From Macrocystis pyrifera (taxonomy: Eukaryota; Sar; Phaeophyceae; Laminariales; Laminariaceae): a DNA stretch of 64,000 bases. The stretch is from the NCBI GenBank assembly GCA_031763025.1, contig JASSKH010000019.1, positions 6,530,336 to 6,594,335 of the forward strand, written 5' to 3'. Below, piece by piece: positions 1-64,000 of the stretch. The notes under the pieces are model-generated. The model saw nothing but the letters and a program-made list of their open reading frames with translations. It had not been told where the DNA came from and did no database searches. The position numbers and the translations under genes were made by a program. The stretch's first letter is position 1. Each line of letters starts with the position of its first letter.

Positions 1-57
1 GTTCGGCAAATCATACCGCCGTATCCTAACGAAATGCGCTACCGGTATACGGCAGTT

Positions 58-262
58 ACACTTGGAAAATCACGAAGAAAGTCGACGAGTTGTGGACATG
101 CTCAATGCTCTTGGCGACAAAAATGAAGGCATGTACTAGGCGGGGGCGGGGGGGCGGGGGGGGTCGCTGAGGGTAAAGCTTCTGCGGCCCGAGTTCATAC
201 GTGAAGGGGGTGAACACGACAACACCTAATGCCATTGCTGCACAAGATGACAACCCCATACT
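58..262. repeat. Truncated copy of a dispersed SINE-like repeat
   Basis: The word GAAAGTCGACGAG, followed by a TGG..ATGCT..CAATGC pattern, a 'gcgacaaaaa' stretch and GCTGAGGGTAAA, occurs here in the same order as at about 9355-9475. The G-rich tract at 140-164 sits where the other copy has a shorter G run. The tRNA-like head present in the 9.2 kb copy is missing here. Family membership is seen in the sequence; the SINE label is inference. Confidence 0.5.
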
Positions 263-2011
263 GAGCGCCAACAGCGGAAATTACGCCTACTACCTACTAC
301 CTCGTATTATGCAGCAGTTAAATATCACATTATACAAAAAGTAAGGGCCGCATCAATACGACAAGCAGTACAGGTATATAAATAGACATAACTAATTATC
401 GTACAGTACCGGCGGGGATGACTACATACCATGTATGAGGCAATGAAGGGATTTGCAAGTGACTTCTGGGTTTCTCAGCGATGCCACGACAAGACAAGAT
501 GCCTGGACACGCCACGACATGGTGACGTACCGATAATAATCTACAGGCCATAGACTAGTTTACTCTGACTTTCTTTCTTTCAGCCCAGCCCAGTCCCCTT
601 CAGATAAAAAACACGAAATAGCGACGACCCCTTGGGTTAGGGTTGGAAGGCCTGTACCATCGTCACCAATACGGCGGGACATATACACCACGTACGTGCG
701 GTGCTCATATAAATAGCTGTGCTGTGCAGGACACCTATTCTAAGATAAATTCGTCACACCAGCTCGACACGAGCACAAATGAGAAACGACTAGCTGTGAG
801 TACGCCGACACAACAAACATATACGTACAGTACTACAGACTACAGAGAGGCTGACATATTCGAACAGAACACCAAACTCCTAAGCGGTTATACTGAAGTT
901 AGTGTCGAAGACACACCTTAGCTCTCGAATACGAAATGCAGCATAGGCCTGTGCTCCTGTCTCACATGGCATCATCTACTTCCCAAAAAAAAATCCAGTC
1001 AGCGCCTCGATCACATCTCGGTTTCTCAAGATAAAGAGCAGCAGCTGAGATATTGACCAAACCCAGTACATGGTCTGGTTTGGTTGGGGTTAGGCTTAGG
1101 CTTAGGCTTAGGTGTTGGAGCGTGCCGTTCATGGTGTAAGCGCGCAGCAGCAATTTTGTGCAATCCTAAGCATGCTCTAACATGTTAATATGTTAATAAC
1201 ATCATGCTGTACCCACGTCATACATTGCAGTCCAGGCTGAACTTATCACTCCCCAATCAGACGCGGTGCGAGTGGGCAATGCTGCCAGCGTCATTTTTTG
1301 TGGCCGCGTTTACCCTCTACACCCAAACACAACAACCCAAACGCCTGCCAATGCATGTCCACCACAAAGCGCAAAATACTGCGGTACAAAAACGCTACCA
1401 GGTATACGAGACTGCGGTTTGATCCCTCTACTGGCTGCTTTATTCTGTACTTACTTTTCAACCCTACTGTAGGCAGTACGTTAAGGCAAAAATAGCTGGA
1501 AAAGAGCCCCGTAAGGCCGGTCAGCAATTAATAGCATGTTGCTGAGTTCGCTAAACTCGACATGCTTTCGGTGTTTTCGATCGAACCCCTTGACATGTTG
1601 CACCACGACATGTTTTGCCATTACACCAGCCGGCAAATGCAAAGGGCGGTACAGGCGTGTCTCTAGGAGCTACTTCGTACAGGTCCCTCGAACGGTGCTT
1701 GAGTACGCTGGTAATTGTTCAGAACACAAACAGGTGTTGGCTCCGGCTTTTTGACCGAGATATAATCGAACGTGCCACACACCACAACAACCCTAACCTT
1801 TAGAGATGCTCAGGGTCCGGCTCTTATGCGACATGAATGGCGGCGTAAAATTTGGCGGTCTTTAGTCGCTGTTGTGATTCGTGGGCTAGACACTCGTGAC
1901 CTCGGGTCGTTTTGAAACCCTTACTTACTTACGACGTAGCTAGTGTTTTGTGTCTCCATTCTTCCTTGTGCTAAGCAGCGACCCCGAGCCACACAGGTCT
2001 AGCTCGTCACT

Positions 2012-2037
2012 GAGGGTTAGGGTTCGGGTTAGGGTTT
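2012..2037 (+). repeat. Interstitial telomere-like repeat (TTAGGG type)
   Basis: Four near-perfect GGGTTA units, one carrying a C substitution, lie in otherwise unique sequence. TTAGGG is the telomere unit of many protists, algae and animals. No other subtelomeric structure is visible around it. Confidence 0.75.
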
Positions 2038-3386
2038 GCCTTCCGTGGCACGAACAACAAGGTTACGTACGTACACCGGAAGGGTTTACTTGGTTGCGCG
2101 CTTGGTTTTGCTACAAGTATTACAAACACACGAGTCCCCTTTTCTCGCCAAAACCAGGAATTGCAACAATTCGAAAACCTAAACCTTGCATACCTCGTAG
2201 ACCAGATGCCTCGTATCAGATACATCCGACCAGACAGACCAGATTCCGCCTTCATGGTCTAGGTATTTCAGGGCAGATATGTTCCCGGTCTGAATGGTCT
2301 GAATGATCTGTATGATCTAACCCACGTTGCCTAGTGGGAACCGTAAATTCTGCATCTCTAGCATATTTTTCCTGGGTTGGATATGTACTATACAAACCAT
2401 GCACAGCACCCCACAACGGCAGGTTAGAGGATCTAGATCTATCTGTAGATGATCTATCTCATCTATGATAAGGATGATTTGTCCGACGTGTAACACGTTC
2501 ACCAAAAATATAGCGAGAAGAGGGGAAAATAAGTCCACAGTGAAAAGCTACCAGGTACACTGCAAAAATGTTCGAACATAGAGGGGACGTGTAAAGCCTA
2601 TGCTCGCGGCTAAAGAGCCGATGTCTTCGCGGAGAAGTCGCCGTGGAGAGGTCGCGAAGCGAGGGTCCCTTGCAGTCGTCGATACGGCCGACGTGAGCCG
2701 AGCAGAGTTTTCTTTTCTTGTATTTAGCAAGGAATTGCCAGACCCAATAAGGTCAAGGTTATTAGAGTAACACCGCAGGGGGTCACAAGGACTGGACCTG
2801 ATAAGGTCGATTCTGGAGGTACTCTTTTTATAAAATCAGCTCGAGGGGAGAGGTCAACACGGTCCATGCTGCGGACCTCTAACAACCCTAGGAGGTCGTA
2901 GTCGGGTGGGATATTTCATGCATGACTTTGGGAGATATCCTTCCTTCCTTGCATGCGTGTTCCGAGGTCTACGACCGATACGTTTTACCCTGTCCGTGAC
3001 AAACGGGGAAAACAAAAACGTCCCGGGCGTAATTCGTATCGATATCGGAACCAGTTATGCAGAATCAATACCTGTAGTACCCTTAACCCTACTTATTAAT
3101 AGTATTCAAGCAAGGCAGGGTAACAATACAACAATATACTACCTGGTACATAAACAAACAGTAACAGCAGTACTACGGCACCATTCATAGTAACGCATGC
3201 GTGTCTTAAGGGCTAGGATATAATATGTAACACCCGGTATTGACATTAATAGTGCATACTACTGCTGGAGTAGTGGTATCACCCTAACCCTAACGATATC
3301 CATTGACTGGGGGTCGTAAGTCCCTCCATAATAGCACGTACCTAGGTTACTGCCAGTACCCAATTCTAGAGGTTTGGAGGCGGAGG

Positions 3387-3525
3387 CGTATTCGGGTGGC
3401 TTGCGTGGAGTACCCTCAATCTCTACGTTATGGGTCAACGAACGTGTATTCGGGGGGCTTCTGTGGAATACCCTAATAATAACCCTAACCCTAACCCTAG
3501 TGCTATTGCTATGGGTCAACAACGA
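3387..3525. repeat. Two-copy tandem repeat, second copy carrying a CCCTAA insert
   Basis: Copy 1 (3387-3441) and copy 2 (3444-3525) share GTATTCGGG.GGCTT, GTGGA.TACCCT and TATGGGTCAAC in the same order. Between the last two blocks, copy 1 has about 12 bases and copy 2 about 35. The extra bases are essentially three CCCTAA units at 3481-3500. The pair therefore gives an internal before/after comparison for a telomere-like insertion. Confidence 0.65.
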
Positions 3526-4503
3526 AGCGGCACTGCCAGTATCAGGTTCTCAGACTGACTCCCTCGCTGCGACAGGACTAGGACAAACATGACAACATTT
3601 AGCTAACAGAGTGTTTCGGGAAAAAAAGTGGTTCAGGTTACAATTTATTCTCATTAGTTCAACAGGTAAAACCGGTGCAACCTGGGTAACGCCCGGGGCC
3701 ACCTCGAAATCGACGACCTCCCAACTAGCGGTGCGGAGGGGGGCGTCTGAGCGTCTGGACCTGTTTGTTTAGTCCTCGGAACTGCTTGATTGACCTGCTT
3801 GCGCGCCGTGCTCGCAACCTGTTTACTTTTTGCCGCCCCGCCTTTCACCCCTTCTACGATCGCTTGGTGTCTTTGAGTTCTTCAGCTCGAAACTCGACCA
3901 CCCACAAAAACAAAGTGTCCTTCTAGGGCGCGACTGCATTCCGACTTCTGAGACACCACCGAACAGACGCCACGGCCGACGCTTCCCTCGTGTGCAAGGA
4001 CGGCAGCGATGTCCTCGAACTCGGACGCCGTGCCATAGCCTTGGAGCTATGCTGTAAATAGATGTTCGTTCAAAATCAAACAAAATAGGAGGTGTGTTGG
4101 CTCTGCGAGTATGTTCCTGCTCCTACAGCAGTACTATTGCGCTAAATATGAGTACCTGAGAGGGAACATATTACTGCGAACCGAGAAGCAGCAGTTCCTC
4201 ATCTTCTGTCTTACTCGCCCACATAGCCCAGAACGACTTGTATCAATTTGTGAGTTTCGAGGTGTGGGGCACACTTTTGTAAGCAGTTGGAAGCACAGCA
4301 GCACGCCAACGTCGGAGCTGATGATCCTTTCTAGGATTCGTAGATGGGACAGGGCTACGTCGTCCCATGGGTTCGATTGCAAGGGTACAGCTATATAGTC
4401 TCGATGCCGAAGATTTGCAGCTCTGCCGGATGTTCATAATCAATAAGTGAGGATTGAGGAGAGGGGAAGGGTTCATAGTTTCCAAGTTTGATGGGAGCTG
4501 AAA

Positions 4504-4554
<51 letters not shown>

Positions 4555-4562
4555 CGGGGGGG
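4504..4562 (+). repeat. Long poly-G tract
   Basis: About 51 consecutive G, one C, then seven more G. Its length is likely to be unreliable in any assembly. It makes long proline frames on the minus strand that are not genes. Confidence 0.95.
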
Positions 4563-5229
4563 TGTACTCGATAGGAGAGATGTACTCGATCTCATGTATG
4601 GCCGTAGTCGTATGGTCATAGACCCTCGCATCCAGACAATGCCGGGACGGAGCATGTCGGGCTTTCACCGACCAGTCAGACATTGTTTGCACCAAGCGCG
4701 AAGCGCCGTGAGGTGTCCGGCGAGTCGCATGAAGGGTGAGCTGCATCCTACTAAGAACCGCTTGAAAAGGGGGGGGGGAGGGGGAAGTAAAAATCAATCG
4801 GCTCGACCCTGTACCAAGCCTGGCCGTATCTGTAATTTGTTTATTTTTATTTTTCTGTATTCTCGAGCCAGATTGATTATTCAGCCTCAGACCGAACCTG
4901 AGCCGTGACCTGGGTGATTACATGTTTGTTTCCGAAACTCTCTAATGAGGCCGTATCAATTAGGGGATAGGACATGGTATCCACACACAAGGTGAACGAC
5001 ATAAGGCCAGTCTGACAACACTGAGGTGACAGGACTAGACTTACAGCGGTATCAACTAGGGGATGACCTGGTACCTACACAGAAAGTCAACAGCAAGAGA
5101 TAATGTTGGCCGGGCCCTCTCGAGGCGACAGGGCAAGAGGATGATGAGGCAGTATACGTACACTGTATTGCAACATATACAAAACAACGTACGTCGCACA
5201 AAACGCCATCCGACACAACACAAAATCTC

Positions 5230-5410
5230 GCAAATGAAGAAATGAGCAAAAACGAGAAACGGAGGAGAGGAACAGACGAGGACTCACGATGGATGAGTTT
5301 TTGTCTTCCGCTACCAATCCACGCCCATATTTCCCTTGTATTGTGATGGGAAGTGAAGCCAAAATGCACAAAAAGCGCCTCCGGCATGGCCCCTTCACAA
5401 GCCCGGGGGG
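5230..5410 (-). repeat. Dispersed repeat, inverted copy of 18955-19140
   Basis: Read on the minus strand, this stretch shows a C/G-rich start, GCATTTTGGCTTCACTTCC, a 'tttggtagcg.a.gacaa.aactc.tcca' pattern and then a pyrimidine-rich tail ending CTCATTTCTTCA. The plus strand at 18955-19140 shows the same blocks in the same order. No coding potential was recognised. Confidence 0.6.
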
Positions 5411-7500
5411 GGGCGATGACTCCCGGCGTCGCCTTTGCTGCCAGGGAATCCATGAATACTAGTTGCTGATTTCCGCGGTATAAATTGTACTGCCTGAGTC
5501 AGCCAGTACCCAGTCTTAAATGTAAGACGTGTTCTGTGCTAACCCACAGCCCTTAAGACAACTAGCCCCGTCACACGCATATTCAATTTGTGCACCCGAT
5601 GGTCATGGGAAGTAAGCGAAAATGTGTGTGTTTTTTTTGGCTCCGGAGGGTTGGGGCTAGGGGTAGGGGGTGGGGGAGGCCCCAACGCGAGCGGCTTGGC
5701 CGCGACATAGTGCACTAAATACTGAGGGAATCCAGAATACTGGCTGGCTCCTTGTACGGAATATACACCTGGTGTATCTACTGGCGCGGTCCCAGACCGC
5801 CGTACGATGTGACGTAACATTGATCTACTGCTGTAGACCGTTTTCTTTCGCGACAAGCGATCCTCTCGTACACACTTATTCATATATAGGCGACACAGCA
5901 GCAGCAACACTACTATTGTACGCAACAGCAGTACACGATTCAGCGAGTCTGCCGTACATGCAGCAGTATGTTCTGATAAATGCGCATTAAACACCAGTGT
6001 ACCAGCACTCTGCGAGTACAAAGGCATAATCCTGCTACAGCTGCATGACACGCAACATGTACAGTGCTACTGTGGATACCAGTACTATTAATATGATATG
6101 ACGGATGATACGAGTACTTCTGCATCTCTGCATTCCTGTATGAAGCAGAATTTCAGCGCGCCGAAAAGGTTGATCGGAGAACCTACTGCAGTTCGAAACT
6201 AAAGTTTATCATCAAAATAGATAGTATCTGGTACCGGTAGTTCCTGGTATTGAAGACAAGAGGGCACTGCTGCTATTAATGACAGAATACTACCGTGAAA
6301 CGCGCAACATGACACCCCTTCGGACCATTTTGAAAGCCGTGATGGGATGGGTTTCTCGACAAAGACAAAGGGGAGGGGAGGGCGTATAGGCCGAGCGTTG
6401 CGTCTACGCAACCTTCCCGACGAAATATTTCCAAAGCCACCATTTTCGTTGTGTGTGCCCCCTTAAGGCATGTTTTGGAGGAAACCGGCTCTGAAATTCG
6501 TCCCAGGGAGTGTGTTATCTTGATTATAGAATACGGTACTTTAAATACCACATACCGGCACGTATTACATCCTTTTTATATATCACCACTCTATAAACAC
6601 CATGATACTAATACCACATATACAAGTATAATAGTATTCAAGTACAATAAAATGTGGAAGGTCCTTTTTGAAGAAGTGTCTCTCCCTCGCCAAAAGAGAG
6701 TCGCGGGTTAGGGTTAGGGGGGTCCAAGACACTTACGTATATACATTTATGGTTGGGTGGATGGGTGGGTGGGTGGGCGGGGACGGCTTGTAACTTCATA
6801 ACTTCGCAAAAAGAGTGCTGCAATACACCAGGTAATAGTCAAGGGTTACCGTGATCGCCAGTCGACAAACCACCAGGAAGATCAACGCATAGCCTGCACA
6901 CACACGTGAGAGATACCAAGGTACACCACAGCAATATTTTCAATGATGTACCAGGTAATAGCGCAATAGCGCAAGTTAATCCCATCAAGAGTAATAACGT
7001 GTAGAGTGCCGTTTCCACTCCCAATGTACATGTAAAGCAGCCGTGGCTGTAGCAGGGATTGATTGTGGCATGGCTGCTGTGGTGCTAAACTTTTAACAGT
7101 AGATAAGATTACTATTAATATTAATATCTGGTGCAAAATAGAGACCGGGAACCCATGGGAATTATTAACAAACTAAAAATATCAGCTGTGAGATCAAGGA
7201 TTCCATGGAAACTCCTCTTGGCAAGACTGAAGATGCATGTGATACGTCACACTTCGGTCGCGTGTGCGACGGGCTTTATCTTTGATACGACCGACCGCAC
7301 GACGGACATACCGGTGTATCACACACCCCCTTGTTGAGGGCAAGATAATCCATTGTTTACCTCGGGTACGTTGCACATTATGTGTGCGTTCTTTTCGACC
7401 TGCAGTCTCGTTTGGGGGACAAGCCAGTCAATTTCCAAATAGTTTGTGTCCCAGAAGGGGACTGCAGTGCTAACAGTCCTGAAAGCGTTACATCGATCTG
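5411..7500. other. Non-coding mosaic, no supported gene
   Basis: This span contains TTAGGG-like tracts (6705-6720), TGGG repeats near 6750-6780, CAG/CTG words and dispersed palindromic words. The longest open frame (minus, about 170 codons over 5539-6051) runs through low-complexity proline and cysteine codons and has no recognisable motif. Confidence 0.5.
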
Positions 7501-7504
7501 CACA

Positions 7505-8120
7505 ACCACTACTGCTGTCCGTGCCGATTCTTCAATGTTCAGTCAACCCTAACCCAAAACATACAAGCCCTGTGGTTACATGACTACGACACAAATATAC
7601 TATTAATAATACGGGGGGGCATAGTAAATAGGACCTACGGTCTAGACAAAAACCTATATATTTCCCTTTTTTTACCAACAATATTTCGTCCTATTTACTC
7701 TAGGTCCCCCGTAATACTACAGTGTCATGCCGTAAGCAGTGTAGACAATGCTATGCGATGTCGTCGTACTATTGAAATACTATTGATAGTAAGACAGGAG
7801 TTGTAGATACGACAAGCAGACATACACATTCTATGAACGACACAACAATCGAAACAAACATAAAAAAGGAACAACTCGGAAAAAGAAACAACCGAACGAA
7901 CATGGGAACGAACCCCCGTAGATTTGGCAGACGATAGCAGACAGCAGATAGGCGATACTGCTACGATAAAGAACAAACAAGTTAAAAGAAACAATACCGC
8001 CACATATAAACAGAGCAAGATTAAGAACGAAGGGAAATTACAGAGATAAGCCGAAGCACAACAAAAAAAAGTACCCTGCAGGAAGACGCAGCAGTGTGGT
8101 ACGAGTAGCAAAGACAGATT
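7505..8120 (-). mobile_element. Relic of the LINE 3' end, interrupted by a MITE
   Basis: Positions 7746-8120 follow, in order, the 3' untranslated part of the LINE at 59664-60060. Shared blocks include 'caatgc.atgc.atgtc', 'tacgaca.gc', 'catacacattc.atga', A-rich stretches, 'aagaacgaaggg.aa' and 'gtacgagtagca'. Positions 7505-7600 match the hairpin segment that lies directly beyond that 3' end at 59528-59664 (GTCCGTGCCGATTCTTCA, CTGTGGTTACATGACTACGACAC). A 106-bp MITE lies between the two parts, so it appears to have inserted into an older LINE tail. Confidence 0.55.
7609..7714. mobile_element. TA-flanked MITE, copy 1
   Basis: The element is 106 bp with terminal inverted repeats of the form TTACGGGGG.CC.TAG..AA, and TA sits directly outside both ends. 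Its length, ends and internal ACCTATATAT block match the copies at 12238-12343 and 57448-57552. TA duplication and short palindromic structure are typical of Tc1/mariner-driven MITEs. There is no coding capacity. This copy is the most diverged of the three, with altered bases at its left end. Confidence 0.8.
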
Positions 8121-8155
8121 CTATTAATACCTACTTTTTGACCTGTCTAAATGGG

Positions 8156-8176
8156 ACCCTAACCCTCTAACCCTAA
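8156..8176 (-). repeat. Interstitial telomere-like repeat
   Basis: ACCCTAACCCTCTAACCCTAAG: three CCCTAA units with one two-base interruption. It directly follows the LINE relic and a CTATTAAT word. Confidence 0.7.
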
Positions 8177-9204
8177 GCCGGGAACTCCAGAGCGGCAGTT
8201 TCTAAAAATCAAAACTCGCGACCTCGCAAGTGTGGAATCGACAGTATACGTCGCGAAACTACAGTCAGTACGAAACTGCTCGATAGTGCTGCTTCTGCTG
8301 CAGCTTCTGCTGCGGATGCTTGCTGCGGCTGGTGCTGCCGCAGCTGCTGTTGCACAAGGTCAAGATTCCCGCTTTGTTCGTTTGTTGCCTGTTTGCTTCC
8401 GTGCTCGCTCGATGGTGGGTGTGGTTTGCCGTGTGCGGTATGCCGTGCGCGGTATGCCGTGTACCGTGTCGGGTATATCGATTGATAGGCGAAATAAAAA
8501 CAGGCCGACCGTCGATAGGTACGTACTGTCTGTACCAGAATATAAAACAAACTACGACAATATTGTGCTTCCACTATTAATAATACTCTACACTCTACTC
8601 TATACCTGGTACCGTGTCTATTCTACGGTCAGAACGCTACGGGGTGTTGCGCGCCTAACACAACCTGGGTGCCACTATTTCTGACTGTCACCGTGACATG
8701 GTACGAAAACAGTAGCCAGTGACATGGTACAACGAGGTCCCCTTACAATCTGGGAGAAAGGATCTTTAGGTTGATAGGCTGTTTAGGTATTTTGGTGCCT
8801 GTTGGGATCAAGATACGGGCGGAGACCCAACCCAACCCCCAACTCTAACCCTGACCCTGACCCTAACCGCAGCCAAAACTGGCCAAAACTGGCCAAGCCG
8901 CGTTACGCAATTTTCAAGTCAAAAACACGCCTAGAGATCCTTTCTCGCAGATTGCTAAACCTACTCGGTACAACAGTAGCCAGAAACATGCTACAACATC
9001 AGCAGTACGTACTTGTAGAATTGAGAGAGCAGTGGGACACTTTTTTTGTTATCGAAAACGAAAAGATGAAGAGCAATGAAGAGCAACTGGCGTGCTTGGC
9101 ACAGACAAGAGCAAAAACGAATCAACCTGCGTGAAATACCTGGTATTTTATACACTGTAGCTGGTATCATGATATACATACATACATACATACATACATA
9201 CAAA
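8177..9204. other. Non-coding stretch with CTG-rich tract and telomere-like repeats
   Basis: It contains a CTG-rich tract (about 8285-8355), a degenerate CCCTGA/CCCTAA run (8841-8869), a short doubled 'ccaaaactgg' and CTATTAATA and TACCTGGTA words. No gene is supported. Confidence 0.5.
9177..9201 (+). repeat. (CATA)n microsatellite
   Basis: A run of about six CATA units directly precedes the tRNA-like sequence. Confidence 0.9.
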
Positions 9205-9207
9205 GGG

Positions 9208-9500
9208 TTTCCCCGGTGGCTTGGTAAGTGGTCCGCGTGCATATCAAGATCAATTTCGTGGGTTCGAGTCTCACCGAGTGCACGCTCGTAGAGAATTTTT
9301 CTTACATAAAAAATCGATACGCGAAAAGCGCGAGAGCGTGAGTTAGCTCGGTGAAAGTCGACGAGCAGTGGGAATGCTGGACCCAATGCGCGACAAAAAA
9401 AAAAAGGCTCGTACCGGGGGGGGAGAAGGGACGACGCCTGTGACCACGGCTTGTCCAGAAGCTTGCTGAGGGTAAAACCTCCTACGAGTTAGGCTGGAAA
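9208..9500 (+). mobile_element. tRNA-headed SINE candidate, copy A
   Basis: The head carries an A-box-like TGGCTTGGTAAGTGG and a B-box-like GGTTCGAGTC, about 36 bases apart. The outer bases CCGGTG and CACCGA can nearly pair, as in a tRNA acceptor stem. A body follows with GAAAGTCGACGAG, a poly-A run, a poly-G run and GCTGAGGGTAAA, also seen at 58-262. A second head lies at 9540-9625. It could instead be a decayed tRNA gene; the shared body favours a SINE. Confidence 0.45.
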
Positions 9501-9539
9501 GTAAAAGTGATGATTAACAAAAAAAAATTAGAAAGCAGG

Positions 9540-9640
9540 CGTCGTCGGTGGCTTGGCAGGTGGCCTTAGGGTTAGTACGTCAATATCAGATTTGGGTTAG
9601 GGTTAGAGTCTCACCGACGGCTCCGATTCTGTATCTGGGG
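9540..9640 (+). repeat. Second tRNA-like head interrupted by TTAGGG repeats
   Basis: CGTCGGTG at the start and CACCGACG at the end form a perfect 8-bp stem. Between them lie TGGCTTGGCAGGTGG (A-box-like) and a B-box region in which GGGTT and AGAGTCTCACC are separated by an extra TTAGGG unit relative to copy A. A second TTAGGG-like stretch lies after the A box (about 9566-9576). The comparison with 9208-9290 suggests telomere-like additions inside the same repeat. Confidence 0.5.
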
Positions 9641-10825
9641 AACATTTTGTAGGGCATTAAATTATCGGCATGTTTTCTCGGGGAGAGTTCGTTAAACTTG
9701 CTTTTAGAATTGTTTTCGAGTTTTCGCGTGAACGATACCACAATGTCCGATAATTTAAGGAATATTTGGATATTAATATCAGCACCGACAATTTCTTACA
9801 TTTCCGGACAGAGTGGTGCTGGTCCAACCAATATGTCCGGAAATACAACGACTGTTTGGTGATTAATATGACTATCAAAACTCTCTGACATCTCCGGACA
9901 GGGTGATAAGATTTCTGCTGTACTGCTGCTGTTTTGAAATTTGACAGGAAACGCGTCCTAGCCACTGCAAACACGGGGTTTGTCCGCTGCTACAGGCAAG
10001 GGCCAGAGCTCGGAATGACGGAGACGAAGCTACAGCCGCTGGTATTGTAGTCTGGTGCATATGTTGCTGTGGTCTGGCTACGCGCACGCACTCTAAACTT
10101 GCGCCTGCGGCCTCTGGGCGGATGAGGGTACGTAAAGGGACAGCAGGCTGCGCAAGCTCCGACCTTCTACCCTCTCACAGAGACAGAGCATATACTCCGA
10201 GACACCCAACAAGGCACATACTATAGGGGGAAGACACCGCGACACGAGCATGGTGTTGGGGCCGCCCTCTGCTGCGTCGATTGTCTGAGCGTACGAGCTG
10301 CAACAAAGGTCTCTCTCTTCCTCGCGCGCACCACCTCTCGTCTAGTCTATCCCGTATGAACGCGGTAAAAGCGACCACCAAATTGAGCTTCGGTTTATAA
10401 AGGGCGTAGAGGCGACCAAGCCCAGAGGAGCATTGTCATACTTACATGCGGACTCATGGACACGATACGTGGTCACACGCTCAGCATTCCTCCGTACATA
10501 GGCGCGGGGGGCAGAACACCACGTAGGGGGGGTGGCATTGATTGCTGGTGTTGGGGTGGCTGCGCATGATATCACTAATGGAAAGCGCACCGCTGTCATT
10601 GTATTTTTCAGGCAATCATAGTTTACTTTCCCCCTTTGTTCTTCGCTATGACCTTCATAGGTGTGGCAACGCGGTCAACGATACCAGGTACGGAGGTATT
10701 AAACATGGGACAAGCGCTACAGGCGCTGGGTCAAGGTAGGGTACAGACTGAGCTTGAAACCAGGGGGGAATGTATGTTGCCTTTGTTCGCGTTCGCAAAA
10801 ATCGGCGACGGTCAAATAAACAATG
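9641..10825. other. Non-coding stretch, no supported gene
   Basis: The main structure is a cluster of TCCGGACA/TGTCCGGA words at 9750-9900, including an 11-bp inverted repeat ATTTCCGGACA...TGTCCGGAAAT (about 9798-9846). Open frames are short and unrecognised. Confidence 0.5.
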
Positions 10826-11860
10826 CTGCCAGTTGGCAATTTTTTTATGGTGGGGCCTGGGGGGCCTGGGGGAGGCGAAAAAAGAGGAGAGGGTAAAATT
10901 CCAAGGCTTGCGCAGGCATTCTCGATACGGGTCGCTCAACTTTTCGAGTTTTGTTTCATTGTTGCCGGTGCCATGTATGTATGTGTATGTGTATGTGTAT
11001 GTGCTCTCTGCTGTTCTAGCGCCACCATGTGCGCTGTAGTTGGAACCTCGCCGTGAAAATAGCCATATTCGAAAGATCTTGTGTAGAGCCACATCATAGG
11101 CATTTGAATCACCTCAATAAGTCGGAGCATGCGAGATATTTATATACATGTATATGGCCCCAGCCATCCACGACGGCGAATGATACGCACGTTCCATGCT
11201 GATGCAATCATGTAACGACCGTTTGGTCTTCATATTTATGCCCCAACGGTCCTCAGAATTCCGCCACGCTCTTCCCAAAGCCCCTACCCCGCCTCTTCTC
11301 GCCAATCGACGTTCGGATTTGGGGGAGTAGGCACTCTCTCTTCACGACAATAACCGCATACACGCTGCAATAACAGCAGCGGCAACAACATAGCTAGTCC
11401 CCGTGATCGTGCGAGTTCCAACAGAACAGATGCATATGCTTGCTGTCGGGGTGTCGAGGTGGCTCTGCCTCTGGTTTATACGTTTCGGAGTTTTTGGTGA
11501 TCGCTCTTAACCGCTTGTCAAGTTTGCCATCGCACTCTTCTCCCTCTACTGCTGCTGCTGCTGTGATCTGTGTCTCCAGTCTCGGGGTTGTCCGGTGGCA
11601 TAACACGAACGATTGGGCGGCGTGCTTGCTGCGCGGCCGTCAGATGTGCTTCCTCCATCGAGAGCTTTCTATCTGCCGTTAGGTGCTTCTGCTGCAGGCG
11701 CCGTGTGCCGTGCTGCGATCGGCGGCGGAATTGACAAGCTAGGTTCATCAAGTCATCATCCAACTAGCGTACGAATTTTGTCACAATTTCGTCGGTTTTA
11801 GTGTTGTGTCCTACGTCACGAATTTCAGGCCCCAACATTGCGAAATTGCCTCTGCCAGTT
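10826..11860. mobile_element. Mutator-like non-autonomous element, copy 1
   Basis: The element spans 10835-11851. It starts GGCAATTT and ends AAATTGCC(T), with the ends pairing imperfectly over about 25 bases, including TGGGGCCTG. The 9-bp word CTGCCAGTT lies directly outside both ends (10826-10834 and 11852-11860). Nine-bp target duplications are typical of Mutator-like elements. A second copy with the same ends lies at 22591-23564. The interior holds a TATG/TGTG microsatellite (10975-11000) and CTG repeats but no recognisable transposase. Confidence 0.7.
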
Positions 11861-12237
11861 GAGGAATTTCAAGTCCCCCCCCCAATGGGAAACGCCTGCA
11901 TACATACTACAGAAGTATTGATCTTATTAATATTCGTTTACCAGTATCTGGTATAACGCTTCTCTGCATATTTCGGTTGCCGTTCGCGAACACATTTCGC
12001 CAACGGAACAAGGCGAACGGTCGACGTCCGCACATTGTTCTGCCGTAACACCCAGCCTTGCCTAGACTTTACAGAAATCATCATTCTAATTCAGGGAAAG
12101 TTCTGGGATTTTTCTCGGCATTACGGTTGTATGAGACAACGGCGAAAAGTAGGCGGAATATCAACCATTTGGTCCAAGCTGGACGAGGAGGAAAACACTG
12201 CTTTGTACTGAGCCCTGGGGCGGCCCTGACCCTACTA
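11861..12237. other. Non-coding, nothing recognised
   Basis: This short stretch contains TATTAATATT and CAGTATCTGGTATA words. No gene or repeat boundary could be supported. Confidence 0.4.
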
Positions 12238-12343
12238 TTACGGGAGTCCATAGTTAATAGGACCTATGGTATACATAAAAAACCTATATATCAACCTATT
12301 TGTACTAACAAAATTTGGTCCCATTAACTATGGACCCCCGTAA
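12238..12343. mobile_element. TA-flanked MITE, copy 2
   Basis: This 106-bp element has near-perfect terminal inverted repeats of more than 20 bp (TTACGGGAGTCCATAGTTAA at the left, its complement with one change at the right) and TA on both sides. Its interior matches 57448-57552 in the opposite orientation. It has no coding capacity and was probably mobilised by a Tc1/mariner-type transposase encoded elsewhere. Confidence 0.85.
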
Positions 12344-14894
12344 TATTAATAAAAGGATTATTGCTCTCCGCCCCCTGCATATTGAAGCGGCCACCTATTG
12401 ATAGTCGAAAGGTAGCGATCGGGGAGGGGTGTGCCCGGCCGAGTCATCGACCAATCCAGGGAGAAACCGGTCGGGCGAGGGGTTTGAACACCTCGAAGCA
12501 TTCAATAGCTACCGTATATCATTATTAAAAGCAGGGTTGTGAGTTGGCTTACTATCATTACACGACTGCACGGCTAATTAACATCAGTTGGGTGGAGACT
12601 TACGCCAACCAACTCACTTACACCAGTAATGTTTCTTCTATTTTAGTCTTCGCATAAGCAACATTCTGAGCCACAAACGCTTTCGATTCATTCCGAGCCA
12701 CAAACGCTTTCGATTTGTCGTCGGGTCCCAAACTAATGGGAAGCACAGATAGGCAACAAGGCAGTTCAGAAGACAAGAAGTGGTGTAGAGAAAAAAATAC
12801 AAACAACGGTACCGGGCCATCAACAACAAACCACAGCAGTGCTCAAGGGCTGGCCCAGCCTAGATTTCGTATTAAAGGAAGGATGTTTTCCGCACAAACC
12901 GTGGAATGACGTATGCTGAACAATTTATTCCACGGGAATCTCAGGCTGTGTTTCTTGGGGTGATGATTTGGAGGCGGCCGGTAGTGTAGCAGTCCGGAAG
13001 TAACCTCGGAAATGACGTCAATGGCCTGAAGAGGCAACACCGGCAGGTACCATTGAGGTATCATTGAGAGGATCTGTCACGATGCTGCCTGCACACGTTA
13101 GGGTGATCTATGAGTATGATATTTTGGGATGGTATGTTAGGACGTAATGCTGTAACATGGTAGGGCTCCGGCCAGTCGTTGTGAGGGGAAACACGATAAT
13201 TCGAGGTACAGTAGAGCAGACAAGGCTGAGACGTTTCAGACGTAGGCCAGTGGCCTTCTCTTCCGGGCCACAAGGAAAAAAAAACAACTGCGATGCAGTT
13301 CGAAAGCGAAAACCCACCTAGGGTTAGGGTTAGGGTTAGGAAAATTATTTACCTCGTACCCGGTACCGCATAACCATGAACACCGCTATTGAATAGCACC
13401 TGGTATATACCTGGTACATGTTTTCAATAATACCTGGTACCAGCTTTTACTGAAAACCGAGGATCAATTTTCGTGTCCTCGTTTCTAGCGAGCTTAGGGT
13501 TGGGTTGTCGGCCAAACGGTCACGTAAAAAGCAGTGGATAAAACTGGAAAAGGGATAGCACAGGAAGTATTGGTAGACAATATGCCCCTTACCCCTCCGG
13601 GAGGTATATAATTAGCCGCTGGCAGGGCCCGCCAAGCACCCTGGTTAGTCTGGTCCCACGCGACATTATCCACCAAAGTCGGGCTTTCAACCAGAACAGC
13701 CACATAAAAAAAGGGAAAAACACTACTATTCATACTTGTACTCGTATTTAGTGTAAGTCTGCACTATAAATAACAGCAGTACCAGGTACCTGGTATGGTA
13801 CGTAGTACACTGGGGTCTCGCCTGCGGCAGGCTCGTGTCTATAAAGACCTCTACTCGTTGTGCGTAGTTTATAGCTATCGCCATCAATAGGAATTCGCGC
13901 CAGCAGAAGGATATATGTGACTCTTACTGCCAACCTCTGTGCGTTGGAGGACCGTGGCGGCGGACATCCGATGAAGCTCGAAAGCGGTTTAGGTATATAC
14001 GAGTAGCATTTTTTTATATTATGGTATCTACGAGGCGCGGAGGAACTACAAATGTCGATACCAGAAACATCATGGGTGAGAATGAGAGTGCTGCTGCCGT
14101 TGTAACCAGTCAGTATGGGACTGCACAGCAGCAGCGCTGGTCCCAGCTGTGTGCGCGGTGTCTATTCAGCAGTATAATATAGTATACTTGTAGTATAGTA
14201 TAGTATAGTATACAAATACCACACCAGGGCGAAAAAGCGCAGGCATGGTGTTTTCGTTGCGGACGATCTGCGACTGGCGGCAGAAAATATGCATCATAAG
14301 TTGCGGTCCGCAATACAATCCTCCCGTCCCACCCGTCCCACCCGTCCTCCCCGCGTTGAGCGAAAAGGAGGTGCAACAATGCCGATATACTTCAGTATTC
14401 ATACAAGTAGGTATAAAAATACATATTTACAAAACAGCAGTACAGCAGTGCAGCAGTAGAGCAGCAGTAGAGCAGCAGTAGAGCAGTAATACCAAGTACC
14501 AGGTAAGAAATACACACCCTGGAAAAAATTCCCTCTTGTCGCAAGCAAGTTACATCCAACTTCGAAAAAAATATTTCAAATATTTTCCAAATATAGACAC
14601 ACACACTCCTTGAATGCAGCTTCAGATTTTGTCTTCGTCATACACCCAACGTATATCCTGCATAAGCCATACAAGGCGCTTCGCGCAGCGGTCGGTTCCG
14701 CCCGCTGCGCTCGCTCACGAATCACAAGGAAGAATTGAACGGAACAGATGGTGCAAAAATGTAGGTGCAACAGGCGACTTGCAATTGCCAATAGCTCCAC
14801 GCTCCATCCAAAAAACCAACCCGGACGCCGCATGCATGTATGCACTAAACTGCTGTAGTACATGTTTCTGTTGGTATGTACGAAAGTGAAAGGT
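12344..14894. other. Non-coding mosaic, no supported gene
   Basis: It holds a 27-bp tandem repeat (GAGCCACAAACGCTTTCGATT twice, 12669-12717), a TTAGGG tract (13317-13340), several TACCAGGTA/TACCTGGTA words (13400-13440, 13780-13800), a (TAGTA)n tract (about 14170-14213), CCCGTCCCA repeats (about 14325-14350) and GCAGTA repeats (14440-14490). No open frame carries a recognisable domain. Confidence 0.5.
13317..13340 (+). repeat. Interstitial telomere-like repeat
   Basis: About four consecutive TTAGGG units, the cleanest run in the window, in otherwise non-repetitive sequence. Confidence 0.85.
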
Positions 14895-17117
14895 CAGCAC
14901 GGCAACCCACCCCGAAGAAAGTAAACATCAAATCGAAAAATTGATGAAAAAAAATAATCCTCGTCCCCTCTGAGGTAATTCTTTCCCGCTTGAATGGAAC
15001 ACCTTGCGCCGGTCAAAAACAAAGAAATCGAATCTCCCAGCCTAGTTCGTACGCCGACCACCCCTCTCGCGACCACCTAGCCACCCATTCGGTCCGGGTG
15101 AAGCTTTCCTCCCTCTCTGCCCCAGTGAGCCCCGTCGCCCGCCTCGCGTGAAGCCCGGTGCTCACCGTGGCCGTCGTCTCGACAATATTGGTGCCTAGAC
15201 CGAGGAGCTCTCTCTGAAATTCAGCTTGGTCGCAAACATAAGCACCGCTTGAATGTTCTTCGGCAGACCAAAACGACCCTCATAAACTCGTACCAGGTAC
15301 ATATTATACCCAACCCCACACGAGGAGGCCAGACAGAGCCCATTGATGCTTCCCCCGTGTCTCGGTGGACACCCGACGCCTGGTCACCAAAATTGCGACC
15401 GCCCTCCTTCCAAGCCCCTCTCTACCCGCCAGCGCCCGCCGACACCCGAGACGACGCCGGCCTCGCCTGCGGTGCCATCCACTGGGCACACGCACGCACA
15501 CAAAACCAAAGAAGAACAAAGCAAAACGGGCTCTCGCCAGCAAGTAATAGTAGCAGGCGTTGCCCAAGCGGGGGCTCTTGAGATGCCAGAGAGGTAGAAA
15601 TGTATTTATAAGCATGTCTATAAAATCCGTACTGCAGTACGTGCGATCGAACTATTAGTATCGCTATTAATAGTATGACTAGTAGTATGACCGAAACAGG
15701 GTGCAAAGCTGATGGGTTTCGACGAAATCCTCGATCTCACTCGACAGCTTTTGTTTTTCTTTTAAATTCTGTATGCAGAGAAGATTGGGCTTTGAAACAA
15801 GGACGAGCTCGTACGTACAGGCTACTCGATCAGGCAAAATACTACTGCTGTAGTACAACAAGAGAACTGACGGTTGCAGCGAAACGCCGCTCGTACGTGC
15901 AGAAAGGCATATATTGGACGGTTACAGACTGACACAGGCAGTGAGCAGTAGAAGTATAACCAGCTATTAATAGGTAAATTCAGTATCAACATCAGCATCG
16001 GTAGCAGCTCGTACGAATTTTCGTAGAGCTAATAAATTTATAGTACAGAGTACATCGGTATAGACCATGATATCAGTTACCTTGGTACGCAGTACCATGG
16101 GGTAAGCACTGCTATTAATAGACTAAATATATCTATTTGATTACAGTATCAGGTGTACTGCTGTAATAGAAGGTACGAAGCACTTGTTGGTATCAAGCAC
16201 ACATACACGAGGCTGTTACAACACGGCGGTTTTCAGACTACATGATCAAATTCATTTCGTCGAAGAAGTTGCAATACAAAATACCTGTGGTAAGCCACAT
16301 CATAGATATACTTACTTAGATCTCGATCTCTGAGCGTGCTCGGTTGGTACATCCCTGGCCTCTCAGAGCTCCCACTGGGGAATCGCCTCCGTTTATTACT
16401 TGCCGGACCGTTCCAGCGAGTCTTTGTTTTCTCCATTTCTCGTCGTACTTTCAGTCCTTCTTTCCTTTTTTCTTCTTTCGTTTCGTGTCCGTGCGTGTAC
16501 TCCGAGCACGGTTGCGCGGGCGAACCCGGCACCGTCGCGGGTGTCAGCGGATGCTGGCGAGTAGAGGTGGAGTTGCAAGGAGCGCGGTCGCCGCTTTCGT
16601 GCCTAGGCGTGGCGTGTGCCTCGAGACACGAGGGATGCATCAATGGGCTCTGTCTGGCCTCCATTTGTGATTTGGAATAGAGTACGTACGGGTATTTAAG
16701 GGTCGTTCGGGATTGTAAGATAATATTCAAGCGGTGCTTATTTTTGCGACCGGGCTGAGAGTCACAAGAGGGAGGTACCCCGAATGAGCACCAGCATTGT
16801 CGAGCTTGCGTCGAGGTCCACGGTGAGCACCGGGCTTCACGCGAGGCGGGCGACGGGGCTCACTGTGGAAGAGAGGGAGGGAAGCTTTACCCGGACTGAA
16901 TCGGTGGCGAGATGGTCGCGAGAGGGGCGGGCGGCGTACGAGGCTGAGAGAGAAGCTCTGCTGTAAGATTTTTCCTTTTTTTCATTCTTTTCTTTTTTTG
17001 ACTGGTGTAAGGTGTTCCACTCAGGCAGTAAATTATTACACGAAAGGGGACGGGGATTTTATTTCTTTTAGAATTTTTCGGTTTCATTTTCATTGTTTTT
17101 GCTGTGTTGCTGTGCCG
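14895..17117. mobile_element. Foldback-type element with ~0.7 kb inverted arms
   Basis: The left arm (about 14895-15603) and right arm (about 16345-17117) are inverted copies. Shared landmarks, read inward from each end, are CCTCGTCCCC/CCCCGTCCCC, TGGAACACCTT, GAAGCTTTCCTCCCTC, GTGAAGCCCGGTGCTCACC, CAAGCGG/CCGCTTGAAT and GCCAGACAGAGCCCATTGATGC. The spacer of about 740 bp contains CTATTAATAG words and no transposase. The arms are clearly diverged, so the element is not recent. No clear target duplication was found. The arms carry similar open frames on opposite strands, which follows from their being copies of each other and is not evidence of a gene. Confidence 0.7.
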
Positions 17118-18954
17118 TTCTGTGCTTTATATTTCGTACATACGCATACGACGAGTACACGGACACAGAGCATATCGGAAGAAGAAAATAAGTACCCTAC
17201 CTGGGGTATGTACGTATGTACGACGTGTGAGCGAGCGTAGCGGAAAACCGCCCGCGACGCGAAGCATATGTGGCGTCCGAGCTGTTTTCTCCTGAAGCAT
17301 GGCGGCGGGACTCTTGGCATTATCAAGTCGCCAGTTTGCAGCCAACTACAGGCGCCATAAAAAAAACAATATTCAATCATGGACCTCTGTCCGCTTCGCA
17401 TAATTTGATGTTTCCTTCTTGAGCGAGCGTAGCGGGCGGCGTAGGCCGCCCGCGGAGCGAAGCGCCTTGTATTATGTACCATATCCTACTGTAATTACTT
17501 CATGAGGCCGTGGCAAGGGCTTTCACTGGAGACAATGGGACGGGCATTCCCATTGTGAAAGGGATGGGATGGGAATGGGACGGGAAACCCATCGTGGATT
17601 TGAAGCTTCCAATTCCCATCCTGCCCATCCCACGACAAATTCAATAACCACTTGCTCCCCAAATGCCGATCTAGCATCCTCCCGTCCCACATGCTCCCCA
17701 TTCCCGTTGTGGGCACGGCTTCTCCCCTTCCCATTCCCACCTTCTTCCACTAACCTCCCAGTGGCACGCCCACACACACATGTTCCATACCATGTAGCTC
17801 AATTGATACAACTGGCTTTCTGAATCTTGGATTGGATGACGGGAAGATATTTAGATTTCTGCCAAATAGTTGAGTCGTATAAGAGGCATCAACCACAGCT
17901 ATTAATAGCTGTAGTGCATCCGATCTCTTTCAAGACATTCCAAGCGACGTATTGTATGTACGCCTCGGCTTCTGATTCGGGGGCATGTACCTCCCGTGTT
18001 CCGTTGAGCATGTCCCACACATACCCATTGTCGTTTCCAGTTGTGCTCCCATAGTGTTTCCCACATTTCTCCTTGATTTCCCGCCTCCTCTACAGGGTCA
18101 AGCTAGTCCCATCCCATCCCTTTGGCGTCCCGTTCGACTCCCATCCCGTCCCATCAATGGAGCATACTCCAGCTTCCCGTCCCATGCCCATCCCAAGTAA
18201 GCAGCAAGTGGACATTTCCCATTCCATCACAACGGGGGGCCAATATTGACGATGGGATTTCCATTCTCATGACAATGGGGGGCAAACATTTTCCCGCCTG
18301 CGGCGAGCGAAACCCGAGGGACCTTCGGCTCCGTGAACACCCTTGAATATGGGCGCTGGGAAGTAGGAACTGGGAGCCGGGAACACTCAAGTCATGCACC
18401 CAAAAACACGAAAAACGGCCGAAATAAACATTGCCCCCGGAAAATGCACCTATGATACCAGATACCTGGTACTGGTATAAAAGCTGAAACTGAGTAATGT
18501 CATCACCTGCAGCCTCTCATCTTCCAGCAATGATCCGTGATCCGAACTGCTGTTGTATTTGTTGCTCGGCACTGGCTGGCGCGGCCAGTACAACGTATAC
18601 TGTAGAAGTCAACAGCCAGTATACTGGATTTCCTCAGTATACTATTGAACGCCAACCTGGAGGCGACGCCTCTCCCTGGGTGCGCTCTAAATTCAGGAGC
18701 GACAGGCAATTTTTTTCCAGCAAGCAGGTCGTTGGTTGATTGGTTCAGGTGGGCCTTTCGGCCGCCCGTTTATTTTCCAAAAACAGCACCGAAACACACG
18801 GCGGAGCCAGGCGACTGCCCTTGCATAGGCTTTGGCTTAGGGTTAGGGTTAGGTTCGGTGTAGCGTTCGCCTGGGCCGACGCGCAAGACGAAACTCGACA
18901 AAGAACGACATTCAATAAGTTTGTCGCCCGTTGCTCCTGCATCTAGGGCGAGCT
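17118..18954. other. Non-coding stretch with TGGGA/TCCCA-rich tracts
   Basis: Two tracts (about 17527-17760 and 18040-18280) are built from irregular TGGGA, GGGACGGGA and CCCATCCC words on alternating strands. A CTATTAATAG word lies at 17898 and a TTAGGG tract at 18836-18855. Open frames here reflect the repeats. No gene is supported. Confidence 0.5.
18836..18855 (+). repeat. Interstitial telomere-like repeat
   Basis: Three TTAGGG units, the last one short by a base. Confidence 0.75.
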
Positions 18955-19140
18955 CCCCCCCGGCTACTGAGGGGGTCTCGGCGGAAGCTTTTTTTTGGCG
19001 CATTTTGGCTTTACTTCACATAAGGGAAAATATGTGTCTGGGTTTGGTAGCGAGGGACAAGAACTCGTCCATTGTGCGCAAACCTCCCGTCTCTTCCTCC
19101 CCCCCCTCTCTTATTTACTCATTTCTTCACCTCTTAGGCC
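18955..19140 (+). repeat. Dispersed repeat, direct copy of the 5230-5410 family
   Basis: GCATTTTGGCTTTACTTC, the 'ggtagcgagggacaagaactcgtcca' region and a long pyrimidine-rich tail ending CTCATTTCTTCAC match the minus strand of 5230-5410. Confidence 0.6.
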
Positions 19141-21864
19141 TTTCTTTCATGTAATGGAATGACTTTTGAGCGATGTCCGTAATTTTCCACCCTATGCATG
19201 CTTCAGTTATACTGTCCAATCTACTGGTGGTACTCTTAAGTCGACATTTGCATACTCCGGCCAATACAACAGCAATGGACCCAGTTGTTGTTGGTGGTGT
19301 TGTTCGCACATTAACTCCTAAATCAAGGAGTCCATGGTCACACACCAATTCAGTCCAGCATATTGACTCAAGCTGGCGAAGCCAGTGTAACCTCTATTGG
19401 TTGAGGCTATCAGTGCGCAGACCGACCTATATCTGCCATAGTATTCGTACACTATTACTAAGGCCACGGGTCCGACGATTTTTTCCCCATATCTTTTTTA
19501 GGAATATAGGCTTAAGATTGTACGATTGTATTGCCCCTATCTCCGGCATTGTTTGCATAGGTTTTAGAATGGACTTTTTCTTAGTTTTGGCAAGAATAGG
19601 GTGGTTTTACTCGCACGGGAGACTACTTATCGCCAAGGAGTAACCAATCATTACATAATCACCATGGGCACGGAATATGGTACCTACTGCTGTAGTGCGA
19701 CATACGGGAGTTTCCTCCCACCTCCGGCTTGTGAAACTTCTGGCACAACACCAGTAGTAGTAGTAGCTGGCTGTGTGCCTCGAGGTCAGTGATTTGACAA
19801 AATCGAAAATATGATAAATCGAGGAACACAAAACACAAGCCTGTTTGAAAACGACCTGAGTCCATGGATGGCTTGCCCACAAGCCACAAGAGGGACCAAA
19901 AGTCGCGAGACCAAGCATCGTCCCCCATGTGATGTGAGAGGAGGGTTACGCTCAAATCGTCCGTCATCGCCAAGCAGAAAACGTATTATTAATATTAATA
20001 GTATTAATACGATCGCTGCTTTGTTGTGTGGTGGGTTGTGATCTACTCTTGCCAGAAGGCGCTGAACAGTAAAAGTTTTGAATTTGTTGTAGCACACAGG
20101 ACCTAAAGCTTCCACAGAAAGGCAGGTGGGGGGAAACGTTGGCTGGTGTTACGATGCAACATATATATATGAGTGCCAGATTCTGGCCACGCCTGGAACA
20201 TGAACAGTTGGCTTCGATGCCACGTGACCGCGCTTCTGACATCGCCCATATAAAATGTACTACACGTGCAAACCTGCAAGCTTGCTCTGTTTTCCCGGTT
20301 CCGCCGCACGTGCCCGAGACTGTCACTAAAACATCTCCTTTGAACCCGTGGCACTTTTTTTAACTTAAAATAGGAGGAACTTCTGAAAAATAAACATGCC
20401 TCCGGACTACCAGGTACCTGGTGTTACAAAACTACGATACGGTACACAAGAACACTATTAATATATTATACCCGTACATACCGCAGTATTTATTACCCCC
20501 AGGCACATGCGACACCTTAAAAGAAGAAAAAAGAGATGTGTGATTATTAGGGGTGGGTCCTAGTCCAGTATGTACTGGCAGTGCTACGGCACTGGATGAG
20601 GAAGGTGCCAAGGCTGCCAGTACTATTGACGATTTACAAAATAACGCCATAGAACGTACTCTAGCGGGAACAAATAGAAATGCACGGCGAAGACTGTAGA
20701 GGGCACGCAGAACAGTGAGACAGGGGAGAGAGGGAAAGAGGGAGGGGGGCGGCGAACGCGATGGACGAAGCTGCCTCGACCAATGATGGCTTGGGCTCTG
20801 CGGATCCTGACGACGCCCATGGAGCCTAGTCCTTAGCGGAGTCGACGGCTGCTACAGCTAAAGCTGTTGATGTGGAGGTGGTGTCGGCTTTCAATCAACA
20901 ATAGACTAGGGAGCGGCTGAATCAGGCACAGAGGGAAACGACGCACACAATTCCATCGTCTTCTAGAGCCCAGGAAACCAGGAAACCTCGAACAACATCA
21001 TCCCTTTGTTCCCCTTTGGGATTTTCGGCGGAGGATCTATGTTCAATACCTGGTACCTTGTACATACTATGAACAATACATGTATCAAAATCTGGAGCCG
21101 CGATTCGGTCTCGCGCACTTCAAAACTTGTTTGCGATCATTGATGCCCGGTAGTAAGTTCGACCGAAGTATCAGTAGTATGACTATTAATATTAGGACAT
21201 ACCACAGCAGCTTGCAAAGATAAGTTTCGTCGAAATCCTCCTCGATCTCACAGCTGTCGTTTTTGTTTAATTTTTTTTTCAAATATTATATGAACATGTT
21301 ACTCACAGCAGTAAACGGGTGCGAATCTAAAGCTATGGTTCAACTCACAAAAACTATTATGCTCTTTTCAAATATATGTATACTGCTGCGGTATACCTGG
21401 TACGACTTGTCACACTACGCTGTGTGTGGGGGAGGAGGGTGGGGGGAGTAGCTTGTGTGGGGCTTGGTGCGAGTGAATAACTCTTATTATTAATAACTGC
21501 TGCAAGGTGTATGTAATACTCTGCAGAGCTTCGTGCTGTCTTGTATGAAAATATATTGGAGTCTGTCGTTATCCTTGTTTTATGTATTGTAATGACTAGG
21601 ACATTGCTTGTATATACAGATATTTACACAGATATTATTACCCGGGTATAACAAACATGGTGATGGACATATTTATACGAAAAGTTGTACCATCTGTTCC
21701 CCTTGAGTATGTGCGTGGCTTTTGTTTTTCTGTCTCACAGCCAATCTATAGGAAGGATAAAAGGAATAACGGCGGACACTTCGCAGTACGTGTACCAGGT
21801 ATAGTCTAGAGTATGGACGCGTGTTAAACGTTCGTTCGCGTTTGTACCAGGTATTCGCGTGTTG
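19141..21864. other. Non-coding mosaic, no supported gene
   Basis: Dispersed words (TATTAATATTAATAG near 19986, TACCAGGTACCTGG at 20409, TACCTGGTAC near 21049 and 21397) dominate. A ~55-bp block near 21218-21275 (TTTCGTCGAAATCCTC and a following T-rich stretch) also occurs at about 15716-15770. The longest open frame (156 codons, 19173-19643) has no recognisable motif. Confidence 0.5.
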
Positions 21865-22585
21865 ACAACAATTTTCACCTGTGTTGCACTGCCTAGGAAA
21901 CACAAAAAAATCCCTACGGAAGACATTGAAGAGATGCCTGCTGCCGTTTTTTTTCCCGAGCAGTTTTCGTTCGTCTCCTCTACCTCCAAACGTTTCCATC
22001 GAGCCGAAATTTGGCAGGGCAGATACGAGCTCCTTGGTGCACTCCCGTGAGTGTGCCAAATCGCCAACACTTTGCGTGTCCTCCTTCCGGGCGGACCTCG
22101 TCGCTGAGGTTTGAAAATGTGGTTCCAGGCGCTTGAATTTCCAGTTTCTCATACTGTATCAGGTAGCCAAGTATTTTCTGTCTGCTGTAGAACGATCAGG
22201 AGGAGAATCCAAAAACTACGAGTACGTTTTTCTTTCTCGTTCCGCAGCAGAAAAAAAATACTTGGAGTAAATAAAGTACAAGTACAAGAAACCGAAAATT
22301 CAAGCGCCTGGAACCATACTTTCAAACTTCAGCGACAAGGTCCGCCCCGAAGGAGGACACGAAAAGTGTTGGCGCTTGGCACACTCGCGGGAGTGCACCA
22401 AGGAGCTCATATCTGCCCTGCCAAATTTTGGCTCGATGGAAACGTTCGGATCGGGAGCAGAAAACCGGAAAGTCCTCGAAAAAAACGGCGGCAGACTTGA
22501 TTCAGTGTCATGCTTGTCGGGGCTTTTGGCAATATCAGCTTTTTTTGGTGGGCAGTGCATCACAGGTGGTGTGGAAAAAAACGAC
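21865..22585. repeat. Long imperfect palindrome (arms ~340 bp)
   Basis: The left half mirrors the right half about a centre near 22215. Paired landmarks are CACCTGTG.TGCACTGCC (21877 / 22552 region), CTGCCG with a T run, AACGTTTCCATCGAGCC, GAGCTCCTTGGTGCACTCCC, CCTTC.GG.CGGACCT, GGTTCCAGGCGCTTGAATTT and CAAGTATTTT..T.CTGCTG. The spacer between arms is very short. It ends only a few bases before the second Mutator-like element. It could be a foldback element or an inverted duplication. Confidence 0.65.
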
Positions 22586-23573
22586 GTTTGGGCAATTTTG
22601 TACTAGTGGGGCCTGGGGGAGGCGAAAAAAAAAGAGGAGAGGGAAATATTTCCAAGGCTTGCGCAGGCATTCTCGATACGGGTCGCTCAAGTTTCCGAGA
22701 TTTGTGTTGTTGGTGCCGGTGCCATGTATGTGCTCCCTGTTGCGACGCCACCACGAGCGCTGTAGTTGGAACCTCGCCGTGAAAATAGCCACATTCGAAA
22801 GATCTTGTGTAGAGCTACATCATAGGCATTTAAATCACCTCAATTCGTCGGAGCATGTGGGATATTTATATATGGCCCCAGCCATCCATGACGCCGAATG
22901 ATACGCACGTGCCATTCTGATGCAATAATGTAACGACCGTTTGGTCTTCCTATTCATGCCCCAACGGTCCTCACAATTCCGCCACGCTCTTCCCAAAGCC
23001 CCTCCCCCGTCTCTTCTCGCTAATCGACGTTCGGATTTGGGGGAGTAGGCACTCTCTTTTCACGACAATAACCGCACACACGCTGCAATAATAGCAGCAA
23101 CGACATAGTTAGTCCCCGTGATCGTACAAGTTCCAACAGATGCATATGCTTGCTGTCGGGGGGTGTCGAGGTGGCTCTGCCCTCTGGTTTACGTTTCGGA
23201 GTTTTTGGTCCTCGCTCTTAACCGCTTGTCAAGTTTGCTATAGCACTCTTCTCCCTCTACTGCTGCTGCTGTGATCTGTGTCTCCAGTCTCGGGGTTGTC
23301 CGGTGGCATAACACGAACGATTGGGCGGCGTGCTTGCTGCGCGGCCGTCAGATGTGCTTCCTCCATCGATAGCTTTCTATCTGCCGTTAGGTGCTTCTGC
23401 TGCAGGCGCTGTGCCGTGCTGCGATCGGCGGCGGAATTGACAAACTAGGTTCATCAAGTCATCATCCAATCAGCGTACGAATTTTGTCACAATTTGGTCG
23501 GTTTTAGTGTATGTGTTGTGTCCTACGTGACGAATTTTCAGGCCCCAACATCGCGAAATTGCCTCTGCGTTTG
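22582..23573. mobile_element. Mutator-like non-autonomous element, copy 2
   Basis: The element spans 22591-23564 with the same ends (GGCAATTT...AAATTGCCT) and a largely matching interior to 10835-11851. The outside 9-mers CGACGTTTG (22582-22590) and CTGCGTTTG (23565-23573) agree at seven positions, consistent with an aged target duplication. It lacks the expanded TATG microsatellite of copy 1 and has several small deletions. No transposase frame was seen. Confidence 0.65.
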
Positions 23574-24556
23574 CGTTCTTTTCGAAATGATCCCGGGAGG
23601 AAAAACCCTTCATATAGTTAGGAAACCCTCGATATTCCACACCGTTTGAAAACCCCTTCTTAATTGCTTTGGTTGCGTCCCTTGCTGTGAAGCTACAGCA
23701 GCAGCGTCTGCAGTCTCCGTATCTCAGCAGCAGCAGGGGTACGTTTGCGGAATGGTACAGCTGTTCGTGGTTCGTTCTTACAATGTACTCTTGATTGGCG
23801 ACAAACGTGTTGCGCATTTCGCATTTTTTTCACACACTTTTTTCACAGCTGCTCTTGTTATCACAAATTATAAAGGTACGACGTAAGAGATGTAGACTAC
23901 AACGTATACGTGCTATGTATAAATAGTACAATTTAAAATAGTATCACAATAAAAAAATCGGACAACAGAGACCCCTGACGCAACACTCACTGCCTCCTGC
24001 CGTCGCTGGGACTGCTTGCAGTAAGTGTAAGACCTCGTAGCCCAAACGCGAACAAATAAAAAAAATAGAACGGGGATGATATAACGCCTTGTCAGGTTTT
24101 TGCCGTTGACGTTAGTAACGTTCGCGGGCCACGTTCGCCCAATTCTCCATTGAATGTTTGACGCGAACGCCCGGCGACGCGCTTATTTTAGCGGTAACAC
24201 GCATCCCTAACCCTAAGCCTGGTGTTAAACTGGACTATTAATAGTTGGGTACAAATAAAGGACAATTAACACAACAACAAAAAACAAGAGTTTTCGCCAG
24301 CACCAAAACATCGTTACGTATATTTGAAAGTCACAATACTGGAGGTGCTGGTCTAAAATTAACACATAATATTTCGGGGTTCGATACAGCGAATATTGGG
24401 ACTATATACCTGGTATTTCCTAAAACAGCAGCATTTCGGCGTGTCATTATGCGAGGTGCGAGTCCTGGGCTACTTGCTGTATACCAGGTACTCACACATT
24501 TCAAGGTTTGACACTGCGGGCACTGGGCAATACAGTGTTTCGAGATTAAGTAGTGC
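23574..24556. other. Non-coding stretch, nothing firm recognised
   Basis: A minus-strand open frame (23470-23817, 115 codons) straddles the boundary of the Mutator-like element, so at least its end is transposon sequence. A CCCTAACCCTAAG tract lies near 24207. Nothing else is supported. Confidence 0.4.
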
Positions 24557-24986
24557 TACTTAGTTAAGTGTTCACCGGGATGCATAGTTCTATTTTTCCT
24601 TCTCGTTTCTTCCCCCTTGCACGTCCCTTTTGGCTTATGCAGGGGGTAAGTATGTGTCTGAGCTTTGGCTTCCCATTTTATTTATTTATTTGGGATTCTT
24701 CTCCTTTTTTTTTCTTTTTCTTTTTCGGTTTGGTTTCTTCGTTGCTTCTCTTTCTTTATGGTGTATTTTGGTTGCTGGCGTATGTATGTATGTTGTGTCG
24801 GCCGCACCTAGTGCGAAGGCATGGTATTGCGTAGGCTATTAATGCATTTCGGTGTGTTATCTCTGTGTCGTAGTCTATGACCACAGAGCTCGTATCTTTC
24901 TAGGGTGAAGAATCAGCACGGACACTGGGCTTGCTGAATGTCGACGAGTAGAAGAACGGTTTAATGTGAAGAACACAAACACACAC
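24557..24986 (+). mobile_element. 430-bp LINE-tailed repeat (SINE-like), plus copy
   Basis: The sequence begins TACTTAGTTAAGTGTTCACC. It then has a T-rich stretch, the hairpin CTCTGTG...CACAGAG (24861-24888), a GCACGGACACTGG block and the 3' block CGGTTTAATGTGAAGAAC, followed by an (AC)n tail. An inverted copy with the same two ends lies at 26022-26460. The hairpin and 3' block also occur beside the LINE 3' end at 59.4-59.66 kb. That supports a non-autonomous element using the LINE tail; a foldback transposon is the alternative. Confidence 0.6.
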
Positions 24987-26021
24987 AGTACCTGCTACTC
25001 AGTAGGTTGGACGCCGTCGTACTGTTGGAAGTGCTGCAAACCCCAAAGTATACCGGTATACAGGTATTGCCCCAGAGTACTCAAAATATCCCCAGTACCA
25101 GTACACCTGGTATGGTACCGCTTTTACGACATACGGCAGGCATTAAATACTCAAATACGGAAAACACGAGAATATACTCGTACCTGGTACTGTTGCTGTA
25201 TTTGTGATGCGGTCGCATGCCCGTGAAACATTTCAAAGATGCTCCCAGTATGGAGTACATTCGTAGTCCGAGTACTGAGAGTATTGCAATTGCGAGTATG
25301 AAGCTGTACCCGCAGCACAAACATCCGAAATACTTGGAGTACTCACAGCAGTATCAAGGGTATCGGACCCGCTCGCAGTATATATAATAGTGCACCCCCG
25401 AAATCCTGACGTGCTCCAGTTGCCCCTCCGTGAGCAATTTCTGAACGTCCTGTTTGCGAGACCATTCGTGAATGCTCTTGGAAATAAAATAGGGATGGAA
25501 TGATTGAATGTTGCATAGATAGCCGAATTATGATTCATACTCGGATATACTGCGCATATTGAGAGTATTTGGTTGGTACTCCGAGATAGTCGCAGAACAA
25601 GTGCCAAGGAAACGAAACAACAAAGCTGGGCCGGCCAAGAAACACCTACTAAATGTGTCGGGTTATCACGACTCGCCTTGTGCTACTTCTCGTCTCACAG
25701 GGTGTTTCCTATGCGATTCAACTTCGAGCTTCAGATATATTTTTTTCGCTCTCTATCAATTAATGCCGGTTATTCCATAGGAGGACTCCCTACAACTGTA
25801 ATAGTAGGAGTCCCCACTCTGAGACAGTACTACTGCTGTAGTGCTGGTTCAGGCCTCCACATAATATCCAAGGGCGCCCGGAAAAAAAAAATGTGAACTG
25901 TCCAGTCACAGATTTTTTTTTTCGCTAGACACAGAGAAGTAAAAAAAACATGAAAATTATTTATTTTCAGGATTCGGGGAGAACAAATGCTGCTGCAGTA
26001 CAGAAACCTGAACTACTTGAA
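24987..26021. other. Spacer between inverted repeat copies, non-coding
   Basis: It is rich in TACC(A/T)GGTA and AGTACTC words and has no transposase or other recognisable protein. Confidence 0.5.
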
Positions 26022-26460
26022 GTGTGTGTGTGTTCTTCACATTAAACCGTTCTTCTACTCGTCGACATTCAGCAAGCCCAGTGTCCGTGCTGATTCTTCA
26101 CCCTAGAAAGATACGAGCTCTGTGGTCACAGACTACGACACAGAGATAACACACCGTAATGCATTAATAGCCTACGCAATACCATGCCTTCGCACTAGGT
26201 GCGGCCGACACAACATACATACATACGCCAGCAACCAAAATACACCATAAAGAAAGAGAAGCAACGAAGAAACCAAACCGAAAAAGAACAAGAAAAAGAA
26301 AAAGAAAAGGAGAAGAATCCCAAATAAATAAATAAAATGGGAAGCCAAAGCTCAGACACATACATACTTACCCCGAGCATGAGCCAAAAGGGACGTGCAA
26401 GGGGAAAGATACGAGAAGGAAAAAGGGGACTATGCATCCCGGTGAACACTTAACTAAGTA
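26022..26460 (-). mobile_element. 430-bp LINE-tailed repeat (SINE-like), minus copy
   Basis: This is the inverted counterpart of 24557-24986, matching end to end from the (AC)n tail and GTGAAGAAC block through the hairpin (26119-26146) to the terminal CTAAGTA. A few indels lie in the A-rich part. The two copies could form a long hairpin in a transcript or extruded DNA. Confidence 0.6.
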
Positions 26461-29400
26461 AAAAGAGCAATAGTGAGTGGGCCAAAATACGTTCGTCACG
26501 CACCCACTATGTAGTACTTCTTTCATAAGGATAAGAAGTACTTGAGCAGTATTGTACACAGTTATTGTTATAGTTTTGAATCCCGATTTACTGCTACAGC
26601 AGTTAGTAGTATGGCAGTATGGCAGTATTGTGTTATATCTGCAGTAATACAGAATCTCAAAATCGAAATACTGCTATCGTACGTGATGAGTACGCGCAGT
26701 ATCCCCCTCCATATACAGCCCAAAATACTGCTGTGGGTACACGAAGTGTGTAGTACCGCAAGTCTTCTTGGAAAGTTATTACTATTAAATTAAATACTTG
26801 GTACAGCAGCAGCACTGGTACTGCTGCTGTAGGTCTTGGGGACATCCATCATTTTTTGTGTGAAAAAATAATTTCATCGAGAAAGCGCCGAGACGATGGA
26901 AGAAACAAAACGGCTGTTTGAATTTTTTAACTGGAACAGACACTACTGCTGTTAAATCCCGCCCCGGGCTGATAATTTACAAAAGGTCGTACTAATAATA
27001 GCAGCTGCAGGATGCATGGAAGAAGCTTTTGTCCTTTTGGAGCTGTTCCACGAAGTGTTTGTGAGCCGCATTTTCCAAAGCAACGCGTAGTAGAAGCAGC
27101 AGCAGCACCTTCTCCTGCGGTGCTGTGATGGGTGCGGTGTCACACTGCTGGTATGAAGCACTTGTAGTAGCGTCTGTTTGTGTGTGGTAGAGTAGACAGA
27201 TCTACGAGTGAGTTAGATAACGTCACACTATGATTCATCGTCTCCAAAAAACGTCGAGAAGCACATAATACACGGAAAATGCTCTACATCTACTGCTGCT
27301 GTACTGCTGTAGTACCACGTCTGTATCGCCGCCGTCTCGTCCGGACGTCCCGACTGATCATGGATTTATGGACGCCGTTCCACCCCTTTCGAAGTGGCTG
27401 GTTGCTGCAAGCATACGTGCTGTCGCTTAGACAAGCGAACAAGCTGCTGCAACACTGCCAATACGTGTACGCGGAATCCCCAGGTATCCTTCAATCGGGA
27501 TTGACAAAATGAGCGCGGAAGGCCATAATAAACACAGAAATAAGAAATAAATAGGCCGTCCCGTGGTACCATACAAGAGACCGCGGTTTGACCCCTTGAC
27601 TGACCGCAACAATACACTTAAACTAGTACGTTAAGGACAAAAGAGGCCTTGACGCGCCCAAAACGGTCTCATTTAGAATTAGAATCTGGTGTGTTGGTGA
27701 CTGCTGTTTGTTTGTCGCTCTGAGGTGCGTCGTACCTGTTATTAGAGACCATCGTACCAGCTACGAAGAACGAGTATATTTTCCTCTTCCAACACGCCAG
27801 CCCGCAGCAAGGGCATGCGACAGCAACTCTGAACTAATGCGCACGGGCATTCGGGGTGGACCAAGCCTCAACTGAGCCTGATGCATAGGCGGGCCTTGCT
27901 TGTCGTGTGCAACTCGAGTGTCGGGGTATCCGCTAAGGGCGACGCACCGAAGACATTCTTGTTGTATCGTACTCGTACCTGTACCCGAGCGCTCTGTACC
28001 CCCTAAAAAAGTCGGTCGTACCCTTCCTACTCATATCCACATCATCGCTGACCAAAAAAAGCACTTGCTCTGCATGACCTTGGCGCACAGCTGTGAGTAG
28101 CAGCAGCGAACGCAAGGACAAGAAGAGTGCAAGGGTCTTCTCGCAGGCAACACACGGGCTCACCTGGTGCAACCCAGCGACTATAAGCAAGACATAGTCC
28201 GGCCGGGAGAGCGGCACCCACACCAGCTGCTGGTCCTCAAGCAGCCTGCTTAGTGCTGGTGTCGCCATCGCCCCTCTCTCCTCCCCTCCCGCCCTCCCTC
28301 CCGCCCTCCCGCCCCAAGATTCGTCCGCCTGAAGGAAAAAAAAACGATAAGAGTGCAATGTGCAATGCCTCGCAATACCGTCACCGCTCGGGCAAGCGCG
28401 GAGCGATGGGCATGCGCACTCGTGTCGTAGGTTCTTTCCCGCGAAGCAACCGTCCCCCGCCTCTCGTCTGGGATGTTATATTTCGATGCCCCTGCCCGGA
28501 GCTGGTTTTATTACAGATTATGCCATGCGCGACAGAACACGGAGAAGCAAGAGAGGGGGATTTACAAATTTACTCCCACTTGCATATATTTTTCGCTTTT
28601 TCCACTTTTTTTTACGCCTTTTCAGCTGGGTCCTGTGTGTCTTCGGAGATTGTCCTTGAAATGGCGATTATCTTTACCATCGTTGATTATTTGCAAAACA
28701 GAAAATAATGAAGTCGGTTCACAGCTCGGTGATTGGTCAAGTCGTTTCGATGAAAAGATCGACAAAAAAAAACGAAAAAAAAGCTTGAAGATTTAGATTT
28801 ATTACTCGATACGAACGAGCAAGAAAGATCGATCGCAAAGCGGCCACAGAATTCTGAAATGCAAAGGTTTCAACATGTTGCAACATCATATCAATATCCC
28901 TTGTTCGGGTTATATAGTATCAGTGCGCAGAATGATTAGTTAAAATTGTCCTGTTGAACCGGGCAGCATCCAGGGGAGCCGCTGACCTATATCTTTGACA
29001 AAGAATTGCATATAGAATACGCGCGCTCGGTTTATCACAATAATTGTAAAATTAGGTAAAAATGGAATATAGACGAGGCGTATTACGCAGCTTGCAAAGT
29101 TGAGTATCAACTATTTAATCAGTCGATTTCGTGTGCCCGAAGACGGAAAATAAATAATTCTCTCTATTTCCAGTACGAAATAATTAAATTGAAATTGGGG
29201 TCAATTTAACTGCAGCTGACGTATTTCAAAATTTATAAAATTCCAGTTGGGTGCAGAATTCTTGCAAACGCTTGCCCGCCTTGCTGTGCCGGGCCAAGAA
29301 TTTCACAGTAGTACGCTCCTACTACGACGACAACACCACCAAACAGCAGCAGAACTGCACAGAAGCAGCAGCCTACGTCTCATCGCACCATCACCAACTT

Positions 29401-30495
29401 GAGATCGAGAGAGGCAATCGAAAGAGAAAGAGATCGCAGCAGCGGGCACAGCAGCAGTTTGTTCCCATCAGATTCTGTAGTGTGGGCCCAGCGAGCACAG
29501 TCCGCGAGACCGCGTGTGCCCATGGCATGAGCGGCGGGTGTCCTACTGCCTGGCTAATGACCCCCGCTGTCATTCTGTTGGAAGGAATCAGCAGCGTTTG
29601 CGTGATGCGTAATACGACTCCGCCTGATTGTGGTTGGTGTGTGTTCTTGTCGTGAATTTGGTCGGTTGGATATATTAACAACAACAACAACAACAACAAA
29701 CACCAGCAGTAGTGCCAGGTGAACTATCTGCTGTGCTGTACGAAAGGGCGCGGGGTGCTGGCGTGCCGGTGATGATAACATAAATATTACCTGGTACCTG
29801 GTATACTGTAAATATTATAATAGTGTGCCTGTCACGTTTGTGTCAACTTTCGATTGTCTTGTGTACCCCAGCCCTCACGTGTGATCGGCTGTTTCAGTGT
29901 ACGAGATAATGGTACTGTCCGAAATCAATTGGAAATCGAGCCTGCACGTGTGCAGTATTATCATCGTCTCGTCGACCCTGGTAGCATCCAGGGGAGTCAT
30001 CGGCCAGTATAGTCAATCCCGAGGGGGATAATGGAAAACGCGCGAACGGTTATCACGCAAGTTGCTACGTCGAGTATCGACCGATCGGTGGAACTCACAG
30101 CGGACGTGCCTTTTTAGTTTTCATTAGAAAAAAAAAACACACTGCTGTGTGTATTAATAGTGTACGTATATTGGTTCCCCAGCATATATTATTATTTAGT
30201 GCCGGTTGACTAGTGCCGATTGTCGCAGTAGTGCCGGTATTTTAGGCTGGCACACGCGGTAGGGCCGGTACCAACACTACTAAGGGATTGCCCTCGATAA
30301 CGCCGGTACTGGGAATACGCCCTCCCTCAGTAGTGCCGGTTTACATTTTCTTGCCGAGAGTGTCGAAGCTGATATACCAGAGTTTACAGCAGCACCAGGT
30401 AAAACTTATTCACAAAAAAAAAAAAAACGTCAGCTTTTTTTACGGTAGTAGTTTTTGATAAATAAATACACCTATAATAATTATCTTCGAATTCA
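26461..30495. other. Non-coding mosaic, no supported gene
   Basis: It contains TACTGCTGTAGTA-type words (26813, 27294-27312), a (CAA)n tract (29680-29700), TACCTGGTACCTGGTA (29790) and two diverged copies of a repeat containing GCATCCAGGGGAG (about 28970 and 29990). Minus-strand open frame 27933-28358 (141 codons) has a leucine-rich hydrophobic middle but no motif I recognise. Host exons cannot be excluded. Confidence 0.45.
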
Positions 30496-30925
30496 TAGCC
30501 GTATCTGGCACCCTTTGGCCTGCGGATCTCTCGTAAGACTCGCCTCTGACCGCCCTTCCACGCGGTTTGTTGGCTGAGGCGTACCCGCGTCTCGCCTGCA
30601 ACGGCCGGCGTCGGCGATCCGCCCGCTCAGCGCCGTAGCGCCTGCGCGAAGCCTTGATGTCGAGATCTACAACGCGATCTTCGAAGAATCGTGCTCAATG
30701 AGAGTTTTGGCGCATAGCCTTACGACAGGGATTCTATGATGTCTTCGCGTGTTTTTTCCCGGTATGCAAGCGTTCTCTGACCTCCGACCCATGGGGGGTA
30801 TACCGCTATACCCGGCCGGCGTTGCCATTGTGGAGGCCTGCGCGGGAAACTGCATGCTTGGGTCTGGGAGATAACAGACGCGTACCGCGGACACATGTCA
30901 TCCAGGCGTCCTCGAGAATTACCAT
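30496..30925. repeat. ~420-bp direct repeat, left copy
   Basis: Blocks AGCCGTATC, GCGGATCTCTC, GGATCCGCCCGCTCAGCGCC (here GCGATCCGCCC), GCGAAGCCTTGA, CTCCGACCCA and CATTGTGGAGGCCTGC occur in the same order and orientation at 33798-34212. The copies are clearly diverged. They bracket the inverted-end element 31248-33747. Confidence 0.6.
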
Positions 30926-31247
30926 CTGATGATGATGGTGCCATCACATTAGCCCACTTCCCTGAAATCCAGCGGTTGGTCACGAAACAGGCTGAAACAA
31001 AATGCCTCTCGACGGGAGAAAACAAACAAGTACGAAATAGTGCGCACGGCAGTATTATACTAGTCCGTAAGAGAAACTGTACTAGCTAGCTGTGGCAAAT
31101 CACCCCATATCACTTGCAACCAAAAACCACAAGGAACATTTTAATATCCATGGTATTATATATATGTATACTCGAAAAAAGAAAAGGAAAAGGACAAAAA
31201 AGGATACGAAGAGGGAGCAGGAAAAAAAAAAAAAGAAAAAAAAAAGA

Positions 31248-33747
31248 TAATGGCATTTGCGACACCGGTGTCGTAATTTCTTATTTGGGACACGGTGTCG
31301 CAAATAAGCCGCTTCTTTGCGACACCGCGTCAACGTTCGCGGCACATACCTCGGATTGGTTCCGCACCGCCACAGATGTGTTGGCATGGTGCAGGGCTAT
31401 CATTGAAACTATCGCATGGCCGAAACGGTCCAGGACTTAAGGAGATATCTGGCCTCCTGGTGCACCCGCAAAACGTTGAGATCGGTGTCGCAAGTATAAG
31501 CCTTATTTGCGGCACGCGTGTCGCAAATACCGTATTTGCGACACCGCGACGTGGTCGCCGCACACGTTCCGGATCGGCAAAGCACTACCAGTAGAGTCTC
31601 AGCATGCTGTAGGGCTACGATTGAAGCCACCATGTAGCCAAAACGGGCCAGTACCCGAGGAGATATAGGGTATTCTGGTACAACCCGCAGAATCTTCTGG
31701 CTGGTGTCGCAAGTAAGCCTTATTTGCGACACGCGTGTCGCAAATACCCTATTTGCGACACCGCACCGTAGTTCCCGCACACGCTCCGGGTCGGCAATGC
31801 ACTACCATTAGAGCCTCTGCATGGTGTAGGGCTGACATTGAAGCTATCTCGTGTAGCCAAAACGGGCCAGTACTCGAGGAGATATGGGTATCCTATAGTA
31901 CACGGTCATAATATTCAACGTGGCTCTTCTACTACTGCTTCTGTGCTAAATACAACACAGTAACACACAAACACGATAGGCTAGGAGTGCGATAACTATA
32001 CATGACCCATCAGACTGCCTCGCCGACCGGGGCATCCGAAACAATCGGGAATGGACAGCGATAACTATACATGACCCATCAGACTGCCTCGCCGACCGGG
32101 GCATCCGAAACAATCGGGAATGGACAGCGTAGCTGGACGAAGAGGCTACGCATGACTTGAGTGGGGCAGGTCAGTGCGCACAATCTGCTGGAGTTGCGAG
32201 ATGTTGGTGAGTCTTGCATAGTGGTTGGGGTTCTCTTCCCAAACATTCTGCCTAAACTTGTCGAAAAACCTCCAACCCGCGCACCAGTGTGTACAGCATA
32301 CAACAGCACGGTGGGCACTCTACACAATACTGCAGGGCATCGAAGGACATCTTCCAAGCAGCCTACGAACTCCGCGACCTTCTACACGCGTTACACAAAC
32401 CGATTTCTTCGTCACCATGAACAAGACGGCTGACCCCTCTGCCGCTTAAATTGAGCTATACATGAGTAATCCGCTATGGGTTTCTGTTGTACGTTTCACA
32501 ACCGTTAGATACAATAAACATCGGGAATCCGTTTACAAACTGGGTGATGATGATTGCAATGATGATTGCACGGAACGAAAACGCCGATTTACTGCGGTAC
32601 TTATCATCATGCTGTAGATGACATACACCCACCTATTTTGATAGCATCCACAGACAAGTACAAAAACCATATACAGAGTGCAGCGTGCACAAACTTCTGT
32701 GCTTTCAGACGCGTAAACAGAGCACCCGGCGCTTTGAACGATACTAGCGTCTCAATTATAGTACGTGCGACTTATTAGAACACGGCGCGGAAACATAACC
32801 AAGTTAATTTCAAATCCATTGATTCACGATGACGTGGGTAACGATCGATGTACTCGAGGAAACATGCTGTACAGAGTTGTATAGTCCGAGCTCATGCTAT
32901 AACTAGGCCATCGTGGTTGAACTAGGCCATCGTGGTTGTCCTGGTCTAAACGGGGCGCGCGCGACGAACGTCGTGCGATGTCGTCCAATGCGGCTTTACG
33001 ATACCAGTCTGACTATTCTGACAATGCACCAGGATGACCAGGATACCACACACAGCAGTATCTACTACTGTAATTGCCCGTTCTGGATACACGCGAAATA
33101 AGGCATCTTTGCGACATCAGCCTGGGTGTACTAGGATACCCTATATCTCCTCGAGTACTGGCCCGTTTAGGCTACACGATAGCTTCAATGGTACCCTTAC
33201 ACCATGCTGAGACTCTGCTGGTACGTAGTACGTCGCTGATCCGGAGCGTGTGCGGCAACCACGTCGCGGTGTCGCTAAATACGGTATTTGCGACAGCCAG
33301 AAGGTTCTGCGGGTGCTGTACCAGGGTACCTCATGTCTCCTCGAGCACTTGCCCGTTTTGGCTACACGATGGCTTCAATGGTAACCCTACAGCATGCTGA
33401 GACTCTACTGGTAGTGCTTTGCCGATCCGGAACGTGTGCGGCGACCACGTCGCGGTGTCGCAAATACGGTATTTGCGACGCGTGCCGCAAATAAGGCTTA
33501 TTTGCGACACCGATCTCAACGTTTTGCGGGTGCACCAGGAGGCCAGATATCTCCTTAAGTCCTGGCCCGTTTCGGCAATGCGATAGCTTCAATGATGGCC
33601 CTGCACCATGCCAACACATCTCTGGCGGTGGTGGAGCCAATCTGAGGTATGTGCCGCGAACGTGACGCGGTGTCGCAAAGAAGCCGCTTATTTTCGACAC
33701 CGTGTCACAAATAAGAAATTACGACACCGGTGTCGCAAATAGCATTA
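31248..33747. mobile_element. 2.5 kb element with tandem-repeat inverted ends
   Basis: The outer ends pair: TAATGGCATTTGCGACACC at the left against TAATGCTATTTGCGACACC on the opposite strand at the right. Each arm (about 31248-31915 and 33085-33747) is a short array of a ~218-bp unit starting TTTGCGACACCGC. In the left arm the units start at about 31316, 31535 and 31752. Unit joints carry palindromes such as TGTCGCAAATA-CCG-TATTTGCGACA (31520-31544). Subterminal repeat arrays of this sort usually serve as transposase binding sites. The ~1.2 kb middle has no recognisable transposase. No clear target duplication is seen. Confidence 0.65.
31989..32126 (+). repeat. Perfect 69-bp tandem duplication
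   Basis: The unit GCGATAACTATACATGACCC... is present twice without visible difference (31989-32057 and 32058-32126), inside the middle of the inverted-end element. Perfect identity implies a recent duplication. Confidence 0.9.
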
Positions 33748-33797
33748 CCCAAAAATAAATACCAGGTATAAATGTACCACTACGTACGATGATCCTC

Positions 33798-34212
33798 AGC
33801 CGTATCCGATCAATTCTTAGTCGGCGGATCTCTCCCGCTTTTGACCGTCTTTCTGCACGGTTTCTTCGACGGGGCGTTCCTCCGCCATGCCTGAACCGCC
33901 CGACGTCAGAGGATCCGCCCGCTCAGCGCCGTGGTGCCTGGGCGAAGCCTTGACGTTGATATCTGTACGAAGGGATATCCGAAAATCCCTGCCCTGTCGT
34001 CAGTGTTTTGGGTCATGGCCTTTCGACAGAGTGCATTCATTCGCGTGATTTTTTCCGGCACACGTCCTCTCCGACCTCCGACCCAGGCGGAGGGTCAACT
34101 ACCCGGCCGGCGTCGCCATTGTGGAGGCCTGCTCGGGTGGCTGTGTCTGGGACGTCGATAGAACGCCCCGATAGCACATGCCACCCAGGCTTAGTTGAGA
34201 ACTGTCATCCAT
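33798..34212. repeat. ~420-bp direct repeat, right copy
   Basis: This is the counterpart of 30496-30925 in the same orientation (AGCCGTATC, GCGGATCTCTC, GGATCCGCCCGCTCAGCGCC, GCGAAGCCTTGA, CTCCGACCCA, CATTGTGGAGGCCTGC). Confidence 0.6.
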
Positions 34213-34738
34213 AAAAAAAATATGAGAGAGATATCGCACGATACCTACAGCCAGCTAGCAGCACTATTAATATATGACGGCCACAGCATTCATCGACAGC
34301 TGTACTGCTACTGTCACCATTGTACGGAGCTGCGATGTCGGTCTTCGCGTGCCCCCCGAGCTACAGCAGTAGGAGTTAGCTACACACCCGCCGCTTTTCG
34401 GTTGGTCGTCAAGTAATCGTCAGCATTCTGTCGCCTTTTCCGGCGTTCACCCACTTCACCCTCTCTCTGCAGATCATCTCGGACACGACGGCACCCCCCA
34501 CCTCCATACTCCCTCCCAGCACCTACCCACACCATCGTCTTTCATCTGCCGTGGCCGCCATACCTCCTGCTAGGAAGACGCTGAGACCCCCGACAACGCC
34601 AGGCCTTACCAGGTTGCAGGCGACCTCACCACCAAGCCGTTTGGTGGTAATAATTAGTGCGACGGCTTTCTTCTGGAGAAAGTTATTGCGCGTGGAGTTC
34701 TCAGCTTGTAAAACTGAGTCTCAGCTGCGGTAATTGCA

Positions 34739-34775
<37 letters not shown>

Positions 34776-35089
34776 GACTGACGGTCTGTCTGTCTGTCCG
34801 CAGTCACAAGGAAACTCCAATCTTCGCAAAATCTGGTCCCAAACCGCCCCCAACGTTGACGTGTATACCACGCAAAATCGATGGGGACACACTTACAAGC
34901 AGCCTGGGCCAACTCTCAGGTTCAACGTAGCCCTGCGCCTTGAGTTTTTATATAAATTTATGAAATACGTCAGCTGTGGAGTTATGATAATATTTGATAT
35001 ACCCCTGTAATCCGAACGTACAGGGCGATGTTATGATACTGCTTTGTATGAGGTTGAAAGCCCGGTAACTACCTGTGGGTTCAGTCACT
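34213..35089. other. Non-coding flank of the gypsy element, with (TGTC)n microsatellite
   Basis: A TGTC/CTGT tract covers about 34743-34800. A plus-strand frame near 34551-34733 begins with alanine/proline-rich codons after a CTCTCTCTGCAG word that could be a splice acceptor, but there is no motif to support an exon. Confidence 0.45.
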
Positions 35090-35741
35090 TGAAAGGATAA
35101 CAGTTATTGAAACTGTCACACTCTTAGACTGGAAGGGTAGCTTCCAGAGTTTAGATGATAGTTCGAACAGGCAGAGACGCAGTGGTCCAGGTCAAGGAGA
35201 AAGAAGAAGAAGAAGAAGTTTTCATGTATTAAACTCAGCGCGATGAGAGGCAAGAAGTGGACTGAACAGGAAGGGGCAACCACAGATGGTCCTTCCTGTC
35301 GGTAGTTCTACCTAACTGCTTCAAGGTATTCATCCACAAGAGTCATTACCTTGCTCATACTCTGATCTATATTACTCGTCTCTGTATCTGCTACCGGCCA
35401 ATGATCGACAACCTGACTACCGACATCCTCTCTAGACTGTCACTCTCTCGGGAAACACTCTCTGCTATTGGTTACGTACTCGACTAGTCTCCAAGTAATC
35501 TGTCCTACTGCTACTAGTACTATTTTCTACAGCAACAGTCTTTGCTATCACAGAATAGTCAGTCCAACAGCAGTCTTACTCCTAGTACTCGCTCATACGT
35601 ACGTCAGTTAGTTCTCTTACCACAGCAGGCCAGAGTCAGTCTCCATGTCAGGTATATCCTGGCATGAGAGGCTGACCTTTCTTTGCTACATCCCCGGCTA
35701 TGTACCGCCTCCGAATACTACTGAAACCCAATATCACCTCA
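35090..35741 (-). repeat. Gypsy 3' LTR
   Basis: 652 bp, TGAAAGGATAACAG at the left edge to ATATCACCTCA at the right. It matches 43402-44053 throughout with about six substitutions and no net length change. It contains an AGAAGAAGAAG tract. No strong polypurine tract lies at its internal edge, only GGATGGG on the minus strand. Confidence 0.92.
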
Positions 35742-36034
35742 ATAGCCCATCCTGGTCCACTGTCGCCAACTTAGAGGGCGTGCAGTGGAACAACATCAAT
35801 AAGTGATATTGCTCGCATGAAAAAAAAAAATACCAAGTCAATAGTATTAGTCAGACCCGAGAAAAAAATCATACAAAGTCAACAGCAGTGTCAGACCCTG
35901 AAAAAAAAATTAAAACCCACGACAACAATTCTCGTATCACAAAATATAAACCTATTTTGTACGTACCCTAATTGTTGTTCTCTGGTTTCAACTGTATACT
36001 CCTCCAACTATTTTTACTTTACCACCTCCTCCCG

Positions 36035-36182
36035 GCTGTACTTCCCGTACTGAAGTTGCCATCCCTTACTTTTTATACCGCAACCACCTGGCTGTACGTT
36101 CCGTGCTGAAGTTGCCCTCCCCCCCTTGTTCTACTGCAACCACCTGGCTGTACGTTCCGTACTGAAGTTGCCCTCCCCCCCT
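36035..36182 (-). repeat. ~56-bp tandem repeat near the element's 3' end
   Basis: Units start at 36035, 36092 and 36148 (the last is partial), each with CTGTAC.T.CCGT.CTGAAGTTGCC. On the minus strand they contain GGGGGGAGGGCAACTTCAG, a purine-rich stretch, about 420 bp from the LTR. They lie downstream of the integrase frame. Confidence 0.8.
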
Positions 36183-36333
36183 GGCCTATTACATTGTACT
36201 CCTCGCGTCCTATCTATTCCATTGATGGAGCATAGTTCTTGACACTCCGAGTCCTCTGGTGTACATGCCAGCACCACGATCCTCGCTCCTCGCTCACCGT
36301 TGTCAACGTCTCCTGAGATAGCCGCACGTTGTA

Positions 36334-38091
36334 TTACTTTCCCAGATCCAACATTTTTATGGTATGCGGGAGCATCTTGTTCTCTGCGTCCTCCGCTACC
36401 CCGACCACTCTCGCCAGCTGCCAACCTGCTTGCGCCATTTTGAAATATATGTACGACCCAATGATTTCAGGTGCATACAATTTTGGCCTTTCTCTGGTAT
36501 CACAGCAAACAAAATATCCTGTCGGCACGTGTCTTTCTCCCTTTTCACGTGCGATAGCTCGTCTAGCTATCTCCACTCTGTATCGACGATATTTTGCATT
36601 TTCCCCCTTGACTTGGACGGGTTCGCCCGCCCAATATTTTACTACGCAATTACCATATTGCTTCAATTCCTCCTCGTGCTCCCACGTGGGTCGTTCCAGT
36701 CCAACCCAGTACGTATAATATTGCACTGCTATTTTACCACCTAGCCCTCTCGTCAGTCGATGTTTTGTTAACTTGCGGGGCGTTACGCGGTGGGTATCTA
36801 GTTCAGCAGTCACATCGTCCGTTGTTAGATGGAACGGTTGTGAAATTTCCGAGTATTTATTCAGCACGTAATTGCTCATGGACCATGGTAAAAATCTCGG
36901 TGGGGTCGCCCCTTCGTGAGGATTATAACATTTCTTGCACCGGTGTGCTGACACTCTCGCATTTATCCCCCGGCCTGGCTCGTCCTTCCGAATTTCTAAC
37001 AGTACTAGTTTGGGTCCAACCTCCCTGCCATCATTCATCTTCCCTGGCCCCACATATAACACCTTATAAGGCCCCGTCCAACAGTGTGCCAGTTTACTTA
37101 TTAGTACAAACGATTTTCTGGCTGAGCTGCCCTCAGCTGGTTTGTGCACGTGTTTTCCACCACCCGTTATAGTGCTGTGATCATCGTAAACCCACGCCCA
37201 ATCTCCGACTTCAAATTTCGTTCGATTGTTCATTGCTGCATCAATTTTCTCATTGTTGGCTTCGTGCTTCGCTTTTATTAACCGGTCTTCCTCTCGGATT
37301 AATCTATACGCTCGCACTTGCCTGTCTCTCATCAACTCCAGATAATCCAGCTGATCTATTTTAGCGCTGTGGTGTCCTTTCACGCCACTACCTTCTAATA
37401 TAGTCATCGGTAACCTCGGGTACCGACCTATGTGTACTCCATTAGGTACCAATCCTGTTCCTCTGCTCACGTTATTATTGTGTGCTGCTATTGCGTGCAA
37501 TAACATCTCGTCCCAATTCTTTTGATCATCGGCTATTAGATAAGACAGCATCTGACATAAAGTATGGTTGAGCCTTTCTACCATTCCGTTCGTCTGGGGG
37601 TGATAGGAACTCGTATACTTTTTGATTGAGCCTAGCATTTTGAATACCGCCCTGCACACTACTGACACAAATTCCGCACCACGATCTGACAAAAAAGTAT
37701 GCGGGCATCCCCACCTTGGAATGCAATCGTGAGCCAACCTGGCCGCACAACCTTCCGTGTTCTTTTCTCCCTTTGATATGGCGTACGCCTCGGCGTGTCT
37801 GCTGAATAAATCTACTACCAGAAAGACGTACTCGTTTCCCTTCGCCGTTACCGGTAGGGGTCCTAGTAGATCAAACGATACCATCTGTCCTGGTTTACTG
37901 GGTATTGGCAATGATATCAGAGGCCAACGTACAGTTTGTCTGGTGCTCTTCCTGGCTTGGCATGTGTAGCATCTTCTTATCCACCACTTTACGCTCTCTG
38001 CCATTCCGATCCACCAATAAAATCGCTGTAGTAACCCAAGCGTCACCTTCTCTCCCAAGTGTACTGCCTCCTTGTGCGCACAGTCCATCAC
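36334..38091 (-). CDS. Gypsy integrase with C-terminal chromodomain-like segment
   Basis: This 585-codon frame encodes the enzyme that joins element cDNA to host DNA. The zinc-binding HHCC module is at residues 6-44 (H6, H11, C41, C44). The catalytic triad is D74 (SFDLLGPLP), D136 (FLSDRGAEF) and E172 (QTNGMVERLN), with the D,D35E spacing intact. Around residues 455-490, YYTYWVGLERPTWEHEEEL resembles a chromodomain (YxVxWxG...TWEP/HEExL), the module chromoviruses use to target chromatin. About 100 further residues are unrecognised. The frame overlaps the end of the RNase H frame and is shifted relative to it. The true start is probably not the first Met, since homologous-looking sequence continues upstream in the same reading frame. 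It is likely made as part of a gag-pol polyprotein. Confidence 0.9.
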   Translation of the reverse strand: MMDCAHKEAVHLGEKVTLGLLQRFYWWIGMAESVKWWIRRCYTCQARKSTRQTVRWPLISLPIPSKPGQMVSFDLLGPLPVTAKGNEYVFLVVDLFSRHAEAYAISKGEKNTEGCAARLAHDCIPRWGCPHTFLSDRGAEFVSVVCRAVFKMLGSIKKYTSSYHPQTNGMVERLNHTLCQMLSYLIADDQKNWDEMLLHAIAAHNNNVSRGTGLVPNGVHIGRYPRLPMTILEGSGVKGHHSAKIDQLDYLELMRDRQVRAYRLIREEDRLIKAKHEANNEKIDAAMNNRTKFEVGDWAWVYDDHSTITGGGKHVHKPAEGSSARKSFVLISKLAHCWTGPYKVLYVGPGKMNDGREVGPKLVLLEIRKDEPGRGINARVSAHRCKKCYNPHEGATPPRFLPWSMSNYVLNKYSEISQPFHLTTDDVTAELDTHRVTPRKLTKHRLTRGLGGKIAVQYYTYWVGLERPTWEHEEELKQYGNCVVKYWAGEPVQVKGENAKYRRYRVEIARRAIAREKGERHVPTGYFVCCDTRERPKLYAPEIIGSYIYFKMAQAGWQLARVVGVAEDAENKMLPHTIKMLDLGK

Positions 38092-39446
38092 CCACGGTCT
38101 AAGCAGCAGCGTACATAGGTCCTCACCGGCTCATCTCCCAGCAGCCTCTCATACTGTCCTGGGTTTCGGTTAGGGTGATCATCAGGGGCACGCGATGGGC
38201 GTCGGACCAGTAACTTTTCAGAGGTTGGAAGCTCCATCAATTCCCCTTGCGATACTATCCGTTTCAACTCTACTACGTCTATCCCCGGATCTAACCCTTC
38301 CTCGGTTATATCATTGCTTGGCGTTTGATTTTCTATGCACGTCATTGCTGTCTTAGCAGTATCATCCTTTTGTTGGGCAACCGCCCAGTCTTCCGCGGTT
38401 TTCTGACACAACTTTTCCCCGAAAGCGCACGCTGCTTCGCTGTCTAGTTCCTCATCTGCAAGTTCCGATGGTTCTGCTGCATTATTTTCCTGTCCTGTGC
38501 CTGCTGCTGCACCATCGTTGCTACCTCCCGTGTCTATGTCTATTACTGCCACACCCTGTTTCGAACCTGGGCCCAACAATTCCCTCCCCTCCTTGGTCAT
38601 CGGACATGCATGTAACACTAAACCGGGTTCTAGCTGACCGCTGAATACCTTACTCTCGTCAGGTTCACTTAACGGGCTGTCATCACGTATAACATACTCT
38701 CGCGGACTTCCATTTTGTCTCAACTGGTACGATTCTCGTTTTCTGCCTCGCTGCATCAACTGCCAGGATAGCTGAGCTTGCTCATCCGTTGTTCGCGGCG
38801 CTATTTTGTGCTCAATCTCTGTCTCATTATCTCTCACCTCAAAACTGTTGTCGGTACGACACTCCAGCCCACCCAAGCTGATGCCCCTCCCTCCAGTTGG
38901 TTGACACTCCAGCCCACCCAAGCTGATGCCCCTTTCTCCTTCGGTTTGACACTCCAGCCCACCCAGGCTGATGCCCCTCCTTCCCAAACTCGGCTGTATT
39001 CCACTGGCACCTATAAAGTAAACGTCCACATCCGTAGGGTCCGTCAGACGTAGGTTATCACAGGTTTCTTCCTCTGTTGCCGGCAATGGCAATCGGGACA
39101 TAAGGTCTGCGTTTCCATTCATTTTTCCCGGTCTATATACCAGTTTATAGCTGTACGCGCTTAGAAAATCAAACCATCTCTGTACGCGGTTAACTTTCGT
39201 GGCCAAGCTCTCTAGGTTTTTAAGCGGCTGATAATCGCTTATCACAATGAATGGTATACCGTAGAACAATTGCCGATTTTTCTTGGCTGCCCACACGATA
39301 GCTGCACATTCAAGCTCGGTGGTGCTCCAGTTTTTCTCGTTTGGGAGCGTCGATCTGCTCAAAAAACTAATCGGGCGAGTCGTACCGTCGCTCTGGTCTT
39401 GCTCTATCACTGCACCTAACCCGTCCGCAGACGCGTCTGTAATCAA
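38088..39446 (-). CDS. Gypsy RNase H plus linker, frame-shifted from RT
   Basis: This 452-codon frame starts inside the RNase H domain. It shows ITDASADGLGAV (first catalytic D), the ELECAAIVWA helix, VISDYQPLKNL (third D) and NADLMSRLP. RNase H removes RNA from the RNA-DNA hybrid during reverse transcription. After residue ~130 comes a low-complexity linker with three 15-residue repeats built on RGISLGGLECQ, then acidic, poorly conserved sequence of about 270 residues before the integrase. Such a long repeat-bearing linker between RNase H and integrase is unusual. The upstream ~170 bp to the RT frame is readable only in another frame, so at least two single-base-type shifts separate RT from RNase H. 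Confidence 0.85.
   Translation of the reverse strand: MITDASADGLGAVIEQDQSDGTTRPISFLSRSTLPNEKNWSTTELECAAIVWAAKKNRQLFYGIPFIVISDYQPLKNLESLATKVNRVQRWFDFLSAYSYKLVYRPGKMNGNADLMSRLPLPATEEETCDNLRLTDPTDVDVYFIGASGIQPSLGRRGISLGGLECQTEGERGISLGGLECQPTGGRGISLGGLECRTDNSFEVRDNETEIEHKIAPRTTDEQAQLSWQLMQRGRKRESYQLRQNGSPREYVIRDDSPLSEPDESKVFSGQLEPGLVLHACPMTKEGRELLGPGSKQGVAVIDIDTGGSNDGAAAGTGQENNAAEPSELADEELDSEAACAFGEKLCQKTAEDWAVAQQKDDTAKTAMTCIENQTPSNDITEEGLDPGIDVVELKRIVSQGELMELPTSEKLLVRRPSRAPDDHPNRNPGQYERLLGDEPVRTYVRCCLDRG
38859..38993 (-). repeat. Three in-frame 45-bp tandem repeats
   Basis: Units at 38859, 38904 and 38949 encode 15-residue repeats (GRRGISLGGLECQ.. type) in the linker between RNase H and integrase. 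The period is a multiple of three and the frame is kept. Confidence 0.9.
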
Positions 39447-39617
39447 CTGAAACGGCCGGTCACCGGAAATTGCTGCTGCAAATCGGGAAACGCCAGTACC
39501 TTGGGACTCGCTAGTTGCGATAAAAGGTCCTGCACTATTTGCGTATGTTCCAGAGTGAATTCAAACTTTACCCTCTTCTTCAGCAATGAGTTCAGTGTCT
39601 TTGTGACCGCGGCCATT

Positions 39618-41828
39618 TTAGGTAGAAACTTCCTGTAATACCCTACCCCTCCATGAGTGAGCGCAGCCGGCTAACATTTTGGGCATCGGCATCTTCAATA
39701 ATGCTTCTACTTTTCCAGGATCCGGTGCTATCCCCTCAGCCGTTACTCTGTGGCCCAAAAATGTCACTACCTTTACCCCTAGGTGTGCTTTCTTTGGTGC
39801 TAGTTTCAAATTGAAGATGGTGAGTCGTTCAAAGAAATTCCGTAGATCTTTGACATGCTCTTCTCCGTTTTTCGAGAAACAGACTATATCGTCAATAAAT
39901 AACCGCACTCGCTCCAACCCCTCGCATACGCGCAGCATGATTGACTGGAACCATCCTGGGCTCGATGCTAGGCCCATCGGCATGACCGTCCATTCCCAAT
40001 TTCCTGATTGCGTACACACTGCTGTCAAGGGAATATAGTCTTCATGTATTGAACACTGGAAAAATCCGCTCACCAAATCCATCGTACTAAAAACATGAGC
40101 TCCTCCTAAGTCAGCTAACAAGTCGTCAACCGTTGGCAACGGCAAAACTGGTATGACAGACTGCGCGTTTACCCTCTTGTAGTTACATGTGATCCTGATT
40201 CTACCGTCCGATTTCGCGATCGCCACCAAGGGGCTCGACCAATTGGAATATGATCTGCGCAATATTCCTGCCAACATCAATTTATCTATCTCTGTTTGGA
40301 CTTTTGCTGCCAGTACTGGAGAGTGACGGTATGGTCTCTGTTTGACTGGTCTCGCATCGCTTTTCAGTATAATGCGGAACGGGTCTACTGTGACATGTCC
40401 TAGATCAGTGCTGTGGTGCGAAAAGCGATGTTCGTAACTACACAGCAATTCTGCCAGAGCGTCAATATCTGCTACTTTCCACAACTCTTTTTCGAAATCG
40501 AAATTTATTTCGTGTAAATGTGGTGGTACCCTTTGCCACAATTTTTCAAAAGCTGCACGCTGATCGTCATCTAAACTATCCAAAACTTCTTGCGGGATTT
40601 CGCGAGGTTTTTTCGTTTCTGCAGCTTCTACTGCATTAATCTCTCCAGACAGGGTGGGTAGTAGCTGTGCTTTTGTCAAATCACTCTTGACTAAAGGTGC
40701 ACCCCCTACTCCCAATTTCATGTCTGGCATCATTACGTGTGGTTGATGTCCCGTATATCGTAGCGGGATTTCAGAGGTACCGGCCTCTACTATAGCTTCC
40801 CGGGGCAACCAGCCTATGTTAAATCGTATATAGTACATACCTTCGGACGCCGCCGTGCCGTCTGTATTAGTGATATCGACTTTAACCCATGCCATCCCGT
40901 TCGGAAGTGTACATCGTTTTCCCGAAAAACGTGCAACCACCACTCCCTTGGTGCTAGTTTCTATTAATCCTACTGTGCTGTTGACCCAATCAGAATACCT
41001 TTGTGTGTTTTCAACGGTCCCACTCTCCCGTACTGTAAACGTCACCCTTGTTTCTTTGTCGTTTATGTCAACATATTTTCTGGTTGGAAATTCCGCCCAA
41101 CCATCCCGTCCTAAAAGTACTTCATGAGTCATCGCCTCATTTGGTACAACGTGTGCATATACCACCAAGCAAACTGTCTGTGCTCTCCCATTCTCTGAGG
41201 ATATCCCCTTTTCTCCTCCCATCTGAACGTTCAATCGTACTCTGCTGTTTGTGGTTAAAGGTATACCATGAAATCCTCCCCATTTTCTTTCTGGTATTTC
41301 TGTTAACCCATTTCTAGAAGCTGCCCCGCATCTCAACATATGTTGCCATACCTTGCGTTGGATGAAAGAAGATGGGCTCCCAGTGTCCAGCAGTACGGTG
41401 CAGTTTTGTGTACGCGTAGCTTTGGATCCTCCAAAAATCTGTGCTCGTGTTGTACGACGCCTTTTGTCCAACGTCACCTCTCCTCCCACGGCACGCGTAA
41501 ATTCTGGCAGGTAGTCTGCTCGTTCCCCACTCTCGATCTCCTCCTGGCGCAGTGGGAAAACGTTGAGTAGCGTTTCACTAGTCAGGTTTTGCTTGGGTTC
41601 GAGTGCATATATGCTGTCTGGCATTCCTGGCTTGCTCGAAAATTCTCCCCCCTGAACGCTGCTACTTCTATCAATGCTCGGTGTATTTGAGGTCATGCTG
41701 GATACATCAACATTTTGTTCCGGTCGCTTTGCCGACTGTCGCTCAAATATGGTTGGCATTATATCTACTTCCGTACTAGTTTTCGCTCGCAAGCGTCGTA
41801 CACTCCTTTCTGTGTTTCCACTTACCAC
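39618..41828 (-). CDS. Gypsy protease and reverse transcriptase
   Basis: This frame has 736 codons. The retropepsin motif LLDTGSPSSFI is at residues ~146-156 (catalytic D148), with the second hallmark VLLGRDGW further on. RT runs from about residue 490. It has the R/K-rich start (PVKQRPYRHSP), the SSPLVAIAKSDG.IRITCNYKRVN block, FSTMDLVSGFFQ with the first catalytic D, MPMGLASSPGWFQ, and the active-site box LFIDDIVCFS (D646, D647), a form of the usual Y/F-x-D-D. The frame ends abnormally after PMPKMLAG, where RT thumb sequence resumes in another frame. Upstream the frame is open past the given start into a 91-bp duplication, so it was originally continuous with gag. Confidence 0.93.
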   Translation of the reverse strand: MVSGNTERSVRRLRAKTSTEVDIMPTIFERQSAKRPEQNVDVSSMTSNTPSIDRSSSVQGGEFSSKPGMPDSIYALEPKQNLTSETLLNVFPLRQEEIESGERADYLPEFTRAVGGEVTLDKRRRTTRAQIFGGSKATRTQNCTVLLDTGSPSSFIQRKVWQHMLRCGAASRNGLTEIPERKWGGFHGIPLTTNSRVRLNVQMGGEKGISSENGRAQTVCLVVYAHVVPNEAMTHEVLLGRDGWAEFPTRKYVDINDKETRVTFTVRESGTVENTQRYSDWVNSTVGLIETSTKGVVVARFSGKRCTLPNGMAWVKVDITNTDGTAASEGMYYIRFNIGWLPREAIVEAGTSEIPLRYTGHQPHVMMPDMKLGVGGAPLVKSDLTKAQLLPTLSGEINAVEAAETKKPREIPQEVLDSLDDDQRAAFEKLWQRVPPHLHEINFDFEKELWKVADIDALAELLCSYEHRFSHHSTDLGHVTVDPFRIILKSDARPVKQRPYRHSPVLAAKVQTEIDKLMLAGILRRSYSNWSSPLVAIAKSDGRIRITCNYKRVNAQSVIPVLPLPTVDDLLADLGGAHVFSTMDLVSGFFQCSIHEDYIPLTAVCTQSGNWEWTVMPMGLASSPGWFQSIMLRVCEGLERVRLFIDDIVCFSKNGEEHVKDLRNFFERLTIFNLKLAPKKAHLGVKVVTFLGHRVTAEGIAPDPGKVEALLKMPMPKMLAGCAHSWRGRVLQEVST

Positions 41829-41830
41829 GT

Positions 41831-42006
41831 TACCAGTCCATGAGTTTTTCTCTTCTACTGGCGGGGGAAAACTCGCGGGCTTTGCTGGGTAGACAAGGCG
41901 TCGCTCCCCTATTCTCTACATTACCAGTCCATGAGCTTTTCTCTTTTACTGGCGGGGAAAACTCGCGGGCTTTGCTGGGTAGACAAGGCGTCGCTCCCCT
42001 ATTCTC
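41831..42006 (-). repeat. 91-bp tandem duplication disrupting gag-pol
   Basis: Units start at 41831 and 41922 with TACCAGTCCATGAG and contain CTTTGCTGGGTAGACAAGG. They differ by a few substitutions and by a G run of five versus four. Since 91 is not a multiple of three, the duplication itself shifts the frame, and the shorter G run ends the upstream frame at once. Confidence 0.85.
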
Positions 42007-42410
42007 ACCTCCCCGGGCTCTAAAACTGTTATCGGTGGGGGTATTTCTCTCTTCAACTGTACATTTGAAGCAGGCGTGCCCTTCGCCCTGTTGACAGCAG
42101 ACATTGGCTCCTTTTTGGTATGACTCTGAACCAACACACTCAACGAATTAACGTTGCTTCGAACTGGCGTTTTTCTCGGTAGCTTACACCGTATCCTTAC
42201 GCCGTCCGGACGGCCAAGCCCACCCGCTAGCCAACTACTAACAGTGACGGAGCTTGTGCAGAGGGGTGGTATTGGGGTGGAAGCGCACGATCGGACGTCG
42301 GGGTAATTACTTCCGCTCTCTCCAGAAAGACGACAACCAACTACGCCTCCACTCTTACCGTTAATAGGTAGATTGTATCCTACCCCTTGACTTGGATTCG
42401 CGTTGTGCAC
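41946..42410 (-). pseudogene. Gypsy gag-pol linker region, frame-broken
   Basis: This frame of 154 codons lies between the gag zinc knuckle and the protease. It is serine/proline-rich with no recognised domain. It reads directly into the 91-bp duplication, ending in YPAKPASFP, the same residues that precede the protease frame on the other side. This shows it was once continuous with it. Unlike the second gypsy segment in this window, it contains no NADAR domain. Confidence 0.6.
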
Positions 42411-42578
42411 CGCGGCTCCCGTCGTAACCTTCCTTGCATTCGATGATGCTGAGAGGGCCCCCCCTCTTTCTCCGGACTCCCTCCTCCCGGACGCTCCTTG
42501 ATCTCTGTGTGGAAAAGAAACAAGAAACGGGGACCGCTATGCTACCGGCAAGTCGACCTCCTCCTTACCGTTGCAGCT

Positions 42579-43378
42579 TCAGATTTCTCCTCTTTCGCGG
42601 GCATCTATGCGGTTTGCGTGCCATTGGCACAACCGCTGTTGCCACCTTCGCCAACGCCTCCTTACCTCTTCCGGTGTGCCTTCTCCTATTTCAGGGTTTA
42701 TAATTTGGGATCGATTCATATATGCAGCAGGACAGTCTCTTGCAAAGTGTGTATCTTCCGCACAATTTAAACATCTCGGACCAAAGGCTCGGCGTGCAGC
42801 ATCTTTGGCTTCCCTCGAATCATATCTGATATAGAATGCAGGTTCTTTATTACTTTTTCCGAAGCCCCCTCGGCTCTGTAATACCGTATAAACCTTCTCA
42901 AATTCCATATTCTCATCCTGATAATCAGCCCCTCTCTGATGCCGTCCTCCTCTTTGGACCGTTCCTGGTCCTTGCCAGGGCTCATGCCTTCCTTTTTGGG
43001 CAATTTTGCACTCCTTCCACTCGGGGAGAGTGAGGGTGCATTGCCAGATAGGTGGCGTGCAAGTCTCTCCGCCTTAGGCTCATTCTTGACCATCAGCGTC
43101 GTGTCAGCTGCTACAGCAGCAGTGTGGGCCCCCCCCACGTCCGGTGCTTGGCCCTTGCCAGCACTATCGGATACCTCGTCCGGTGCTTGGCCTTTGCCAG
43201 CACTATCGGACACTACTTCGGGGCCCTTCGCTTTGCTAACCCTGGCGGAGCGCCTAGGCGTGGCCACGGGCTTGAGTCCTGAGTCTTCTTTCCTCCCTCC
43301 AGATTTCGTGCTGGGTTGGTACGACGACATACTTGTACGTGTTTTCTTACTTCTCCGGTCGAACGCTAGCTCTGCCAA
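42579..43378 (-). pseudogene. Gypsy gag with one zinc knuckle, frameshifted
   Basis: Two minus-strand frames make up gag. 42767-43378 (203 codons) is basic and serine/proline-rich with a short repeat (DSAGKGQAPD twice). 42579-42908 (109 codons) holds the knuckle CLNCAEDTHFARDC (C-x2-C-x4-H-x4-C, about 42732-42773). The second frame remains open upstream through a charged segment, so the break lies near 42930. Gag forms the particle and binds RNA. After the knuckle the sequence INPEIG...RRRWRRWQQRL is shared in form with the second gypsy gag (LNPDLG...FRRWQERM near 48740-48800), indicating related lineages. The protein seems short for a gag, and no capsid fold could be recognised. Confidence 0.7.
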
Positions 43379-43382
43379 GTCC

Positions 43383-43400
43383 TAAAGCCGGACGACGCCA
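43383..43400 (-). promoter_or_regulatory. Candidate tRNA primer-binding site of the gypsy element
   Basis: On the minus strand, TGGCGTCGTCCGG begins one base after the 5' LTR. A primer-binding site should start TGG, complementary to a tRNA CCA end, at this spot. I cannot say which tRNA would match. Confidence 0.4.
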
Positions 43401-43401
43401 C

Positions 43402-44053
43402 TGAAAGGATAACAGTTATTGAAACTGTCACACTCTTAGACTGGAAGGGTAGCTTCCAGAGTTTAGATGATAGTTCGAACAGGCAGAGACGCAGTGGTCC
43501 AGGTCAACGAGAAAGAAGAAGAAGAAGAAGTTTTCGTGTATTAAACTCAGCGCGATGAGAGGCAAGAAGTGGACTGAACAGGAAGGGGCAACCACAGATG
43601 GTCCTTCCTGTCGGTAGTTCTACCTAACTGCTTCAAGGTATTCATCTACAAGAGTCATTACCTTGCTCATACTCTGATCTATATTACTCGTCTCTGTATC
43701 TGCTACCGGCCAATGATCGACAACCTGACTACCGACATCCTCTCTAGACTGTCACTCTCTCGGGAAACACTCTCTGCTATTGGTTACGTACTCGACTAGT
43801 CTCCAAGTAATCTGTCCTACTGCTACTAGTACTATTTTCTACAGCAACAGCCTTTGCTATCACAGAATAGTCAGTCCAACAGCAGTCTTACTCATAGTAC
43901 TCGCTCATACGTACGTCAGTTAGTTCTCTTACCACAGCAGGCCAGAGTCAGTCTCCATGTCAGGTATATCCTGGCATGAGAGGCTGACCTTTCTTTGCTA
44001 CATCCCCGGCTATGTACCGCCTCCGAATACTACTGAAACCCAATAGCACCTCA
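43402..44053 (-). repeat. Gypsy 5' LTR
   Basis: 652 bp, the partner of 35090-35741, with TG...CA ends and outside CACT. It is the 5' LTR because the coding strand is minus and gag lies next to it. Confidence 0.92.
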
Positions 44054-44420
44054 CACTGGGAACGTATTTGTAGTACTTGGAGGCGTATCTTAGATGGAAA
44101 ACCAGGGGTTTTCCAGAGGCGCACGAGCTTGGTCTCAGTCTCCGCGTGCACGAAAGGAATAAAACTGCTCTTCTTCAATAGCTAAGCAAGCAACACACGT
44201 GAGTACCAACGATTACCGACTTAAAAGGCAGACCTGTCCAGGGATACAAAGTGTCCCGCAACCGTTGATCTTAACAAGTGGCGTCTTCGGCTTTGGACTT
44301 CCCGTTTTTTTTTGTCGGTTTGCGTTGTTTGTCACTGTTTTTTTTTGTTTGCTTTCCTATTGTTGTAGAGTAAGTGTGTTCCGGCCACTGCACGATGGAG
44401 ACTCAAGAGGTGGAAAGGTC
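44054..44420. other. Gap between the two LTR elements, no gene
   Basis: This unique-looking sequence has two T-rich tracts near 44307-44346. It begins with the CACT duplication of the gypsy element. Nothing coding was recognised. Confidence 0.5.
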
Positions 44421-44676
44421 TGTTCGTTTGGATCGTTCCAGTAGCGACGGTTACAAGTTGTAGAGGGTTGCGTATATCTTCGCAGGCGTTATTATGAATT
44501 ATGCCGTGTGTTCACGAGGAGAGTTTGAGCACTCCGTTCTCTGCTCCGTTCTCTGCTCCGAGCTACGAGCTAGGCTCCGCTCTCTCTCCCGTCCTCTGTC
44601 CTCTAATACAACGATTATAAAGAAACTCATCTGACCACGTGGTGGTCAGGGCATCCAGGCTTGGACTCTACGAACA
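44421..44676 (+). repeat. Copia-type 5' LTR
   Basis: 256 bp with a 6-bp terminal inverted repeat TGTTCG...CGAACA. It contains direct TTCTCTGCTCCG repeats, a TATAAAG box and a palindrome GACCACGTGGTGGTC. Confidence 0.92.
44616..44647 (+). promoter_or_regulatory. LTR promoter elements: TATAAAG and CACGTG palindrome
   Basis: TATAAAG lies at 44616-44622 and GACCACGTGGTGGTC at 44633-44647. The palindrome is unchanged in the right LTR (53015-53029) while the TATA-like box has changed there. CACGTG is the core of the G-box/E-box bound by bZIP and bHLH factors; a promoter role is inferred. Confidence 0.4.
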
Positions 44677-44701
44677 CACTAGTACTTGAACGTTTGAGGT
44701 C

Positions 44702-44716
44702 TGGTACCAGAAGCCC
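44702..44716 (+). promoter_or_regulatory. Possible initiator-tRNA primer-binding site
   Basis: TGGTACCAGAAGCCC resembles the TGGTATCAGAGCC primer-binding site common in copia elements. It lies 25 bases inside the LTR edge, further than usual, so it may be coincidental. Confidence 0.35.
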
Positions 44717-44719
44717 ACG

Positions 44720-47187
44720 ATGCCCTCGAAGGGATCGGCTCAAGAAGAGCGCGACTCTTCAAATGACGTTGAAACGCTGCGACGCGAGATCGAACTGGCG
44801 ATGGAGAACAGCGAGGCGTCGATGCTGAACGCCATGAGGGAAATGATGGCCGAGTTCATGAGGAACAACGGTCGATCGGAGCCAGGCAGCGCTGAAGGCA
44901 GCGTTGCTGTAGGAGAAAGTCCAGCAGAGGTAGGAACCACTGCTGTAGGGGAAAGCCCAAGAGGGGCAGTACCCACTGCTGAAGTACGAGAGACTACTGC
45001 TGCTGTTGAAGCAGGCATTGGTCGATTGGAGTCCGGCAGCGCTGGGGGTAGCGCTGCTGTAGGGGAGAGCCCACAAGGGGCAGTACCCACTGCTGTAAGA
45101 GAGATTGCAGCAGAACAAGAGACAAATTTGCGTGAGGGCGCCTCGCCAGATTTGGGAGCAGCTGGACGCGGAGGAACTGCGTTGCCTGTCGAGGTTGGCC
45201 CACCGAGGGGTCATCCAGACCAGCATGGGACTGCGTTGCCTGTCGAGGTTGGCCCACCGAGGGGTCATCCAGACCAGCATGGGAGGACAGGAGGATGGGG
45301 TGCATACCCTAGCGGTGAGTTGGGTGGTGGATTTGATCTGCCTCAATCGCGCCATTTGGCCTTCAAACACACTCCTGTGCGATCGTTTAGTGGGTTAAAA
45401 TCTGAGTTCAACCCCTGGACAAGAGACGCTCGGTATTACGCCAAAGGAGTTGGTTTCTTGTCTGCTTTCGTGTCGGATCCGCCACAGTACATTCCCGTAG
45501 GGGAATTAGACACCGAAAACTCGATGCTTGTCGCTAGGGGGTTTAGCCGCGAAAGTGTGCACAGGCATACACTGGCGTGGAATTTCCTGTCGACGGCCCT
45601 CATGAGCAAGAGCGATAAAAGCATTTTGCACCGGTGTACCTCGCCGAGGAAAGCGTGGGACGCTCTCCTTGCGTGTTACGGCCCTCAGACGACGGGGGCC
45701 GAATCAGACCTCTCCCGACGCCTTAACAGTTTTAAGATGACGCCGGGGAACAACCCGCTCGAGGAGATGGGCAGGATCGAGGATCTTGCCGCGGAAATGC
45801 GAACAGCAGGAATGTCAGTAGACGACCACATGCTGTACACCATCTTTATTGACGCTCTGCCTGCCGATCACGAAGTGGAGGCTCGGAACCTGGCATCACG
45901 TGACAGCATCGGCCGTGATGACATCATCAAGGCTGTTCGAGAACGGCATCACCGACTTTCTGGAAACAGGAAGAAGGGGTCCAACGCTGGCCACGCAGGC
46001 CATGCTATGTACCCCGGCGGCGGCGGGGGTGGCGGTGGTCGCCGGAAAGGTGGAGGAAATGGCAAAGAAAAAGGTGGACGACGGGGTCACGGACGAGGCG
46101 GTAGAGGCTCCAACGAGGACGGTGGAGGCTCGGCCGCGGCTGCTGGTGGCAATGGCAGCAACGCCAAAGCCGCTAGCGGAAGTACTCCAGTGAGCAAGTG
46201 TCATAGGTGTGGCAAGAAGGGCTATTGGAGGAGCGAGTGTACGGCGAAGCTATGCAGTCGATGCCAGGGATGCGGGCACTCTGCCGATGCCTGTCCCACG
46301 TCCACGGATCGATGCAGTCGATGCAACGGGCTGGGGCACGCTGCTGATGTCTGCCCCTCATCGAAAGAAGAGTTTTTTCCTGGTGCGAAACTCCCGGCCA
46401 CGACGTCGTTGTGGGCGGAAGCGTCCCACTGGACGTGTGACGCCTTGAACCGCACAGCAACAACAGCTAACCCGCAGAGCAAGTCGCCGCATGAGATGTG
46501 GCATGGTAGCCCCCCGGTAGTACTACTGCCCTTCCTAAAGCCTGGCTATTGCAAGGTGAAGAGGGAAAACAAGTCACAGGCGAAAGCGCAAGAATGCTTT
46601 TACCTCGGCCCTGCAACAAACTACCCCGGAGATTCAGTAAGAGTGCTGACAAAGAACCGCACTGTGCTAATAACGCACAATGTCACCTGGCAACGCGTGT
46701 CGCCTGCACCACCTGTACTTGCCCAGGCGAATGACTCCCTGTCTACGGAAAAGGGGGGGTCAGAGGCAGACGACGTGAGCACGTCGGATCGAGGTGGTGG
46801 GGGGGTGGTGGATGAGCTGGACGACGGTCTGGCTCACTTGAACGACCTCGACGTGACGTGGGGTTTTGACCTGGACGCGTTTATGCAGGAGCGCGCACAG
46901 CAGGCACCTGCCGGCGGCGAGACCGGCGGCGAAACACCCGAAGCGATGGGTTCGTCTCAAGGGGGCGCCGTGGACGCCTCCTCGGTCCCGACAGGGAGGA
47001 CCGAAACAGCCGAGACGATGGATTCGTCTCAAGGGGGCGCCGTGGACGCCTCCTCGGTCCCGGCAGGGAGGGCCGGAAGCGACTCGGGCGCAGCATCAGC
47101 CTCCGACACCGGGCAAGGGGACGGTGAGGATCCCCCCGCGGTCCTGTCGGGAAGGCCAGCACACGAGCTCAGCAGCTGGGGCCGGCT
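44720..47187 (+). CDS. Copia gag fused in frame to integrase C-terminal region
   Basis: The frame begins with ATG at 44720. The N-terminal ~210 residues are low complexity, with repeated VGESP blocks and an exact 18-residue repeat (GTALPVEVGPPRGHPDQH). Residues ~215-425 resemble the copia gag core (HTLAWNFLSTAL, RKAWDALLACYG, RLNSFKM, YTIFIDALP). A Gly/Arg-rich stretch and three zinc knuckles follow. The first, CHRCGKKGYWRSEC, has Y where the metal-binding H should be; the other two are intact. Directly afterwards comes LPATTSLWAEA...KSPHEMWHG and ECFYLGPATNYPGD, the end of copia integrase. Protease, the HHCC module and the D,D,E core are missing, yet the frame stays open. The frame remains open to 47452, but RT-related sequence switches frame near 47188 at a C6 run. 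Confidence 0.85.
45176..45283 (+). repeat. 54-bp tandem repeat in copia gag
   Basis: Two units (45176-45229, 45230-45283) with no visible differences encode an 18-residue repeat in frame. Confidence 0.9.
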
Positions 47188-47572
47188 CCCCCCGACTGTA
47201 CGGGGCATACGCGCTGCTTGCGGCAGCGTACGAGTCGTGGACGAAGCCTGGGAGTATGCTGGATCGTACGCCCTGGACGACGGAGGACGCAGTGGCTTTG
47301 ATGGCCGGAGGACCTGCTGTGGAGAACAAAGGGGAGTTGAGCGTGTGCATGCCGAGTGGTTTCCCGGAAGACGTAGAACCACCCCCACAGACCGTAGCAG
47401 ATGTAGAGTGTTCTCAATACAAAGCGGCGTGGCACGAGGCCATGGAAATTGAGTTGGACGGTCACAAAACGACCGGTACGTACGAAGCCGCGACACCGCC
47501 AGAAGGGCGGAAACCTGTAGATGCGAAGTGGGTGTTTACCTACAAGATGGATAAGGATGGCTTGATCTAACC
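47188..47572 (+). pseudogene. Start of copia reverse transcriptase, truncated
   Basis: In the frame shifted from gag, YGAYALLAAAYESW... leads into KAAWHEAMEIELDGHKTTGTYE and GRKPVDAKWVFTYKMDKDG. These are the hallmark first blocks of the copia-type RT (RVT_2): W..AM..E...H...T.E, P.G.KPV..KWVF..K...DG. The next expected block (KARLVAKG) and the YVDD active site are absent. The sequence stops at LI-stop and changes to gypsy gag. No polymerase could be made from this copy. Confidence 0.85.
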
Positions 47573-47574
47573 TT

Positions 47575-49104
47575 GCTCACAACCGAACTTCGGCGATCGA
47601 CTCCGCCGCCGCCACCGCCGCGAAACAGCACACTGCCGACGTCCAACGGGCGTACAAACGCCTGGGACTGAAGGATATTTTTTCCGCATTTCTGTCCTAC
47701 CTTTCCCCTCCTCGATCGACCCTTGCGAGGCCACGCAGCAACTCACGCGTTCGGTCAAGGCCTCCGCCTCTGATATTCTAATGATGTGCAACGATGGCAG
47801 CCATGAAGGCCTTAGTTCTACTAATTGGATCCCCGGTTGGGAGTACCCTCTTAAGAAATCCTTCGCGCGCGCCATCACGCCTGACAAGCCTACGACCGCC
47901 CCTCTCACTACCTTGATGGATGATTTGTTTGGACAGGTGTCGCGCGCCCTCGCATCAGGATCGACGGGACCGGAGGCGTTCACGCTCCTCCTGAGGTTGC
48001 TGAGCAACCACTTCGACCGCACCAACACGGGGGCCTGCTACACCAAGTTGCATAATTTTGGCGTGGCTAACGGGACCCCTTTTTGCGATTTTAGTCGTGG
48101 TGTCCGCAGCGACGGGGACTGAGCGTGTTTTGGCGCCGGGGGTGGGGGTTGTTTTGGAGGTAGTTCGGATGGCAGTGAACGAGCCGTACCCTAGCTTGAT
48201 GCCCACGCTGTACCCGGGAGTTTTGGCTACGGTATCGAGGCCGTTCGACACTTTGGACGCCATGTGGTTAGCTTTCGAGACTCTTGAGAATAACAAGACA
48301 CCTGCCGTCAACGTCGAAAAATATTTTTCATTGCCTGCTTCTTCGACGGGTGCGCGGTCATCCGCCCCGTCGGGGCCCCGGCCCGCCAATATTGGTCGCG
48401 GCCAGGGCCGGACGCTTCCCCAGTCGCCTTCTTGGCAGACGGGATCGCGTAATAATCCGCTTGTAATGAATGTCCACAAATCCATCCCTGACTGCCTCGA
48501 CCCGTGGCTTGACACCTCTTCCAACTGCTGGCCCCTTGAAGAACACCACTATGCCGAAGTTCACGCCGTTTGCATGTCCATCCAGACCGAGGACCCTCCC
48601 CTCTGGAGCGGCCCACTTTCATCGTCCGCTTGCGCAGCCGCCCTCAGCGAAAACCGAGAACGCTGTTTAAACTGTCACGAAGACACACACTCTCTTCAAC
48701 AGTGTAGACACCCCTTTTGAAACCTTGGTGGTATCTTGAACCCCGACCTCGGAACGCTCGGCGACGACGGCGAGGCGTTCCGTCGTTGGCAAGAACGCAT
48801 GATCAGACACCGCCGCGAGAACAATTCACGACCGAACAAACACAACCAGAAGAAACACAGGCGTCGTCCCGGCCACTCGAGTGGGCAACATCACGGCCAG
48901 GGTCAGCAAAACAGACAAGGTGACGGCTACAACACACACGTGGCACAAAGACACCAGCAGTCTCACTCCGGCCATCATGGTGGTTCGACCGCCTCTACCT
49001 CTTCCGCCCCGGCTCCCGTCTCGGGGGTTCGCTACGGTGCCTCGCAGACCTCGGGCGGAAACCCGAATGGACGCCAGCCGGGCACCTTCCGCGCCGGAAA
49101 CTGA
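47575..49104 (+). pseudogene. Second gypsy gag with zinc knuckle, disrupted
   Basis: Gag-like sequence is spread over shifted plus-strand frames. A first piece lies near 47595-47700 (AAATAAKQHTADVQRAYKRL), then 47781-48122 and 48058-48720, with breaks near 47.7 and 48.1 kb. The last ends in the knuckle CLNCHEDTHSLQQC (48663-48704), followed by an in-frame TGA at 48718-48720. The same frame then continues to 49104 with LNPDLG, FRRWQERM and a Gln/His/Gly-rich, basic tail. The knuckle (CLNCxEDTH) and the following NP-xx-G...RRWQ pattern match the gypsy gag at 42.6-42.8 kb. No LTR precedes it; it follows copia RT directly. Confidence 0.7.
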
Positions 49105-50146
49105 CAGGTCGACGGCGGTTCGGCTCCTCCTGCCCGCCCGCCGCCAGCATTGTCGGGAGAAAAAACCTTGATTTCACAAGATGCTCGCGTCCCAGGCTCG
49201 CTCAGTACTCCGCTTCCGCCCCGCGCGTTACTCCGTATTTCGGACCGACGCAGCGACTCAGCTCCGCTGCTTTCTCCGGGGAGCCCCCGGGCGCCTTCCC
49301 CGACGTCGGGAGCCCGCGCCTCAAACGCCGCTCCCCTCAACCTGGGCACGAGAGCAGGCGCGATAAACGCCTCTCTCCCGAACCACGCACCGCGCAACAC
49401 GACGGGTGTCGCGCCGTCGCGTCGTTTTTTTTCAGCGAGGGTGTCCCCCTCCTACACCTCCCGGCCATGCGGTGGCGGTCGGTTTGAGGTGCGGGAAGGC
49501 AAACACCGAAAACCCGAGATCTCGGTTGAAGCTCGACTCGGCGTTTCCTTGCAATAACGGTGGCCGCTCCACCCTTTTTCCTGTTAAGGAGGAGTCGACA
49601 AGATTAGCTACCTCGTCCCCCTTCCCCACCAGGTCAACAGGACGGAAGCCCTCTCCGGTGGACCCTTTGTTGCCCCCCACCCGAGCACCGTTCTTGAAGA
49701 CGTCTACAGGGTCTGCAGGCCCTCTTTCGTCTTCGCGCACGCTACTCCACGTACGCAGCGCTCCTTCGGCTCCAGTTGAACAGGAAAAACCTGGCACTGT
49801 CCGTCGAGCCAGTGGTGACTCTATGGCCTCCGGTCAGATCAACTGGACAGCATCCCCGTTAAATTCGGAAGAAGAGTCGCAGCTTTCGTCAAGCAGAACG
49901 GGCTCAGAACCCCCTGCCCCCTTTGGTCCAGGACAGAGATCATCGGGCGCAGCAAGAGAACCTTCTGGCGATTTTTTGCCTACGGGCAATGGTGACACAG
50001 AGCCAGTATACGTGAAACCGGACTCGTCTCGTGCACCGGGGGCTCAGTGTTCTCAGAGAAGCACACCCCCCCCCCCACACGCCGCAACTGCGGCCACCGA
50101 CGACTCGGCACCGTCGGTCTTTGACCCTACTCTCGAGTATACAACG
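49105..50146 (+). pseudogene. Ser/Pro-rich linker between gypsy gag and NADAR
   Basis: Plus-strand frames 49150-49557 and 49406-50146 are open but low complexity (Ser, Pro, Arg, Gly) with no recognised domain. The change of frame is near a T8 run at ~49424. Codon composition is GC-rich like the flanking gypsy segments. The second frame leads without interruption into the NADAR domain. Confidence 0.5.
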
Positions 50147-50610
50147 GAGCGGGTGGTACTGTTCTGGCAGCCCCCCTCTTATTTTTCGCAGTGGCCTCCC
50201 TCGTCTTTCGTCATCGACGATGTGTCATATTCCTGCGCGGAGCAGTATATGATGGCTGAAAAGGCATCGCCTTTTCCTGGACCACGGCACAGCGGAGCAG
50301 ATTATGGCCTCGCCAGACCCACGCGAGCACAAACGCCTCGGTCGAGGCGTGCATAACTTTGACTGTTTTTTCTAGGACCGTGCTCGGGAAGACGCCGTCC
50401 TTGCTAGTAATTTTGCCAAATCCTCGCAGAACCCGGTCATGGAGCAGCATCTATTGAGCACTGGCACCAAAGGTTTGGCTGAAGCCAGCCTTTTTGATGC
50501 CGTGTGGGGCATCGGTCTGCGGGCAGACGACCCCGAAGCTCACGACTCCTCTCGGTGGCATGGAAAAAATTTGCTCGGGAAAGCTCTTTCCGCCGTTCGC
50601 GACACCCTCC
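50147..50610 (+). pseudogene. NADAR (YbiA-like) domain inside a gypsy pol region
   Basis: About 154 codons match the NADAR family, whose characterised bacterial and plant members act on ribosylated intermediates or ADP-ribose-type groups. The first half (to ~50276) reads VVLFWQPPSYFSQWPP, then CAEQYMMAEKA, the family's central EQxMMxxKA block. The second half (50280 on, another frame) has a GTAEQIM segment, a REHKRLGRGV segment and NFAK, followed from 50439 by WGIGLRADDP and W.GKNLLGKALSAVR, the C-terminal hallmark. One frameshift (50276-50280) and one TAG (50373-50375) break it. No other disabling change is obvious. It sits between gag and protease, is absent from the other gypsy element here, and could be a captured host or viral-type gene. 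Confidence 0.8.
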
Positions 50611-50689
50611 GACCACGTGAGGCCGGGTTGGCACACCCCGCCTCCTCTCATCAATTCTGCACCCCAACCAGACCTGAAAATATTTACTA

Positions 50690-51777
50690 ATGAGGTTACA
50701 CCAGCGCCGCCCCGTCCTTTGGCCGTAGCCCGCGCTTGCCCAGGTCCTCCTTTGGAGTTTTCGACCTATTTGTCTGACGCGCCGGCTGATCACAGCCCCG
50801 AGATTTTGGCTGTCGCACCTAGTATCGAACCCTCCCTCGTGCTGCCAGAACACGGCCCCTGCCTCGTCGGGGGCACCATTACCCTCGATGACGCCTCTTT
50901 TACAACCAAAATCACGATTCACAGCGGAGCTGGCGTTCTTGTACCTTTGGATTGCGTGGCGCTTCTTGACACTGGCTCCCCGCAGACTTTCATCCGACGA
51001 GATGATTTGGATCGCATGCACTCGGTTGGTGCGGCATCCCTCGCGTGCGAGCAGAAAGGCGCCCCTCGTTCTTGGGGTGCTTTTGGCGAATCGGCCCCTC
51101 TGAAGACTTCGACGAGTGTGCGCCTGAGCGTCCAATTTTTTCGAGAAAATGAGCCTACTTGCTCCCTCGTAGTTTGGGCCTGCGTGGTCCCCCCCTCAGT
51201 GATGCAGCATGCTGTACTATTGGGACGTGACAGCTGGATGCGTTTTAATAGCCGCTGCTACCGCTCTCTGCCACCTCGGCCGTCTGATCAACGCGTTTTT
51301 GGCGAGCTGGAGCTAGTTCACCACGCCCCGACAGGCATGTCCGTGTACGCCATCGACTCCGCCGCTTCGGTCGGAGGCTTCCATCTACGCTACGAGGGCG
51401 CAGCAGGCGTCACCCTGTCCGACGATCCCCAGCTGCTTGCTACTAACTTGGTTCGAAGCGATGGCTCCCCGGCCCTCACTGGACACTACGTGGTCGACAT
51501 GATGCCCCAGCCCGACCTACCCTCGGTCGAGGAGCACTTCGTCTCCTCCGGACGACAGGTTCTTCCCCTCGTTGGAGTGGCGGCTCTCGAGCCTGGGTAT
51601 GTCCTCGGCGTCGCCCACGCCCCACTGCTGAGCGTCCCGCTGGACGTTTTGCAGCAGGACAACCGAGCCCCCCCAGCCCTCCCTCCGGACTATGTGAGGT
51701 GTGTCCGGTATCAGCAGTTACTGCCCCCCCCCTCGCAGCTCCAGCCTCGCCCTCGCCTGCACGGCTTGAGCGTTTGA
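50690..51777 (+). pseudogene. Second gypsy protease region
   Basis: The frame (open from ~50494 to 51777) contains the retropepsin motif VALLDTGSPQTFI and the later AVLLGRDSW, spaced as in the other gypsy element (LLDTGSPSSFI, VLLGRDGW). Both share further blocks, such as S.VRL.VQ and VV.A.VVP. About 180 residues follow before RT. The frame is shifted from NADAR upstream (between ~50610 and ~50700). It ends shortly after a C9 run at ~51724, where RT continues in the next frame. As assembled the polyprotein is broken on both sides. Confidence 0.8.
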
Positions 51778-52193
51778 CCTCAGAACAGTGCGCTTCGTTC
51801 CTGCGCGTCTGGGCACGCTTGCCGTCACATCTGCGGGAGGTGGCTTTTGATCTCCACGGCACAGGCTGGACCCCTGCGGTCATCGAACAGCTGGGGGACG
51901 TTCTCTGCGAATTTCCTGACGTTTTCTCGAAGTCCAAGTCGGATTTTGGTTCCTGCTCGTTGATGCCTTTCGTGATCTCGGTCCCGGAAAGAAGCGCTCC
52001 TGTCACGTCCAGGCCGCACCGCATCAACCCCATCCTGACCAAGGAAGTGGAGGCCACCTTGGATCAGTACCTAGCGGCAGGTCTGATCCAGCACTCGACT
52101 TCCCCGTACTCGAGCCCGCTGGTGGTCATCCCGGAGAAGCCTGGAGGCGTTCGGATCACCGTGAACTACAAAAAACTCAACCAGATCAGCCTA
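51735..52193 (+). pseudogene. Start of second gypsy reverse transcriptase, truncated
   Basis: The frame 51699-52286 includes a pre-RT segment (ARLPSHLREVAFDL, CEFPDVFSKSKSDFG) and the first RT blocks: VTSRPHRINP, EVEATLDQYLAAGLI, SPYSSPLVVIPEKPGG and VRITVNYKKLN. After NQIS the match stops. The palm blocks with the catalytic aspartates are missing. The next bases belong to copia RNase H in a different frame, so the remaining codons of this frame are read-through. Confidence 0.85.
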
Positions 52194-52195
52194 AG

Positions 52196-52487
52196 TTTTG
52201 TTTACAGGCGCGGTGTTGTCGTTTATTCGTCCAGAGCTAAGCGGATCATGTGTCCAGGTTTTCGAAGGGGGCATAGCGTTGGCTGAAAACCCTCATAGTT
52301 CTGCTCGGAGTAAGCATATCGACGTGCGTATTCATTTAGTCAGAGAGATACTTCGTGCTAAGAAGGTCGACATTCAGTTCGAGCTTCGGAAGAGCAGCAC
52401 GCGGACATTTTGACGAAATCCCTTGCTGCGACCCCTCTTAAGTCTCACCGTAGATTTTTGTTGAATCTGCCTTTAGAGGGTGAGTAA
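52196..52487 (+). pseudogene. C-terminal end of copia RNase H
   Basis: GGIALAENPHSSARSKHIDVRIHLVRE is the classic copia RNase H C-terminal block (A.AL..NP..H.RSKHIDIR.H..RE). It is followed, after a one-base frame change near 52395, by EQHADILTKSL and a short tail ending at the stop near 52486. It restores the 3' end of the copia element begun at 44720 and fixes the second chimera junction at about 52193-52200. Confidence 0.88.
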
Positions 52488-52786
52488 GGGGGTAGCAGCA
52501 TTATTCGATGAGTACCATGTTTGAGTGACGCGAGGAATAATTTGTCAGGTCGCCAACCCTGCGCTACTTTGAGGGGCACGGGTTAGTAGGGCACCGCTTG
52601 TCATTTTATTTTCTGGCCATGGTCATCGTTTGGAATGCGGCCGTTGTTTCAATTGCAATGGTTTGGCGTATATGTGTCATACAGGGGGTTTTGACTCGGT
52701 GGCCGGGTTTCCTTCTGCGGGACTGTCGTTGGCTGTACTTACGTCCTAGCAAGTCTTGAATGCCGTTTCGATCTCGTCACTGCTGT

Positions 52787-52802
52787 GAAGAGCCAGGGAG
52801 GA
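52787..52802 (+). promoter_or_regulatory. Candidate polypurine tract
   Basis: Purine-rich AGAGCCAGGGAGGA directly precedes the right LTR, where the plus-strand primer of reverse transcription is expected. Confidence 0.55.
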
Positions 52803-53058
52803 TGTTCGTTTGGATCGTTCCAGCAGCGACGGTTACAAGTTGTAGAGGGTTGCGTATATCTTCGCAGGCGTTATTATGAATTATGCCGTGTGTTCATGAG
52901 GAGAGTTTGAGCACTCCGTTCTCTGCTCCGTTCTCTGCCCCGAGCTACGAGCTAGGCTCCGCTTTCCCTCCCCTCATCTGTCCTCTAATACAACGACTAC
53001 ACATAATCTCATCAGACCACGTGGTGGTCAGGGCATCCAGACTTGGGCTCTACGAACA
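52803..53058 (+). repeat. Copia-type 3' LTR
   Basis: 256 bp, TGTTCG...CGAACA, aligned end to end with 44421-44676. About 15 differences, clustered in the last third. Confidence 0.92.
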
Positions 53059-54660
53059 AAGTATAGAAATGGAAATCGCGTATATGGTTGCAGAGCCAAT
53101 GCATAATCAATAACAGGCATTTTCTCACCTAAGTTCATCTATTTCCATGGTTTTCCATTATCGGTTTTTTAGACCTAGCCTTGGCAAAGAATACTGACAG
53201 AGACCTGGTATTAGAGTGGACATTATAAGCAGGTGTTCGCTGTTGCGTTTGCGACACGCTTCGTTTCCTTCGGCTCTTCGCGTCTAGCCAAAGGCAAGAA
53301 GAGTGGCCGCTACGCCACGGCTGCTCCTCGCTGTGAGGCTTGGCATGCTTATGCCTTGCTTCGCCGGTATGACCGCGGTAGGCTGACGTGCCTTTCTTTG
53401 GACGCTCGTATCTTAGGGATGACTGCGAGTCTCGAAAAAACAAAAAGGGAGCATTGCTACGACGAATATTCGAGGGTTTCGTATGATACTAAGTATACAT
53501 CATTCCGAAGGGAATTGGGGTTGAAAAAATACCCCCGTAAAAAAAACGCATGTTTGAAGTACTCATTTTAATCCACCCCTGCCTCATCGTGAACCCGACA
53601 CTGTCAACGGTATTATGTAGTATCGTCGGAAAGCTGAAGTCCGTGGCGTCCAGCAGAATCTAACCACGGCTTGAGAGCGTCCCTGTGTGCCTGTGTAAGT
53701 TCTAATCCGTCAGACTGAAAGTTCCTTCCGTCATAAAAAGGACAAAACAAATCACAAAAGCAAACTCGATGCGAAAAAGTCCCTTCCGCGGGGTTATTCT
53801 CTTGTAGATAGTAGTGTGGGAGCGGCTATCCCGCTCAGTTTTGACAGCGTTTCGATTATGTTGCGAATTTCGAAAAATTGTTTTGCTATACATTATCCTT
53901 AGCGACGGCTGTGAGCGAAGCCTTCGCTTCCGATTTCGTCAGGAATTTAGGGTGGGATTCCAGACGCCTTCGCTTTCCTGGCTTTGTGCTTGCTTTTGCG
54001 ACCGCTTTCCTCGAGGGGCGCGCTCGCTGGGCTTCGACGGGTGTTCTCCCGTGCGCGCGTCTCGGAGTCTCGCGCCACCGATAAGCGCGGCGACCGCGAA
54101 CTCGAAGGATAGTTGCTGGGGCGAGGAGACACGGAGGTTATTTTTATTTTCGGTGCTGGGGATTAATTTCGCTGTTGTTGCTCCGCAAAGAGAGGCAGAC
54201 TTGATCTTGGCTCTTTTCTCTGCGAGGTTTGATCTCTCGGCCTTGCTGATGCTACCGCTTTATTCTCCTGACTCCCTTGGTTTGCGGGCCGCCATTTGCC
54301 TGTTCGACTGCCTCGATCTTGCCTTGCTCGGTGGCTGCCTTCCCTTGCCCCTCTCTCTTCGCGACTCGACTACACGCGCCTTCTCGGGATATTGCGCCGT
54401 TGTTGGTACCAGATCGTTGGATATCCAGGTGATATATTTGTGTTTTATAAATCGACACGTTATCTTCTTTCGCCGGAGGAATGGAATGGAGGTTGTTGGA
54501 GAGTATGGATTCGGCCGAGTGTTGTGAGTTCGATAAGAAAAACCGACCAATCACATCGGAGGATATCATACAGGTGGTTGTACATGCCTGGACTGTCTAC
54601 TGCTGCTGCAAGGTCTGTTCTCTGGAGGCGCATAGAAATACGAGTACTACTACAGCAGCA
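53059..54660. other. Flank with no supported gene
   Basis: A plus-strand frame of 237 codons (53814-54527) and one of 112 codons (53233-53571) are open. Their translations are rich in Arg, Ser, Leu and Cys with no family motif. They may be chance frames in moderately GC-rich DNA. A microsatellite-free, mostly unique stretch. Confidence 0.4.
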
Positions 54661-54689
54661 AGAGTAGTACTACAGGATTTGACGTATAC

Positions 54690-55575
54690 TTTTACGGAAT
54701 CTTCGATCTACTTCCGCAGGAACTTCCATTCACCCTCAGGTGCTCCAATATACTCGCTTTATCTACTTCCACCCCTTTCAATTCATTTCCAATACGATTC
54801 CAGTACCTTCATTTGCTTATATTTTGACGGAAACTTCCATCTACGTTCGCAAAAATTTGAATTCACTCTCATCCGACTGTGTTTGACCATTCGACGCTTC
54901 CTAACCGTCTACGATTCGTGCTTTGCGCTCTCGGCCTCCGGCGGCTCCTGCGAAGGGCTAACTATATATCTGCACCTTGTGGGTGGGAGCAGGGTGCCAA
55001 GTGGGATCGCACCTGGATGGGATCAGGTCCGGGTGGAGTATGAGAGTGGACAGAAGCTTCTGAGGCCGCCGATGGAGGTTTCCTTGAAGGCAGAAGTCAA
55101 ATGGAAGTTCTAAAAGTCAAGTGGAAGTTGTGGAAGTTATAACGAAGTTTTGGAAGTTGATTGGAAGTGGTTAGAAGTGGGTGGCAGTAGGTGGAAGTAG
55201 GTGGACGTGGATGGAAGTAGGTGGAACTATATCAAGGTGTATAGAAGCTTAGTGGAAACTGGATAAAGACTCCACCGGGCATGGCCGTGTAAGCTACCAC
55301 TTTGCTTCCACTTGCTTCCACTTTGGAAACTTTCACTGGCTTGCACCAGCTTCCAAAGAGGAAACTTCCATGGAAGTGCATGGAAGTTTTCATCTACTTC
55401 CAATACACTTCCAAATACTTCCGTTTGACTTCCAAAACTTCCAGTCGACTTCTATTTGACTTCCAAAAAACATCTATTTTAATTCCATTCAACTTCCAAA
55501 ACTCCCAGTTTGACTCCAAAATGGAATTTTGGAAGTCAGCTGGAAGTCAAATGGATGTCTAGTGGAAGCTTCCAC
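54690..55575. repeat. TGGAAGT / ACTTCCA arrays in alternating orientation
   Basis: ACTTCC words dominate at about 54698-54860, TGGAAGT words at 55090-55265, ACTTCCA at 55300-55515, and TGGAAGT again at 55519-55570. The spacing is irregular (mostly 6-15 bases). The opposed arrays around 55270-55300 could form a long imperfect hairpin. No protein motif is visible. Confidence 0.8.
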
Positions 55576-57447
55576 ACATTAAACAAACAATGAGGAACGC
55601 CGATGCTTTAATGATTCATGATGTACGTCATTACAACCTCGATGGTGGATAGAAAAATAACGGGCGCGGTTGTGGGTTCGACAATTAGTTGACGATAACT
55701 CCAACGATACTAAATACATATCTTGTCTTATTAGTAGTTGTATCTACGAAGAGTTGTACGTTGTTAGCAACCCCCAACATCGCCCCAAGGTTTTCCCTCC
55801 GGTCTGACGGCATATTCTTTGCACCGTTGCTCCCTCTCTTCAATAGGGTAGCATAGAGCCTATCCCCGGCTCTTGCTCGATATGTTGGGATCCGTCGCTG
55901 TGCCAAGTCCGCAGTACGGCGCTGAGTTGCAGCCATAACAACGGACGCGGTCGTGGGTTCGACAAATAATTGGCGATCACTCCATCGACACTTAATGCAA
56001 GGCCCTTCCGGGAGTTGCCTATGATAGTGGCGCAAGAACGAAAGATCTGGTTGGCCATTCGAGGTGTACTTGCTGCACGGATTTTTGTCTCCATCAGAGG
56101 GCGCCGATATAGATTGTCCGAATTGTCGCTCCAGGTAGATGTTCACTCGTACTCCTTGCCATTCGTACAGTGAGACGAGTACCTAATGTTGTGCCCCACG
56201 CCAGGTCCGAGCGCAGGATATGTATGCCTTGCGGGATGATATCCTTGGCATATGCTGGCCTCATTTTTCTCCTGTAGCTGGATGGGGACTTTGTACCCTC
56301 GAGTGTTGTGCGCGTCTGTGTCGGCACCAACGTCCGGTGTCCCGCGCATTGTGCTGTCTCCTGTACCCGGGTTTGTTTATTCATTTCTGTGGGCAAAGCA
56401 ACACAGGTGTGTAGGATGTTCGTGTACGCACGCTGTTAATGCTTGCCGCTAATGATGCAGGCCATTGATGCATGACTTTTGTGTACGCCGTTAGAGCACC
56501 AAACCTACTGCTTGCAGTAGCGTCTGCCTTGTGCGTGCAGAAGTGCATCCACTCGATTCAAGTAAATAATATTGTTTTTGGTCATATATCGTGATGGGCA
56601 ACGGATTGGGCAATGAAGCCGATATCGATCTCCTCCTTGTATGCCCAGTAACGCCTCCATCAATTTTTTCCTTGATCGGGAACGACGATTTTATTTAATT
56701 TAGTGTCAAAAATGGGGTTTTTGAGTTTTGTCAACATCACAAGGTCAGGACACGTTGTATTTCTTGACAGGTGCACCTTTTAAGTCGGTACTCGTTGGTA
56801 CTCACGTGTCTTGGTTGCTCAGAGATAGAACAAGAGCAACTTTATTCCTTTCGTGCACGCGCAGACTGAGAGCCAAGTTCGCGCCCGCTGGTAAAGCATC
56901 TAACATACGCCTCCCAAGTACTAAAAAAATACGATCCCATCAATACTCGAACCCAGGTAAATACCAGGCTTTCAGCCTCATTCTAGGTATTATCATAACA
57001 CTAGCCGACTCTGATGAGCCGTATATGCAGAATTATGGGAATTTTGTGGAAACCCCGATTCCACGAAATAGAACATGAGCCGAAGATGTGGCTCCTCAAA
57101 ACCCACTCCCTCACCTCTAAACAGCGAGGCAACGAAGTCAACAAAGTACCTAAAAAAAATGAAAGCAACAGCCTTAAGGAGCAGGTATAAATCGTCAACG
57201 AAAGCCATCTCCATGCCACCCGCAACGGGGGGGCAGGCGAGGGAGATGGATGGAAAAATGAAAAATAACACGGAAGACGTCAAGAACCACCTGAATCCAG
57301 CCCACAACTCTGGAAACGCGCCCTATGTCACGAAAGAGCGGCCCGATTCCCCAGACTAGCCTCGACACTGAGCGGGGGGGTAGGCAGGAGAACATGCAAA
57401 AACCATCCCAGCTTTCACCGATATCTCGTCGAGTTCGAGTCGAAATA
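55576..57447. other. Non-coding stretch with a diverged direct repeat
   Basis: A ~55-bp block (CGGGCGCGGTTGTGGGTTCGAC at its start, 55659-55713) recurs with changes at 55941-55995. Frames of up to 153 codons on the minus strand span these repeats and lack motifs. Confidence 0.45.
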
Positions 57448-57552
57448 TTACGGGGGTCCATAGTTAACGGGACCAAATTTTGTCAGTAAAAATAGGTAAG
57501 TATATAGGTTTTTATGTATACCATATGTCCTGTTAACTATGGACCCCCGTAA
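57448..57552. mobile_element. TA-flanked MITE, copy 3
   Basis: 105 bp with almost perfect terminal inverted repeats (TTACGGGGGTCCATAGTTAA and its complement) and TA outside both ends. Its interior is inverted relative to 12238-12343. Confidence 0.85.
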
Positions 57553-59374
57553 TAGTAACACATCTCATATATATATATTTTTTTTATTTTTCGCAATTAT
57601 GCACTAATATGTCAGGGTCAGTGCCTCCAAAATTTTCGAGTCCCAATGAGATACGGCTCCATCGTTGATCGTGCGCTTCATGGCTGGCCTAGCTCGTATA
57701 CTGTACCTGGTATACTGTATAGTTTGACACCTCGTCGTACCGGTGCGAGTATACGATCGAGTAATCACCACACGCCTCACGCTGGGCTTGGAACGCGCTG
57801 TTTCTTTTTGATGCGAAATTACAAGCTGTGGATATGAGGCTGTCGCGTCCCACGCAAGACCTAGACCTTGCATGATACATCTCTCAGCTTGCATCCTGAA
57901 TCGTGATCTATGAGGCGAGGTCTCGGCGATGCTACGTAGACATTTTCGTTTTGTGCGACAATATGAAGCAGCAGGCCCAACAGTGCCGATGCCACTGGGA
58001 CCCGCGAGCAGGGCAACTCTCTGCGCGCCATACTATTTTTGCTTCTGGAGAATTTCACGAATAGTGACAGAACGCCTCCGTATGTATGTATTTTGATACA
58101 TATCAGATTCTCCAATTTTTTCCAAAGTTTGGAAATTGTGGAAAAAAGCTCTCCGATAAGTAATTCGGGGTGCAATGATTTTTTCCCATGTTAGCAGTGT
58201 ATTTTTGCGGTTGTCAGGTTGCTCCGCCGATCGATATCAGGTACCAGGTATCAGGGATCAGGTGTTCGATATTGCTCATATTCGCAGCACCTCGGATTAT
58301 ATACTGCAATTACTGCCCGTAGTCATGATTGAGTATTTCATACCAGCGTAGATAATGCGCATGTATTATTATATTATACTGGCTGGTACAGTACGCGCAA
58401 CGTGTCCTGTGCTCGCAGTAATTTGGGCGGATACTGCAAGCTGACATGTTATCTGCTGCGATGCTGCTACTACTGCTGCTGCTCCTGGAGTGCTGCTGCT
58501 GGTGTTGCGGCTGCGTCTGCACACAGCTGCAGCAGCAGCAGCAGCAGCAGTAGCAGCAACAGCAGTGTTGCTGTTGTGCTGCTGCTACTACCTCTACTGC
58601 TGCTGCTATCGCTTTCAAGTCGAAAGGAGAGGCCATCTCTCTTGCACAAGCACCGTTGGCAGTAAGCATAGCTCGCCATACTGTAGATAAGTGTGATACT
58701 TGGTTGGACGTGGGTATGGGGTACTTGGCAGCTGGGCAGATAAAGGGCAGCAGTACTATGACACACAAAATGCAAGTATTCCCAGTGAGAAACCTCTCAG
58801 AACGAGCTGACGTCTGCCCCCTCCAGGAACTACAGTAAGATAAAACGTATCTATGATTTCCAGTCCCAAGGTATTAGACGGTTCTGATTTTTCGGCTTCA
58901 GTCCTTGCGTCGTTTGTATTCTGTTGTTCATTTCAATTTTTTTGTTTTGTTTTTGTTTCATTGTATTTTTGCTCTTATTTTTTGGTCCTGCTTGTGTTGT
59001 TGTTTCTCGTGCCCGGTACGCTGACATTTCACTTGCTTGACACTTGTATTTGCGATTTTTATTTTTATTTCTAGTCTTCCTCTGTATCACAGTCTGCGAC
59101 CACGGAATCAGTATCTCTCTAGGATAAGGAACCAGGACGGACACAGGGTGTACTGATGAAGCTGGGTAGAAAAAAACGATTTAATGTGAAGACAACAACG
59201 AGGGATCGCTGGAAAAAAACCGAAACAACGTCGCAAAAACAATCCCTAAAAGTCAAGTGAAAGTTGATCTATAGCAATGCGAGTACGACATACCCAAAAC
59301 TGAAACTCGGCATTTTTTCCTGCACCACTTGACATTTTTTTTATTGTTCAAATTAAACCGTTCTTTCTACCCGT
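57553..59374. other. Non-coding stretch with CAG/CTG tract and LINE-tail fragment
   Basis: It includes the CTG/CAG tract at 58455-58615, TACCTGGTA/TACCAGGTA words, and at about 58880-59190 a T-rich stretch followed by a decayed hairpin (59080-59107), GGACGGACACAGG and TTTAATGTGAAG. That last part is a diverged copy of the repeat at 24557-24986. Confidence 0.5.
58455..58615. repeat. CTG/CAG triplet-rich tract
   Basis: Imperfect CTG units on the left are followed by about eight CAG units (58529-58552) and then more CTG units. The opposed runs could pair. Long Ser, Gln, Leu and Cys runs in its translations are artefacts of this. Confidence 0.85.
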
Positions 59375-59663
59375 CGTGGTTTAATGTGAAGAACACACAC
59401 ACATCCAGCACAACCAGTGTCCGTGCCGACTATTCACTCCTAGAATATGTACGAGTTCTGTGGTCACAAAGCTACGCCACAGAGATACTTCGTACGTGGC
59501 CACGTATGCAGTATTGTTGTGTTGTTTTCTTCACATTAAACCGTTCTTTCTACGCGTCGACATCCAGCACAACCAGTGTCCGTGCCGATTCTTCAAACCT
59601 AGAGAGATACAAGTTCTGTGGTCACAAAGCTACGCCACAGAGATACTACGTTGCCACGTATGT
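59375..59663 (-). repeat. LINE 3'-tail segments with conserved hairpin
   Basis: Two segments (about 59375-59510 and 59528-59663) each contain CCAGTGTCCGTGCCGA and the hairpin TCTGTGGTCACAAAGCTACGCCACAGA (59456-59485, 59614-59643), plus the TTTAATGTGAAG block or its complement. The second abuts the LINE copy and is probably its true 3' end. The first lies next to it and is opposite in orientation at its outer block. Confidence 0.6.
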
Positions 59664-62064
59664 AATGCAATGCCATGTCATCATACTGCGTACGACAGGC
59701 ACGACATACACATTCCATGACCTAGAGAAACAAAAACGAAACAAAGAGAAAAAACAAAAACAAAAACAAAGACAATTCGAAAGAGAAAAGAAACAAAAAA
59801 AGAAACTAGATATACCTGGTATATGTATATACTTCAGTATAGCAGCAAACCATCGTACCCCCACGTAGGGGACGTGGCAGACACTTGAAAAGAACCGAGC
59901 TGGAAAAAAAAAGAAAAAAAGAAGAAAACACCACTAGTCGTCAACAGAGTAAGACTAAGAACCAAGGGAAAAATAACAGGCAAACCAAACAAAGCACAAG
60001 GCATGCTCCAGGTAGCGGCAGCAGTTTATGGTACGAGTAGCACAGCCAGGGTCTCCCTGCTGGCCCGCCTGGTACCTTGTTACCCTGTCTGCCACCATCG
60101 TCCAGCGTTCGTCAACTATGCCCGGCCCCTCGGCGTCAGACAGTACGAAACAAGCAGAGCAGGCTCGTCATCCACCCACGCCACACGACTCCTTCAATAA
60201 GGCTTATCAATCGGAGAAAGGAAGAGAAATGAAAATCACATAGGGTCACCGCAAAGAAGACAATAAAATGAAATAAAAATAAACAAAAACAACAGGAAGA
60301 CAAAGGAAGACCACGTTCGAACCAGCTGCACCAGTTGGTGGTACGAGTAGTATAGGCATCTTCTACTTCTTAGTCTGCCCGGTACCTGGCTACCCTATCT
60401 GCCATCTCCTTCCTACTTTCGTCCACTGCAGTTTCCCTGCTACTCCTCTTCCCCCCCCTCTCCGCATTCCCTTGGTCGGGTTTTCTGCTACTCCTCTTGT
60501 TGCCCCTCCTCCCCCCATTCCCTTGGACACCACCCACGGCGGATGCGCGGCGCTGCCTGCTCAGCTCAGCCTCAGCCTCGTGCCACCTCACCATGAACCG
60601 TTCGGCTGCTTCCAGGATCCCCCGGTACCACTTCCCCGCCTTTTTTGCAGCAGTGGGCCACAGTGCGGTCTCAACTCTCCAAACACCAAGGGAGCAAGTT
60701 CCGTTGACCCTTCGGTGGCGCGGAACTCCCTAAGGTCTTCGACTACGCATCTATGCCAAGTCTTAACCTGTCCGCCAGGTCTCGGGTTCTCCCCACCAGC
60801 AATCGTCCCGAACATCACCCGGCTGGGTAATCGATCCTTGCTTTGCCGTGCCACCCCCCCCGCGAAGAAGAGACGCCGTTTGCGGATGGTCGTTTCGATG
60901 CTCTCGCAACGTGTCATCTTGAGGGCCTTCGCGTACGAGAGGGTGGCATGGTCAGTACGAAGTCGGCGTTGGAAGCCAATGGCTCGCAGCAGGACTTGGT
61001 GGTGAGCCGTTCGAAGCTTGGCAAAGTGTTCCGCTCTGAGGGTCCACGTCACACACCCGTAGAGCAGGGTCTCAATTACCTCGGCCTTCAGCATTCGGAC
61101 TTTCAGGCTAAGGGGGGCGGTCGTCCTATCATACAGCTCCGGGCCGAACCGTTTGAGGCATGCTCGCATGAGACGGATCCGTCGGTCGATTTCGAGCGAG
61201 AGGTCAGCATTTTCGTGGATAACGCCGCCTAGGTACAAGAACTGGGCCGTCTGCTTATACCTCTGGCCTGCTGCTTCGATAACGAGCGGTGGTGCGAGGG
61301 TTTTCTGGTCTGGCGTTTGTAGAAGCATAGTCTCTGCCTTCTTTTCCGACACCGTAAGGCCTGCTGCTTCGAAGACAGTCACGATGACTGTCATCATTTT
61401 CGCGAGCCCTTCAGCCGACTTCGAGACAATCCCTGCGTCATCGGCGTACAACATGCCCCATACAGCCCTTCGCACGTACGCCAACGGCTCCTGCTCCTTC
61501 GTCCCGACTACTCCAGCATCACTAAGTTGGACCAAATCCCTTACGATTGCTTCGTCATGGCTGAAGCGTACTAGTACGACGTGCAACGCAGCAGCGAAAA
61601 ATACGTTGAACAGTAACGGTGACAGCACACAGCCTTGCCGCAGCCCCTGCGTGACATCAAACCATTCCGAGTGCTCGCCGTCATCCGTACGCACGCGAGC
61701 CCGCATGCCATCGTGGAAATTACGGATAATTCTCAGCATCTTGGTTGGTACGCCAAAACGTGTGAGTACTTCCCATAACAGCTCTCGGTCGACAGAGTCG
61801 TACGCTTTCTGCAGATCGATGAAGCACAAGTACAGGGGGATTTTCCTCTGTCTTCCAAGCTCTTGCAACCGGCGCACGACGAACAACATATCAATCGTTG
61901 ATCGTGCGGGGCGGAAGCCGCACTGTTCCTCCGGGAGTAATTCCTCGGTCTCGCAGTAGTTGCTGAGGCGCGACGCGACGATTTTCAACAAGACTTTGCC
62001 TGCGTGGGCAACCAGCGAAATCCCTCTGTAGTTGTTGCAATCAGTTCGGTCCTGCACAGTGAGC
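59664..62064 (-). mobile_element. 5'-truncated LINE, copy 1
   Basis: This non-LTR retrotransposon on the minus strand includes RT, a C-terminal region and about 700 bp of A/T-rich 3' sequence. The 5' end is lost within the first RT block, so no endonuclease domain remains. Its truncated 5' edge abuts the 3' edge of a second copy at 62065. Both share the 3' word AATGCAATGCCATG (59664, 62065). 5' truncation is the usual result of target-primed reverse transcription. Confidence 0.85.
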
Positions 62065-62066
62065 AA
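60370..62066 (-). pseudogene. LINE reverse transcriptase ORF (copy 1)
   Basis: The main frame (60588-62066, 492 codons) begins in RT. It shows [40 protein letters not shown] with the first catalytic [17 protein letters not shown] and the active site LYADDAG (D209, D210). The C-terminal part has LLYGC.TWTL and [16 protein letters not shown], like the RRLRWxGHVxR segment common in this LINE group. A two-base insertion near 60676, compared with copy 2, shifts the end. The correct frame continues through [14 protein letters not shown] to 60370 as a charged tail. The protein would copy element RNA at a nicked target; without endonuclease and N-terminus it is inactive. Confidence 0.88.
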
Positions 62067-62736
62067 TGCAATGCCATGCCATCACATCATGCTGGATACG
62101 ACAGGTACGAGATACATTTTTTATGAAATAGAGACACGAAACGAAACAAAGAAAAAAAACAAAAACAAAGAAGACAAATCGAAAGAGAAAAAAAAAAGTA
62201 AAAAATAAAAGGAACAAACTGTCGTGCCCCCCTCTGCAGGGGATGTGGCAGCCACTTTAAAAGAGCGAGCTGGAAAAGAAGAAACACACCACTACTTGTA
62301 AACAGAGTAATACTTAGAACCAAGGGCAAATAACAGGCAAGCCAAAGCACAAAGCCAGGTAGCGGCAGCAGTTTGTGGTACGAGTAGCATAGCCAGGTTC
62401 TCCCTGCTCGTCCACCTGGTACCTTGCTACCCTGACTGCCGTCTCCGTCTTGCGTTCGTCAACGATGCCCAGCCCCATGGCGTCAGACAATACGAAACAC
62501 GCAAAGTACGCTCGTCATCCACCCACGCCCCACGACTCCTTCAATAAGGCTCATCAATCGAACGAAGGAAGAGAAGAAATGAAATGAAAATCACAGAGGA
62601 TCAACGCACGAAAGAAAAAAACAACAAAATACGAGAAGACAAAGGGAAACCACTTCGAACCAGCTGCACCAGTTGGTGGTACGAGTAGTATAGTCATGTT
62701 CTACTTCCTAGTCGGCCTGGTGCCTTGCTACCCAAT

Positions 62737-64000
62737 CTACCATCTCCTTCCTACTTTCGCCCACCGCAGTTTCCCTTCTATTCCTTCTGTTCCCCCCCCT
62801 CTCCGCATTCCCTTGGTCGGGTTTTCTGCCACTCCTCCTGTTGCTACCCCCCCCCCCCCCCCCCCCCCCCAATTCCCTTCGAAACCACCGACGGCGGATA
62901 CGCGGCGCTGCCTACTCAGTTCAGCCTTAGCCTCGTGCCATCTCACCATGAAGCATTCGGCTTCAGCAAGGATCTCCCGCTACCACCTCCCCGCCTTTTT
63001 TGCTGCAGTGGACCACAGCGCGGTCTCAACTCCAAACACCAAGGGGGCAAGTTCCGTCGACCCTTCGGTGGCTCGGAACTCCCTAAGGTCTTTGGCTATG
63101 CGTCTATGCCAAGTCATAAACTGTCTGCCAGGTCTCGGGTTCTCCCCACCAGCCGTCGTCCCGAACATTATCCGACTGGGTGATCGCTCCTTGCTTTGCC
63201 GTGCCACGCCCCCCGTGAAGAAGAGCCGACGTTTACGAATGGTCGTTTCAATGCTCTCGCAACGTGCCATCTTGATGGCCTTCGCGTGCGGGAGGGTGGC
63301 ATGGTCAGTACAAAGTCGGCGCTGGAAGCCAATGACTCGCAACAGGAATTGGTGGTGAGCCTTTCGGAGCTTGGCAAAGTGTTCCGCTTCGAGGGTCCAC
63401 GTCATACATCCGTACAGCAGGGTCTCACTCACCTCGGCCTTCAGCATTCGGACTTTCAGGGTAAGGGGGGCGATCGTCCTATCATACAACTCCGGGCCGA
63501 ACCATTTGAGGCATGCTCGCATGAGAAGGATCCGTCGGTCGAGTTCGAGCGAGAGTAGGTCTGCGTTTTCGTAGATAAAGTCGCCTAGGAATAAGAACTG
63601 GGCCGTCTGCTGATACTTCTGGCCTGCTGCTTCGATGACGAGCGGTGATGCGAGGGTTGTCTGGTCTGGTGTTTGTAGAAGCATTGCCTCTGTCTTCTTT
63701 TCCGACACCGTGAGGCCTGCTGCTTCGAAGACAGTCACGATGACTGTCATCATTTTCGCGAGCCCTTCAGCCGACTTCGAGACAACTCCTGCGTCATCGG
63801 CGTACGATATGCCCCATACTGTCCTTAGCACGCACGCCAACGGCTCCTGCTCCTCCGTTCCAACTACTCCAGCATCACTGAGTTGGACCAAATCCCTTAC
63901 GATGGCTTCGTCTTGGCTGAAGCGTACTAGTACGACGTGTAACGCAGCAGCGAAGAATACGTTGAACAGTAACGGTGGTAGCACACAGCCTTGCCGCAGC
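62737..64000 (-). pseudogene. LINE reverse transcriptase ORF (copy 2), partial
   Basis: The frame 62980-64000 is open to the window edge. It contains LRQGCVLPPLLFN (copy 1 has S for the first P), the active site SYADDAG and the same C-terminal blocks (RKRRLFFTGGVARQS). It ends at TAG (62980-62982) where copy 1 has a Tyr codon. Beyond it the conserved tail MVRWHEAKAELSRQ continues in the same frame to about 62737 and runs into a C24/G24 tract. Copy 2 keeps the frame that copy 1 lost by a two-base insertion, so each copy explains the other's break. Confidence 0.85.
62847..62870 (+). repeat. Poly-C tract of 24 bases
   Basis: It lies in the LINE C-terminal coding region (poly-Gly on the minus strand). 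Copy 1 has only short C runs at the matching place. Confidence 0.95.

What the first reader, a model, noticed from the sequence alone, without database searches (positions are those of the whole stretch)
50147..50610. A NADAR (YbiA-like) domain embedded between gag and protease of a gypsy retroelement
Seen: blocks CAEQYMMAEKA and WGIGLRADDP...NLLGKALSAVR in the right order and spacing for a ~150-residue NADAR domain, flanked by a gag zinc knuckle and a retropepsin motif in the same orientation. Known: NADAR proteins act in riboflavin-pathway clean-up and on ADP-ribose-type modifications. Inference: the element captured an enzyme, perhaps to remove or resist an ADP-ribose-based host defence. 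The related gypsy element at 35-44 kb lacks it. Only one frameshift and one stop break it. I do not know whether this combination is already described.
Basis: partly seen in the sequence, partly recalled or inferred. Interest (0 to 1): 0.88.

Follow-up and report, generated by a model that had tools for sequence, protein, structure and literature searches.

The report
Enzyme domain inside algal retrotransposon polyprotein
A family of jumping genes in brown algae carries, between its capsid and protease parts, a bacterial-type enzyme domain known elsewhere for stripping ADP-ribose off DNA; the window holds a broken copy, the combination was published in 2025 for another brown alga, and what the enzyme does for the element is still untested.

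Summary
Pfam NADAR matches both halves (27 and 77 bits); a family-specific profile tiles 50132-50630 and finds nothing else NADAR-like in the window. Gag with a zinc knuckle lies before it, a protease block and the start of RT after it. One frameshift and one stop break the domain.
It is no chance insert. Among 120 listed relatives found by protease alone, 49 of 49 whose frame reaches 140 residues upstream carry NADAR. The window's genome (537 Mb; a brown alga by its EsV-1-7 repeats) has 150 of 150 scored NADAR loci over the cut-off; of 20 sampled, 19 have the protease behind it. Catalytic residues are kept (74 of 86 relatives).
The combination is already in print: Ectocarpus Gypsy-12_Ec32 lineage (PMC12477816; passages). 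This is a new member in a second brown-algal genome. Not mentioned in the passages seen: an amplified derivative without most of RT and RNase H that keeps NADAR (9 of 20 sampled); and the window copy is a 4.6-kb gypsy patch inside a copia element. Function remains inferred.

The parts
47566..52190 (+). Fragment of a NADAR-bearing Ty3/Gypsy element (gag to start of RT, no LTRs), sitting inside a copia element
   Evidence: Aligns over 4.6 kb with own-genome copies at 94.3-94.7% (L169, L170, L176) and over 3.7-4.1 kb at 93.4-94.9% (L172, L182); edges, good to about 2 bases
47685..49101 (+). gag remains, in two frames
   Evidence: Match to the gag part of P0253 (a gag-NADAR ORF of a relative): 81, 70 and 27.5 bits
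48664..48705 (+). CCHC zinc knuckle of gag (C-X2-C-X4-H-X4-C)
   Evidence: Read from the sequence; motif recalled from general knowledge
50132..50630 (+). NADAR (YbiA-family) domain, broken by one frameshift and one stop
   Evidence: PF08719 27.1 and 77 bits; family profile 63, 29 and 108 bits
50758..51657 (+). Retropepsin-like protease block (LLDTGSP motif) and following segment
   Evidence: 269 bits to P0276; 43-82% identity to the 120 listed hits
51705..52190 (+). Region before RT and first part of RT; truncated
   Evidence: 177 bits to P0276 residues 490-648
44421..44676 (+). 5' LTR of the copia element that hosts the gypsy patch
   Evidence: 256 bp, 241 of 256 identical to the 3' LTR
44690..47566 (+). 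copia internal part: gag, then remains up to the start of RT
   Evidence: Retrotran_gag_2 47.4 bits; RVT_2 start 10.8 bits, under its cut-off; 47300-47566 matches other places at 97%
52193..52802 (+). copia RNase H tail and 3' region
   Evidence: 52193-52480 matches other places at 91-92%; reading as RNase H tail by eye
52803..53058 (+). 3' LTR of the hosting copia element

Best explanation
The window holds a decayed piece of a Ty3/Gypsy lineage of brown algae in which a YbiA-family NADAR domain is a standing part of the polyprotein, between gag and protease. Shown: presence throughout the testable relatives, fixed position, conservation like the protease, mostly kept active-site residues, many copies. 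Inferred (about 0.75): the domain is an active ADP-ribosyl hydrolase. Inferred further (about 0.35): made as part of Gag-Pol and so carried with the element's RNA and cDNA, it removes ADP-ribose from guanine bases of the element's nucleic acid (RNA template or single-stranded cDNA), or from nearby proteins, so that adducts left by cell enzymes do not block reverse transcription or integration. The particular copy in the window is dead: frameshift, stop and truncation, and it sits as a patch inside a copia element.
For: Profile hits. Protease-anchored search: 49 of 49 relatives with 140 or more residues upstream of the protease carry NADAR, 57 of 60 with 100 or more, among 120 listed of 213. 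Most of NADAR, RT and RNase H in one 1178-aa ORF in P0276 and P0284; gag, zinc knuckle and most of NADAR in P0253. Active site by the numbering of P. nicotianae NADAR (PMC11543638, section read): E43 82 of 86, K50 107 of 110, E125 118 of 125, all three 74 of 86, in proteins with NADAR and protease in one ORF; all three in 28 of 30 distinct own-genome copies with an unbroken domain. Pairwise identity of NADAR 0.68 and protease 0.69 (91 pairs), linker 0.54 (91), upstream 0.52 (78), from 14 of 30 representatives. dN/dS between the two own-genome subfamilies about 0.17 for NADAR and 0.20 for protease (dS saturated). P. nicotianae NADAR, YbiA family and not tied to DarT, hydrolyses guanine-linked ADP-ribose (passages).
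Against: No activity, expression or packaging was tested. 12 of 86 relatives lack one or more of E43, K50, E125. Recent variation gives no significant sign of selection: shared versus single variants N:S 13:12 versus 85:37, Fisher p 0.105 in subfamily A, no sign in B. Copies used for dN/dS were largely chosen by NADAR score or NADAR DNA, and only unbroken domains were counted, which favours conserved NADAR. R93, an ADP-ribose contact, is Cys in 90 of 114 relatives. P0121 and P0132 show no NADAR match with 100 or more residues upstream. Host ADP-ribosyltransferases could not be surveyed.
Confidence: 0.6

Rival explanations
1. Chance insertion of a host or bacterial NADAR fragment into one gypsy copy.
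For: The window copy is broken, and the neighbouring gypsy element at 35086-44053 lacks the domain.
Against: Relatives found by protease alone carry it in 49 of 49 testable cases; 150 of 150 scored loci in the same genome, 19 of 20 sampled followed by protease.
Confidence: 0.01
2. NADAR works on RNA: processing or repair of the element's RNA intermediate rather than counter-defence (the suggestion of PMC12477816, which cites NADAR in RNA viruses).
For: Printed hypothesis (passage); NADAR is embedded in polyproteins of positive-strand RNA viruses (PMC9503650, passages); C. [quoted passage not shown]
Against: No substrate shown; the best-tested activity of the family is on guanine-linked ADP-ribose in DNA.
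Confidence: 0.25
3. The domain has become a structural or binding module (ADP-ribose or nucleic-acid reader, Gag-Pol spacer) without catalysis.
For: Placement in the gag-protease linker; R93 contact lost in many relatives.
Against: E43, K50 and E125 are all kept in 74 of 86 relatives and in 28 of 30 unbroken own-genome copies; a binding module need not keep both catalytic acids.
Confidence: 0.15
4. It acts on small molecules (riboflavin-pathway intermediates or free ADP-ribose derivatives) in the host cytoplasm.
For: NADAR proteins have such proposed roles (PMC11125620 introduction; PMC9503650 passages).
Against: A Gag-Pol-fused copy made in small amounts is an unlikely source of bulk metabolite clean-up (inference).
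Confidence: 0.08

Closest known systems
Ectocarpus Gypsy-12_Ec32 lineage (Genome Biol 2025, PMC12477816)
   Same: Ty3/Gypsy of a brown alga; [quoted passage not shown] Gypsy-12_Ec32 is also given as an example with a putative C-terminal chromodomain (passages).
   Different: Another genome, 537 Mb against about 197 Mb implied by the paper's 55.2 Mb = 28%. I could not align to the Ectocarpus sequences; the paper's figures and supplements were not seen. The RT-less amplified derivative is not mentioned in the passages I saw.
Oomycete (Phytophthora nicotianae) NADAR, PDB 8bau
   Same: Best match among solved structures for a relative's intact domain, E 8.3e-19; same main active-site residues. That 8bau is this protein is inferred from matching residue numbers, offset by two.
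   Different: Not part of a retroelement as far as the paper's passages say.
DarT1-NADAR (DarTG1) toxin-antitoxin systems
   Same: NADAR fold and guanine-ADP-ribose hydrolysis as the presumed chemistry.
   Different: BC4488 family with Asp in place of E125; here Glu. No DarT hit in the 17 window ORFs scanned with Pfam.
NADAR in nidovirus and other RNA-virus polyproteins; Tx1 LINE ORF1 of oyster
   Same: Other captures of NADAR by RNA-based replicons (PMC9503650 passages; PMC12477816 passage).
   Different: Different replicons; not compared by sequence here.

Membership tests
NADAR superfamily (PF08719) | Match over the Pfam cut-off (35.1 bits) | tested here: met
   Window C part alone 77 bits, N part 27.1. 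Of the relatives scanned, 16 score 118-166 bits and P0191 (partial) 56.5; P0174, P0121, P0091 and P0184 gave no NADAR hit
YbiA family of NADARs | Glutamate at the E125 position (Asp in BC4488, His in phage gp30.3) | tested here: met
   Glu in the window C part; 118 of 125 relatives; 30 of 30 unbroken own-genome copies
YbiA family of NADARs | E43 and K50, largely conserved over the superfamily | tested here: met
   Both in the window N part; 82 of 86 and 107 of 110 relatives
YbiA family of NADARs | Hydrolysis of guanine-linked ADP-ribose | not testable with these tools
   No assay possible
DarTG1 antitoxin | Asp at the E125 position, next to a darT gene | tested here: not met
   Glu instead; the neighbours found are gag and protease; no DarT hit in 17 window ORFs
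Ty3/Gypsy (Metaviridae) elements | Order PR-RT-RNaseH-IN | tested here: met
   Own-genome copies show GAG, NADAR, PR, RT, RH, IN in this order, e.g. L170, L176, L178 as oriented; the window piece itself ends in RT
[quoted passage not shown]
   NADAR position met. The region after IN matches its counterpart in the window's other gypsy, but Pfam found no chromodomain there. Ectocarpus sequences not available to align
Brown-algal host | Expanded EsV-1-7 repeats | tested here: met
   150 of 150 scored PF19114 matches over cut-off, 1585 candidates; 0 of 14 control genomes. That this points to brown algae is from a passage of PMC12477816, which also names giant viruses

The most novel reading that the evidence does not exclude
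A retrotransposon lineage carries its own eraser of nucleic-acid ADP-ribosylation, packaged with its genome, against a brown-algal defence that ADP-ribosylates guanine in foreign or reverse-transcribed nucleic acid; derivatives that threw away reverse transcriptase and RNase H still keep the eraser because it must act in cis on their own RNA or cDNA.
Probability: 0.15. Interest if true: 0.85.

Novelty: new member of a known kind. Interest (0 to 1): 0.45.

Why it matters
Eukaryotic roles of NADAR and of reversible nucleic-acid ADP-ribosylation are little known. A retroelement lineage in which the hydrolase site is kept in most relatives, and in which the domain is as conserved as the protease, gives a concrete place to ask what is being de-ADP-ribosylated during retrotransposition and whether algal cells mark foreign nucleic acid in this way.

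Tried and rejected
Chance insertion in one copy: rejected. A DarT-linked antitoxin: rejected (Glu at E125). Donor: a tree of 154 rows (36 labelled retroelement, 115 of 160 fetched viral and bacterial loci after removal of near-copies, 3 others) puts 34 retroelement NADARs together (98/89) with one Deltaproteobacteria MAG (L081, 54% identity) as nearest outside row (98/86); P0118, a long-branch metagenome row with protease, falls outside, and one clade of the 35 is not rejected (p 0.32). The 160 loci are the best 80 of 86 viral and the best 80 of 170 bacterial candidates. A bacterial donor is therefore likely, but cellular eukaryotic NADARs were hardly sampled (of the 3 others only P0088 bears an organism name). 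In one search I wrongly labelled P0074 as retroelement; by eye it looks bacterial, and it was left out.

Structure prediction of P0202 gave mean pLDDT 42.8 and was not used. No LTR pair was found within the 20 ten-kb stretches, presumably because the elements are longer. Selection tests on recent copies were too thin. In one search the residue positions were off by one; one search repeats it correctly. Counts include short proteins whose retroelement origin is not shown one by one; the report uses.

Chimera as a spreading hybrid family: not seen; each copia-gypsy junction was spanned only by the window among 40 scored places, of 1244 and 1006 candidates.

Not answered: host PARP and DarT families.

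Full report
WHAT IS THERE. The stretch 50132-50630 encodes a YbiA-family NADAR domain on the + strand. Pfam PF08719 scores 27.1 bits for the N part (under the cut-off of 35.1) and 77 bits for the C part. A profile made from relatives scores three pieces with 63, 29 and 108 bits; among the stop-to-stop ORFs of 25 aa or more of the window, both strands, nothing else matches. One frame change and one in-frame stop lie inside the domain. Upstream, 47685-49101 matches the gag of a relative (81, 70 and 27.5 bits) and has a CCHC knuckle at 48664-48705. Downstream, 50758-51657 matches the protease block of a relative with 269 bits, and 51705-52190 the region up to the first part of reverse transcriptase with 177 bits.

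WHERE IT SITS. No LTR belongs to the gypsy piece. It lies inside a copia element with 256-bp LTRs (44421-44676 and 52803-53058; 241 of 256 identical). The left edge is at 47565/47566 and the right edge at 52190/52193. Left of it the copia part matches other places at 97%, right of it at 91-92%; the gypsy part matches other gypsy copies at 93-98%. Each junction is spanned by the window alone among 40 scored places, of 1006 and 1244 candidates. In ten copia copies that appear in both lists the two flanks lie 1054 to 1058 bases apart (my subtraction of the positions), so about 1.05 kb of copia was replaced by 4.6 kb of gypsy. Copy-choice between co-packaged RNAs, or repair from another template, would give this; that is inference.

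THE HOST. 150 of 150 scored EsV-1-7 repeats are over the cut-off, with 1585 candidates, and 0 of 14 control genomes ring. [quoted passage not shown] So it is very probably a brown alga, and by size not Ectocarpus.

LINEAGE-WIDE PRESENCE. I searched 5.8 billion proteins with the protease ORF, cut so that it held no NADAR (213 hits among the 7995 candidates sharing most words, 120 listed). Of the 120 listed, 49 have a frame that reaches 140 or more residues before the protease block, and 49 of 49 have NADAR there; with 100 or more it is 57 of 60. Of the three exceptions, P0144 starts in what looks by eye like the end of NADAR; P0121 and P0132 are unexplained. A NADAR search among long proteins (175 hits, 120 listed, the query itself among them) gave 120 of 120 with NADAR by my profile and 101 of 120 with the protease block in the same ORF; of the other 19, 16 end within 91 residues after NADAR, and 3 have 165, 202 and 247 residues without a match. 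P0276 and P0284 hold most of NADAR (their ORFs start inside it), RVT_1 and RNase H in one frame of 1178 residues; P0253 holds gag, zinc knuckle and most of NADAR (its end is missing).

OWN GENOME. PF08719 gave 150 scored loci, all over the cut-off, among 1264 first-look candidates; the true number is at least 150. I took 20 of the 150, about every seventh row down to about the 134th, as 10-kb stretches. 19 of 20 have the protease after NADAR (L174 does not), 10 of 20 have a gag match before it, 10 of 20 an RT match over 100 bits, and 18 of 20 an integrase match. Two subfamilies appear: A (7 of 20), to which the window belongs (83-91% protein identity to the window's C half), and B (13 of 20; 46-49%). 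The window's NADAR is 93-95% identical in DNA to the 39 other scored places, of 485 candidates.

AN RT-LESS DERIVATIVE. Compared with L178, 9 of the 12 other B copies of the sample lack the same 1173-bp stretch, with the same edges in L178; it holds RT beyond its first part and nearly all of RNase H. Of the other three, L188 lacks nothing there, L185 lacks a different, shorter stretch, and L174 matches only up to 5190. The nine keep NADAR, protease, integrase and the region after it; one of the nine (L181) also shows gag in the stretch. Shared edges mean one deletion that was then amplified, presumably with enzymes supplied in trans (inference). The length is a multiple of three in L178, but frames differ between individual copies. 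Keeping NADAR in such copies fits a role in cis, but protease and integrase are kept as well, so this is not specific.

IS THE ENZYME SITE KEPT? PMC11543638 (section read) gives the ADP-ribose contacts and catalytic residues of the P. nicotianae NADAR; the PDB chain 8bau matched runs two residues ahead of that numbering, which is how I placed the sites. In proteins with NADAR and protease in one ORF: E43 82 of 86, K50 107 of 110, K75 106 of 112, R79 106 of 111, W89 111 of 114, E125 118 of 125, D130 121 of 126, W133 124 of 127; E43, K50 and E125 together 74 of 86. The Y84 site is Phe in 109 of 114, and R93 is mostly Cys (90 of 114) with Arg in 18. In the own genome, of 47 loci 36 have an unbroken domain, 30 of them distinct; 28 of these 30 keep all three, and 30 of 30 keep R93. 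The window's halves keep E43, K50, R93, E125, D130 and W133.

CONSTRAINT. Mean pairwise identity among 14 of 30 representatives: NADAR 0.68, protease 0.69, linker 0.54 (91 pairs each), upstream 0.52 (78 pairs). dN/dS (Nei-Gojobori, pairwise medians): A against B 0.17 for NADAR and 0.20 for protease, with saturated dS; within A 0.37 and 0.36; within B 0.45 and 0.83. Duplicated places were in that set (36 NADARs, 30 distinct), pairs are not independent, and the copies were chosen by NADAR score or NADAR DNA, so NADAR is favoured. Variants shared by copies against single ones did not differ significantly: N:S 13:12 against 85:37, p 0.105; in B no sign. Long-term constraint is well supported, recent constraint is open.

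ORIGIN. In a tree of 154 NADARs, 34 retroelement rows group at 98/89, with a Deltaproteobacteria MAG as nearest outside row at 98/86. P0118, from a metagenome, lies outside on a long branch without good support (83/12); one clade of the 35 is not rejected (p 0.32). This agrees with the paper's remark that searches outside Ectocarpus found almost exclusively bacterial hits. Cellular eukaryotic NADARs are nearly absent from my set.

WHAT IS KNOWN. PMC12477816 (Genome Biology, 29 Sep 2025; [quoted passage not shown] So the combination is not new. Searches of the held library for NADAR with retrotransposon (104 papers, 20 listed), NADAR domain (15), YbiA with retrotransposon (1) and Tx1 with LINE and NADAR (2) showed this as the only paper on NADAR in retrotransposons that I could recognise from the listings. 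PMC9503650 (passages) reports NADAR in RNA-virus polyproteins and argues for removal of host ADP-ribose adducts; the word retrotransposon was not found in its main text.

HOW IT PROBABLY WORKS. Fused in Gag-Pol, the domain would enter particles with the RNA and the enzymes. Characterised relatives hydrolyse ADP-ribose from guanine. The simplest reading is an eraser that keeps template, cDNA or partner proteins free of ADP-ribose. Whether the writer is a defence enzyme, a repair enzyme or chance chemistry is unknown; my searches for PARP and DarT families in the host did not complete.

VERDICT. Real, a standing part of its lineage, probably an enzyme, already described in Ectocarpus: a new member of a known kind. 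The second genome, the residue counts, the RT-less derivative and the chimeric state of the window copy are additions from this work, as far as the passages I saw go.

Noticed in passing
35086-44053 (minus strand): A gypsy element with 656-bp LTRs 98.9% identical (35086-35741, 43399-44053), RT, RNase H and integrase hits and no NADAR: a young element of another gypsy lineage beside the NADAR fragment.
   Followed up: partly
44421-53058: A copia element in which about 1.05 kb was replaced by a 4.6-kb gypsy piece without LTRs; both junctions found only here among the 40 places scored in each search.
   Followed up: yes
L173, L175, L177, L179, L180, L181, L183, L186, L187: Nine own-genome copies of subfamily B share one 1173-bp deletion that removes most of RT and RNase H but leaves NADAR, protease and integrase: an amplified RT-less family.
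   Followed up: partly
60588-62081 (minus strand): ORF of 497 aa with an RVT_1 hit of 117.5 bits, a further retroelement whose class was not determined.
   Followed up: no
protein P0118: A metagenome (JGI) ORF of 738 aa with NADAR before the same kind of protease, on a long branch outside the other retroelement NADARs: possibly a deep sister lineage or a second capture.
   Followed up: partly
protein P0121: A relative by protease with 130 residues upstream and no NADAR match; may be a member that lost the domain, or a frame artefact.
   Followed up: no
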